Below the pieces are notes generated by a model, which saw only the letters and a list, made by a program, of their open reading frames with translations, did not search any database and was not told where the DNA came from. Shown one piece after another: positions 1-64,000 of a DNA stretch of 64,000 nucleotides; position 1 is the stretch's first letter; each line of letters begins with the position of its first letter. Position numbers and translations under genes: made by a program. Location: contig CM072335.1 in the NCBI GenBank assembly GCA_036874045.1, positions 18,483,501 through 18,547,500 of the forward strand, in the 5' to 3' direction. Origin of the DNA: Cymodocea nodosa. Lineage: Eukaryota; Streptophyta; Magnoliopsida; Alismatales; Cymodoceaceae.

Positions 1-1195
1 ATGTGGCTTGTGTTTATTGCTGTAATAAATCTGTTTGTCTTTGTGTGTGTTGTTCATATACTATATGTTGTTGTTGTCCTTGTGTTGATTGTGTTGACTA
101 CTATTGTTACTACTCTTGTTGATTTTGTTGATTTTCTTGCTAATTCTATTGTTCTTATTATCGAATTACAGGTGGATTTGTTTCTTGGTATTTATGTAGT
201 TCTTTTGTAGAGAAAGATCGTGATTTCATCTTTTTCTATAGCTAAGGTGTAATATCTATTTGACTTGTCATAAGTCTTAAAATAGCATCATCATAAAATA
301 ATTTACTCTGCAAATTTAGAATATGATAAACAAAAATATCATACCAATTCACCTATATACAGTTAACTAATGCATAAGTTGCATAAAGATAGCATCTACC
401 AATAACTCAATGACCAAACTTCTAAAAAATTAAAGCATACAATATCTTTGCAATAAATCATGCTTGGCCATTTAAATCATTTAACAATCTTAATTGGCTA
501 TTGGTAGTTAGATATTTTGCTAATTCTTTAATGTCCCATCTTAGCTGATAAACCTATTTTCTTTTTGATAATTTAACTCCTTCATTTTTCAATCCAAGTA
601 TTTGATAAACTAATTCTGGAGTTAAATATATGTCTGATTCTTGTATATTTGAAATAGGAATATCATCATCTACTATTAAGTTAGAATAAAAACAACTTAT
701 AATGTCTAATATAGTGAGATGACCTAGCTGTTGTAGAAGTAGTGTTAACAAATCTTGAAACTCAAACATTTCTTTAATGTCTGCCATCCCTTCAAACTTA
801 ATTGGTCTAGAATATAAAATTATAAAAGTTTTATATGTTTGAAACTTTTCATAACAAGATCTATTTCTGAACCATAAAAGTGTGTTATCTTCTAAATTTT
901 ATTCAGGATTAGGAATTTTCTTGCTATTTACTTTTGACTTAGGACTTATTTCTTTAGTAGCTATATTGTTAGATCTTTAAGAACTAGTGGAATTTTTGTC
1001 AATACTAGTATAAATGTTTGAAATATCTACTATTATTGTATCAATAATACTTTGAGCTACATCTATTTGAATTTCTTCAAATATATCAGCAACTATCATT
1101 TATATGTCATTATCAATAGTCTCTATTTGAATATATGTTTTAGCAATATTTATTTCTATAATTTTATTGTAAAACAACTATCTCCTTATTGAAAA
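1..1195 (-). pseudogene. Copia third-ORF fragment (PF20167-like), inverted
   Basis: Read on the minus strand, this stretch parallels 33890-35110 (third ORF of copia B) step by step. It has an acidic Ile/Asp-rich segment, then a domain with FEFQ, FYSNL and ITPELVYQILGL-like motifs, then LNDLNGQA, then a Gln-rich tail whose CAA/CAG codons appear as TTG/TTGTTG runs at 40-130. The best open piece is 787-554. The domain resembles the plant transposon-associated PF20167 family from memory. Several stops break it. No LTR or purine tract is present, so both ends are truncated; the left end is cut by the window and the right end fades near 1195. It belongs to a sister copy of copia B, not to copia B itself. 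Confidence 0.75.
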
Positions 1196-1895
1196 ATATT
1201 TTATATTTTTTTTCATGGGAAATCTTTGAATAGGACCACACGTGAAATAAAAGAAAGTTCATCTAATCTTCAAAAATGATGGGAAATCTTTTCTCCTGGT
1301 TACACATTTGTACAAACAAGTCAATTCAATGGAAAATCTTTTTTTATGATTTCATTTCTTATGTTTTCCTTCTATCTCCGTGTGCACAAACTCTCCTAGG
1401 CCCCGCTTATTTTTCTCCCAACGGGGACTTTTTCTGCTGAATATTTTTGACCTTGAACCACGCGGATCGAGTAGAGTCCGACAAGCAAAAAAATAAAAAC
1501 TAAGCATTCCTGCTACGAAACCTCTCTGTTACGAAAGCGAAAGAAAGACGTCGACAATATGAAATGCTGGTCAACATATCAAAAATGCGAACAATATATT
1601 TAATTTTTCGCTTATCTACGAAGAAAAGAAATTTTAAATTATCCAGAAAAAGACTTATTCTTAAGGGCCAGAACCCGAAAGGTTGATGACTGAGCAGCGA
1701 ATAAGGATCACGTCATAATAATTAATATTTGAACAAGATCATCCCATGGTTTGGAAATCAGTACTCGTTTTTGGAGACGACGACGAGTCACCGAAATTTC
1801 CTCAATATTTCTCTAATTAATATTTTAGAGCGAGATTTCCTCTTCGTTCCATTGATCTTTCCATCGATGTTCTCGGAAGCTTCATCATCCACGTT
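1196..1895. other. Host flanking DNA without recognised gene
   Basis: This stretch has higher GC and none of the retroelement motifs seen elsewhere. An open frame from 1729 runs on through the TC repeat and is not supported as a gene. It is best read as the distal promoter region of the small gene at 2073. Confidence 0.5.
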
Positions 1896-1915
1896 TCGCC
1901 TTTATAATATACTTA
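1896..1915 (+). promoter_or_regulatory. TATA-like element of the host gene
   Basis: TATAATAT lies at 1903-1910, about 165 bp before the start codon at 2073. A start site near 1935-1945 would place the TC tract in the 5' leader, a common arrangement in plant genes. The call rests on motif and spacing only. Confidence 0.4.
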
Positions 1916-1970
1916 CCTCGTCTGCGGTTGAACAACGAACCCTTCTCTTTCCGCTTCTACACCCGAAAGA

Positions 1971-1978
<8 letters not shown>

Positions 1979-2058
<80 letters not shown>
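1979..2058. repeat. (TC)40 microsatellite
   Basis: An essentially pure TC dinucleotide tract of about 80 bp, ending 14 bp before the ATG at 2073. On the minus strand it creates an artefactual Arg-Glu repeat frame. Confidence 0.97.
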
Positions 2059-2061
<3 letters not shown>

Positions 2062-2072
2062 CGCTCTCTGCT

Positions 2073-2372
2073 ATGGAATCCAGCAACTTCCGGTACGATA
2101 GAATGGTGGAGGAACAAGAGGAAATCACCAGAAGGAAGCATCCATGCATCGTTTGCTTTTGCCTACCATGGAGGGAAGATATCTTTCGCGGTGATTCATG
2201 GGTGGGGACGTGGTTTGGAACGTGGATCGGGAAGGCAAGGAAGCAGGTGCGGGAGCTCGTCCGCCACGGCAAATGCAGGGAAAGAGAGTGTAGGCCCGAG
2301 TGGAACTACAGTCCTGCCGACTATGCTTTGAACTTCGAACAGGAGGAAACGGTCGACCGACCGATACGATAG
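2073..2372 (+). CDS. Small plant-specific protein with C-terminal YALNF motif
   Basis: A 99-residue open frame whose ATG lies just after the TC tract. The N-terminal third contains RRKHPCIVCFCLPWRED. The middle is basic (KARKQVREL, KCRERE), and the C-terminus has SPADYALNFEQEE. I recall a family of small plant proteins of unknown function that end in a similar (D)PLSYALNFDEG motif after a basic stretch, and this looks like a divergent member. No signal peptide or catalytic residues are visible. The start at 2073 is preferred because the longer upstream frame passes through the microsatellite and differs in frame. It is the only apparently intact non-transposon gene here. Its function is unknown and family membership needs a profile search. 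Confidence 0.6.
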   Translation: MESSNFRYDRMVEEQEEITRRKHPCIVCFCLPWREDIFRGDSWVGTWFGTWIGKARKQVRELVRHGKCRERECRPEWNYSPADYALNFEQEETVDRPIR

Positions 2373-2839
2373 TGCTCGAACCCTGGCCCTTCTGGCGTCA
2401 AGATTCTTTCATTTGTTTGCACATACTGTGTCTTTTTTTTCTCTTTTCGAACTAACTCGTATTGTAATGTAAAATATTCTTCTTCTTTTTTTAACGTAAA
2501 AATCCTCGATCTATCCGAATGAGAGGGTACAAAAAGAAACAAAGCGTAAATAGGAAAACTACCCAACAAAAAACCAAAAAAACGCAATTAATACAGCTCC
2601 TCGAACAGCCCATTCCATCCATGGATCGTAAAACGTCGCGGTGCATCCAATCTCTCGAATGTAACGAAAGTGCCCTAACGAGCGCAAAGGGAGGAAAAGA
2701 CACCCTTACCCTCGTCTGGGTAACCAGGGGTGAATAAATATATGGCAGAGTTTAACAGCAACATTACGATACGAAATACATAATAAAGACGGCAGTTACA
2801 ATACTAAATTAGACAATCCTAACCATTTTAACTTTACAA
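2373..2839. other. 3' flank of host gene
   Basis: Includes a T-rich stretch and TGTAATGTAAAATATT at about 2462-2477 that could serve in 3' end formation. Short open frames on both strands (2491-2703 minus, 2519-2737 plus) have no recognisable features. The LINE-like sequence begins somewhere between about 2760 and 2840. Confidence 0.45.
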
Positions 2840-2849
2840 AGCTTTCAGT

Positions 2850-3300
2850 GGTTATGGTTTGGATAAATGGGATTTCCTTCCCTCATTGGATAACCTTGGG
2901 GCAATAGCAATAAGATGAAATAGCTCTTATCTTCGTAGATCTATTATTCACAAGGGAAATTTGTCCACATCAGTTACATTCCAAAACCTCTCAGATCAAT
3001 TAGTTTGGTATTTCATTGGGGTTTATGGCCCCACTCAATTAGATAAAAAAAAAAACTATATTTCTGAACTTCATTTTATTCACAATATTGTGAATCAAGC
3101 TTAGGTTATAGGTGGAGATTTTAATCTTACGAGATTCCCTCGTGAAAAATCATGTAATAATATAAATACATCCTTCATGGACATTTTTAACAATTTCATA
3201 AATTCCTGTAACCTCATGGATATATCTCCTAATAATTACAAGTTCAACTGGTCTAAGTTGCAATCTATCCCCTCTCAATCTAGGTTAGATTTCTAGTTTT
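2850..3300 (+). pseudogene. LINE endonuclease domain (APE type), broken
   Basis: The plus-strand frame around 3018-3150 reads GVYGPTQLDKK and, after a stop, VIGGDFNLTRFPREK. GDFN is the conserved endonuclease motif of plant L1 elements. Upstream, a WDKWDFLPS-like stretch is recognisable near 2870 with stops in place of tryptophans. Downstream, FNWSKLQS and SRLDF match the C-terminal end of the domain. Stops and frameshifts make it inactive. Confidence 0.75.
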
Positions 3301-3689
3301 TACCGAATGAGACAAATTCTATCCAAAAACCATTTGCTTTGGTAAAACTAGAATAATTTTTTATCACATTTCAATTGTTCTAGATAGCAAACCCCCAAAA
3401 TGGGGTTCGACTCCTTTTGAACACTATAAATCCTAGGGTTGCAGAGATAACTTTGTTTTCTTTATTTCTGACTGATGGTAGCTGCTTCCTTCTAGTGGAA
3501 ATTCTGTCAATAGACTTGTTTTAAAACTAAAGCATCTAAAAATCAAAATCAAGCATTAGTTATTGGGAAGAACCAATTTCACGAAAAATTATTTGAAATT
3601 GAAAATAATATTTCTTCACTAGATAGGAAGACAGAATCTTCTCCTCTTTCTGATTTAGTGATCGCTAATCTCCATTTTCTTGAAAGAAA

Positions 3690-4271
3690 AACCATTATAA
3701 CTTGCTTCTCTAGTTGGAAATAGATTGAAAGCAAATGTCAAGAATTCAGTGGCTAAAGGAAGGAAACTCAAATACTATTTTTTTCATAAAACTACTAGAA
3801 TTAGAGACAGAAGAAACTTCATATCCTTGTTAAATATTAATGGCATTCCTTCAAGCTCAGCTTCAAAAATTATTGAAGCTTTCCTAAAGCATTTCTCAAA
3901 AATTTTTAACAAGAAAAATGTCCCCTCTATTGACATTAATTGGTTTGCTATATTCCCTACTCACTTAGAATAACCTTTCTCTTATGAAGAAATTAAATCT
4001 ATTGCTTTCTCTCTTGCTGGAGATAAATCTCGGGCTTGATGATTTTCTTCTTTGCTTTTACCAACACTTTTGGGACATCATTAAAGAAATTATCAACCTC
4101 ATTAATTATTTCAGTGACGGTGAAGACCACTCCTTACTAAAACCTATCAACAATACTTTTATAGCTTTTATTCCTAAACATTGTGGTGCAAGCAATGTTT
4201 TCAACATTAGATCGATTAGTTTAATTAATAGTTCCCACCAGATTTTTGCAAAATGCTTAGCAAATTCACTT
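3690..4271 (+). pseudogene. LINE reverse transcriptase N-terminal part, broken
   Basis: Pieces at 3725-3973 and 3984-4277 carry FFHKTTRIRDRRNFISLLN and then a stretch resembling FWDIIKEII, NTFIAFIPK, FNIRSISLINSSHQIFAK. These match the fixed order of plant LINE RTs (linker, then finger and palm entry motifs). The catalytic YADD region is not present because the element is truncated at 4271. Confidence 0.75.
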
Positions 4272-4399
4272 TGTTAGGATCCTAATATTTTGATAATGCA
4301 AAAACATATGTGAGGAAATAATTTGTATTTCATAGATATGACAATTCAGTAGAAGAGTAAAAGGCAAATAAGTCATTACAGATAGTTCAATATGTGCTG

Positions 4400-5110
4400 T
4401 AAGAGATAAACAGGATTTCGAAAGGTTATTAGACTTAACCATTCGAAAGAGATAAATTTTCGGTGAGTTATCAGGCTTAAGTATCCGAAGAGTCAGTGTT
4501 AAGCAGTAGAAAGTTTATTAGACAGTTAGAATGTTAACTATCCAAAAATACAAGGCCTTTGGAGAGTTTGAAAGGTAGCTGACTAGATGATCAGAGAGTT
4601 ATAGACTTAACTATCCGAAAGTTCAAGGAAATCGAAAAGTTAGGAAAGCTAACTATCTGAAACTTAAGTCATTCATTTACCCACGTGCAAAAATGCAAAC
4701 AGAAGCTTATAAGGATTTTTCAGAGAATTAGAAAGCTAACTATTCGAAAAACAAGAAGTTTCGGAAGGTTACAGACTTAACTATCTGAAACTTAAGTTAT
4801 CTTATTATGCACGTGCAAAATTAAGAAAACAGCAATCAAAAGTTTAAAAGTAGAATCGGAGAGTTACTGTAGCTAACTATCTAAAAGTCAAGGACTTTTC
4901 GGTAAGTTAAAGTTACAAGTTTTTGAACTCATGACACCTCACGTGAACAACTTAAATTCTCACGTGACATAGACAACAAGATTTAAGTGGATCTTTGGTG
5001 AGTTATAGATGTTTTTTGGTGAGTTACACATATAACCATCTAAAAATCAAAGAGGATCGGAAGGTTACTTACTGTATAGCAGACAGAACGGTAACTTACT
5101 ATTTTTGGGA
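4400..5110 (+). repeat. Inverted-repeat array in copia A U3
   Basis: Repeated pairs such as CGAAAGGTTA followed by TTAACCATTCGAAAG, and GGAAGGTTAC followed by TTAACTATCTGAAA, form many imperfect short hairpins spaced about 50-100 bp apart. CACGTG occurs at several places (near 4682, 4811, 4940, 4960). The same style of hairpin occurs in the gypsy LTRs of this window. Confidence 0.7.
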
Positions 5111-5176
5111 CTAGCTACATATCTAGTATAGCAAAAAACATCCGTTGGAAGAAAATATGATTGTTATACCTCTTAG

Positions 5177-5184
5177 TATAAATA
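5177..5184 (+). promoter_or_regulatory. TATA box of copia A LTR
   Basis: TATAAATA in the last third of the LTR, in the position expected at the U3/R boundary. Confidence 0.6.
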
Positions 5185-5711
5185 TGAGAAGTAAAGGGAA
5201 GATCAAGACAACAATTATCATATATTGTGAGTTACACAAAAATTCCAGACACACTCTCAAATCTGCAACATTCAAGAATACTCTCAAAGATTCACTGTAG
5301 CATAAAAGCTCCTTATGTTAAAACTCTAAGAAAAAGTTCAAAGCTGTTGGTTCGTGAGTTTCAACCTGAAAACTCATTGTTGGTTTAGAGCTTGTACTTG
5401 AAAGCTCAAAGAAAGGTTGGCTACTGAGCTTCAACCTGAAAGCTCAAGTGTTGGTTCTTACTTCTACCTGAAAGCAATTGTTGTAAGTTTTCATACTTAG
5501 TGAAGCCCAAGTGAATCTTGGGGGTGGACTAGCTAAGTTGGTGAACTACCTAAAAATTGTCTTGTGTTCCTTTCAATTTATTGTTTTACATCCATTTAAA
5601 TTATTTCAACTCACTGATAACTTGAATCAGTCGATTCTATTTTAAAAGAAGTAAAATTTACACACCCTCACCATTCACCTCCCCTCTAGTGAGCCTTTTG
5701 ATTCTAACAAT

Positions 5712-5723
5712 TGGTATCAGAGC
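5712..5723 (+). other. Copia A primer binding site
   Basis: TGGTATCAGAGC matches the primer binding site complementary to initiator methionine tRNA that is typical of plant Ty1-copia elements. It lies 2 bp after the LTR end. Confidence 0.92.
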
Positions 5724-5760
5724 TTAGTTAATCTGTTATAAGATTTAACCATCTGGATTT

Positions 5761-8300
5761 ATGGCTCAATTTGCTGAGAGACAAAACATCCACAGACCTC
5801 CTCTATTCGATGGTTCCAATTATAATTATTGGAAGAATAGAATAGTGTTTTCTTAGGAGTTCCGATGTAAAACTCTAGAAGATTGTTGTTCTTAGAACTA
5901 CACTTCCAACTAGTAATGTTATGGACTAGTCTGAGGAGGATGAGAGAATCATCTAGTTGGATGCTAGAGGGTTGAATGCTATATACTGTGCACTAACTGC
6001 TGAACAATATAACAAAGTTTCTACATGTAAGTCTGTATATGAGGCCTAGAAAATCCTTCAAGTTACTCACGAAGGTACAAGCCAAGTAAAGGACACTAAA
6101 ATTAGCATTTTGTTAAGAAAACTAGAATTGCTTAAAATGGATGATAATGAAAACATAATTAAAATGTTTTCAAGATTTACTAGAATCATTAATAGTCTGA
6201 AAGGCTTGGGAAAGGAATTTTCTTCTTGTGAACAAGTACAGAAGATCCTAAGAAGTTTAACTATCGAGTGGAAACAAAAATCCACTTCTATTCAAGATTC
6301 CAAGGATCTAAATAACTACACGGTTGAAGAATTGTTGGGCAATCTTCTAGCCTACGAAGTTCAAATGAAAGACTGGAAGGAATAGGAAGGAACTATTGAA
6401 AAGAAAGTTGAGAAGAAAAAGGAAATTGCATTTCCTTCAACTGAAGAAGCTTTGAGTTCAGATGCTGATGAGATTACGTTGTTGGCAAGGAACTTTAGAA
6501 AGTTCATGAAGAAAAATAATAAGACCAGCTCCTCCAAAAGAACTATCCCTACATGCTTTAAATGCAAAAGGCAAGGGCACATACAGACTTTCTGTCCATT
6601 TCAGACAGAAGAGAATTAGACAGATAAGAAGAAGAGATGGAAGAACAAAAAGAAAATGGATCTCAAAGCTACTTGAGATGATAGTAGCTCCTCAAATAGT
6701 TCTTTAGATTCTAAAGATGAAGCTCTAGCCAACGTGTGCTTTACAGCACAAGAGGTATGCTCCATTTCCTCTTATTGTTCAGAAAATGAGCATGATGAAT
6801 TAGATGTTAATAGTCTTCTATGTACTGTAGATAATCTATATGTTAAATGTAGAGAATATAAGAAAGAAATTAAAAGGTTGAATAATTGTTTAGAAGATTC
6901 CTTTGTTGAATTAGAAACAACTATAGTTGAAAGTAGAAATTTGAAAACTAACTTGGATAAATATAGTTATGATAACTGTGAGTTAAAAGAAGAAAATAAA
7001 AATTTATTAACTATAATTTCTAATATGAAAAGTACCATATGTAAATTTACACAAGGTCAAAAAGGACTAAATAAAATGATAGGATCTCAACGACCAAATG
7101 GAAGTAAATTTGGCCTTGGGTATGCTACACCACAGGAAGTACCTTATTGTGGTGGCATGATTCAATCATATAGAGATGGCACCACTGTTTTTGCTATCAG
7201 AAGAAGATCGGGTCAAATGTGGTTGTTAAGAGGCAATAAATTTAATGTTTTAAGGACTAACTCTGCTGGACCCAAGAAGATTTGGGTACCAAAAGCTTTA
7301 ATTTCAATATAAATTGCAAGATAACAATGAGCTCCAAGCACGTACAACAAAATGGATTGTGGACAGTGGATGCTCAAAGCACATGACAGGTAAGAAAAGA
7401 TTTCTTGATTTAGTTAAAAACTTAAGTTCAGGTTCTATTAAATTTGGGAATAATGAAAAGTGTAAAATAACTACAATAGGAAATATTACATCTAAAAATC
7501 GTAGAATTGAGAATGTCTTGCATGTTAATGGACTAAAACAAAATTTATTAAGTGTAGGATAATTATGTGATAAAGGTTATTCTGTCTCATTTACTGCTGA
7601 AAATTGTTACATCATTGACCCAACTACTAATGAGATAAAATTTACTGGTGTTAGAAATTGCTCAATTTATACACCAAACTTTCCATGTGAAAATTCTGTA
7701 AGTAATTCTTATTTGGTAGCATCTAGTGAAGATGACTAGTTGTGGCATAAAAAACTTGGTCATGTCAGTATCAAGACTCTTAGAAAATTATCCAAGAATA
7801 ATCTAGTTAGGGGTCTACCCAAACTTGAGTTCAAGAAAGATAGGGTGTGTAGTGGCTGCATGTTAGGCAAGCAGAAAAGAACCTCTCTTCATAGCAAAAA
7901 TGAGATTTCCACCAAATAGCCACTGGAACTTTTACATCTAGATCTTTTTGGCCCAACTCAAGTATCAAGTCTTGAGGGTCAAAAATATACTCTTGTTATT
8001 GTAGATGATTTCTCTAGATTAACTTGGGTAATATTTTTGACACATAAAAATGAGACATGCAATGAATTCAGAAATTTTTGCATAAGAATTCAAAATCAGA
8101 AGGAACTGACTATGAAGAAAATTAGAAGTGATCATGAAGGAGAATTTGAAAACTATGAATTCGAAAATCTTTGCAATTCATTTGGAATCTTACATGAATT
8201 CTCTTGCCCTAGAACTCCAACTAAAAATGGAGTTGTGGAAAGGAATAATAAAACATTGCAAGAAATGGCTAGAACTATGTTGAATGCCACTAAAACCTTT
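5761..8300 (+). pseudogene. Copia A gag-protease-integrase (SIRE-like), broken
   Basis: The ATG at 5761 starts a copia gag (PPLFDGSNYNYWK). The middle of gag (6110-6385) contains RIINSLKGLGKEF and LRSL motifs typical of the SIRE/Maximus lineage. A CCHC zinc knuckle lies at 6554-6595. A coiled-coil-like stretch follows at 6734-7100. The protease active site is WIVDSGCSKHMTG near 7352. The pre-integrase LWHKKLGHVS is near 7741, and the integrase core has LHLDLFGP, RSDHEGEFEN and NGVVERNN, giving the D, D and E residues. Stops and frameshifts occur throughout. The frame ends near 8300 in integrase, where an inverted copia gag begins, so the RT/RNase H half is missing. Confidence 0.88.
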
Positions 8301-8310
8301 TCTAAGTTTT

Positions 8311-9255
8311 CTAAGCCGTCTTCTTTTGATTTGTCCTACTATGCTTTTCATTTTTCCTTATAGGACAATCTAGAGAAAGATGTCTAGGTTTCTTGCAGTT
8401 GTAACATACATACTTTCTAGATGAAGAGTTCTTGTCATTTAGTGCTTTTGACGTTGAGGGTTTATCATTTCTGTTCCTTTGTTGTTTCCTAGCTTTCCAT
8501 GCTTTCTTGAATTTCCTAGTCAGCACAATCAAATCCTCATCAGAATCAATAGATATATCAGAATCTGAATTAATTTTGAAGGCTATTTCTTTCTTCATTT
8601 TTAGTTTGTTGTGACTTAGTGATTCATTTAATTGAACTTCATAAGCTGTTAAATTTCCTATAAGTTCATTTATAGTATAAACATTTAAATCTCATGATTC
8701 CTCAATTGATGTCACTTTTTGAGATCATTTAGAACTTAGGGATTTGAGAATTTTCATCACCAAATCCTTCTGTTCAAAATTCTTTCCTAAGCATTTTAAA
8801 GAGTTTATGATATCAAGGAATTTGGAAAGCATCTCAGAAATACTTTTGTCTTCATGCATCTTAAAGAATTTATACTTATGAATTAACATGTTTATCTTAG
8901 TCTCTTTAACTTGAGAAGTACCTTCATGTGAAACTTCTAATGCATACCACATCTCATTAGTAGATTTATATGCCGACACTTTACTGAACTATTCATAACT
9001 CAATGCACAAAATAAAATATTTAAGCCTTTAGCATTCAGAGTTTCATTTTCTTTTTTAGTAATTGTCCAAGTATTATAAGGAGTAGTTAATGGAGTATAA
9101 GGTTTAGAAATCATGAACCACAACTTATGATCTATACTTTGAAGAAAAATTGTCATCCTATATTTCCAATATTCAAAATGTATTCCATCAAATAAAGGAG
9201 GACGATTAAGATTTTGACCTTCATACAAAGAAAAATTACCATTTCCAGTAGCCAT
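8311..9255 (-). pseudogene. Copia M gag, broken
   Basis: Starts at ATG 9255 (MATGNGNFSLYEGQ) and runs to a stop at 8311. It has NRPPLFDGIHFEYWKYRM at the N-terminus, INSLKCLGKNF and LKSLS in the middle, and a C-terminal knuckle CYNCKKPRHLSLDC (C-x2-C-x4-H-x4-C). A stop near 8987 and another near 8723 interrupt one long frame, so it is close to intact. Protease and everything downstream are missing. Gag would coat the RNA and form the particle. Confidence 0.85.
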
Positions 9256-9439
9256 CTTACCTTAGATTTTTCAACCCTTTTGATTTTAAACAGTTTAAAA
9301 CTTTAAAATAACTTGAGCCTTAAATCAAGAAGATTAAACATATGCTCAGATATTAATTTCTGTTTAAACACAAAGAAGGTAGAATAAGCATGATATTAAA
9401 TAAGTTGGTATCGATTTTATATCAAAGATTATTAACAAA

Positions 9440-9451
9440 GCTCTAATACCA
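9440..9451 (-). other. Copia M primer binding site
   Basis: The minus strand reads TGGTATTAGAGC, one mismatch from the initiator-Met tRNA site. It lies 2 bp from the LTR. Confidence 0.85.
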
Positions 9452-9969
9452 CTTGTAAGATCGTATGGCTACACAAGAGAGGGGTGAATTGTGTTTTTCA
9501 ACATTTTCAATTATAATTGAAACTTCAAAACTCAAAAACAAGTCGAGACACTATTTTTATAAAATCATTTTTATTCAAGGTTTCAATTATAATATACAAT
9601 TCAATTTTGCTCAGAAATTGTAGATGCAATTATATATTGATACCATGTTTCATCTATATAATTTCATAATTGCAAACAGAGAAAACTAATTTATAGAATT
9701 TAAAATATTTCTCCCTCTTTGAGATCTTTCTTCTTCTTCTTCTTCTTTTTCTTCTTCAGCAATTCTTTAGTAACAAATATCTTGTCTTTCTCTACTTCAC
9801 CGAATTTGCTTTCTCCTAATACTTCAGATCTTCAGTGACATAAATCTTACCTTTTCGTCTTCACTGAATTTTCTTCCATTTGAGAGTTTTTCTCCAAAAA
9901 GTATTTTTGATCACTAAAAAGATTTTTCGTTTGGTGTGCAGGGATAACTGATCAACGAGAATTCTATGC

Positions 9970-9977
9970 CTTTTATA
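9970..9977 (-). promoter_or_regulatory. TATA box of copia M LTR
   Basis: TATAAAAG on the minus strand, downstream of the U3 repeat array and about 520 bp from the primer-site end. Confidence 0.6.
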
Positions 9978-10199
9978 CTATATCTTCATTTCATGCATAT
10001 CCTCCACATTTAATCACTATTAGTCTTCCACTTCTTCATGTCTTTTCTTTTTCCTTCATCGAAATACACACGTTCTGACCCACGTTTACATTTCGAATTT
10101 TCTTTAATTATCAATCCTGGATCTCTGAAAAATTTCCTGCAAGATAAACTTTCTCGTCCAAAACTTTTCATCAAGTGTAATAAGAAGTTGTTACTTTAA

Positions 10200-10760
10200 T
10201 GTTAACTAAACGAGTAAAACAAGTAGATATATAACTTAACGTTTCTAACTTAACGAGTTCCTCATGTGCCAACTCACGTGACAAGTACTGTAGCTAACTC
10301 AATGAACTAAGTTTGTGGTGTTATGCTAACTCAATGAACCATCTCCATGGTGTTACGATAACTCAACAAACCATCTCCGTTGTGTTACAGATAACTCAAC
10401 GAACTAGTGATAAACAAATGTTTTTATAATAAGAATTTTACCACGTGCAATAATAACAACTTAATTTTATAATGCTAACCTAACACGTTGCCTTAGTGTT
10501 CAATATAGCAACTCAATGTGTTTAGTTATGTTAACTTAACGAGTTAAACATGTGCACCTCACGTGTTACAATATAACATTCGTAACTTTTAATTTTACCA
10601 CGTGTACAACACTAACTTAACAAGTTTGTCTATTCTTTTACTCACTAACTTAACGAGTTCTCACGTGACCTAATTTAACCTTTAAGCCTCTAACTTAACG
10701 AGTTCTCACGTGACCTCTATACGAGTAAAACTCTAACTTAACGAGTTGTTTAAATGTGCA
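10200..10760 (-). repeat. ACTTAACGAGTT / G-box array in copia M U3
   Basis: Many tandem-like copies of AACTTAACGAGTT and related AACTCAACG, interleaved with CACGTG and CACGTGAC. ACGTG cores are known abscisic-acid-response and bZIP sites, and AACG/CCGTTG resemble MYB cores. A stress-responsive enhancer role is inference. Confidence 0.65.
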
Positions 10761-11033
10761 CTATTCATGATACAGAAAATATAACTTTAAAAGATATCAT
10801 GCTTTTCAATAAAAACACACATTAACTTAACGTTTAGTTAAATGAGAAATTACTGCAACGAAATGACTAGTTATTAACTTAGTATAAGTTCAGATCCAAT
10901 ATAGACAAGTATTTATATTAGTAAACTTTTTCTGTATTAATTGATGTTCTTCATTTCTTTTCACAAGCAATTGTAATCGAGTAAATATGATTACTTTCAT
11001 TCAGCACACATCATCAAAACAAAATACTCAACA

Positions 11034-14000
11034 GACTCCATATAATACTTGGACTTTTGATGAAAAGGAGTAAATGACACTGAATTCTAAAGGTTTAAAC
11101 ATCTTATTTTGTGCTTTATATCATGATCAATTTAACAAAGTTTCTGCATATCAAACTGCATATGAGATATGGCATGCATTAGAAGTTGCCAACGAAGGTA
11201 CTAACCAGGTTAAGGAATCTAAGATTAATATGTTAGTACATAAATATGAGCTTTTTAAAATGCACGAAAATGAATGTATCTCTGATATGTTTTCCCGTTT
11301 TCTTGAGATTGTAAATTCATTAAAATCTTTAGGTAAGAAATTCGAGGAAAAAGACTTGGTAAGAAAGATCCTTAGATCTTTAACTAAAATTTAGGCTCAA
11401 AAGACAACATCAATTGAAGAGTCTAAAGATTTAAATACATATACTCTTGATGATCTTATAGGCAGTCTGACAGCCTATGAAGTACAACATTTAGATCCAA
11501 AAGGGTAGAATTCTAGAAGGGACTAGCTTTTGAGGCTGATAAAGTCTTAGAAGTCACTAGTGATTCTGACGACGATTTACTATTGTTGACTAGAAGATTT
11601 AGAAATCTATTGAAGAAACGTAGGAACTTCAGATCAGTAAAGACATCCAGAGATATGGAGAAGAAGTCATTCATAAAAGACAAAATCATATGCTATAAGT
11701 GTAACAAGCTAGGTCACTTTTAAACTGATTGTCCTCTCAACAAAGATAAGAAGAATTTGAGAAGGAATTTCAGGAATAAGAAATTCAGAAAGAGAAGGGC
11801 ACTTAAAGTGACATGGGATGACTCTTTAGCTGCACAAAGTGAAGAAACAAAGGATTCAACATCAGACAAGAATCCTCATCAACATCAAATTTAGAAGAAA
11901 ATTTGGCAAATGTATGCTTCATGGCAAAATTTTGTGAGGTACACAAATCAAAATGGATAATGGACAATGGAGCATCCAACCACATGACTAGAGATATATG
12001 ATTACTTACAGAAGTAACAAAGACCAAGAATGGACAAGTTACCTTTGGAAATAAAAGCAAAACAAATATCCTTGGGTCTAACAAGGTTTAGGTAACTGAA
12101 AAATGTTTTATAAATGATGTCTTATTAGTAGAAAACTTAGGTTTTAATTTATTGAGTGTTCCTGTTTTAATGAAATTTTACAGAGTAATTTTTGAAAAAG
12201 ATTCTTGTAAAATTATGGACATGTCTACAAATGAAATTTTATTCACTGCATATAAGAAAAGATCCATTTTATTCTAAATTTGCCTTTTGATATCATTAAA
12301 GACAATGCTTGCTTAATTGCAAAATTGGATGAAGTTATTTTATAGTATAGAAGGCTAGGACACTCAAATTTAAAATTATTACAAAAGCTATCTAAAAAGA
12401 ATCTAGTTAGAGGTTTACCTAGTATTAAGTATTCGAAAGAGTTTATGTATGATGCATGTGAACTAGGTAAATTATGTAAAACATCCTTTAAAAGTTTAAA
12501 TGAAATAACAAGCAAAAGAGTATTAGAACTAGTGTATACGAATTTATTTGGACCTACTAGGACTACCAGTCTAGAAGGTAAACATTATGCTTTTGTACTA
12601 GTTGATGACTATTCTAGGTTTACTTGGGTTTATTTTCTAGCTAATAAAACTAAAGTTTTTGAAATATTTAAGATATTCTATAATAAAGTTGAAAACTTTG
12701 ATTCAGAAATTCTCCTAGAAATGGTACCAAATGATGTTGATAGAGAAATTGAGAGATTATTTGACGGAATAAGAAATATAAACTTAAATGATAAAGATTT
12801 AGAAGAAAATAATGTCATACTTATAGAAAATGTGGAACAACATAGAAATTGGCATTATGCTTCATCTCATTCTATTGATCAGATAATAGGTGATCCTAAT
12901 CAAAGAGTTAGGACTAAGTCATCAGTAGTCAACATTTGTGGTGTTTATTCATTTGTTTCCTTACTAGAACCTAAGAAAATTAAAGATGTCTTAGAAGATG
13001 AATTTTGGTATTTAGCTATGCAAGATGAGCTAAATCAATTTATAAGAAATGAGGTATGAGATCTAGTTTCACCTCTTGAAAATTAGGCCATAATAGGAAC
13101 AAGGTGGGTATTTAGAAACAAAGTAGATCAGGATGGAAATATAGTTAAAAATAAAGCTAGGTTAGTTGCTCAAGGTTACAAGCAAGAGGAAGGAATTGAC
13201 TATGATGAAACATTTGCTCCTATTGCTAGACTAGAATCAATACGAATTTTGTTAGCATATGCTTATTATATGGATTTCAAATTATATCAAATGGATGTTA
13301 AGACTGCTTTTTTAAATGGATATATAAAAGAAGAAGTTTATGTAAAACAACCTCTAGGTTTTGAAGATTCAAAATATCTTGAGTATGTTTACAAGCTTAA
13401 AAAGGCACTATATAGCCTTAAATAAGCCCCTAGGTCTTGGTATGAAAGATTATCTAAATTTCTTATGGAAAAAAGACATTCTATGGGAAAGGCAGATCAC
13501 ACTCTTTTTATGAAGAAGGTCGAAAAAGATATATTGGTAGTTCAAATCTATGTAGATGACATTATATTTGGAGCAACAAATGATAAATTAGTTGAGCCTT
13601 TTTCAAAAGACATGACTAATCAATTTGAAATGAGTATGATGGGTGAACTATCATTTTTTCTAGGCTTACAAATTAAGCAGTGAAATCAAGGTACTTTTAT
13701 TTCACAAGAAAAATATACTCAAGATTTATTAAAGAGGTTTGGATTAGACAACACTAAAACAAAGAATACACTAATGAGTACTATCACTAAGTTGGATAAA
13801 GATGACTCTAGAAAAACTGTAGACATAAAACAATATAGAAGTATGATTGGTTCATTACTTTATTTAATAGCTAGCCGACCAGATATCATGTTTATTGTGT
13901 GTACTTGTGCTAGATATCAATCTAATCCTAAAGAATCACACCTACTTGCTGTTAAACGAATTTTTAAATATCTATTAGGAACCATCAATTTCGAATTGTT

Positions 14001-14499
14001 TTACTTTAAACACAGTTCTTTAAATTTAATAGGTTATAGTGATGCTGTTTTCACAAGATGTAAGTCTGAAAGAAAAAGCACCAGTAGCACTTTTCAATTA
14101 TTAGGAAATTCTTTAGTGTCATGGTTTAGCAAAAAGCAAAATTGTGTAGCTTTATCTACAACTGAAGCTGAATATATAGCTGCTACACTTTGTTGTGCTC
14201 AAATCCTGTGGATCAGACAAACTTTAAAAGATTTTAATTTAGCCTATGAACCAACTAAGATTTTCTGTGATAGTAGTTCAATAATAAGTTTGTCTAAAAA
14301 TCCTATCTTACATTCACGAGCTAAACATATAGAAGTTCGATATCATTTTCTAAGGGATAAGGTTATAAAAGGAAAAATAGTATTAAATTTTATTCCTATT
14401 ATAGAACAATTAGCAGATCTATTTACAAAACCCTTAGATGAGAATACCTTTTTAAAATTACGATTAGAACTTAGTATCTGTAGATTATCTGATGTTTAG
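11034..14499 (+). pseudogene. Copia B gag-pol (SIRE-like), 5'-truncated and broken
   Basis: Gag begins mid-protein (PYNTW, LNSKGLNILFCAL, NSLKSLGKKF, LRSL). A knuckle near 11690 has a stop inside it. The protease reads WIMDNGASNHMT, so the usual DSG is DNG. Integrase starts at about 12345 (RRLGHSNLKLL, YTNLFGPT, VLVDDYSRFTWVY). It then jumps near 12698 from VENF straight to the region before RT, losing the second and third catalytic residues. RT/RNase H (13080-14499) shows [32 protein letters not shown] at 13549, YRSMIGSLLYL, SRPDI, TEAEYIA and ADLFTKPLD, which fit the SIRE lineage. Stops at 13057, 13084, 13423 and 13681 break it. The 5' LTR is missing. Confidence 0.9.
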
Positions 14500-16310
14500 A
14501 TTGTCTTGTTCATTGCATAACATTTTGGTTTGTTATAAAGTAACTTTAGAATTTAATTTCTTTATTAAAAAAAAAACTCAAAATATCTGTTTTAGAATTA
14601 TTGTTTACTAGTAGTTAAGAATTTATGAAATTTTGATTTTTATTGAAATCAATTTATTTAAGAAAAATTCAGAAAAGGTTACTTAAGGAAAGTTAATTTG
14701 ATTCAATATGAGTGCCAACTATATTTTTGTTACTTATGTATATGCCATTATAGAAATTTTAACTGGAAAATACATAGAAAATATGTACCGTTTATTAAAG
14801 GAAAGTTATTAACATATTGTTGGAAAAATTAAGTCTTGCGGTTGTCTCTTATTCAATTTACTATCTTGTTTTATTGTTTGTCTACAATTGCTTGAGTAAT
14901 TAAGTCCGTTAGGGGATCTTAAACCTTAGCCACTTGAACCAACTAGTTTGGGATGTGCTAATTGAAAACTCATTTTATAATTAATTCAGATTCTATATAT
15001 TTTGTTTTTTAAAAAAAAGGGTTACCTGTTCTCACTTATCATTGAGTAACGAGTTATCTTTCCCTTAAGGAATTATGATCATGTAAAAAGATGATATTGT
15101 GGGAGGTAATACATAAAATATATAAGAAAAAGGGGGTAATGTACTCAAGCTTAGTTTATTTTACAGGTGTTATAACAATTCTGCCATAATTTGTGCATAT
15201 AATCTTTGTTATTTTTCTTTGTTACTATCTATCCTTTACACATAATGTAATGCATTTATTTTCTTAAGTTCATGTACTCATTATTGAATTCTTTTAAGTT
15301 ACCTGAATGTATATCTTTATGAATTTTCTTTTGTAAACTGAATAAAATAGAAGCCAGAAAGTCTAAATTGTTAAATCTACTACTTATTTCTGTATTTAAA
15401 TTTAACAAAAAAAAAGGATAGAGAGACCCAAATCTATTGGGACTTGGAAACCCAATTTAAGTACGTCATTTTTGAACTTAAATGTCAAATCTATTTAAGG
15501 CTTAGCAACCCAATTAATTCAGCTATTTTTGAACTTAAATGACAAATTTATTAGGGCTTGTTGACCTAATATTAAGTATGCCATAGATTCTCTAGACTAC
15601 ATTTATGTAGGGGGAGCAAACAATTACAAACAATGGTAAATTAATCAAATGCAAATATTCTAGAACTTATAAAGATAAAAAGTTAGACTCATTCAGTTAG
15701 TTTAACGTATAGTTATGCATTTCACTTGATTTTAGCTATTTTATCTAACCCTCCGAGTTTTTCATATTGTTAAGTTTTTACTCTTCTATAAACTCGAATA
15801 GTTAGATTTCTCTCTAAGTTTCTATTTTAAATTCTTATATTTTATCCTTTTAAGAAACTCAAATAGTTATGCTTAAGTCTTCGACTTTTACGTATATCCA
15901 TTTGAGAAACTCAAATAGTTAACTTAATATTATTATATTTTTATGAAAGACTTAATATATGACAATAACTATTCTAGTTTGTCGTATAGTTATGTACTTT
16001 ACTACTCATAAAACTTGAATAGTTATCATAAGTCTTTGAGTTTTCTCATTTTTACTTGGTAGTAGTTATTTTCTTTACACGAACAGTTACGCTAAGTCCT
16101 CTACTATTGTCGATTGTAAAACTTGTAGAGTTATTATAAGCATTCGAGTTATTTATTAGTAACGGATCTTATATTTATGATTTCAATGATTGAATCCGTT
16201 TATCCATTTATAAACTCGAAGAGTTATAAATGTTTTACTGACAACCTTTTGTGTTTCTACCGTGGTAAAACCCTAGTTTCACAATCTTTACTTCCACTAA
16301 GTTCTACAGT
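14500..16310 (+). other. Copia B post-pol spacer
   Basis: AT-rich, with no coding frame I can support. It has two purine runs (AAAAAGGGGG near 15128, AGGGGGAGCA near 15611), a 57-bp tandem repeat at 15429, and an array of AACTCGAATAGTTA-type short repeats at 15700-16220. Long spacers between pol and a third ORF are usual in SIRE-type elements. Confidence 0.6.
15429..15590 (+). repeat. 57-bp tandem repeat, about 2.8 units
   Basis: Units start at 15429, 15486 and 15543 with CAAATCTATT or CAAATTTATT, exactly 57 bp apart. Each contains a shared TTTTTGAACTTAAATG segment in the first two units. The third is partial. Confidence 0.85.
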
Positions 16311-16362
16311 GAACAATGAAGATTAATTGACATTGTCAGGATGTGGACAAGGATGTGGTAAA

Positions 16363-17182
16363 ATGACAAAAGTGTAGAAAAGAGAGATGGAACTTCAGAA
16401 GATAGAAAATGAGATCAACGACATTTACTCAAGGTATACTTTTTCTAATGAAGTATTGCATGAAATTAGAAAAGCTGTTTAAGACGAGAAAAATTTCTGT
16501 TGAAAATTTATTCAAAATTATGCTGAAACATACTTTAGACTAAAACAAACTGAACCTTTTGTGTTACAAATGTGGAAAAGAACATTACAACCTAACCCTG
16601 AGGTTGTTACACATTCTAGACAAGTACCTGAAAAATCGGTACAGTCTATTACTTATTATGGAAAGAAATGGGGACCAATGATGGAAAATGCCAACAAGGA
16701 ATTAGAATCTTTGTATTCCCAAAATTATTTTCCCCTAGCTATTTTAGACGACATTCAACAGTTTATTGATGAACAGAAAACTGCCATTTGGAAAATAGGC
16801 CTTCAAAGTGAAGGACAAAAAGTCTATCAACTAAAAATGGCAAAGGTTGAGAGCTTAAAACTCTATATTCCATTATTGCAACCTAGGTATCATGGTGAAG
16901 GACCATCAAGACCACAGGTGCCTTTAATAGGAAAAATTAAGAAAACTTTAGAACCTCCTAAACAACCAGAAACACTGCAGACATATAGTTAGAAAAAGAA
17001 GAAGACATTAGAATATTTTGGATTGACTACAGGTGTACAAGACATATTACAGCAAAGAGAAGAATCGTTGAAGAATGGAAAACTATGTTCCATTGCACAA
17101 GCTAGACAGGATTTTGTTTTAGGAATCCCAACAGATGTGACAAATATCAGATTACAAGCATACACTCTAAGGTATTGTGTCA
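16363..17182 (+). pseudogene. Copia B third ORF, 5' part
   Basis: A frame with a few stops. The longest open part is 16561-16992, followed by 17023-17182 after one stop. Recognisable text includes EIENEINDIYSRYTF-like coiled sequence, YGKKWGPMMENANKELESL, and a Pro-rich stretch near 16890. The frame is cut at 17182 by the gypsy G1 LTR and resumes after the target duplication at 33445. The ORF sits where SIRE elements carry their env-like ORF, but I see no signal peptide or clear transmembrane segment. Function unknown. Confidence 0.7.
17178..17182. repeat. Target site duplication of G1, left
   Basis: TGTCA immediately before the LTR start. The same five bases follow the right LTR at 33440-33444. 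Confidence 0.93.
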
Positions 17183-17379
17183 TGTTTAGAATGAAAAAGT
17201 GCATATTATTAATGGTTAAATGATGGTTAAGTGCATAATATTTAACTTATCATATGAGAATTAAGCCATTATGTTATAATTGCATTGTTATATGTTTTAA
17301 TTGAAGAATCTGCTTAATTTTGGGGAATTAATGTCAATTTAGTACATTTCTGAACTGTTAGTAAGTTGCAGGCTATGAA

Positions 17380-17990
17380 ATTCTTAAGTATCCGAATTTT
17401 CTAATATTTCAGACAGTTATGTTTAACAGACCGAACATGTCGAATAGTTATGTTTAAATTGTCGAACAGTTATGTTTTGAAAGAATATTTTATTATTTCC
17501 TGAAGTACACGTGTCGAAACCATAATGCATGACTTAAGTGAACTTTCGGTGAGTTATCTCTAACTATCCGAAATTGCAGTTGGGCATTAGATAGTTATAT
17601 GTGTAACCCTCCGAAATCTCTTTTTATTTATAAAATAGCTGTGGACACGTGTTATGTTCTGGTAAAGTGACTTAAGTGGATTTTCGGTGAGTTAGCTGTA
17701 ACTATCCGGAATGCATCTGAGCATCGGATAGTTAGACCTGTAACTCTCCGAAATGTGTATTTTATTATTAAATTGCTGCTGACACATGTCGAGATTTGGT
17801 AGATTTACTTAAGTTATATATCGGTGAGTTAGCTGTAACTATCCGAAATGCATCTAAGCATCAGATAGTTAAGTTTATAAGTATCTGAAATGCACCTGAG
17901 TATTAGATAGTTAAATTTATGCACGTGTTTTATAGTTAAATCAACGAAGAAAGTCCGTTGAGTTATTTATAACTCCACGGACTATTTATT
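17380..17990 (+). repeat. Hairpin and G-box array in G1 U3
   Basis: Successive units pair TCGGTGAGTTA with TAACTATCCGA and CGGATAGTTA with TAACTCTCCGA, for example 17684-17709 and 17724-17751. CACGTG occurs at 17508, 17646 and 17922. The right LTR has the same array at 31430-32045. The AACGG/CCGTT arms resemble MYB cores and ACGTG is a bZIP core, so an enhancer function is plausible but not shown. Confidence 0.75.
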
Positions 17991-18144
17991 TTCTAATATG
18001 CCACTATAGCGGTTGCAGAAACAGGACAGTTGGAAGAAAAACCATGATTGCATGTATTGCGTAGGAAGAAGAAATCATCGCCATTGATATGAATGAAGGA
18101 AATCCAACCAATCATTCAAGCAGAAACAGTTACTACTGAGGAAA

Positions 18145-18152
18145 TATAAAAG
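18145..18152 (+). promoter_or_regulatory. TATA box, G1 5' LTR
   Basis: TATAAAAG. The identical octamer is at the same place in every LTR of the family: 32209, 36581, 47734 and, on the minus strand, 61442-61449. Transcription would start near 18175. Confidence 0.75.
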
Positions 18153-18545
18153 AAAAGAAGAAAAAGAAGTGCGTGTGTGATCGATGGACGGCCAATATAT
18201 ACAGAGGAGGAGCACCGAGCTTTCTGCAGACAGTGTTGGCGATTCTCCAAAGTACCACACCAACCATCGTTACCACCACCATATCTACCATAATCACTAA
18301 CCATCGGAGGTATGTGAGAATACTTTCTTGATGTCGGGTCGATTTCGAGCCAAACACAATGCCTGACAACCACTGTGAGGAGTGATCGCGTCACGGGAAG
18401 GGAAGCCATTTTCACCAAGCGCCGACTCATATTTCAGGAGATCGTAAAGCTTTTAGCCTTGGCTTTGGGTTGATGCTTGTATGCTGAAGAGAAGATTATC
18501 GTGCAATTTTGGACTCACGATTCTATAGGGAGAGGAGACAGAATT

Positions 18546-18551
18546 GTAAGT
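18546..18551 (+). other. Candidate leader splice donor
   Basis: GTAAGT preceded by CAGAATT, conserved at 36975 in G2 and at 61051-61046 on the minus strand in G3. It lies downstream of the TATA box and upstream of the primer site, the place where retroviruses have the donor for subgenomic RNAs. Its use is inferred. Confidence 0.4.
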
Positions 18552-19395
18552 GGTTTAATTTTCAGTGGTGTAATCGCGTTGCAAGTAGTGTCGGAAGTAT
18601 TTACTGTCGAGTGAGATTACTTTACATTTCACATTTCGCCCATTTCCATATTCATATTAAAACAAAAATACCAAAAACAATTTATCTATGTTTGTATGTT
18701 GTATTTGAGTGTTGTATTGTTTGTGTTGCATCGTGATTAATATTATCTTTGTTAGAGTTGTGATTGTTTTATGTTTGTTTTAGTTTTACAGTTTACTGAA
18801 ATTGGTTCGTTCAAAAGACTTAAAGATTTTAATGGTTACTGTTTGAATTATCTGAATGTTAGTATTGCTTAATGATAAATCCAGTGTTTACTAACATTAA
18901 AGAGTTTAATTGATGTTATTTACAATCTGTGGAATCACCCAATGGTTGGCCGAATTCCTCTGTAAATAGCAGTATTAAAAAGAAAAGACAGGCTCGTAGA
19001 GTTAACTTAAGTCCACAAGGTTAGTCCATTGAGTTAGCCATAATTCAACGAACTTTATCCGTTGAGTTAACTGTAATTCAATGGAGAGCTTATTGAATAT
19101 ATAAATTTGATTGTTAACAAACGAACAGTTCTCAAATTCTTCAGCAATTCCTTGTGGGATCGACCTGTACTTGCACACTAATACAATAGATACTATGCAC
19201 TTGCAGTTAAAGTACAAATTGGAATTAATATCTAAATTGTATTAAAGGTTGTTTGTTTACTTCTAAAAGAAAGAATAGGCATAAAGATAAATTAACTAAA
19301 AAAAAAGAAGTAACAAATCCAAGTTTTTCTGGTACGTTATTGGAGATCTAATCAGATACTTTGATGTAGTGCTAGGAAAACACAAACTAGTTTTA

Positions 19396-19413
19396 TGGCG
19401 CCATTGCCGGGGA
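19396..19413 (+). other. G1 primer binding site
   Basis: TGGCGCCATTGCCGGGGA, one base different from the G2 site TGGCGCCGTTGCCGGGGA. The TGGCGCC start is typical of Athila-type elements, usually assigned to tRNA-Asp. Confidence 0.88.
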
Positions 19414-19519
19414 ATTGAATTGAATTGACTAGAATTGAATTGAATTGATATAAGCAACTGCTAGAGCTATTTTGTTTTAATAGCCAAAGTGTTGTGTATT
19501 TTCTTCTGTAATTGAGAAT

Positions 19520-22500
19520 ATGGCATATGCTTATGCTCAAAGATTTTTGAAACCTGTAATTAGCTTATGTGAATTCTGCAAGTCTAAAGGGCATGACATT
19601 TCTAACTATTTGAAACTGAGACGTTTATAGATGATTAGATCCCATGAACAACAAATGAATTATCCTCAATATGATAGAGCCGAGTATGATAATCCTATAG
19701 TTTACCCAACTGATGGTCAGCATAGAATGTGTAATATGTTGAGAGACACAGAAGTTTGGGATAGGTATGACAGACTGGAGCGTAGTATAGAGCAAAATCT
19801 TGACAAACTGGAATACTTTATGTGTCAGCAATAAGAAGTCAACCAATTAAATTATAAGGAAGCATATTCAGAACCTAAAAAGGATATAATTTACGAAACT
19901 GAAAAAACCATAATGAAAATTGATCAAAAATTGAATGCAATGAGATTAGATGATCTGGAAAGAAAATTAAAAGCATTGGACGAATATACAATGAAAATAC
20001 AAGTTATGCAAGAGGACAATAAAAATTATAATGTTATAAACCTGCAAAATTTGCAAAACACAACTAAAAGAAAATATTAATGCAAGAAAATTTAAAGAAT
20101 GCACTTTAAAACTAAAAACAATTGAAGATCATAAACATGAAAATGATATACAAAAACATCATAAAAGTAATGAAAATCTAGAAGATGTATGTGTAACATT
20201 AAGATCAGGAACTGATATACCACCAAGAACTCAAAATGAAAATGATATGAAGGTGGATAAGAGTAAAAATCAAAATGATAATGAAAATGTAATAGCTGAA
20301 AATCTAGAAATCACTGAAGAACAATCTGAATCTGCTAATGAAGTTAAAAATGATCAAACAAATCAAATGAAAGAAAAAGAATCTTTGAAATCAAAATCTT
20401 TAGTACCCTATCCTGAAAGATTACAACAAACAATACTTGAAAAACAAGAAAAAATCAAAGAAATTTTTGAAAAAGTACAAGTTAACATTCCTTTGTTAGA
20501 TCTAGAAGAAATTAATTTAGAAAATGATGATGTTCAATTAGGAGCTCTAGCTTCTGATGGGCAACATTTAGAATTAAAACCTTTACCTCCTGAATTAACC
20601 TATATATTTCTAGAAGATAAACGAACCTGTCCAATCATTATTGCTTCAGATTTAACAGAGGATCAAATAGCTAAATTAAAAGATGTAGTAAAGAGTTATA
20701 AAGAAGCAATATGATGGACTATGACTGATATAAAAGGGTTAAGTTCAACTTTATGCTGTCACCACATATATTTAGAAGAAAATGCTAAACTTGTTAGAAT
20801 TCCTGAGAGGAGATTAAATCCAAACCTTAAAGAAGTAGTCAAGAAGGAAATAGTGAAATGGTTGGATAATGACATAATTTATCCGATTTCTGATAGCTCA
20901 TGGGTTAGCCCAATCCATGTAGTTCCCAAGAAATCAGGATTAACAGTTATTAGGAATGAAAGTCAAGACTTGATACCTACTAGAATTCAATCAGGCTGGA
21001 GAGTATGTATAGACTATAGAAAGCTGAATGCTCTGACTAGGAAAGATCATTTTCCCTTACCTTTTATAGATCAAATGCTGGAAAGATTAGCAAGGCAAGA
21101 ATATTTTTGTTTCCTAGACGAGTATTCAGGTTATAATCAAATTCCAGTAGCATTAGAGGATCAAGAGAAAACAACGTTCACATGTCCTAATGGAACTTAT
21201 GCTTTTAAGAGAATGCCATTCCGATTATGCAATGCGCCAGCTACCTTTCAAAGGTGTATGCAAGGCATATTTACTGGAATGACTGAGGATTTCTTAGAAA
21301 TATTTATGGATGATTTTACTGTATATGGCAACTCATATGAAGTTTGTTTAAGCAATTTAGACCAAATATTAAAACGCTGTGTGGAAAAAAATCTGGTTTT
21401 AAATTTGGAAAACTGTCACTTCATGGTTAAACAAGGAATAGTCTTACAGCATGTTGTTTCTAAGAAAGGGTTGGAAGTAGATAAAGCTAAAATAGAAGTA
21501 ATTTCTAATCTACCAGAACCTAAATCAGTAAAAGATATTATATCATTTCTAGGACATGCTGGTTTTTATCGAAGATTTATTAAAGACTTTAGCAAAATAG
21601 CTAGACCTTTAACTAATCTATTAAAAGATGTCCCATTTAACTTTGATAAAAATTATAAGGAAGCATTTTTCAGACTTAAGACTAGCTTAATTTGAACTCT
21701 TATAATTCAAGCACCTGATTGGAACCATCCATTTGAATTAATGTGCGATGCATCTGATTTTGCTATAGCAGCAGTGTTAGGACAGAAAATAGAAAAATCT
21801 CCTAGAGTGATTCATTATGCAAGCAAAACCTTAAATGATGCTCAAGTTAATGACACAACTACTAAAAAAGAACTATTAGCTATTGTGTTTGCCTTAGAAA
21901 AGTTTAGATCATATCTAATTGGAGCTAAAGTGATAGTATATACGGATCATTCAGCTCTAAAACATTTAATAAAGAAAAAAGAGACTAAACCTAGATTGAT
22001 CCGATGGATATTATTATTACAAGAATTTGATCTAGAAATTAAAGATAAAAAAGGTTGTGAGAATGTAGTAGCAGATCATTTATCAAGATTACAAATAGAA
22101 AAATCAAATATTGAAATTAAGGATAATTTTCTTGATGAACAATTAATGACCATCAACACAATGCCTTGGTATGTAGACATAGTTAATTACTTAGTAACTA
22201 GTTTAACACCTAAGGATTGGAATAGACAAGATAAGAAATTGTTTTTCTCAAGAGTAAAATATTACTATTGGGAAGACCCATACTTATTTAAGAAATGTCC
22301 TGATTTGGTTTTAAGGAGGTGTGTTCCAGAAACTGAATATCCGAGCATATTGTCTTTCTGTCATGACCAAGCTTGTGGAGGGCATTTTGGTTCAGGGAAA
22401 ACTGCTGCAAAAATTCTGCAATGTGGGTTTTATTGGCCAACACTATTGAAAGATGCTCATAAATATTGCTTAAGTTGTTTAAGATGTCAACAAATAGGAA

Positions 22501-23465
22501 GAATATCAAAGAGGAATATGATGTCTCTTAATCTTATTGTTGAGGTTGAAATCTTTGATGTGTGGGGAATAGATTTTATGGGTCCATTTCCTATGTCTAA
22601 TCAATTTAATTACATATTGTTGGGGGTAGATTATGTATCTAAATGGATAGAAGCTATTCCTACAAAAACTAATGATAACAAAGTGGTAATACAATTTATA
22701 AGAACAAATATATTTACTAGATTTGGAATACCTAAAGCTATTATCAGTGATAGAGGAACTCATTTCTGTAATAGAAGTTTTGAAGCCTTAATGAAGAAAT
22801 ATGGAGTAAACCACAAAATTACATCATATCATCCGCAAACAAGTGAACAAGTAGAAAGTGCAAACAAACAAATTAAGTTAATCTTAGAAAAAGTAGTAAA
22901 TCCTACTAGAACAGATTGGGCTTATAGATTGATAGATGAACTTTGAGCTTATAGAACTACTTATAAAACGAGCTTAGGTATGTTACCTTTTAAGCTAGTA
23001 AATGGAAAAAGTTGTCATTTACCTGCTGAAATTGAACATAAAGCTTATTGGGCATTAAAAACTCTGAACACTAATTTAAATCAAGCTACTGAAAATAGAA
23101 AAATGCAACTAATTGAATTAGAAGAATTTAGAAATGAAGCTTATTCGAAGACTGTAAGAGAAAAAGAGAAAATTAAATTCTAGCATGATAGAAAAATTAT
23201 TCCAAAAAGCTTTGAAATAGGACAAGAAGTATATCTTTATATGGCTAGACTCCATAACCATCTAGGAAAATTAAGATCTAGATGGGGAGGACCTTACATA
23301 GTTTGAAATATTTATCCTTATGGAGCTATTGAAATTGAAAATCCTAAAAATCAGAATATATTTAAAGTAAATGGACAAACACTTAGACCTATTCTGAAAA
23401 TACTAAAAAGCTCCTTTGGAATTATAGAAGAAGTCAGAGTAGAGGATTACTCGAGCTTTACTTAG
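19520..23465 (+). pseudogene. G1 pol polyprotein (protease deleted), broken
   Basis: The conserved ATG at 19520 begins MAYAYAQRFLK. A zinc knuckle follows, CEFCKSKGHDISNY, whose last Cys is Tyr. A charged linker rich in Asn/Lys/Glu runs to about 20490. The reading frame then passes from NIPLLDL directly to EEINLENDDV, skipping the roughly 690-bp protease segment present in G2 and G3. RT: YRKLNALTRKDHFPLPF, FKRMPFRLCNAPATFQRCM and FMDDF near 21303. RNase H begins MCDASDFAI at 21741. Integrase shows the HHCC finger, [17 protein letters not shown] and [10 protein letters not shown]. Stops at 19626, 19832, 20712, 21693, 22944, 23181 and 23304 and a frameshift near 20060 break it. Most stops fit TGG to TAG/TGA or C to T changes. 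Confidence 0.92.
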
Positions 23466-23519
23466 TAAGAAATCAATTTTTATGTTTATATATAAAAAAA
23501 TTTATAAAAAAAAAAAACA

Positions 23520-23735
23520 CAATATATATATATATAAAATATAAAAATCATTACGGTTCAACCGATTGGATCCATCGGTATGACCGAAACATAAAAAAAT
23601 ATGTATATTAATTTTAAGAAAAAAATGTTGGTTTTACCGAAACATAGTATCGGTTCAACTGGAAAAAATAATTAAGTCTGACCGAAACATAGTATCGATT
23701 AAACAGAGAAAAAAAAAAAAAAAGTTAAATAGAAA
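23520..23735 (+). repeat. CCGAAACATAGTATCGG minisatellite, G1
   Basis: About three or four copies of a 60-70-bp unit whose core ACCGAAACATAGTATCGGTT is an imperfect palindrome, separated by A-rich spacers. The block lies between the pol stop and the third ORF. The homologous block in G2 is longer (42640-43040). Confidence 0.8.
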
Positions 23736-23792
23736 AACTATTATCTATATTAGTTTTATTATTATATCTGTTTGTACGGGGAGTCTGTTGAG

Positions 23793-23880
23793 TACGCTTA
23801 ACTCAACGAGCTTACTCCGTTGAGTCTTGAGTTAGTCAACGAGCTTATTCCGTTGAGTTAACTATAACTCAACGGAGTAC
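23793..23880 (+). repeat. Perfect hairpin cluster upstream of third ORF, G1
   Basis: Arm TCCGTTGAGTTA at 23849-23860, loop ACTA, and its exact reverse complement at 23865-23876. Further CCGTTGAGT and CAACGAG copies lie to the left. The 12-bp arms are perfect. Confidence 0.85.
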
Positions 23881-23929
23881 TATAGCTAAAATCGCGGATA
23901 AAATAGTAATAGTTGGTCCGGGAAATGAC

Positions 23930-24059
23930 CCGATTACCCGCCTAAACTTAGGGCTTATTTATCTAAAACCTAGGGTTTTGGGGGCATTATCTGGCAAATT
24001 ATTTAGAATCTAGAACAGTAGAAATCAGAGTGATTTCGTGCTGTTGGGTAACTCCACGA
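23930..24059 (+). promoter_or_regulatory. Possible internal promoter/leader of third ORF
   Basis: GC-richer than its surroundings, with TATTTAT near 23957 and CTAAAACCTAGGGTTTTG just after it. The G3 version contains AAACCCTAGG, similar to the telo-box found near start sites of plant housekeeping genes. It ends at the start codon of the third ORF. It could have been taken from a host gene. Function inferred. Confidence 0.3.
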
Positions 24060-25878
24060 TGAGGAACAGTTGTCAGGACCTCTAGTTCAGCTAACAAAAC
24101 CTTTGCCACGATTAGCATTTGTTTGGCCGAGAACTGAAGAAGAAGAGAAAGAATTTACTAGCTTGGTCAAAACAGCAAGAGACCAAGGTGATACTTAAGA
24201 AATAGCTATGGCTAAGGCACATATTTTATATGATGCCATTAAGAGAAAAAGGGTCGAAGAAAGGATAAGGGCCCAATACAAAATAAAAGTTGAATAGTAT
24301 CAGGCAGCAGCTACTGCCAAACCTATTGCAAAAAGAGATGAAGCTAGTCCTTCGAGACTAGTAATTTTAGAAAAAGTTAAACAAGAAGAGCCAGTACCTA
24401 TAGCTCGAAGGCTTGTAGAGCTTACTTTTGTAGATTTAATTTCAGAAGATGAAGAGGAAGAAGAGGCACAACTAATCAGAAAAAAGAAAGGAAAAGAAAA
24501 AGTGCTTGAAAATGAGGAAATTAAATCTGAAGTACCAATTTTTATAAGGCCTGTGGAGCAAATTTTTATTAACCTGCTATCTGATTCTGAGGAGGAGTAG
24601 GAGGAGCTGCAGCAGTAGGAGTAGAGAAAAGAAGAAAATCAGGCTGAAATTAGTCTACAGCCTATACAAGAAGAAACAGAAATTAGGGCAGAAACTGAAT
24701 TGCTTGTGACTCCATCCCAATCTGTTACAGAATCAGAAAGAACAGTAACAGAACAGATTGGTAGTCAGGAGGAAGAAGAAAGAGTAGAAAATGAAGAGAA
24801 TGAAAGAAGTCATTTGGACAAAAATAATTTCACAAATTCCATTGAAGAGCAAGAAATGCTTCAGCAATATATGGAAAGAATTCAAGATAGAGTGGAGAGT
24901 TCTACCGGCTCACCACCACAAACAAAAACAGAAATAGAAATTCAAGAATCTATAAAAAATGTTCAAATGCAGCCTATGCTAGAGGAAGAGCAAGTACAAA
25001 CCCGTCTGGAACAACAAAGTCAACTTCCTAACCTGACTAAAACAACAATTTTGAATGAAGTACATTTTTGTAGTCAGGAAGCTTATACCAAATACCAAGA
25101 AATAAGGGGTTATGACATTATTTACAGTAGACCAGTAAATTGAGATGGAATGCAAGAAATCAAAGATCTATTTGAATTCCAAGGTCTACTGCAATTCATT
25201 TCTCAAGAGAGAGGGCATGCAGTATATGAGAATTTAGTGCCCTATTTTTATGCAAATTTAAGAGAAAGAGAAGGAGGATTAATTTCAAACGTGGAGGAAG
25301 TTGATGTACAGATAACACCAGAGCTTCTCCACAACATTTTTGGATTGAAGAATGAAGGAATAAAAATTTTGGAAGATACAACTACCATCGCGTAGACTGA
25401 ACAAGAAATCAAAGATTGTTTAGCTATCAATCCTGGTGTACCTTTATTAAACAGACTGAAGCATTTAAGTGGTAAGGCACACATGGTAGCTAACATTTTG
25501 ATTAAAAATGTCTATCAACGACAGGGCCATGACATAGAATTAAGTTAATTTGTCAAATGGGCCACATATGCAGTTGTAAACAGGATTCAAATAAATTGGT
25601 CTGTAGTTTTTATCTCCAAGCTGAAAGTAGTAAAGAAAAAATTGTTTTATGGAGATTTGATTCCATTACTGATGGTGGACTGTATCGATTTCACTAAATG
25701 GACATCAAAAAGGATCAGATCAAGAACCATTTCAGTGAAAGAATACAGAAATTTTGTAGCTGCAGAGATAGTTGTACCTTCTGGAGGCATTACAGGAGCT
25801 GTAGAAAGAATTAATCAATTAGAACTTCAATTAGAAAAACTCTAAAAGGAAGTAGATGAACTTAGGAATAGAGATTAA
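24060..25878 (+). pseudogene. G1 third ORF (PF20167-like), broken
   Basis: Starts near ATG 24060 and ends at TAA 25876-25878 (ELRNRD). The first part contains FVWPRTEEEEKEFTSLVKTA, then long Glu-rich acidic stretches (ISEDEEEEEAQLIRKKKGKE), likely disordered. The C-terminal third is a folded-looking domain: IIYSRPVN, LFEFQGLLQF, VPYFYANL, ITPELLHNIFGLKNEG, LLNRLKHLSGKAHMVANIL, FVKWATYAVVNRIQINW, FYGDLIPLL, and a Leu heptad LELQLEKL near the end. This resembles the plant transposon PF20167 domain from memory. Stops break it (for example at 24598, 25141, 25393, 25546, 25843), and about 300 bp near the start are missing relative to G3. No signal peptide or membrane segment is visible, so it is not an obvious envelope protein. 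Confidence 0.75.
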
Positions 25879-26546
25879 ATTGTATTGCTCGTCTACTTGT
25901 GTAAAATTGTATGAAATTATATGATGTACTTGTAATGTAATTGATTCATATTAATGAATATAATTTTTCAGATGCAATTTTCATACGTGTTTTGAATATG
26001 AAATGAATGGAATTTATTAAATATTATGTAATTTGTGGAACTTTATGAATGAATATGTAACATATTTACAATTTGCTGAATGGCAGGATAATTGCTTAAA
26101 AATTTCTACATGTGGCAAGGTAAAATGTAAATTCTACATAACATAAAATGACCTACAAGTTAAATCTTTATACAATGTTCAGATTTAAATGAATTTTGAT
26201 TAGAATGATGCATTAATGACATAGATTTAACTTTATTTCAGTTAGCAAAATGAAAAAAAAAAGCAGAGAGAAATTTACGAGAGTAAAACTTAGAAGTTGC
26301 TAAGTCTTAACTCAACGAAGTAAGTTCGTTGAGTTAACCGTAACTCCACGAGGTCAGTAATATAATATAAGGTCACTCCGTTGAGTTATCTGTGACTCAA
26401 CGAAGTTAGTCCGTGGAGTTAGTAATAGTAACCGATTGTGTTCCATTGAGTTATCTATAACTCAACGAGGTTAGTTCGTGGATTAAGCAGAACGGTTATT
26501 CTTTTAACCACGAACGACACTTCGTCGGCTTAGCGGTTACTAAAAT
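25879..26546 (+). other. Spacer with hairpin cluster, G1
   Basis: No coding frame seen. At 26300-26490 several GTTGAGTTA ... TAACTCCACGAG and CCGTTGAGTTATCTGTGACTC-type inverted repeats occur, then AACGGTTATT. The same block is at 43660-43870 in G2 and 52060-52280 in G3. It could be a promoter or RNA-structure region for the gag/F-box transcript. Confidence 0.55.
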
Positions 26547-26786
26547 TTGAAATTAATAGTAGTACACGTACCCATAAAAATAGGAACCACGATGCATGTT
26601 GCAAGACACATTCTTGCAATGAGATTTATTCACTTTATGGATGTACATTATATATACAAATCACAATGTTATTTACGAGTTACCAACACTTTTAAAAGAA
26701 AGGAGAATGCTTTGGAGAAACTGGAAGGAGAAGCAGCTGATTCAACTTTATCCGACAACAAATATTTACTGAATGGAAAGCTTTAG
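26547..26786 (+). CDS. Small leader ORF upstream of gag/F-box exon
   Basis: Open for 79 codons (the start counted here is TTG-type; a later Met lies near codon 11) with THVARH- and RFIHFMDVHYIY-like text. It is open in G3 (52036-51785) and shortened by a frameshift in G2 (43900-44121). It overlaps the MESFRL exon in another frame. I recognise no domain. It may be an upstream ORF or simply leader sequence. Confidence 0.3.
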   Translation: MKLIVVHVPIKIGTTMHVARHILAMRFIHFMDVHYIYKSQCYLRVTNTFKRKENALEKLEGEAADSTLSDNKYLLNGKL

Positions 26787-28163
26787 ACTGGTATGTAATT
26801 AATCTTCTGCTATTTATTTATGAACACATGGACCCGTTCTCTAAGCACTAAACGATTAGTAAGAACACCTACCTAGGAATTTTCATTGCAGAGGAGTACT
26901 AAAAAATTTTCTGAACTGAACTTTAACGAAATTCTTTGGGGTGTAGCTAACCTTTCTTTAAAAGAGAACGTAGAGATGGCTATTCCAGTAGAAAAACCAT
27001 TAGGAGAGATTCTGTATCCGGAATTAGTTGATGAACCTTCATGTATTCGATTGCCAAACTTTGAGGGAGATAGGTTTGAACTGAAATCTAATTATATTAG
27101 TCAATTGCTACATTTTCATGGATTAGAAAGAGAGGATGACTATTATTTTCTTAGAGGATTTAATGAAGTTTGTCAAATGATGAAAATGCCAAACATGAGT
27201 ATAGATGCTATTAAACTTAGATATATCCCTTTTTCTTTAAAAGACACAGCTAAGAGATGGTTATATACTCTGTCGCCTGATTCAATTTCTACATGGACTG
27301 AATTTTGCTCTGTTTTTCTGGAAAAATATTATCCAACACATCAAACGATTAAAAATAAGAAGGAAATATTAATGTGTAGCCAAAAACAAGGTGAATCATT
27401 CTAGAAATATTTTGAAAGATTTAAAGATTTACTGACTCAATGTCCACATCATGCAATGAGTAAAGCACAATTAATAGGTATAATTTATGAAGGCATAGAT
27501 GTTTCAACGAAATCTTTATTAGAATCTACTTATCAAAATGGATTTTTAAAGTTATGTAGTGAAGAAGCATGGGCATATTTAGAAAACTTTGCAAAAAGAA
27601 CTACATAGTGGGAAAATTTGGCTGAAGCTAATGCAAATAAAAAAATATTGCCAAGAGGAATGCATGAAATAGATTCAAGTACTATGCTTGAGGTGAAATT
27701 AAATGAATTAACAAAGAAAATAGAAGAGTTATCATTAAATCAAAAGCTAGCAGAAAAGAATGCAAACATAAATGATTTAGATATTATTTATGCTAGAAAC
27801 CAGAGAGATAACTTGGGAAATTCTTATAATCCTAATTGGAGAAATCACCCGAATTTATCTTGGAGAAACAACAACTTCTAGGGAGGAGAAAATATAAATG
27901 AGAAGAATATAAGTTATGAAGCATTATTGGAACAAGGATCTAGAATAGAGAAATTAGAAAAGATAATCCAACAATTAAACAATCGTCTCGATTTTGTATT
28001 TGGAAGTACTGCAATTCAAAATCAGAATAGAAATATACCACTTAGACAGAAGGAACCAATGGAAGGTAGACCTACTGGAGTATTGCCAATACAAGCTATA
28101 CCTAATCCTGTCAATAGAACGGTCAATGAAATTAATACTTCTTCTAGGAGGATAGCTGAATGA
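26773..28163 (+). pseudogene. G1 gag (capsid), split by a short intron; broken
   Basis: The main frame (26892-28163, 424 codons including stop) has no ATG near its start; TAG at 26874-26876 closes it upstream. A six-codon exon, MESFRL (26773-26790), ends at donor GTATGT. An acceptor TTTTCATTGCAG ends at 26891. Joining them keeps the frame, with a 101-nt intron. Capsid text: IRLPNFEGDRFELKSNYISQ, YFLRGFNEVCQMM, IKLRYIPFSLKDTAKRWLY, DSISTWTEF, and QCPHHAMSKAQLIGIIYEGID. This is Athila-type gag. Stops at 27402, 27607 and 27880 interrupt it; the first is TAG where G3 has TGG. No zinc knuckle follows; the knuckle is at the start of pol instead. The placement 3' of pol is unusual. Confidence 0.8.
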
Positions 28164-29491
28164 AGCAGCATATCTGAAGCAACTATCTATATGTATATAT
28201 GTTTTTATTTTTTAGTTAATAGTATCGTAGAGTCAGTCCTTAACTCAATGAACTTATTCCGTTGAGTTATGCCTTAACTCCACGAGGGTGTGTAGTAGTT
28301 ATGTTAATTTTTTGTCTCTACTAAATTTTTGTTTGTGTTATACAGAATCAACAAATGGAATTGATGCAATTACCGTTGGATGCACTAAGGGAAGTACTGA
28401 GTAACTTGTCAACTAAAGATCTGTGCAAGCTGTGTTGTGTATCAAAGGAAATTAAAGACTGTATTGAAGAAAAATATTTTCAAGGACTACAAGCTGCAAA
28501 AATGACTAAGATTAGAGATGGATTCATATGGAGGTCATTTAATCATAGTTCAAATACCCATGAATATTTGGCTATGGAAGAAACTACTAGAATTCCACCC
28601 AATACATTAGAAGGAATAAATCATATTATGGGGATAGATGAAGGATTAATCATATATAGGATGAGACCAAGGTATGCAAGTTTATTATTACCTGATATTT
28701 TGATAAGAAATCCTATAACAGGAGAAGAATGGAATATAGGAAGACCTAATAGATTTGAAGTACCAACTGTAAATTGTGGATCGGCTTTAATATTTTTTGA
28801 TAAAAATTCTGCAATTCTTGAAAAATTATATTATTGGAGACCTACAGGAAATTGGGGTGAAGATTTATGCTTAAGTGTGTATAATTTTCTGAATAGATCT
28901 TGGAATGAAAATATTATGATATATCTAGGACAGAAATCATTAATTAACCAAACACATGTCATACTTGATGGATATATATATCTTGTCACAGATATTTCAA
29001 TTGCATTTGGATCTGATTTATACATAGTGAGCATAGACAGTTATGATGAATATATAGAAATTTTACTTGTACCGAGTGATATAGCTAAACCACCATTTAC
29101 AGAATTTAATAAAATTCAAATAGGAATGTGGTATAATGAAGAAGATGATCCTACTTTATGTCTGATAAGATGGTGGGATGAACTGATGAAATTTCAAATA
29201 TGGATTATGGAAGACATAAATGAATGGAAGTGGGAAGAGAAGTATATTGAAATAGATGTAGAAATAGAAACTGGTACATTACCCTGGAACCAACAAGGAT
29301 CCCTTTCTACATTTCATATCATTAATAGTAATACACTTATATTTAGAATTTATAATATATTACACGTTTACAAATTAAGGAGCAAGAACTGCATGAAAAA
29401 AGAATTAATAGCAAGAAGAACTATGCCTAAAAAGTTTGCTTGGACTGATACATTTATTCCATTTGTTCCTACTTTTCAATCATGTTCTTAA
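26773..29491 (+). CDS. F-box protein encoded by retrotransposon G1, exons 26773-26790 and 28346-29491
   Basis: Exon 2 is open for 382 codons including stop. With exon 1 (MESFRL) the protein is 387 residues. Residues about 12-45 are an F-box: LPLDALREVLSNLSTKDL then KLCCVSKEIKD. The rest resembles the plant F-box-associated region: GLIIYR, ILIRNPITGEEWNIGRP, WGEDLCLSVYNFLNRSWNE, HVILDGYIYLVTD, IWIMEDINEWKWEE, LIARRTMPKKFAW. F-box proteins bind SKP1 and select substrates for SCF ubiquitin ligases; here the substrate is unknown. This is the only long ORF of G1 without a stop. G2 has one nonsense change and G3 two. The ORF is not from the usual retrotransposon gene set and was probably captured from a host F-box gene. 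Confidence 0.8.
26791..28345 (+). other. Inferred intron with alternative acceptors, G1
   Basis: The donor is GTATGT at 26791. The proximal acceptor ends at 26891 (gives gag) and the distal acceptor GTTATACAG ends at 28345 (gives the F-box ORF). G2 lacks precisely this segment: its sequence passes from CTTCAGACTG (ending 44140) to AATCGACAAATGG. G3 keeps the intron (51792-50240 minus). The presence/absence polymorphism at exact GT and AG borders is direct evidence for splicing of the long intron. Use of the short intron is inferred from frame and motifs. Confidence 0.8.
28164..28345 (+). other. Gag-F-box intergenic segment, intron end
   Basis: Contains one hairpin unit (CTCAATGAACTTATTCCGTT then GAGTTA at about 28244-28268) and a T-rich run before the acceptor TACAG at 28341-28345, a suitable polypyrimidine tract. 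Confidence 0.55.
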
Positions 29492-31236
29492 GCTGTAATT
29501 TTGTGTGTTTAATGTTGTGTGTATTCTATGTTTATGTATAAAAAAAAAAAAAAAAAAATCAATCTAGTTTGTTGGTATCTATTCTGGGAAATCAACTGGC
29601 TTGCTTGTGAGCCACCATAGGCATAGGAGTATGGGTTCCATACAAGACACTGATTTATTAATATCTGTTAAGTGTTATTTTGTTTTATATTTTACTTTTA
29701 ACTGTGAATGAAAAGTTTTTCAGAATCAAAAATCGGAATATGCAAGAGATACATACAAAACAAGGTATGTAACCAGTTACTTACCCTAAATTTTAAATCA
29801 AACAAAACTATATTCATGCCTACTACAATTACTATACTTATTGTCAAATCTTTTACATTGAGGACAATGCAAAATGTAGGTATGGGGGGGAGGTAAATAA
29901 AGTAACAACCATGTAAGTTTGTTAATTAAAAAAAATTAAAATGGTACTGCAAAGTTTTGTGGAAATTGAAAATTTTTATGAACTTGCTGTAACTATCTGA
30001 TAATTGAGACTGTAAAATTTATAATTTGTAACTACTTGAATGTTATATTTAGAAGGCTATATATGATGCTATAGAATTTACTATTTATGCAAATCTAGAT
30101 GTAGTATCTTATGATTTTTCTGAATTTCATGAGTTTAATAGTTTCACGATTTTAAAATGAAATCAAAATGCTTAATGAAAAATCAGTAAATTATCTGAAG
30201 TCCTGAAGGAGTTGAGATGTGAATTCTAGATTAAATGAAACACATATGATTAAAGATACATTTAATTTGACTGATTGAACTTGTAGAATGATTTTTGTGT
30301 AGATCTTATTAAACTACAGAAAAAGTATGAGCTTATTGTTATGGATTCATATTTTTAGTAAATGATAGAAACATGACTATATGAGATTGGTGTTTTACTT
30401 CATCTATATTAATGAAATACGTACATATACAGTATGTGATTAATGCTTTGTTTTGTGTGTATTTTGATTGAAAAAAAAAAAAGAAGGAAAAAAGAGAAAA
30501 AATTGAGAGTTTATTGACTTGTTTGATCACGAGCCTTTTGTACTTGAGCAGATAGGTATGTAAGGATTGTTGACCTGAAAAAGGACTCTTGAAATCTAGT
30601 AACCTAAGATCCTGATCAGATCTAGGATTGTTGACTGAAAGCTCGTTAAATGGGTACATTAGAAAGCTCATGTACGATTCAAGCTTGTCAAATTAACTTT
30701 TAAAGTAAAAAAAAAAAAGAGAGAGAAGAAAAGAAAAAGAAAAAGAAAAAAAAAAAAAAAACATATACTGTTCTGAAAAGATACAAGTGTTTTGTGAAAT
30801 ATAGATATCTTATGAATCGAGTATATTTTCTGTAATCTAGAATTGGTGTAATATGAATCTAGAATTAACTTTTGAAGTTGTTTTAATGGAGATACAATTC
30901 TTTATTCTACTTGTCTTAATCATATTGAATTGGATTGTACTTTGATTCGTATGTTGTTGAAATTTCTTCTAGAAATCTTATTGGAAAATTCAAGATAGCA
31001 GATGATGAAAAGAAGAACAAACGATAATATAATTAACACCTATGTGATGATGATATACTTTGTATGTAATTGACATATATTCTAAGTATATTAGCAGGTT
31101 GATTACTAAAACTTACAGAATATATATTCTTATGCTAACAGAAAAGAAAAAAAGAAGAAGAAGAATTAATTCTAGCAATTTTTGAAAGACCAATTAATTA
31201 GATCTTAGTTTGCTAAGGGACTAGCAAAATTTAGGT
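29492..31236 (+). other. G1 3' spacer
   Basis: AT-rich and noncoding as far as I can see, with poly(A) and AG-rich runs (29540, 30472, 30709-30761). It includes a conserved block with hairpin CATTG-AGGA-CAATG and a G7 purine run (29856-29893). Its first 140 bp are also the last part retained by G3 before truncation. Confidence 0.65.
29856..29893 (+). other. Conserved hairpin and internal purine tract, G1
   Basis: CATTG at 29856-29860, loop AGGA, CAATG at 29865-29869, then GGGGGGGAGG at 29884. G2 has the same at 45720-45757. I recall similar GGGGAC AATG / TTTGGGGG blocks downstream of pol in Athila-type elements. It may be a second plus-strand primer or a packaging structure. Confidence 0.55.
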
Positions 31237-31246
31237 ATGGGGGAAG
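31237..31246 (+). other. G1 polypurine tract
   Basis: ATGGGGGAAG directly abuts the TGTTTAG start of the right LTR, as expected for the plus-strand primer. Confidence 0.9.
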
Positions 31247-33439
31247 TGTTTAGAATGAAAAAGTGCATATTATTAACGGTTAAATGATGGTTAAGTGCAT
31301 AATATTTAGCTTATCATATGAGAATTAAGCTATTATGTTATAATTGCACTATTATATACTTTAATTGAAGAATCTGCTTAATTTTGGGGAATTAATGTCA
31401 ATTTAGTACATTTCTGAACTATCGGTAAGTTGCAGGCTGTGAAATTCTTAAGTATCTAAATTTTCTGATATTTCGGACAATTATGTTTAACAGACCGAAC
31501 ATGTCGGATAGTTATGTTTAAATTGCCGAACAGTTATGTTTTGAAAGAATATTTTATTATTTCCTGAAGTACACGTGTCAAAACCATAATGCATGACTTA
31601 AGTGAACTTTCGGTGAGTTATCTCTAACTATCTGAAATTATAGCTGGGCATCGGACAGTTATATGTGTAACCCTCTGAAATATCTTTTTATTTATAAAAT
31701 AGCTGTGGACACATGTCATGTTCTAGTAAAGTGACTTAAGAGGATTTTCAGTGAGTTAGTTGTAACTATCCGAAATGCATCTGAGCATCGGATAGTTAGA
31801 CCTGTAACTCTCTGAAATGTGTATTTTATTATTAAACTACTGCTGACACGTGTCAAGATTTGGTAAATTTACTTAAGTTATATATCAGTGAGTTAGCTGT
31901 AACTATCCGAAATGCATCTGAGTATCGGATAGTTAAGTTTATAAGTATCCAAAATGCACTTGAGCATCGGATAGTTAAATTTTTGCACGTGTTTTATAGT
32001 TAAATCAACGAAGAAAGTCCGTTGAGTTATCTGTAACTCCATGGGCTATTTATTTTCTAATATGCCACTGTAGCGGTTGCAGAAACAGGACAGTTGGAAG
32101 AAAAACCACGATTGCATGTATTGCGCAGGGAGAAGAAATCATCACCGTTGATATGAGTGAAGGAAATCCAACCGATCATTCAAGCAGAAACAGTTACTAC
32201 TGAAGAAATATAAAAGAAAAGAAGAAAAAGAAGTGCATGTGTGATCGATGGACGACCAGTGTATACAGGGGAGGAGCACCGAGCTTTTTGCAGACAGTAT
32301 CTACGATTCTCCAAAGTACCACACCAACCATCGTTACCACCACCATATCTACCATAATCACCAACCATCAGAGGTCTATGAGAATACTTTCTTGATGTCG
32401 GGTCGATTCCGAGCCAAACATAGTGCCTGACAACCATTATGAGGAGTGATCGCGTCACGGGAAGGGAAGCCATTTTCACCAAGCGCCGACTCATATTTCA
32501 GGAGATCGTAAAGCTTTTAGCCTTGGCTTTGGGTTGATGCCTATATGCTGAAGAGAAGATTATCTTGCAATTCTGGACTCGTGATTCTATAGGGAGAGGA
32601 GACAAAATTGTAAGTGGTTTAATTTTCAGTGGTGTAATCGCGTTGCAAGTAGTGTCGGAAGTATTTACTGTCAAGTGAGATTACTTTACATTTCATCTTT
32701 CGCCCATTTCCATGTTCATATTAAAACAAAAATACCAAAAACAATTTATCTATGTTTGTATGTTGTATTGTTTGTGTTGCATCGTGATTAATGTTATCTT
32801 TGTTAGTGTTGTGATTGTTTTATGTTTATTTTAGTTTTACAGTTTACTTAAATTGGTTCGTTCAAAAGACTTAAAAATTTTAATGGTTACTGTTTGAATT
32901 ATCTGAATGTTAGTATTGCTTAATGATAAATCCAGTGTTTACTAACATTAAAGAGTTTAATTGATGTTATTTACAATCTGTGGAATCGCTCAATGGTTGG
33001 CCGAATTCCTTTGTAAATAGTAGTATTAAAAAGAAAAGACAGGCTCGTGGAGTTAACTTAAGTCCACAAGGTTAGTCTGTTGAGTTAGCCATAATTCAAC
33101 GAACTTTATCTGTTGAGTTAACTGTAATTCAATGGAGAGCTTATTGAATATATAAATTTGATTGTTAACAAACGAACAGTTCTCAAATTCTTCAGCAATT
33201 CCCTGTGGGATCGACCTGTATTTGCACACTGATACAATAGACACTATGCACTTGTAGTTAAAGTACAAATTGGAATTAATATCTAAATTGTATTAAAGGT
33301 TGTTTGTTTACTTCTAAAAGAAAGAATAGGCATAAAGATAAATTAACTAAAAAAGAAGAAGTAACAAATCCAAATTTTTTTGGTACATTATTGGAGATCT
33401 AATCAGATACTTTGGTGTAGTGCTGGGAAAACACAAACA
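31247..33439 (+). mobile_element. G1 3' LTR
   Basis: 2193 bp, starting TGTTTAGAATG and ending ACACAAACA before TGTCA. It contains the U3 hairpin array, TATA box at 32209, GTAAGT at about 32610 and the antisense open frame 32494-32180. It is collinear with the left LTR with scattered transitions. Confidence 0.92.
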
Positions 33440-33444
33440 TGTCA
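33440..33444. repeat. Target site duplication of G1, right
   Basis: TGTCA, identical to 17178-17182. Confidence 0.93.
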
Positions 33445-35194
33445 CATTAGTGCATAATGTTTCTTTTAATACAATGAATAGTTTTTCACATCCTATTGCA
33501 AGCCAACATTCTTTTCCTATGGAAAGAGAACATGTACGAAATTTTGATGATATATATACAGATGATATCAATTTTGATGACATTTTTGATGATGTAGACA
33601 CTGAGTCTATGAATTTTGAAGATATTTTATCTAAAGAGGAATGTAGAGATATTTTTCCTCTTACTGTATCTCAATTAGAGATTTTTGATTTTTGTTATAG
33701 TTGCTTATACTACATCTTATACATGTGGTTATGTCTGTTACAGTATATAGTATATTTGTTGATAAATGTATATAATCAACAAACTACATAGTTACATCTA
33801 GAATATGACACTGACAATGTCTCAATTATAGAAATTTCAGAATTACAGAATGACTCTATTATGGAGACAGATATAGAACATTCTTTCATATAGAGACAGT
33901 TGTATAAAACAATTATAGAAAAAAATGTTGCTAATAGATAGACTAGTATACAAACTATTGATACTAATATACATATGTCAGTTACTGATATGTTTCATGA
34001 ATATCAAATGGAGGAAATTCAACAGATTATTGATACGACAATAACAGATATTTCAGACATTTATACTAGCTTTGATAGAAATTCCACCAGTTCTGGAAGA
34101 TCTAAAAATATAGATGTTGATGATAATATTGAAACAAGTCCCAAGTTAGAAAATCACGACAGGAAAATACCTAATTTTGAACAGAATTTAGATGACAATA
34201 CATTGTTATGGTTCAGAAATAACTCCTGTTATGAAAAATTTTAAACATATAAAACTTTTACAATTTTATATTCAAGACCAGTTAAGTTTGAAGGGATATC
34301 ACATATAAGAGAAATGTTTGAATTTCAAGGCTTGTTGACTCTGCTTCCGCAACAGCCAAGCATCTTGTTATACTAGAACTTGTAAGTTGTTTTTACTCAA
34401 ACTTAATAGTGGAAGAAGGTATTCTTATTTCACATATACAAGAATTAGATATATATTTAACTCCAAAATTACTTTATCAAGTACTTGGTCTGAAAAATGG
34501 AGTTAAATTATCAGAAAGAAAACAGGTTTATTAGTTGGGATGGGACATTAAGAGTTTAGCCAAAGATCTGACTGCCAACAATCAAATGAGATTACTAAAT
34601 GATTTAAATGGCCAAGCACATTTTATTGTAAAAATACTACATGCTTCACTCTTTCAAAGGTTTGGTCATGGTGCAAAGGTTGGCAGATGCTGTCTTTATG
34701 CTATATATGCATTAATTAACCATATATAGGTGAACTGGTATGATATTTTTGTTTCTCATATCTTAAACTTGCAGAGTAAATTATTTTATGGTGATACACT
34801 TTTGAGAATTGTGGCAAGTCAAATAGATAATACACCTTGGCCATAGAAAAGATTAAAGTCAAGATCTTTCTCTCCAAAAGAACTACAAAAATACCAGGAA
34901 GCAGATACACTTGTAATTCGACAACAACAACAACAACATGATCGGCAAACTCAGTCACAACATCAACAGCAACAGTCGACACAATTTTCAGAACAACAGC
35001 ACCATACAGATACAAATATAGGTATACATATAGATACACATACAGATTTACATATAGACATAAATACAAAATTTTTACAGCAACAATCACAAGTTTCACA
35101 GTTAGATTTAGATCAAGCAATAATTAATCAGATAAACAAAGTAAGTACAGAAATTGCAAAGCAAATTTTAGATACTTTGATAAATATTTTCTGA
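33445..35194 (+). pseudogene. Copia B third ORF, 3' part (PF20167-like)
   Basis: Continues the frame cut at 17182. The first part (to 33790) has Asp-rich repeats such as FDDIYTDDINFDDIFDD. Then come DIYTSFDRNSTSSGRS and a domain with ILYSRPVKFEG, REMFEFQGLLTLL, FYSNLIVEE, LTPKLLYQVLGLKN, LLNDLNGQAHFIVKIL, YAIYALINHI, KLFYGDTLL. The tail is Gln/His-rich (34920-35090) and ends near TGA 35192. Motif order and wording match the third ORF of the gypsy elements (24060-25878), so the two are homologous. Several stops (33791, 33893, 34242, 34373, 34727, 34844) break it. A role is unknown. Confidence 0.75.
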
Positions 35195-35537
35195 AGACAA
35201 AGAAGCTTATGATTATACAAATTATGTATTGCATGATTTATTTATTGTAATTTGTTACCAAAAATTACTTATGTAAAGCAATCACATTATGTAAACTGTT
35301 TACTGCATTTAATGATCATATACTTGTTTTTAACAATTTTTTTTGTTTCAAACAGTTTTATTTAAATAGTTTATTCTTATCCATGAAAATTATGCATGTT
35401 TAAAAATTTCTTTTTGAACAATATATACTTAGCAAATTTTTCTTCCTTACATGATTTTACTTCTTTTTAATGCCAAAAAGGGGAGAAGATAGATTATTTG
35501 ACTTATTAAGTTTTGACATCATCAAAAAGGGGGAGAT
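35195..35537 (+). other. Copia B 3' untranslated region and polypurine tract
   Basis: T-rich spacer with an AAAAAGGGGAGAAGA run near 35476 and the main purine tract AAAAAGGGGGAGAT at 35524-35537, directly followed by the LTR. Confidence 0.8.
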
Positions 35538-35921
35538 TGTTAGGAATTTTGTTTTGATGATAAAATGTTTTATTAACGTTTTTAAATAAGTCTAAATAAT
35601 ATTTTCTAAGTATAATAGTCATGTAATTAAATGTTGACAAGTTATCAAAAAGTTTTATTAAAAATTTTGGATAGTTAACTTTCGGATAGTTAGATTTTCG
35701 AATAGTTAAAGTTTTGAAATAGTTAGAATTTCGAATAGTTAAACTTTCAGATAGTTAACGTTTCAATTTAGTCAAAGAGTTATGTTGAAAACTCGTATAG
35801 TTAAGTTTCTACACGTGTGTTTTTAGTGTTTTAAGTCGTCACGTGTTTTCCATGTGCGTTTTGTAATAAAAATCAAAGAGTTAGATAACTGTTCAAGTTT
35901 TTATACATATGGATAGATAAC
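35538..35921 (+). mobile_element. Copia B 3' LTR, truncated by G2
   Basis: Starts TGTTAGGAATTTTG after the purine tract. It has GGATAGTTA and GAATAGTTA repeats and CACGTG near 35814, then is interrupted at 35922 by G2. Its remainder is not on the other side of G2. Confidence 0.85.
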
Positions 35922-37764
35922 TGTTTAGAATGAAAAAGAGCATATTATTAACGGTTAAATGATGGTTAATTACATAATATTTAGCTTATCATATGAGAAT
36001 TAAGCCATTATGTTATAATTGCACTGTTATATGCTATAATTGAAGAATCTGCTTAATTTTGGGGAATTAATGTTAATTTAGTACATTTATGAATTGTTAG
36101 TAAATTGCAGGCTGTGAAATTCTTAAGTATCCGAAAATGCATCTGAGCATCGGATAGTTAGACTTGTAACTCTCCGAAATGTTATTTTATGTTTAAACTA
36201 CTGCTGACACGTGTCGAGATCTGGTAGATTTACTTAAGTTATAACTCGTTAAGTTAGCATAATTGTACGGGTTGAGTTGCTATATTGAACACTAAGGCAA
36301 CGCGTTAGGTTAGCGTTATAAACTTAAGTTGTTATTTTTGCATGTGTTTTATAGTTAAATCAACGAAGGAAGTCCGTTGAGTTATCTGTAACTCCACGGA
36401 CTATATATTTTCTAATATGCCACTGTAGCGGTTGCAGGAACAGACAGTTGGAAGGAAAAACCACGTTTGCGCGTATCATGCAGGAATTCAATCGTGCAGG
36501 GAGAAAGAAATCATCGCCGTTGATCTGAAGGAAGGAAATCCAACCGACCATTCAAGCAGAAGCAGTTACTACTGAAGAAATATAAAAGAAAAGAAGAAAA
36601 AAAGAAGAAGGGTGTGTGATCGATGGACGGCCAGTGTATACAGAGGAGGAGCACCGAGCTTTCTACAGAAAGTATCGGCGATTCTCCGAAGTATCACACC
36701 AACCATCGTATCACCACCATAATCACCAATCATCGGAGGTCTGTGAGGATACTTGCCTGATGTCGGGTCGATTCCAAGCCAAACACAGTGCCTGACAACC
36801 AATATGAGGAGTGATCGCGTCGCGGGAAGGGAAGCCATTTTCACCAAGCGCCGACTCATATTTCAAGAGATCATAAAGCTTTTAGCCTTGGCTTCGGGTT
36901 GATGCCTGTATGCTGAAGAGGAGATCATCTTGCAATTCTGGACTCGCGATTCTATAGGGAGAGGAGACAGAATTGTAAGTGGTTTAATTTTCAGTGGTGT
37001 AATCGCGTTGCAAGTAGTGTCGGAAGTATTTACTGTCAAGTGAGATTACTTTACATTTCACCTTTCGCCCATCACATCAAAACAAAAATACCAAAAATAA
37101 TTTATCTTTGTTTGTATGTTGTATTGTTTGTGTTGTATCGTGATTAATGTTATCTGTATTAGTTTTATGATTGTTTTATGTTAGTTTTAATTTTACAGTT
37201 TTCTACAATTGGTTCGTACAAAAAACTTAAAGATTTTAATGGTGACTGTTTGAATCATTTGAATGTTAGTATTGCTTAATGATAAATCCAATGTTAACTA
37301 GCATTAAAAAGCTTAATTGATGTTATTTACAATCTATGGAATCGCCCAATGGTTGGCCGAATTCCTCTGTAAATAGTAGTATTATAAAGAAGAGATAGGC
37401 TCGTGGAGTTAACTTAAGTCCACGAGGATAGTCCGTTGAGTTAGCTATAACTCAACGAACTTAGTCCGTTGAGTTAACTGTAACTCAACGGAGTGCTTAT
37501 TGAATATAAATTTGAATTATTCACAATCAAACATTTCTTAAATTCGTCAGCAATTCCCTGTGGGATCGACCTGTACTTGCACACTGATACAATAGACACT
37601 GTGCACTTGCAGTTAAAGTACAAATTGGAATTAATATCTAAATTGTATTAAAAGTTGTTTGTTTACTTTTAAAAGAAAGAATAGGCATAGAGATAAATTA
37701 ACTAAGTAAAAATAGAAGTAACAAATCCAAGTTTTTCTAGTGTAGTGCTGGGAAAACCCAAACA
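35922..37764 (+). mobile_element. G2 5' LTR
   Basis: Begins TGTTTAGAATG and ends CCCAAACA. Relative to G1 it lacks much of the U3 hairpin array. In its place at about 36236-36340 it has a stretch like the copia M LTR. TATA box at 36581, GTAAGT at 36975, antisense open frame 36859-36569. A cluster of perfect 12-bp hairpins lies at 37405-37495. Confidence 0.9.
37405..37495 (+). repeat. Perfect hairpins in G2 5' LTR
   Basis: Arm TCCGTTGAGTTA at 37465-37476, loop ACTG, exact reverse-complement arm at 37481-37492. A second pair (GTCCGTTGAGTTA then TAACTCAACGAAC) lies just upstream. The right LTR repeats it at 48619-48646. Confidence 0.88.
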
Positions 37765-37771
37765 AGTTTTT

Positions 37772-37789
37772 TGGCGCCGTTGCCGGGGA
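37772..37789 (+). other. G2 primer binding site
   Basis: TGGCGCCGTTGCCGGGGA, 7 bp after the LTR, the unmutated Athila-type site. Confidence 0.9.
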
Positions 37790-37878
37790 ATTGAATTGAA
37801 TTGAATTAATATAAGCAACTATTAGAGCTGTTTCGTTTTAATAGCCAGAGTTGTGTGTTTTCTTCTGTAATTGAGAAT

Positions 37879-40800
37879 ATGGCATATGCTTATGCTCAAA
37901 GATTTCTGAAACAGTTAATTAGCATATGTGAATTCTGCAATTCTAAAGGACACGACATTTCTGATTGTTTGAAATTGAGACATTTAAAGATTGATAGATC
38001 CCATGAACAACAAATGAATTATCCTCAATATAGAATCCTATAGCCGAGTATGAGAATCCTATAGTTTACCCAACTAATGGTCAATATAGAATGTGTAATA
38101 TGATGAGAGACACTGAAGTTTGGGATAGCTATGACAGATTGGAGCATAGTATAGAGCAAAATCTGGACAAACTGGAATACTTTGTGTGTCAACAACAAGA
38201 AGTCAACCGGTTAAACTATAAGGAGGCGTATTCAGAACCTAAACAGGATATAATTTACGAAACTGAAAAAGCCATAAAGAAAATTGATCAAAAATTGAAT
38301 GCAATGAAATTAGATGATCTGGAAACAAAATTAAAAGCATTAGACAAAAATGCAATGAAAATACAAGTTTTGCAATAGGACAATGAAAATTATAATGTTA
38401 TAAACCTGCACAACTTGCAAAATATACAGCAAACAGAAAACACTAATGTAAGAGAATTTAAAGAATGCACTTTAAAACTAAAAACAATTGAAGATCATAA
38501 TCACAAAAATGATATACAAAAACATCATGAAAGTAACGAAAATCTGGAAGATGTATGTGTAACATTAAGATCTGGAATTGATATACCACCAAGAACTCAA
38601 AATGAAAATGATATGAAGGTGGACAAGAGTAAAAATCAAAATGATAATGAAAATGTAATAGCTGAAAATCTAGAAATCACTAAAGAACAATCTGAATCTG
38701 CAATTGAAGCTAAAAATGATCAAACAAATCAACTGAAAGAAAAAGAGTCTTTGAAATCAAAATCTTTAGCACCCTATCCTGAAAGATTACAACAAACAAT
38801 TTCTGAAAAACAAGAAAAAATCAGAGAAATTTTTGAAAAAGTACAAGTTAACATTCCTTTGTTAGATCTATTGTAGAATATGCCACCTTGTGCTAAATTT
38901 CTGAAGGATTGGTGTACTAAGAAAATAGAGCGAAAAGTTCTTAGAAAAGTCTTTTTAGCTGAGCAAAGTAGTTCCCTATTTCTGCCACAAATTCCTAAAA
39001 AGTTATCTGATCCTAGAATCCTTGTTATATCATGCACCATAGGAAATACCATTCTAGAAAGAACCTTAATAGACTTAGGTGCAGGTATAAATGTTATGCC
39101 AAGTGATATATTTGCATCCTTAGGATTAGAAGGCTTAACTCCTACTAGTACGGTTATTCAATTAGCTGATAGAAGTATAAGATACCCTAGAGGAAAAATA
39201 GAGGATGTCTTAATTAAAATCAAGAATTTTATATATCCTATTGATATTGTAATTTTGGATTCTTAACAAATTAAGCATAAAAATAGTGATACATCTTTAA
39301 TTTTGGGAAGGCCATTTTTAGCAACATCAGGGGCTGTTATAAATTGTAAAACTGGAGTAATGAAGTTAGTATATGGTAATGAGGGTACTCAATTAAATAT
39401 TTTCAAACAAGAAAGGTTTGAGGAGTTAGAAATGTCCTTACATACCATAGACTTTTTAGAGGATGAAGGAGATATGTTAGATGATGTGATTCAAGAAGAA
39501 TTAAATAGGCAAATCAATTCTGAAACTTTAGAAGAAAGTGAAAGCATAAATATAGAAGGAGATCAGGAAGAAATTAATTTAAAAAATGATGATGTTCAAT
39601 TAGGAGCTCTAGCTTCTGATGGGCAGTATTTAGAATTAAAACCTTTACCTCCTGAATTAACCTATATATTTCTGGAAGATAAACGGACCTGTCCAATCAT
39701 TATTACTTCAGATTTAAAAGAGGATCAAATGGCTAAATTAAAAGATGTAGTAAAAAGTTATAAAGAAGCAATAGGATGGACTATGACTGATATAAAAGGG
39801 TTAAGTTCAGCTTTATGCTGTCACCACATATATTTAAAAGAGAATGCTAAAGAGAATGCTAAACCTGTTAGAATTCCTGAGAGGAGATTAAATCAAAACC
39901 TTAAAGAAGTAGTCAGGAAGGAAATAGTTAAATGGTTAGATAATGATATAATTTATCTGATTTCTGATAGCTCATGGGTTAGTCCAATCCATGTAGTTTC
40001 GAAGAAATCAGGATTAACAGTTATTAGGAATGAAAGTCAAGACTTGATACCTACTAGAATTCAATCAGGCTGGAGAGTATGTATAGACTATAGAAAGCTG
40101 AATGCTGTGACTAGGAAAGATCATTTTCCCTTACCTTTTATAGATCAAATGCTGGAAAGATTAGTAGGGCAATAATATTTTTGTTTCCTAGATGGGTATT
40201 CAGGGTATAATCAAATTCCAGTAGCATTAGAGGATCAAGAGAAAACAACTTTCACCTGTCCTAATGGAACTTATGCTTTTAAAAGAATGTCATTCGGATT
40301 ATGCAATGCGTTAGCTACCTTTCAAAGGTGTGTGTAGGGCATATTTACTAGAATGACTGAAGAATTTTTAGAAATATTTATGGATGATTTTATTGTATAT
40401 GGCAACTCATATGAAGTGTGTTTAAGCATTTTAGACCAAATATTAAAATGCTGTGTGGAAAAAAATCTGGTTTTAAATTGGGAAAAATGTCACTTCATGG
40501 TTAAACAAGGAATAGTCTTAGGGCATGTTGTTTCTAAAAAAGGGTTGGAAGTAGATAAAGCTAAAATAGAAGTAATTTCTAATCTACTAGAACCTAAATC
40601 AGTAAAAGATATTAGATCATTTCTAAGACATGCTGGTTTTTATAGAAGATTTATTAAAGACTTTAGCAAGATAGCTAGACCTTTAACTAATCTATTAAAA
40701 GATGTTCCATTTAACTTTGATAAAAATTGCAAGGAAGCATTTTTCAGACTTAAGAGTAGCTTAATTTGAACTCCTATAATTCAAGCACCTAATTGGAATC

Positions 40801-42545
40801 ATCCATTTGAATTAATGTGCGATGCTTCTGATTTTGCTATAGGAGCAGTGTTAGGACAGAAGATAGAAAAATCTCCTAGAGTAATTCATTATGCAAGCAA
40901 AACCTTAAATGATGCTCAAGTTAGTTACACAACTACTGAAAAAGAATTATTAGCTGTTGTGTTTGCTTTAGAAAAGTTTAGATCATATCTGATTGGAGCT
41001 AAAGTAATAGTATACACGGATCATTCAGCTCTAAAACATCTAATAAAGAAAAAAGAAACTAAACCTAGATTGATCCGATGGATATTATTATTGCAAGAAT
41101 TTGATTTAGAAATTAAAGATAAAAAAGGTTGTGAGAATGTAGTAGCAGATCATTTATCAAGATTACAAATAGAAAAATCAAATATTGAAATTAAGGATAA
41201 TTTTCTTGATGAACAATTAATGACCATCAACACAATGCCTTGGTATGTAGACATAGTTAATTACTTAGTTACTGGTTTAACACCTAAGGATTGGAATAGA
41301 CAAGATAAGAAATTGTTTTTCTCAAGAGTAAAATATTACTATTGGGAAGATCCTTACTTATTTAAGAAATGTCCTGAACTGGTTTTAAGGAGGTGTGTTC
41401 CAGAAACTGAATATTCGAGCATATTGTCTTTCTGTCATGACCAAGCTTGTGGAGGACATTTTGGTTCAGGGAAAACTACTGCAAAAATTCTGCAATGTGG
41501 GTTTTATTGGCCAACACTATTCAAAGATGCTCATAAATATTGCTTAAGTTGTTTAAGATGTCAACAAATAGGACGAATATCAAAGAGGAATATGATGCCT
41601 CTTAATCCTATTGTTGAGGTTGAAATCTTTTATGTGTGGGGAATAGATTTTATGGGTCCATTTTCTATGTCTAATCAATTTAATTACATATTGTTGGGGG
41701 TGGATTATGTATCTAAATGGATAGAAGCTATTCCTACAAAAACTAATGATAACAAAGTGGTAATACAATTTATAAGAACAAATATATTTGCTAGATTTGG
41801 AATACCTAAAGCTATTATCAGTGATAGAGGAACTCATTTCTATAATAGAAGTTTTGAAGCCTTAATGAAGAAATATGGAGTAAACCACAAAATTGCAACA
41901 TCATCATATCATCCGCAAACAAGTGGACAAGTAGAAAGTGCAAACAAACAAATTAAATTAATCTTGGAAAAAGTAGTAAATCTTACTAGAACAGATTGGG
42001 CTAATAGATTGATAGATGCACTTTTGGCTTATAGAACTGCTTATAAAATGAGCTTAGGTATGTCACCTTTTAGGCTAGTATATGGAAAAAGTTGTCATTT
42101 ACCTGTTGAAATAGAACATAAAGCTTATTGGGCATTAACAACTCTGAACACTAATTTAAATCAAGCTACTGAAAATAGGAAAATGCAACTAATTGAATTA
42201 GAAGAATTTAGAAATGAAGCTTATTCGAAGACTGTAAGAGAAAAAGAGAAAATTAAATTCTGGCATGATAGAAAAATTATTCCTAAAAGCTTTGAAATAG
42301 GACAAGAAGTATATCTTTATATGGCTAGACTCCATAACCATCTAGGAAAATTAAGATCTAGATGGGGAGGACCTTACATAGTTCGAAATGTTTATCGTTA
42401 TGGAGCTATTGAAATTGAAAATCCTAAAAATCAGAATATATTTAAAGTAAATGGACAAAGACTTAAACCTATTCTGAAAACACCAAAAAGCTCCTTTGGA
42501 ATTATAGAAGAAGTCAGAGTAGAGGACTACTCGAGCTTTACTTAG
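37879..42545 (+). pseudogene. G2 pol polyprotein, nearly complete
   Basis: MAYAYAQRFLK at 37879, then knuckle CEFCNSKGHDISDC (37927-37968). A charged linker leads to protease at 38880-39300 with LIDLGAGINVMPSDIF and LADRSIRYPRGKIEDVLIKI. RT has YRKLNAVTRKDHFPLPF and FMDDF near 40378. The C-terminal frame 40815-42545 (576 residues) is fully open: RNase [15 protein letters not shown] and ADHLSRL near residue 110; HHCC finger at about 207-247; integrase WGIDFMGPF at about 275, SDRGTHF at about 335 and GQVESANK at about 371, supplying D, D and E; no chromodomain. Stops at 38041, 38376, 38874, 39264, 40173, 40336 and 40767 interrupt the upstream parts. It is the best-preserved pol in the window. 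Confidence 0.93.
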
Positions 42546-42639
42546 TAAGAAATCAGTTTTTATGTTTATATATATATGTTTATTTTGAATAAAAAAAAAA
42601 AAAAACATTAAAAAAAAATATATATAAAACGTAAAAATA

Positions 42640-43040
42640 GTTGCGGTTCAACTGACTAGATCCATCGATATGACCGGAAAATTAAAAAAATATTTAGGTC
42701 TGACCGAAGCGTAGCATCGGTTTGACCGGAAAATTAAAAAATATTTAGGTCTGACCGAAGCGTAGTATCGGTTAAACCGGAAAAAATAATTGTATATTAA
42801 TTTTCAGAAAAAAATATTGGTTTTATCGAAACATAGTATCGGTTCAACTGAAAGAAAAATAAAAAAATAAAAAATATTTAGGTCTGACTGAAGCATAGTA
42901 TCGGTTAAATTGGAAAAAAAATTGTATATTAATTTTCAGAAAAAAATATTGGTTTTACCGAAACATAGTATCGGTTCAACCGAAAGAAAAATAAAAAATA
43001 TTTAGGTCTGACCGAAGCATAGTATCGGTTAAACCTGTAA
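42640..43040 (+). repeat. CCGAAGCATAGTATCGG minisatellite, G2
   Basis: Six or seven units alternating two forms, one with GGTCTGACCGAAGC and one with GGTTTTACCGAAACA, each followed by ATAGTATCGGTT. It is expanded relative to G1 and G3. Unit cores are short inverted repeats. Confidence 0.85.
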
Positions 43041-43094
43041 AAAAATAGAGAAACTATTCTTTGTAATATTTTTATTATTATATTTGCTTGTACG

Positions 43095-43899
43095 AGGAGT
43101 CCGTTGAGTCTTAAGTTAGTCAACGAGCTTATTCCGTTGAGTTAAATGTAACTCAACGAAGTACTGTAGCTAAGACCTAAAATTAGGAAAACTCCAGAAG
43201 GAAGTAGATGAATTTAGGCATAGAGATTAAATTGTATTGTTCGTCTACTTGTGTAAAATTGTATGAAATTGTATGGTGTACTTGTAATGTAATTGATTCA
43301 TATTAATGAATATAATTTTTCAGATGCAATTTTCATACGTATTTGGATGTGAAATGAATGGAATTTATTGAATATTATGTAATTTGTGGAACTTTATGAA
43401 TATGTAACAGATTTACAATTTGCTAAATGACAGGATAACTACTTAAAAATTTTTGCATGTTATAAGGTAAAATGTAAATTATGCATAACATAAAATGACC
43501 TACAAGTTAAATCTTTATATAATGTTCAGATTTAAATATATTTTAATCAAAATGATGCATTAATGACATAGATTTAACTTTATTACAGTTAGCAGAATGA
43601 CAAAGAAAAAAAAAATAGAATAGAAAACTTACAAGAGTGAAACTTAGAAGTTGCTAGTGTCAACTCAACGAAGTAAGTCTGTTGAGTTAACCGTAACTCC
43701 ACGAGCTCAGTAATATAATATAAGGTCACTCCGTTGAGTTATTTGTAACTCAACGAAGTTAGTCCATGGAGTTAGCAACAATAACCGACTATGTTCTGTT
43801 GAGTAATCTATAACTCAATGAGGTTAGTTTGTGGATTAAGTAGAACGGTTATTCTTTTAACCACAAACGAAACTTCGTCGGTTTAGCGGTTACCAAAAT
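43095..43899 (+). other. G2 spacer with third-ORF scar and hairpins
   Basis: Hairpins with CCGTTGAGT arms lie at 43095-43160. The sequence then jumps near 43175 to the last codons of the third ORF (AAACTCCAGAAGG at 43191) and continues like 25870 onward in G1. The hairpin cluster before the exon is at 43660-43870. The junction has filler bases and no GT/AG, so it is a deletion and not a splice. Confidence 0.7.
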
Positions 43900-44121
43900 T
43901 TGAAATTAGTAGTGGTACACGTACCCATAAACACAGGAACCACGATGCACGTTGCAAGACACGTTCTTGCAACGAGATTTATTCACTTTATGGATGCGCA
44001 GTATATATATGAAACAGAATGTTATTTACGAGTACCAGCACTTTTAAAAGAAAGGAGAAAGCGTTGGAGGAACTGGAAGAAGCAGCTGATTCAACCTTCA
44101 TCCGACAACAAATATTTATAG
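43900..44121 (+). pseudogene. G2 small leader ORF, frameshifted
   Basis: Homologous to 26547-26786 in G1 for about 45 codons, then shifts frame and stops at 44119, just before the F-box ATG at 44123. Confidence 0.4.
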
Positions 44122-44122
44122 A

Positions 44123-45289
44123 ATGGAAAGCTTCAGACTGAATCGACAAATGGAATTGATGCAATTACCGTTGGATGCACAAAGGGAAATACTAAGTAAC
44201 TTGTCAACTAAAGATCTATGCAAGCTGTGTTGTGTATCAAAGGAAATTAAAGACTATATTGAAGAAAAATATTTTCAAGGACTACAAGCTGCAAAAATGA
44301 CTAAGATTAGAGATGGATTCATATGGAGGTCATTTAATCGTAGTTCAAATACCCATGAATATCTGGCTATGGAAGAAACTACTAGAATTCCACCTAATGC
44401 ATTAGAAGGAATGAGTCATATTATGGGGATAGATGAAAGATTAATCATATACAAGACGAGACCAAGGTATGCAAGTTTATCATTACCTGATATTTTGATA
44501 AGAAATCCTATAACAGGAGAAGAATGGAATATAGGAAGACCTAATATATTTGAAGCACCAACTGTAAATTGTGGGTCAGCTTTAATATTTTCTGATAAAA
44601 ATTCTGCAATTCCTGAAAAATTATATTATTGGAGACCTACAGGAAATTGGGGTGAAGATTTACGCTTAAGTGTGTATAATTTTCTGAACAGATCTTGGAA
44701 TGAAAACATTATGATATATCTAGGACAGAAATCATTAATTAACCAAACACATGTCATACTTGATGGATATATCTATTTAGTCACGGAGATATCATTAGCA
44801 TATGGATCTAATTTATACATAGTGAGCATAGACAGTTATGATGATTATATAGAAATTTTACCTATACCGAGTGAAATAGCTAAACCACCATCTACAGAAT
44901 TTAGTGAAATTCAAATAGGAATGTGATATAATGAAGAAGATGATCCTACTTTATGTCTGATAAGATGGTGGGATGAACTGGTGAAATTTCAAATATGGAT
45001 TATGGAAGACATGAATGAATGGAAGTGGGAAGAAGAGTATATTGAAATAGATGTAGAAATAGAAACTACTACATTACCCTGGAACCAAAAAGGATCCCTT
45101 TCTGCATTACATATCATTAATGGTAATACACTCGTATTTGGAATTTATAATATATTGTATGTTTACAAATTAAAAAGGAACAAGAACTGCATTAAAACAG
45201 AATTAATAGCAAGAAGAACTATGCCTAAAAAGTTTGCTTGGACTGATACATTTATTCCATTTGTTTCTACTTTTCAATCATGTTCTTAA
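44123..45289 (+). pseudogene. G2 F-box ORF, intronless, one nonsense codon
   Basis: One uninterrupted stretch starting MESFRLNRQMELMQL. The first six codons are exon 1 of G1 and G3 fused seamlessly to exon 2, which proves the exon order and the reading frame. F-box LPLDAQREILSNLSTKDL, then the same F-box-associated text as G1. A TGA at 44924-44926 replaces the TGG of G1 (GMWYNEED). The rest (to TAA 45287-45289) stays open. The spliced structure means the encoded mRNA needs no intron removal. Confidence 0.85.
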
Positions 45290-47064
45290 GTTGTGATTTT
45301 GTGTGTTTAATGTTGTGTATTCTGCATTTATTTTTAAAAAAAGAAAAAGAAAAAAAAAAGGAATTTTGAAGTTTTCATGTTCATTTTTAAAATAAAAAAA
45401 AACAAAAAAAAACAAAATATCAATCCAATTTGTTGGTATCTGTTTTGGGAAACCAACTGGCTTGCTTGTGAGCCACCAAAGGCATTGGAGCTTGGGTTCC
45501 ACACAAGACACTGATTTATTAATATCTGTTAAATGTTATTTTGTTTTATATTCTATGTTTATTTGGGAATGAAAAGTTTTTCAGAATCAAAAATCGGAAT
45601 ATGCAGAAAGAGATACAAATGGAACAAGGTATGTAACCAATTACTTATCCTGAATTTTAAATCAAACAAAACTTTATTCATGCCTGCTACAATTACTGTA
45701 CTTATTGTCAAATCTTTTACATTGAGGACAATGCAAAATGTAGGTATGGGGGGGAGGTAATTAAAGTAACAGCCATATAAGTTTGTTAATTAAATGAATT
45801 AAAATGGTACTACAAAGTTTTGAGGAAATTGAAAATTGTTATGAACTTGCTGTAACTATCCAATAATTGATACTGTAAAATTTTTATTAACTGCTTGAAT
45901 GTTATATTTAGAAGGCTATAGAAGATGCTATAGAATTTATTATTTATGTAAATCTAGATATAGTATCTTATGATTTTTCTGAATTTCATGAGGTTAACAG
46001 TTTCACGATTTTAAAATGAAATCAAAATATTTAATGCTTAATCAGAAAATTATCTGAAGTCCTGAAGGAGCTGAGATGTGAATTCTAGATTAAATGAAAC
46101 ACATATGATGAAAGATACATTTACTTTGACTGATTGAACTTGTAGAATGATTTATGTGTAGATCTTATTAAACTACAGATAAAGTATGAGCTTATTGTTA
46201 TGGATTCATATCTTTTGTAAATGATAAAAGCAGGATTATATGAGATTGGTGTTTTACTGCATCTGTATTAATGAAATACGTGCATATACAGTATGTGATT
46301 AATGCTTTGTTTTGTGTGTGCATTTATTTTTAGAAAAAAAAAAAAAAAAAACTTTGAGAGTTTATTGACTTGTTTGATCACGAGCCTTTTGTACTTGAGT
46401 AGATAGGTATGTAAGGATTGTTGACTTGAAAAATGACTTTGAAAATCTGGCAACCTAAGATCCTGATCAAATCTGGGATTGTTGACTGAAAGCTCGTTAC
46501 ATGGGTACATTAGAAAGCTCTTATATGATTCAAGCTTGTCAAATTAACTTTTAAAGTACACAAAAAAAAGAAAAAAGAAAAAAACATATACTATTCTGAA
46601 AAGATACAAGTGTTTTGTGAAATACAGATATCTTATGAATCGAGTATATTTTCTGTTATCTAGAATTGCTGAAATATGAATCTGGAATTGACTTTTGAAG
46701 TTGTTTAATGGAAATACAATTCTTTATTCTACTTGTCTTAATCAGATTGAATTGGATTGTACTTTGATTCGTATGTTATTGAAATTTCTTCTAGAAAACT
46801 TATTGGAAAATTCAGGATAACAGATGATGAAAAGAAGAACAAACGATAATATAATTAACACCTATATGAAGATGATATACTTTGTATGTAATTTACATAT
46901 ATTCTGAATATCTTTGCAGGTTGATTACTGAAACATACAGAATATATGTTTATGCTAATGCTAAACAGAAGAAAAAAAACAAAAGGGGACGAATTAATTC
47001 TAGCGCTTTTTGAAAGACCAATTAATTAGATCTTAGTTTGCTAAGAGACTAGCAAAATTTAAGT
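45290..47064 (+). other. G2 3' spacer
   Basis: Collinear with the G1 3' spacer, with A-rich runs at 45334-45420 and 46334-46352, the CATTG-AGGA-CAATG hairpin at 45720 with its G run, and no supported coding frame. Confidence 0.65.
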
Positions 47065-47074
47065 ATGGGGGAAG
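47065..47074 (+). other. G2 polypurine tract
   Basis: ATGGGGGAAG immediately before the right LTR. Confidence 0.9.
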
Positions 47075-48916
47075 TGTTTAGAATGAAAAAGTGCATATTA
47101 TTAACGGTTAAATGATGGTTAATTGCATAATATTTAACTTATCATATGAGAATTAAGCCATTATGTTATAATTGCACTGTTATATGCTTTAATTGAAGAA
47201 TCTACTTAATTTTGGGGAATTAATGTTAATTTAGTACATTTATGAACTGTTGGTAAATTGCAGGCTGTGAAATTCTTAAGTATCTGAAAATGCATCTGAG
47301 CATCGGATAGTTAGACCTGTAACTCTCCGAAATGTTATTTTATGTTTAAACTGCTGCTGACACGTGTCGAGATCTGGTAGATTTACTTAAGTTATAACTC
47401 GTTAAGTTAGCATAACTATACGCGTTGAGTTGCTATATTGAACACTAAGGCAACACATTAGGTTAGCGTTATAAACTTAAGTTGTTATTTTTGCACATGT
47501 TTTATAGTTAAATCAACGAAGGAAGTCCGTTGAGTTATCTGTAACTCCACGGACTATATATTTTCTAATATGCCATTGTAGCGGTTGCAGGAATAGACAG
47601 TTGGAAGGAAAAACCACGTTTGCACGTATCATGCAGGAATTCAATCGCGCAGGGAGAAAGAAATCATCGCCGTTGATCTGAAGGAAGGAAATCCAACTAA
47701 CCATTCAAGCAGAAGCAGTTACTACTGAAGAAATATAAAAGAAAAGAAGAAAAAAAGAAGAAGGGTGTGTGATCGATGGACGACCAGTGTATACAGAGGA
47801 GGAGCACCGAGCTTTCTGCAGAAAGTATCGGCGATTCTCCGAAGTATCACACCAACCATCGTTTCACCACCATAATCACCAATCATCGGAGGTCTGTGAG
47901 GATACTTGCCTGATGTCGGGTCGATTCCGAGCCAAACATAGTGCCTGACAACCACTCTGAGGAGTGATCGCGTCGTGGGAAGGGAAGCCATTTTCACCAA
48001 GCGCCGACTCATATTTCAGGAGATCATAAAGCTTTTAGCCTTAGCTTCGAGTTGATGCCTGTATGCTGAAGAGGAGATCATCTTGCAATTCTGGACTCGC
48101 GATTCTATAGGGAGAGGAGACAGAATTGTAAGTGGTTTAATTTTCAGTGGTGTAATCGCATTGCAAGTAGTGTCGGAAGTATTTACTGTCAAGTGAGATT
48201 ACTTTACATTTCACCTTTCACCCATCACATCAAAACAAAAATACCAAAAACAATTTATCTTTGTTTGTATGTTGTATTGTTTGTGTTGTATCATGATTAT
48301 TGTTATCTGTATCAGTTTTATGATTGTTTTATGCTAGTTTTAATTTTACAGTTTACTGCAATTGGTTCGTACAAAAAAACTTAAAGATTTTAATGGTGAC
48401 TATTTGAATCATTTGAATGTTAGTATTGCTTAATGATAAATCCAATGTTAACTAGCATTAAAAAGCTTAATTGATGTTATTTACAATCTGTGGAATCGCT
48501 CAATGGTTGGCCAAATTCCTTTGTAAATAGCAGTATTATAAAGAAGAGACAGGCTCGTGGAGTTAACTTAAGTCTACGAGGATAGTCCGTTGAGTTAGCT
48601 ATAACTCAACGAACTTAGTCCGTTGAGTTAACTGTAACTCAACGGAGTGCTTATTGAATAAAAATTTGAATTGTTCACAATCAAACATTTCTTAAATTCG
48701 TCAGCAATTCCCTATGGGATCAACTGTACTTGCACACTGATACAATAGACACTGTGCACTTGCAGTTAAAGTACAAATTGGAATTAATATCTAAATTGTA
48801 TTAAAGGTTGTTTGTTTACTTCTAAAAGAAAGAATAGGCATAAAGATAAATTAACTAATTAAAATAGAAGTAACAAATCTATGTTTTTCTAGTGTAGTGC
48901 TAGGAAAACCCAAACA
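47075..48916 (+). mobile_element. G2 3' LTR
   Basis: 1842 bp, closely matching the left LTR including the copia-like patch (about 47392-47495), TATA at 47734, the perfect hairpin at 48619-48646 and the antisense frame 48012-47722. It ends precisely at CCCAAACA and then meets the inside of G3. Confidence 0.92.
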
Positions 48917-50239
48917 GGAACCTAGGCTCCTATGCCTCTGGTAGCTCACAACCAAGCTAGTTGGTTTCCTAGAATAGATACCAACAAACTGGATTGATAT
49001 ATATTTTTTTTTTTATAAAATAAAATGAAAACTATATTTTTTCTAAAAATAAACGTAGAATACACAACATTAAACACACAAAATCACAGCTTAAGAGCAT
49101 GATTGAAAAGTAGGAACAAATGGAATAAATGTATCAGTCCAAGCAAACTTTTTAGGCATAGTTCTTCTTGCTATTAATTCTATTTTAATGTAGTTCTTGT
49201 TCCTTCTTAATTTGTAAACGTGTAATATATTATAAATTCCAAATACAAGTGTATTACCATTAATGATATGAAATGTAGAAAGGGATCCTTTTTGATTCCA
49301 GGGTAATGTAGCAGTTTCTATTTCTACATCTATTTCAATATACTCCTCTTCCCACTTCCATTTATTTATGTCTTCCATAATCCATATTTGAAATTTCATC
49401 AGTTCATCCCACTATCTTATCAAACATAAAGTAGGATCATCTTCTTCATTATACCACATTCCTATTTGAATTTTATTAAATTCTACAAATGGTGGTTTAA
49501 CTATTTCTCTCGGTATAGGTAAAGTTTCTATATATTCATCATAAATGTCTATGCTCACTATGCATAAATCAAATCCAAATGCAATTGATATATCTGTGAC
49601 TAGATATATATATCCATCAAGTATGACATGTGTTTGGTTAATTAATGATTTCCGTCCTAGATATATCATTATATTTTCATTCTAAGATCTATTCAAAAAA
49701 TTATACACACTTAAGCATAAATCTTCACCCCAATTTCTTGTAGGTCTCCAATAATATAATTTTTCAGGAATTGCAAAATTTTTATCAGAAAATATCAAAG
49801 CCGATCCACAATTTACAGTTGGTACTTCAAATCTATTAGGTCTTCCTATATTCCATTCTTCTCCTGTTATAGGATTTCTTATCAAAATATCAGGTAATAA
49901 TAAACTTGCATACATTGGTCTCGTCCTGTATATGATTAATCCTTCATCTATCCCCATAATATGATTTATTCCTTCTAATGTATTGGGTGGAATTCCAGTA
50001 GTTTCTTCCATAGTCAGAAATTCATGGGTATTTAAACTACGATTAAATGACCTCCATATAAATCCATCTCTAGTCTTAGTCATTTTTGCAGCTTGTAGTC
50101 CCTGAAAATATTTTTCTTCAATACAATATTTAATTTCTTTTGATATACAACACAGCCTGCATAGATCTTTAGCTGATAAATTACTCAGTACTTCCCTTAA
50201 TGTATCCAACGGTAATTGCATCAATTCTATTTGTTGATT

Positions 50240-51792
50240 CTGTATAACACAAACAAAAATTTAGTAGAGACAAAAATTAACATAACTACTACACACCCTC
50301 GTGGAGTTAAAGCATAACTCAACGGACTAAGTTCGTTGAGTTAAGGACTAACTCTATGATACTATTAACTATATATAAAAACATATATATATACAGATAG
50401 TTACTTCAGATATGCTGCTTTATTCAGCTACCCTCCCAGAAGAGGTATCAATTTCATTAACAAATCTATTGACAAGGTTAGGTATTGCTTGTATTGGCAA
50501 TCCTCTAGTAGGTCTAACTTCCATTGGTTCCTTCTGTCTAAGTGGTATATTTCTATTCTGATTTTGAATTGTAGCATTTCCAAATACAAAATCTAGACGA
50601 TTGTATAATTATTGGATTATCTTTTCTAATTTCTCTATTCTAGATCCTTGTTCTAGTAATGCTTGATAACTTATATTCTTCTCATTTACATTTTCTCCTC
50701 CTTGGAAATTGTTGTTTCTCTAAGATAAATTCAGGTGATTTCTCCAATTAGGATTATAAGAATTTCCCAAGTTATCTCTCTAGTTTCTAGTATAAATAAT
50801 ATCTAAATCATTTATGTTTGCATTATTTTCTGCTAACTTTTGATTTAATGATAACTCTTCTATTTTCTTTGTTAATTCATTTAATTTCACCTCAAGCATA
50901 GTACTTGAATCTATTTCATGCATTCCTCTTGGCAATATTTTTTTATCTACAATAGCTTCAACCGAGTTTTCCCATTATGCAGTTCTTTTTGCAAAGTTTT
51001 CTAAATATGCCCATGCTTCTTCATTACATAACTTTAAAAATCCATTTTGACAAGTAGAATCTAATAAAGATTTCGTTGAAACGTCTATGCCTTCATAAAT
51101 TATACCTATTAATTGTGCCTTACTCATTGCATGATGTGGACATTGAGTCAATAAATCTTTAAATCTTTCAAAATATTTCCAGAATGATTTACCTTGTTTT
51201 TGGCTACACATTAAGATTTCTTTCTTCTTTTTAATCGTTTGATGTGTTGGATAATATTTTTCAAGAAAAATAGAGCAAAATTCAGTTCATGTAGAAATTG
51301 AATCAGGTGATAGAGTATATAACCATCTCTTAGTTGTGTCTTTTAAAGAAAAAGGGATATATCTAAGTTTAATAGCATCTATACTCATGTTCGGCATTTT
51401 CATCATTTGACAAACTTCATTAAATTCTCTAAGGAAATAATAGGCATCTTCTCTTTCTAATCCATGAAAATGTGGCAATTGACTAATATAATTAGATTTT
51501 AGTTCAAACCTATCTCTCTCAAAGTTTGGCAATCGAATACATGAAGGTTCATCAACTAATTCAGGATACAAAATTTCTCCTAATGGTTTTTCTACTGGAA
51601 CAACCATTTCTACGTTCTCTTTTAAAAAAAGGTTAGCTACACCCCAAAGAATTTCGTTAAAGTCCAATTCAAAAAATGTTTCAGTACTCCTCTACGATGA
51701 AAATTCCTAGGTAGGTGTTCTTACTAATCGTTTAGTACTTAGAGAATAGGTCCATGTGCTCATAAATAAATAGTAGAAGATTAATTACATAC
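50240..51792 (-). other. Inferred intron with alternative acceptors, G3
   Basis: 1553 nt, GTATGT donor to TATACAG acceptor, with the proximal acceptor at 51692. It contains gag. It corresponds to 26791-28345 in G1 and is absent from G2. Confidence 0.78.
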
Positions 51793-51810
51793 CAGTCTGA
51801 AACTTTCCAT
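50420..51810 (-). pseudogene. G3 gag (capsid), split; broken
   Basis: Exon 1 is 51810-51793 (MESFRL) and the main exon runs from 51691 to TAA 50422-50420. The 101-nt intron (51792-51692) has the same length as in G1, with acceptor ATCGTAG. The joined frame continues RSTETFFELDFNEILWG. Capsid text as in G1: RLPNFERDRFELKSNYIS, IKLRYIPFSLKDTTKRWLY, FWKYFERFKDLLTQCPHH. A stop near 50973 falls at the same codon as a stop in G1 but with a different triplet (TAA here, TAG there), and others follow. Confidence 0.78.
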
Positions 51811-52036
51811 TCAATAAATATTTGTTGTCGGATGAAGTTGAATTAGCTGCTTCTCCTTCCAATTCCTCCAACGCATTCTCCTTTCTTTTAAAAGTGCTAG
51901 TAACTCGTAAATAACATTTTGTTTTATATATATAATGCACATCCATAAAGTGAATAAATCTTGTTGCAAGAACGTGTCTTGCAATGTGCATCGTGGTTCC
52001 TATTTTTATGGATACGTGTACCATTACTAATTTCAA
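51785..52036 (-). CDS. G3 small leader ORF
   Basis: 83 codons, MKLVMVHVSIKIGTT..., open in the same frame as its G1 counterpart and reading through the donor site before stopping. No domain recognised. May be an upstream ORF. Confidence 0.3.
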   Translation of the reverse strand: MKLVMVHVSIKIGTTMHIARHVLATRFIHFMDVHYIYKTKCYLRVTSTFKRKENALEELEGEAANSTSSDNKYLLNGKFQTGM

Positions 52037-52059
52037 ATTTTGGTAACCACTAAAACGAT

Positions 52060-52280
52060 GAAGTTTCGTTCGTGGTTAAAAGAATAACTGTTCTGCTTAA
52101 TCCACGAACTAACCTCGTTGAGTTATAGATAACTCAACGGAGCACATTCGGCTACTATTGCTAACTCCACAGACTAACTTCGTTGAGTTACAGATAACTC
52201 AACGGAGTGACCTTATATTATATTACTAACCTCGTGGAGTTACGGTTAACTCAACGAACTTACTTCGTTGAGTTAAGACT
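52060..52280 (-). repeat. Hairpin cluster upstream of G3 gag/F-box exon
   Basis: Several GTTGAGTTA ... TAACTCAACGGAG pairs, for example around 52107-52142, 52180-52206 and 52236-52275, as in G1 26300-26490. Confidence 0.75.
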
Positions 52281-52714
52281 TAATAACCTCTAAGTTTTAC
52301 TCTCGTAAATTCCTCTCTGTTTTTTTTCTTTTTCATTCTACTAACTAAAATAAAGTTAAATCTATGTCATTAATGCATCATTCTAATCAAAATTGATTTA
52401 AATCTGAACATTATATAAAGATTTAACTTGTAGGTCATTTTATGTTATGTAAAATTTACATTTTACCTTGCAACATGCAGAAATTTTTAAGCATTTATCT
52501 TGTCATTCAGCAAATTGTAAATCTGTTAAACATTCATTCATAATCTTCCACAAAATATATATAACCTTCAATACATTCCATTCATTTTCACATCCAAAAC
52601 ATGTATGAAAATTGCATCTGAAAAATTTATATTGATTAATATGAATCAATTTATAGTACAAATACATCATATAATTTTTCATATAATTTTATACAAGTAA
52701 ACGAACAATACAAT
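52281..52714 (-). other. G3 spacer between third ORF and leader ORF
   Basis: AT-rich, collinear with 25879-26290 of G1. No coding frame or repeat of note. Confidence 0.55.
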
Positions 52715-54902
52715 TTAATCTCTATTCCTAAGTTCATCTACTTCCTTCTGGAGTTTTTCTAATTGAAGTTCTAATTGATTAATTCTTTCTACAACTCCTA
52801 TAATTCCTCCAAAAGGTACAACTAGCTCTGCAGCTACAAAATTTCTGTATTCCTTCACTGAAATGGTTCTGGATCTGATCATTTTTGATGTCCATTTCAT
52901 GAAATCAATACAATCCACCATCAGTAGTGGAATCAAATCTCCATAAAACAATTTTTTCTTTACTGCTTTCAACTTAGAGATAAAAACTACAGACCAATTT
53001 ATTTGAATCCTGTTTACAACTGCATAAGTGGCCCATTTGACAAATTGACTTAATTCTATGTCATGGCCTTGCCATTGATAAATATTCTTAATTAGAATGT
53101 TAGCTACCATGTGTGCTTTACCATTTAAATGCTTCAATCTATTTAATAAAGGCAAACCAGGATTGATAGCTAAACAATCCTTAATTTGTTGTTCTGTCCA
53201 CTCGACTGCAGTTGTGTCTTCCAAAATTTTTATTCCTTCATTCTTTAAACCAAAAATGTTGTGGAGAAGCTCTAGTGTTATCTATACATCAGCTTCCTCC
53301 ACGTTGGAAATTAATCCTCCTTCTCCTTCTCTTAAATTTGCATAAAAATAAGGCACAAAATTCTCATAAACTACATGCCCTCTTTCTTGAGAAATGAACT
53401 GCAGTAGACCTTGGAATTCAAACAAATCTTTGATTTCTTACATTCCATCCCAATTTATTGGTCTACTGTAAATAATATCGTAACCTCTAATTTCTTGATA
53501 TTTGGTATAAGCTTCCTGACTCCAAAAATGTACTTCATTCAAAATTGTTGTTTCAGTCGGGTCAAGAAGGTGACTTTGTTGTTCCAGAGGAGTTTGTTCT
53601 TGCTCTTCCTCTTCTATAGGCTACATTTGAACATTCTCTACAGATTCCTGAATTTCTATTTCTGTTTGTGGTGGTGAGCCGGTAGAACTCTCTACTCTAT
53701 CTTGAATTCTTTCCATAAATTGTTGAAGAGTTTCTTGCTCTTCAGTGGAATCTGTGAAGTTATTTTTGTCCAAATGGCTTCTTTCAACATCTTCATTTTC
53801 TACTCTTTCTTCTTCCTCCTGACTACCAATCTATTCTGTTAGTGTTATTTCTGATTCTGTAACAGATTAGGATGGAGTCACAGGCAATTCAGTTTCTGCC
53901 CTAATTTCTGTTTCTTCTTGTACAAGCTGTAGACTAATTTTAACCTGATTTTCTTCTTGTCTTTGCTCCTCCTGCTCCTCAGAATCAGATAGCAGGTTTA
54001 TAAAAATTTGCTCCACAGGCCCTATGAAAATTGGTACTTCAGATTTAATTTCCTCTCTATTTTCAGGCACTTTTTCTTTTCCTTTCCTTTTCCTGATTAA
54101 TTGTGCCTGTTCTTCCTCTTCTTCTTCTGAAATTAAATCTACAAAAGTAGGCTCTGTAGGCCTTCGAGCCACAGGTACTGGCTCTTCCTATTTAATTTTC
54201 TCTATAATTGCTGGTCTCGAAGGACCAGCCTCTCCTGCAGCACTTGATTTAGTTGCTGCTTGATGTTGTTCAACTTTTATTTTGTATTGGGCCTTCATCT
54301 TTTCTTCGACCCTTTTTTTCTTAATGGCATCATATAAAATATGTGCCTTAGTCATAGCTATTTCTTCAGTATCACCTTTGTTTCTTGCTGTTTTGACCAA
54401 GCTAGTAAATTCTTTCTCTTCTTCTTCAGTTCTCGGCCAAGCAAATGCTACTTGTGGTAATGGTTCTATTGGATGAACTGGAGGTCCTGACTGTTGTTCC
54501 TCAGGAACAGGTCTTTCAGTAGTCGATTCTTCCTATTCTCTTGCTTGTTGCTACTCCCATATTGCCTAGCTTCCTTGACCAACAATGCGTTTCTTAAACC
54601 ATAATTTGGCTTTACGTTGAATTAGCTCTAGGGCTACTTCATTGTTTCGGTTGAATTTTTCTTTCTTTGCTAACTACAATTTCAGTTGCCACTCTAATTC
54701 GTGTCTCCATTATCTGTGGTATTTGTATTTCTAACTCAACTAAAACTTTCCTCAAGTTAAAGAGTTCTGATTCTACCTTTTGTAGCTCTTTCTCTCTTGT
54801 TGTATTTCAGATCTTTTGCTACGTGTGTCATTCTTCAGATTCCTTCAAAAACTGTGCGGTGTCCACTGCATCTTCCCAGAATTCAGGCGTCATCTTCCTC
54901 AT
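52715..54902 (-). pseudogene. G3 third ORF (PF20167-like), fullest copy
   Basis: Runs from ATG 54902 (MRKMTPEFWEDAVDTAQFLKE) to TAA at 52715, about 729 codons with several stops and frameshifts. It includes about 300 bp at the start that G1 lacks. Order: N-terminal helical region, FAWPRTEEEEKEFTSLVKTA, acidic low-complexity segments (ISEEEEEEQAQLIRKRKGKE, SEEQEEQRQEEN), then the conserved domain: IIYSRPINWDG, FEFQGLLQF, YFYANLREGEGG, LLHNIFGLKNEG, WTEQQIKDCLAINPG, FVKWATYAVVNRIQINW, FYGDLIPLL, and a Leu heptad near the C-terminus. The last 169 codons (53224-52715) are open. Function unknown. Confidence 0.75.
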
Positions 54903-55200
54903 CGTGGAGTTACACAACAGCACGAAATCGCTCTGATTTCTACTGTTCTAGATTCTAAATGATTTGGCAGATAATGTCCCCAAAACCCTAGGTTTTAGTT
55001 TAAATAAGCCCTAAGTTTAGGTGGGTAATCGGGTCATTTCCCGAACCAATTATTACTATCTCATCTGCGATCTTAGCTACAGTACTTCGTTGAGTTACAG
55101 TTAGCTCAACGGAATAAGCTTGTTGACTAACTCAAGACTCAATGGAGTAAGCTCGTTGAGTTAAGCGTAACTTAATGGACTCCCCGTACAAACAAATATA
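54903..55200 (-). promoter_or_regulatory. Possible internal promoter and hairpins before G3 third ORF
   Basis: Counterpart of 23793-24059, with GTTGAGTTA hairpin arms at 55085-55180 and a telo-box-like AAACCCTAGG near 54982 (read on the plus strand). Low certainty. Confidence 0.3.
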
Positions 55201-55234
55201 ATAATAAAAATACTACAGATAATAGTTTTTCTGG

Positions 55235-55430
55235 TTTTTTTTTTTTTTTTTTTTTACCGTTTTAACCGATACTATGTTTCGGTTACACCTAATTTTTTTC
55301 CGGTTGAACCGATACTATGTTTCGGTAAAACCAACTTTTTTTTTCTGAAAATTAATATACATATTTTTTATGTTCCGGTCATACCGATGGATCCAGTCGG
55401 TTGAACCGCAATGATTTTTATATTTTATAT
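55235..55430 (-). repeat. CCGAAACATAGTATCGG minisatellite, G3
   Basis: About three units with T-rich (plus-strand) spacers, between pol and the third ORF. Same unit as G1 and G2. Confidence 0.8.
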
Positions 55431-55470
55431 ATATTTTTTATTTAAATAAACATAAAAACTGATTTTTTTA

Positions 55471-58400
55471 CTAAGTAAAGCTCGAGTAGTCCTCTACTCT
55501 AACTTCTTCTATAATTCCAAAGGAGCTTTTTGGTGTTTTCAGAATAGGTCTAAGTCTTTGTCCATTTACTTTAAATATATTCTGATTTTTAGGATTTTCA
55601 ATTTCAATAGCTCCGTAAGGATAAATATTTCGAACTATGTAAGGTCCTGCCCATCTAGATCTTAATTTTCCTAGATGGTTATGGAGTCTAGCCATATAAA
55701 GATATACTTCTTGTCCTATTTCAAAGTTTTTTGGAATAATTTTTCTATCATGCCAGAATTTCATTTTCTCTTTTTCTCTTACTGTCTTCGAATAAGCTTC
55801 ATTTCTAAATTCAATTAATTGCATTTTTCTATTTTCAGCAGCTTGATTTAAATTAGTGTTCAGAGTTTTTAATGCCCAATAAGCTTTATGTTCTATTTCA
55901 GCTGGTAAATGACAACTTTTTCCATATACTAGCCTAAAAGGTAACATACCTAAGCTCGTGTTATAAGCAATTCTATAAGCCCAAAGTGCATCTATCAACC
56001 TATTAGCCCAATCTATTCTAGTAGGATTTACTACTTTTTCTAAGATTAACTTAATTTGTTTGTTTGCACTTTCTACTTGTCCACTTGTTTGCGGATGATA
56101 TGATATTGCAATTTTGTGGTTTACTCCATATTTCTTCATTAAGGCTTCAAAACTTCTATTACAGAAATGAGTTCCTCTATCACTAATAATAGCTTTAGGT
56201 ATTCCAAATCTGGCAAGTATATTGGTTCTTATAAATTGTATTACCACTTTGTTGTCATTAGTTTTTGTAGGAATAGCTTCTATCCATTTAGATACATAAT
56301 CCACCCCCAACAATATGTAATTAAATTGATTAGACATAGGAAATGGACCCATAAAATCTATTCCCCACACATCAAAGATTTCAACCTCAACAATAGGATT
56401 AAGAGACATCATATTCCTCTTTGATATTCTTCCTATTTGTTGACATCTTAAACAACTTAAGCAATATTTATGAGCATCTTTGAATAGTGTTGGCCAATAA
56501 AATCGACATTGCAGAATTTTTGCAGCAGTTTTCCCTGAACCAAAATGCCCTCCACAAGCTTGGTCATGACAGAAAGACAATATGCTCGGATATTCAGTTT
56601 CTGGAACACACCTCCTTAAAACCAGATTAGGACATTTCTTAAATAAGTATGGGTCTTCCCAATAGTAATATTTTACTCTTGAGAAAAACAATTTCTTATC
56701 CTGTCTATTCCAATCCTTAGGTGTTAGACTAGTAACTAAATAATTAACTACGTCTGCATACCAAGGTATTGTGTTGATGGTCATTAATTGTTCATGAGGA
56801 AAATTATCCTTAATTTCAATACTTGATTTTTCTATTTGTAATCTTGATAAATGATCTGCTACTACATTCTCACAACCTTTTTTATCTTTAATTTCTAAAT
56901 CAAATTCTTGTAATAATAATATCCATCGGATCAATCTAAGTTTAGTCTCTTTTTTCTTTATTAGATGTTTTAGAGGTGAATGATCCATGTATACTATTAC
57001 TTTAGCTCAAATAAAATATGATCTAAACTTTTCTAAGGCGAACACAACAGCTAATAATTCTTTTTCAGTAGTTGTGTAATTAACTTGAGTATCATTTAAG
57101 GTTTTGCTTGCATAATGAATCACTCTAGGAGATTTTTCTATCTTATGTCCCAACACTGCTCCTACAGCAAAATCAGAAGCATCGCACATTAATTCAAATG
57201 GATGGTTCCAATCAGGTGCTTGAATTATAGGAGTTGAAATTAAGCTAGTCTTAAGTCTGAAAACTACTTCCTTGCAATTTTTATCAAAGTTAAATGGAAC
57301 ATCTTTTAATAGATTAGTTAAAGGTCTAGCTATCTTGCTAAAGTCTTTAATAAATCTTCGATAAAAACTAGCATGTCCTAGAAATGATCGAATATCTTTT
57401 ACTAATTTAGGTTCTGGTAGATTAGAAATTACTTCTATTTTAGCTTTATCTACTTCCAACCCTTTCTTAGAAACATCATGCCCTAAGACTATTCCTTATT
57501 TAACTATGAAGTGACATTTTTCCCAATTTAAAACCAAATTTTTTTCCACACAACGTTTTAATATTAGGTCTAAATTTTTTAAACAAACTTCATATGAGTT
57601 GCCATATTAGTAAAATCATCCATAAATATTTCTAAAAAATCTTCAGTCATTCTAGTAAATATGTCCTACATACACCTTTGAAATGTAGTTGGTGCATTGC
57701 ATAATCCAAATGGCATTCTCTTAAAAGCATAAGTTCCATTAGGATAGGTGAAAGTTATTTTCTCTTGATCCTCTAATGCTACTGGAATTTGATTATACCT
57801 TGAATACCCGTCTAGGAAACAAAAATATTCTTGCCCTGCTAATCTTTCCAACATTTGATCTATAAAAGGTAAGGGAAAATGATCTTTCCTTGTCACAACA
57901 TTCAGCTTTCTATAGTCTATACATACTCTCCAGCTTGATTGAATTCTAATAGGTATCAAGTCTTGACTTTCATTCCTAATAACTATTAATCCTGATTTCT
58001 TCGGAACTACATGGATTGGGCTAACCCATGAGCTATCAGAAATCAGATAAATTATGTCATTATCTAACCATTTAACTATTTCCTTCCTGACTACCTCTTT
58101 AAGGTTTGGATTTAATCTCCTCTCAGGAATTCTAACAGGTTTAGCATTTTCTTCTAAATATATGTGGTGACAGCATAAAGTTGAACTTAACGCTTTTATA
58201 TCAGTCATAGTCCATCCTATTGCTTCTTTATAACTTTTTACTACATCTTTTAATTTAGCTATTTGATCCTCTTTTAAATCTGAAGCAATAATGATTGGAC
58301 AGGTTCATTTATCTTCCAGAAATATATAGGCTAATTTAGGAGGTAAATGTTTTAATTCTAAATGTTGCCCATCAAAAGCTAGAGCTCCTAATTGAACATC

Positions 58401-60107
58401 ATCATTTTCTAAATTAATTTCTTCCTGATCTCCTTCTATGTTTATGCTTTTACTTTCCTCTAAAGTTTCAGAATTGATTTGCCTATTTAATTCTTCTTGA
58501 ATCACATCATCTAACATATCTCCTTCATCCTCTAAAAAGTCTTTGGTATGCAAGGACATTTCTAACTCCTCAAACCTTTCTGGTTTGAAAATATTTAATT
58601 GAGTATCCTCATTACCATATACTAACTTCATTACTCTAGTTTTACAATTTATAACAGCCCTTGATGTTGCTAAAAATGGCCTTCCCAAAATTAAAGATGT
58701 ATCACTATTTTTATGCTTAATTTGTTGGGAATCCAAAATTACAATATCAATAGGATATATAAAGTTTTTGATTTTAATTAAGACATCCTCTATTTTTCCT
58801 CTAGGGTATCTTATACTTCTATCAGCTAATTGAATAACTGTACTAGTAGAAGTTAAGCCTTCTAATCCTAAGGATGCAAATATATCACTTGGCATAACAT
58901 TTATACCTGCACCTAAGTCTATTAAGGTTCTTTCTAGAATAGTATTTCCTATGGTGCATGATATAACATAGATTCCAGGATCAGATAACTTTTTAGGAAT
59001 TTGTGGCAGAAATAGGGAACTACTTTGCTCAGCTAAAAAGACCTTTCTAAGAACTTTTCGTTCTCTTGTCTTAGTACACCAATCCTTCAGAAATTTAGCA
59101 CAAGGTGGCATTTTCTGCAATTGATCTAACAAAGGAATGTTAACTTGTACTTTTTCAAAAATTTCTTTGATTTTTTCTTATTTTTCAGGTATTGTTTGTT
59201 GTAATCTTTCAAGATAGGGTGCTAAAGATTGTGATTTAAAAGATTCTTTTTCTTTCATTTGATTTGTTTGATAATTTTTAGCTTCATTAGCAGATTAAGA
59301 TTGTTCTTCAGTTATTTCTAGATTTTCAGCTATTACATTTTCATTATCATTTTGATTTTTACTCTTATCCATCTTCATATTATTTTCATTTTGAGTTCTT
59401 GGTGGTATATCAGTTCCAGATCTTAATGTTACACATACATCTTCCAGATTTTCGTTACTCTCATGATGTTTTTGTATATCATTTTCGTGATTATGATCTT
59501 CAATTGTTTTTAGTTTTAAAGTGCATTCTTTCAATTCTATTGCATTAGTATTTTCTGTTTGTTGTATATTTTGCAAATTATGTAGGTTTATAACATTATA
59601 ATTTTCATCGTCTTGTTGCATAACCTGTATTTTCATTGTATATTTGTCTAATGCTTTTAATTTTCTTTCTAGATCATCTAATCTCATTGCATTCAATTTT
59701 TGATTAATTTTCATTATGGTTTTTTCAGTTTCGTAAATTATATCCTTTTTAGGTTCTGAATATGCTTCCTTATAGTTTAATTGGTTGACTTCTTGTTGCT
59801 GACACATAAAGTATTCTAGTTTGTCAAGGTTTTGCTCTATACTACGCTCCAGTCTGTCATACCTATCCCAAACTTCCGTGTCTCTCAACATATTACACAT
59901 TCTATATTGACCATCAGTTGGGTAAACTATAGGATTCTCATACTCGGCTCTATTATACTAAGGATAATTCATTTGTTGTTCATGGGATCTAACCATCTGC
60001 AAACGTCTTAGTTTCAAACAATTAGAAATGTCGTGTCTTTCAGAACTACAAAATTCACATATGCTAATTATAGGTTTTAGAAATCTTTGAGCATAAGCAT
60101 ATGCCAT
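55471..60107 (-). pseudogene. G3 pol polyprotein, broken
   Basis: Starts at ATG 60107 (MAYAYAQRFLK). Zinc knuckle near 60060-60020. The linker is open over 59900-59295. The protease piece 59132-58305 has LIDLGAGINVMPSDIF, LADRSIRYPRGKIED and LGRPFLATS. The RT piece 58208-57666 has YRKLNVVTRKDHFPLPF and FKRMPFGLCNAPTTFQ. A frameshift just after MDDF (near 57610) and a stop near 57497 separate it from RNase H (57459-57007). The last piece, 56988-55471 (505 residues), carries the rest of RNase H and all integrase motifs. At the RT-RNase H linker it reads SLISTPII, where G1 and G2 have a TGA. It is the only gypsy copy here without that stop. Confidence 0.92.
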
Positions 60108-60191
60108 ATTCTCAATTACAAAAGAGAACACACAACTCTGGCTATTAAAACAAAACAGCTCTAACAGTTGCCAATATCAATTCAATTCAAT

Positions 60192-60209
60192 TCCCTAGTA
60201 GCGGCGCCA
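60192..60209 (-). other. G3 primer binding site, degenerate
   Basis: The minus strand reads TGGCGCCGCTACTAGGGA: the 5' seven bases are perfect and the rest is mutated. Confidence 0.75.
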
Positions 60210-60216
60210 TAAAACT

Positions 60217-62442
60217 TGTTTGTTTTTTCCCAGCATGACACCAGAATATTTGATTAGATCTCCAATAACGTACCAGAAAAACTTGGATTTGCTACTTCTG
60301 TTTTTACTTAGTTAATTTAGTTTTATGCCTATTCTTTTTCTTTTAGAAGTAAACAAACAACCTTTAATACAATTTAGATATTAATTCCAATTTGTACTTT
60401 AACTGCAAGTGCACAGTGTCTATTGTATCAATGTGCAAGTACAGGTCGATCCCATAGGGAATTGCTGAAGAACTTGAGAACTGTTCGTTTGTTAACAATC
60501 AAATTTATATATTCAATAAGCTCTCCGTTGAATTATAGTTAACTCAACGGACAAAGTTTGTTGAGTTATGGCTAACTCAACGGACTAACTTCGTGGACTT
60601 AAGTTAACTCCATGAGCCTGTCTTTTCTTTTTAATATTGCTATTTACAGAGGAATTCGGCCAACCATTGGGCGATTCCACAGATTGTAAATAACATCAAT
60701 TAAGCTCTTTAATGTTAGTAAACATTGGATTTATCATTAAGCATACTAACATTCAAATAATTCAAACAGTAACCATTAAATTCTTTAAGTCTTTTGATCG
60801 AACCAATTTCAGTAAATTGTAAAACTAAAACTAACATAAAACAATCACAACACTGATAAATATAACATTAATCACAATACAACACTCAAATACCACATAC
60901 AAACAAAGATAAACTGTTTTTTTTGGTATTTTTGTTTTAATATGAACATGGAAATGGGCGAAAGGTGAAATGTAAAGTAATCTCACTTGATAGTAAATAC
61001 TTTCGTCACTACTTGCTACGCGATTACACCACTGAAAGATAAACCACTTACAATTCTGTCTCCTCTCCCTATAGAATCGCGAGTCCAGAATTGCAAGATG
61101 ATCTCCTCTTCAGCATACAGGCATCAACCCGAAGCTAGGCTAAAAGCTTTACGATCTCCTGAAATATGAGTCGACGCTTGGTGAAAATAGCTTCCCTTCC
61201 CGCGATGCGATCACTCCTCATAGTGGTTGTCAAGCACTGTGTTTGGCTTGGAATCGACCCGACATCAAGAAAGTATTCTCACAGACCTCCGATGGTTGGT
61301 GATTATGGTGGTGGTAACGATGGTTGGTGTGGTACTTTGGAGAATTGCCGACACTATCTACTGAAAGCTCGGTGCTCCTCCTTTGTACACACTAGCTGTC
61401 CATCGATCACACACGCACACTTTACTTCTTTTTCTTCTTTTCTTTTATATTTCTTTAGTAGTAACTACTTCTGCTTGAATGGTTGGTTGGATTTCCTTCA
61501 TTCGTATCAACGGTAATGATTTCATCTCCCTACGCACTACGTGCAAACGTGGTTTTTCTCTTCCCTGTCTGTTCCTACAATCGCTATAGTGGCATATTCG
61601 AAAATAAATAGTCCGTAGAGTTACAGATAACTCAACAGACTTTCTTCGTTGATTTAACTATAAAACACGTGCAAAAATTTAACTATCTGATGCTCAAATG
61701 CATTTCGGATACTTACAAATTTAACTATCCGATGCTCAGATGCATTTCGGATAGTTACAGATAACTCACCGATATATAACTTAAGTAAATCTACCAGATT
61801 TCGACATGTGTTAGCAGCAGTTTAATAATAAAATACACATTTCGGAGAGTTACAGGTCTAACTATCCGATGCTTAGATGCATTTCGAATGGTTATAAATA
61901 ACTCATCGAAAATTTACTTAAGTCACTTTCCCAAAACATGACACGTGTCCTCAGCTATTTTATAAATAAAAAGAGATTTCAGAGGGTTACACATATAACT
62001 GTCTGATGCCCAACTGCAATTTCGGATATTTAGAGATAACTCATCGAAAGTTCACTTAAGTCATGCATTATGGTTTTGACACGTGTACTTCAGGAAATAA
62101 TAAAATATTCTTTGAAAACATAATTGTTCGGCAATTTAAACATAACTATCTGACATGTTCGATCTGTTAAACATAACTGTCTGAAATATGTTCGATATGT
62201 TAAACATAACTATCCGAAATATCAGAAAATTTGAATACTTAAGAATTTCACACCTGCAACTTACCGACAGTTTAGAAATGTACTAAATTAACATTAATTC
62301 CCCAAAATTAAGCAGATTCTTTAATTAAAGCATATAATAGTGCAATTATAACATAATGGCTTAATTCTCATATGATAAGCTAAATATTATGCAATTAACC
62401 ATCATTTAACTGTTAATAATATGCACTTTTTCATTCTAAACA
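60217..62442 (-). mobile_element. G3 5' LTR
   Basis: 2226 bp, biological start TGTTTAGAATG at 62442 and end at 60217. The full U3 hairpin array is at 61610-62230. TATA box 61449-61442, GTAAGT at 61051-61046. The antisense frame on the plus strand (61166-61516, MSRRLVKIASLP) is open for 116 codons. Confidence 0.92.
61610..62230 (-). repeat. Hairpin and G-box array in G3 U3
   Basis: Units as in G1, for example TTAACTATCCGATGCTCAGA with TGCATTTCGGATAGTTA, and CACGTG sites near 61668, 61941 and 62080. Confidence 0.75.
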
Positions 62443-63398
62443 AGGATCTATAAACTTAACTAAAAACTTTATGAACTTTCGTAACCTTAGTAACTTTACG
62501 AAGGTTCATAAACTTACATTAGTAATTTTACGAATTTGCCTATAATAATTTTTCACTTTTAAACTTGTAAAAGGGTATTTTGGATACTTTGAAATTATAA
62601 TTATCCAATGCTTAAACACATTTCAGATAGTTAACCTCTAACTTTTCAAAAGACAACTTAAGTCATATATTAAAGTTTCAACACGTGTCCTTCTTGAAAT
62701 AATAATAAAGTACTCTTTAAGCATTCAAAACACAATTGTCCAATACATAAAATGTAACTCTCCAAAATAATAGACATTTCAGATACTAAGGAAATTTAAA
62801 AGCCTATAACTCATTGATAGTTCAAAAATATACTTAATTAACACTAATTCCTTAGAATTATGCACATTCTTTAATTAAGGCATATAATCGTGCAATTATA
62901 ACATAATGGCTTAATTCTAATATGATAAGCTAAATATTATGCAATTAACCATTATTTAACCATTAATATTATACACTTTTTCATTCTAAATAGTTACCTT
63001 AGTGTGTAATCAAATAACTCAACGCATATAGCTATGCTAATTTAATGAGTTAAACATGTTCAACTCACATGACATAATAAAACATTTAAATTCAACACGT
63101 GTCCTTGAAATAATAAAATATTCTTTAAGCATTCAAAACAAAACTGTCTAATACATAAAATGTAACTCTCTAAAATAACAAATATTTTGGATACTTAAGG
63201 AATTAAAAAGCCTATTACTCATCAACAGTTCACAAATATACTTCATTAACGTTAATTCCTTGAAATTATGGACATTCTATAATTAAGGCATATAATCGTG
63301 CAATTATAACATAATGACTTAATTCTCATTTGATAACCTAAATATTATGTAATTAACCATTATTTAAAAATTAATATTATGCACTTTTTCATTCTAAG
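62443..63398 (-). mobile_element. G4: two partial gypsy LTR 5' ends in tandem
   Basis: Two LTR starts in the minus orientation end in TTTTTCATTCTAA, at about 62993 and at 63398. Each is followed leftwards by about 400 bp of related U3 (TTAACCATTATTTAA, ATTATAACATAATG, ACACGTGTCC). The segment just left of 62994 and 63090 contains GTTACCTTAGTGTG and ACTCAACGCATATAGC, resembling the copia-like patch of the G2 LTRs. Both are truncated. 62443-62540 has further TTTACGAA/CTTTCGTA repeats. Confidence 0.7.
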
Positions 63399-63569
63399 CA
63401 CTTCCCCCATACCTAACTTTTGCTAGTCCCTTAGCAAACTAATTTGATCTAGTTAATTAGTCTTTCTAAAGTGCTAGAACTATTTATTTCCTTCATAAAT
63501 CAGTATTCCTTATGAAAATATTTCTTCATTTTGTATCTTCGAAATACTAAGATTAGATTAATATAAAGA
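63399..63569 (-). mobile_element. G4 polypurine tract and 3' internal end
   Basis: The minus strand reads TATGGGGGAAGTGCTTAGAATG at the LTR border and, before it, GGGACTAGCAAAAG, matching 31215-31246 of G1. It is cut at 63570 by a copia LTR. Confidence 0.8.
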
Positions 63570-64000
63570 TGCTAAGTATTTTGTTTTGATGATGTGTGCT
63601 GAATGAAATTAATCATATTTACTCAATTACTATTGCTTGTGAAAGGAAATTAAAATCATTATTTAATACAGAAAAAGTTTATTGATATAAATACTTGTCT
63701 ATATTGGATTTGAAATTATACTAAGTTAATAACTATTTGTTTCATTGCATTAATTTCTCATTTAACTAAATGTTAAGTTAACGTGTGTTTTTATTGAAAA
63801 GCATGATATGTTTTAAAGTTATATTTTTTGTATCATGTACAGTGCATGTTTGGAAAACTCGTTAAGTTAGAGTTTTAGTTGTATAGAGATCACGTGAGAA
63901 CTCGTTAAGTTAGAGGCTTAAAGGTTCAAATATGTCACGTGAGAACTCATTAAGTTAGCGAGTAAAAGTTTAGAAAACTCGTTAAGTTAGTGTTATACAT
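63570..64000 (+). mobile_element. Copia M-type LTR, 5' part, cut by window end
   Basis: Starts TGCTAAGTATTTTGTTTTGA and matches, as a reverse complement, the copia M LTR from 11033 down to about 10560, including the AAGCATGATATGTTTTAAAG segment and the CTCGTTAAGTTAGAG / TCACGTGAG repeats. Confidence 0.85.

Follow-up and report, generated by a model that had tools for sequence, protein, structure and literature searches.

Three LTR retrotransposons, G1, G2 and G3, lie in a window of 64,000 nt of the Cymodocea nodosa genome (374.6 Mb; assembly GCA_036874045.1, contig CM072335.1), and each carries an open reading frame with an F-box. Is this frame a gene of the element, how would it be expressed beside gag, and is it kept for a function? 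Plant retrotransposons are usually described as consisting of gag, pol and ORFs of unknown role.

The host elements

G1 is a Ty3/gypsy element of 16.3 kb whose LTRs are 94.0% identical and which is flanked on both sides by the target duplication TGTCA. The parts of G1 and the two neighbouring elements are:

17183–19388, forward strand: 5' LTR of G1, starting with TG; target duplication TGTCA at 17178–17182
19396–19413, forward strand: primer binding site of G1, tRNA-Asp type (TGGCGCCATTGCCGGGGA)
20247–22946, forward strand: pol remnants of G1, with reverse transcriptase at 20721–21695 and RNase H and integrase at 21741–22946
24298–25845, forward strand: remnants of an ORF at the env position, with a weak Transposase_32 match in 25144–25395
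26892–28163, forward strand: gag of G1 (Retrotrans_gag, E 6.1e-9), broken by stops
31235–31246, forward strand: polypurine tract of G1 (GTATGGGGGAAG)
31247–33439, forward strand: 3' LTR of G1, ending with CA; target duplication TGTCA at 33440–33444
35922–48916, forward strand: G2, LTRs 96.4% identical, pol region retained, gag intron exactly absent
49037–62442, reverse strand: G3, 3'-truncated, with gag and then the F-box

The assignment to Ty3/gypsy follows from the TG...CA LTRs, the primer binding site, the polypurine tract, the target duplication and the order reverse transcriptase, RNase H, integrase. The Pfam domains found in the elements are reverse transcriptase, RNase H, integrase, Retrotrans_gag and, in G3 at its cut-off, aspartyl protease. 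The 5' LTR of G1 ends with CT and the 3' LTR with CA. About 0.7 kb that is present in G3, with the protease, is deleted from the pol of G1 at a GATC microhomology; the microhomology at its ends led us to reject a second intron at this place.

The position of gag is unusual. It lies 3' of pol and also 3' of the env-position ORF, whose Transposase_32 match is weak (E 1.4e-4, 22.3 bits, cut-off 45). The ORFs scanned 5' of reverse transcriptase (20247–20711 in G1, 39303–40172 in G2, 58308–59132 and 59298–59957 in G3) gave no match to gag.

The primer binding site TGGCGCCATTGCCGGGGA is of the tRNA-Asp type. From this site, the size and the ORF after pol the family would be named Athila-like, and only Athila-like, because gag was found 3' of pol and not in the ORFs scanned between the 5' LTR and pol, and the lineage may not be defined by the order of its genes. 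Binding sites for tRNA-Asp are described for Diaspora and Calypso, and the Athila/Calypso/Diaspora group, in the sections of the paper cited, shares with our elements such a site a few bases 3' of the LTR, the great length of element and LTRs and, in most members, a further ORF 3' of pol (PMC1142308). Diaspora, as portrayed in the same sections (PMC1142308), differs in having gag-pol as one ORF after the 5' LTR, whereas here gag lies 3' of both pol and the env-position ORF, within an intron, and is followed by the F-box.

The F-box ORF

The F-box frames of the three elements are:

28346–29491, forward strand: F-box exon of G1, with the ORF from the ATG at 28355; the F-box is residues 4–41 and the F_box_assoc_1 match residues 115–334
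44123–45289, forward strand: F-box ORF of G2, beginning at the exon-1 ATG (spliced form), with one in-frame stop at 44924–44926
49091–50260, reverse strand: F-box of G3, with two in-frame stops and gag upstream

The ORF of G1 (28355–29491) is free of stops and encodes 378 aa. In Pfam, the F-box profile PF00646 matches it with E 4.5e-10 and 39.4 bits, above the cut-off of 20.5, so that the F-box seen in the original prediction is borne out. The same profile is found at E <= 0.1 in all 11 copies scanned (best E 3.1e-11). The C-terminal region had been called F-box-associated-like, and this holds in part: TIGR01640 (F_box_assoc_1, NCBIfam) matches all 11 scanned copies at E <= 0.1 (best E 2.7e-7), but G1 stays below the cut-offs both of this profile (E 3.8e-6, 26.4 bits, cut-off 37.9) and of PF07734 (FBA_1; E 0.015, 15.6 bits, cut-off 21.1), the latter being found in 6 of the 11. 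Some genomic matches exceed the TIGR01640 cut-off; the one inspected, L057, is a distant relative. Structure models of the protein, with mean pLDDT of 31 and 34, were too poor for use. The profile matches confirm that the F-box ORF is real, and it is predicted to specify an element-encoded F-box protein with an F-box-associated-like region.

All three elements carry the ORF, as had been predicted; it is interrupted in G2 and G3. Its place between gag and the purine tract is correct for G1; G2, however, has no gag, and G3 breaks off short of its 3' end.

Predicted splicing: a shared exon and a gag gene within an intron

In an alignment of the three copies, the segment missing from G2 is exactly the one that starts with GTATGT, preceded by '...AGACTG', and ends with TTATACAG, followed by 'AATCRACAAATGG'; gag is part of it. 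The upstream sequence ATGGAAAGCTTYAGACTG contains the ATG at 26773 and shares its frame with the F-box ORF. This position, from which the F-box protein had originally been drawn, is the start codon of an upstream exon that would be spliced in frame to the F-box ORF. The splicing, the gag inside the intron and the promoter-like region described below were absent from the original prediction. The predicted features in G1 are:

26773–26790, forward strand: coding part of shared exon 1 (ATGGAAAGCTTTAGACTG, MESFRL), with the ATG at 26773
26791–28345, forward strand: intron GTATGT...TTATACAG of 1555 nt that holds gag, exactly absent in G2 and five others of 42 copies
26791–26891, forward strand: alternative intron of 101 nt, whose removal would fuse exon 1 to gag in frame

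The second acceptor, TTTTCATTGCAG, is 101 nt 3' of the donor. The 3' third of the element thus resembles a unit of alternative splicing, with one donor and two acceptors, leading to gag or to the F-box, both of which would be in frame with exon 1.

The 42 copies comprise G1, G2, G3, the 19 next-ranked loci by F-box similarity, the 10 ranked after these, and 10 lower picks without in-frame stop; among the last 20 copies, 17 are free of stops, including the 10 selected for this. Six are gag-less, 28 keep the intron and 8 are unclear, and L054, outside the 42, is a further spliced copy. On the tree of the F-box ORF from the 42 copies, the gag-less state requires six changes, of which four are forced by well-supported branches, and a single gag-less clade is rejected (p-AU 3.2e-8).

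Genome-wide counts were made with 32-mers, allowing at most three mismatches, and the reversed-pattern control gave 0 for each. The gag-less junction of exon 1 and F-box occurs at 206 places. The junction of exon 1 and gag, which had been predicted beforehand from the frame, occurs at one place, where the 32-mer itself matches without mismatch.

Could the gag-less copies be ordinary deletions? The family does have others, such as the one at the GATC repeat in G1 and large ones in L016 and L023. The ends of these, however, do not match GT-AG sites, while the gag-less junction is identical in 6 of 42 copies and at 206 places, arose by at least four changes on well-supported branches, and has a counterpart that was predicted from splice rules and then found. 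Deletion is therefore a very improbable origin of the gag-less copies. We also considered, and rejected, a further 5' splice joining the leader with the 3' unit, as L023 and L016 have big deletions whose ends are not plain GT-AG.

Splicing is thus deduced from integrated copies that lack an exact GT-AG segment, and on these the F-box is almost certainly a gene of the element made by splicing. The splice junctions in integrated copies imply that spliced RNAs were reverse transcribed and integrated, for the F-box form many times.

It might be the intron that matters and not the F-box, the removal of gag from some RNAs adjusting the dosage of Gag and the F-box being a mere 3' exon. The whole gag gene does lie inside the intron, and in the BARE elements splicing sets Gag dosage, according to the portion of the study cited (PMC3735527). 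A filler exon, however, would hardly keep a frame of 378 codons, an F-box in 11 of 11 scanned copies and an in-frame start, which makes this reading improbable. The spliced Gag RNA of BARE1 (Ty1/copia) resembles our case in that alternative splicing decides the product of an RNA; the difference, on the basis of the same portion (PMC3735527), is that BARE removes a segment of 104 nt in favour of Gag, whereas here the long splice would drop all of gag for another protein.

Copy number and position across the genome

The 32-mer of exon 1 and donor is found at 3,498 places, that of the F-box coding region at 3,579 and that of the unspliced junction of intron and F-box acceptor at 1,479. By the first two counts, F-box and shared exon are similarly frequent; the lower number for the acceptor may reflect either divergence of that pattern or its loss. 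A protein search finds at least 109 near-full-length F-box copies, and among those listed 26 have no in-frame stop and 83 have stops. These numbers speak clearly against a single local duplication, one of the outcomes that would have refuted the original prediction; another, the lack of an F-box profile match, did not occur either. Combined with the 142 element-type matches of a second search, of which 14 are shared, the protein-search copies amount to at least 237 loci.

The surroundings of the F-box were read in 20 loci of ten kb, including G1. The same tail follows 3' of the F-box in 19 of the 20. On the 5' side gag or a remnant of it is found in 17 and the spliced leader in three. The integrase or post-integrase region, the env-position ORF and the leader occur in this order in 16.

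Relatives and origin of the F-box

Seven diverged copies, L050–L056, are 77–87% identical to G1 in protein over the main matched piece, and their ORFs are open or nearly open. Three of them, L051, L052 and L053 (79–85% amino acid identity), are free of both stops and frameshifts. L057, considered as a possible host progenitor, is far more remote, with 34% and 44% amino acid identity in two pieces, stops and a frame break; it belongs to a small, decayed group with at least seven further matches at six places (61–86%), and no gag was found in the 386 nt upstream of it. L049 was rejected as a relative: it is an F-box gene without real similarity to the element F-box (E 4.9).

Searches of the protein database and of viral contigs gave no relative. 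Among 1,064 candidates from the protein database none reached E <= 1e-3 against the F-box ORF, and none of 73 pattern matches in viral contigs was confirmed. By sequence, the PDB gave none at E <= 1 with the single sequence and one doubtful match at 0.13 with the alignment as query.

Extra or captured ORFs are described in plant LTR retrotransposons, some of them between pol and the 3' LTR, and host gene capture, in Bs1 and others, is likened to retroviral transduction in the parts of the literature cited (PMC7264820, PMC11963269, PMC13317346). The word F-box occurs 0 times in the main texts of these three papers. No precedent for an F-box gene in an LTR retrotransposon was found in a literature search of titles and beginnings of abstracts that covered few subscription papers.

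A promoter-like region and a repeated motif

The transcription of the shared unit may start internally, and the following features bear on this:

26649–26656, forward strand: TATATATA, putative internal promoter, 119–128 nt 5' of the exon-1 context
23800–23876, forward strand: AACTCAACGRR cluster between integrase and the env-position ORF
26309–26469, forward strand: palindrome-forming AACTCAACGRR cluster upstream of the putative internal promoter
28242–28286, forward strand: third internal AACTCAACGRR cluster, right before the F-box acceptor

In all 16 of the 42 copies that have the exact exon-1 context and enough flanking sequence, TATATATA is located 119–128 nt before this context, and transcription from it as an internal promoter can be inferred. 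The three clusters come from a scan for the motif, which, with one mismatch allowed, has 98 occurrences in the window where 3.1 would be expected. In all copies taken together it is found once in about 169 kb of reverse transcriptase, integrase, env-position ORF, gag, F-box and tail, and its density is 6.8 per kb in the post-integrase region, 7.0 in the leader and 15.9 just ahead of the F-box acceptor. In the LTR pieces covered by the scan it is 3.5 per kb.

Sireviruses likewise have palindromic boxes before the LTR promoter and before env, in the passages cited (PMC2829016). There, however, the boxes mostly have a CGG-CCG core and belong to Ty1/copia elements, while here boxes of AACTCAACG occur in Ty3/gypsy, also before the gag/F-box unit.

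Constraint and decay of the F-box

The F-box could be a passenger, captured once by a successful lineage and copied along without function. The evidence for and against this comes from the variants within the family, from comparisons of pairs and from the stops.

Variants found in a single copy are mostly post-insertion; their omega is 0.80 in the F-box (P 0.044), 1.07 in gag and 1.01 in integrase. For variants common to at least five copies omega is 0.57 in the F-box (P 0.007), 0.62 when the diverged copies are added (P 0.004), and likewise 0.62 in gag (P 0.024). For integrase, variants in at least 3 of 13 copies give 0.36 (P 0.003). That shared variants are as constrained in the F-box as in gag argues against a passenger. 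The control frames for shared variants are 0.67 (P 0.047) and 0.94 for frames 1 and 2 of the F-box and 0.66 (P 0.037) for frame 1 of gag. Divided by the number of carriers, the F-box values are 0.90 for two copies, 0.88 for three to five and 0.47 for six or more, and the values near 0.9 are what a passenger would show.

Pairwise omega was tested against a null matched for mutation type. The pair L052–L051 has 0.42, with none of 2,000 simulations as low, and G1–L051 has 0.58 (P 0.001), against control frames of 0.79–1.15 for these two pairs. Compared with L051, L054 gives 0.55, L053 0.61 and L041 0.62. For G1–L052 omega is 0.73 (P 0.10), and the 1.47 of G1–L053 is again in favour of a passenger, as are the fixed differences between the 42 copies and L050, L051 and L056, which at 0.79 (P 0.30) are not lower than their control frames, at 0.60 and 0.70. 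Over the pairs the control frames are 0.56–0.85 for frame 1 and 0.94–1.25 for frame 2. Uncorrected Nei-Gojobori values are 0.23–0.68 in 44 of 45 pairs and 1.08 in one, and are not reliable alone because they ignore mutation bias.

The dN/dS check proposed in the original prediction is accordingly divided: the shared variants and L052–L051 speak against neutrality, but the variants in three to five copies, the fixed differences and G1–L053 do not.

There are 31 stops across 42 copies of the F-box, 109 across 30 of gag and 19 across 13 of integrase. In gag the same CAG and TGG codons are hit repeatedly, and for eight of nine tested sites nearly every carrier represents a separate change; codon 239 has eight changes for 14 carriers. 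Such recurrence would be the pattern expected from the decay of methylated cytosines. Inherited stops as a sign of an abandoned gag were rejected, as the changes nearly equal the carriers at eight of nine sites. Since gag stops recur independently, little can be concluded from a single copy whose F-box is intact and whose gag is broken. It is true, as first noted, that the F-box of G1 is uninterrupted and its other ORFs are broken, but the contrast is weak evidence, the more so as the F-box is interrupted in G2 and G3.

The stops in 83 of the 109 near-full-length copies listed would fit a passenger; however, single-copy stops are expected after insertion, and the seven diverged copies have open or nearly open ORFs, three of them without stop or frameshift. 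Taken together, the sequence comparisons suggest a moderate constraint on the F-box, comparable to that on gag, and fall short of proof, as some tests and controls disagree and the copies were ranked by F-box similarity and in part picked for open frames. That the F-box protein is kept for a function is probable, and a mere passenger unlikely.

A proposed mechanism

We suggest that a high-copy Athila-like Ty3/gypsy family took up a plant F-box gene as a standing accessory gene. The unit would start at an internal TATA promoter near a motif that is also found in the LTR. Use of the near acceptor would give MESFRL-Gag, while the far acceptor would remove gag and give MESFRL-F-box. With an internal start of the shared unit, the choice of splice site would set the ratio of Gag to F-box protein. 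By analogy with its protein family, the F-box would bind host SKP1 and the C-terminal region a substrate, and from these two bindings an SCF receptor owned by the element, removing a factor that limits the element, would result. As a whole, the explanation of a captured F-box as a standing accessory gene, spliced alternatively to gag and acting as an SCF receptor, seems to us fairly likely. We attach a similar degree of belief to the SCF receptor role on its own, and a redirection of a host SCF ligase by the element is likely.

Which protein would be removed is a separate matter. The F-box protein may act on the element's own products, for example in the turnover of Gag or integrase, and not on a host defence factor. 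Gag and F-box protein are alternative products of one unit, a layout that suits self-regulation, and the integration of gag-less copies suggests that Gag can come in trans. Even so, we regard self-regulation as rather unlikely.

With regard to a host target, polerovirus P0 and crinivirus p22 are F-box-like proteins encoded by parasites that bind SKP1 and suppress silencing, in the accounts cited (PMC6593998, PMC6784205). Here, in contrast, a plant-type F-box and F_box_assoc_1-like protein is found in a retrotransposon, and the likeness would be one of role only. It can be speculated that a silencing factor is the target, which is a tentative idea and somewhat doubtful. An equally tentative extension is a retrovirus-like accessory programme, in which a motif-bearing internal promoter and one spliced unit would give either Gag or an SCF receptor degrading a host restriction or silencing factor, and which would have helped the family to reach about 3,500 copies.

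Overall, the interpretation first given to this locus is partly supported. What appears to be new is an LTR retrotransposon whose predicted accessory ORF is an F-box gene, and an unusual layout in which gag would lie inside an intron after pol. The family thus offers an example of gag within an intron 3' of pol, and an extra ORF with a recognisable biochemical identity at thousands of places, whose splicing is recorded in copies that stand in the genome. It suggests that an element may steer the protein-disposal machinery of its host, and it makes testable whether endogenous plant elements recruit the host ubiquitin machinery, like some plant viruses.

Sequence motifs of the F-box-carrying element

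In the Ty3/gypsy element G1, which carries the F-box ORF, there is a second purine tract, GTATGGGGGGGAGG (window 29880-29893), about 1.35 kb before the tract at the 3' LTR. The palindrome-forming motif AACTCAACGRR is clustered in the LTR and in the non-coding internal gaps, while coding regions are nearly free of it. The clusters are located as follows:

17938-17981, AACTCAACGRR cluster
18993-19068, AACTCAACGRR cluster
23800-23876, AACTCAACGRR cluster
26309-26469, AACTCAACGRR cluster
28242-28286, AACTCAACGRR cluster

A regulator of the host or of the element could bind this motif. Motif clusters also lie near a 426 bp inverted repeat pair with 90% identity (window 10603-11028 and 63575-63999), which is possibly another family sharing AACTCAACGRR.

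Neighbouring elements

At window 48917-49037 the truncated related element G3, on the opposite strand, adjoins the 3' LTR of the related element G2. The five bases flanking G2 on either side differ from each other, and therefore the locus has probably been rearranged. Upstream of G1, ORF remnants of Ty1/copia type (gag, integrase, RT and RNase H, assigned by eye without a profile search) are found at window 6050-14499.

Origin and decay of the family

L057, a locus outside the window (G000:C7:17066400-17067560), is a remote relative of the family's F-box protein, aligning in two pieces with 34% and 44% amino acid identity. It falls in a small group of decayed sequences and is a candidate for the source gene or for an older element. 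In the family's gag, the same CAG and TGG codons have repeatedly been turned into stops across unrelated copies, a pattern suggestive of decay and of heavily methylated cytosines.
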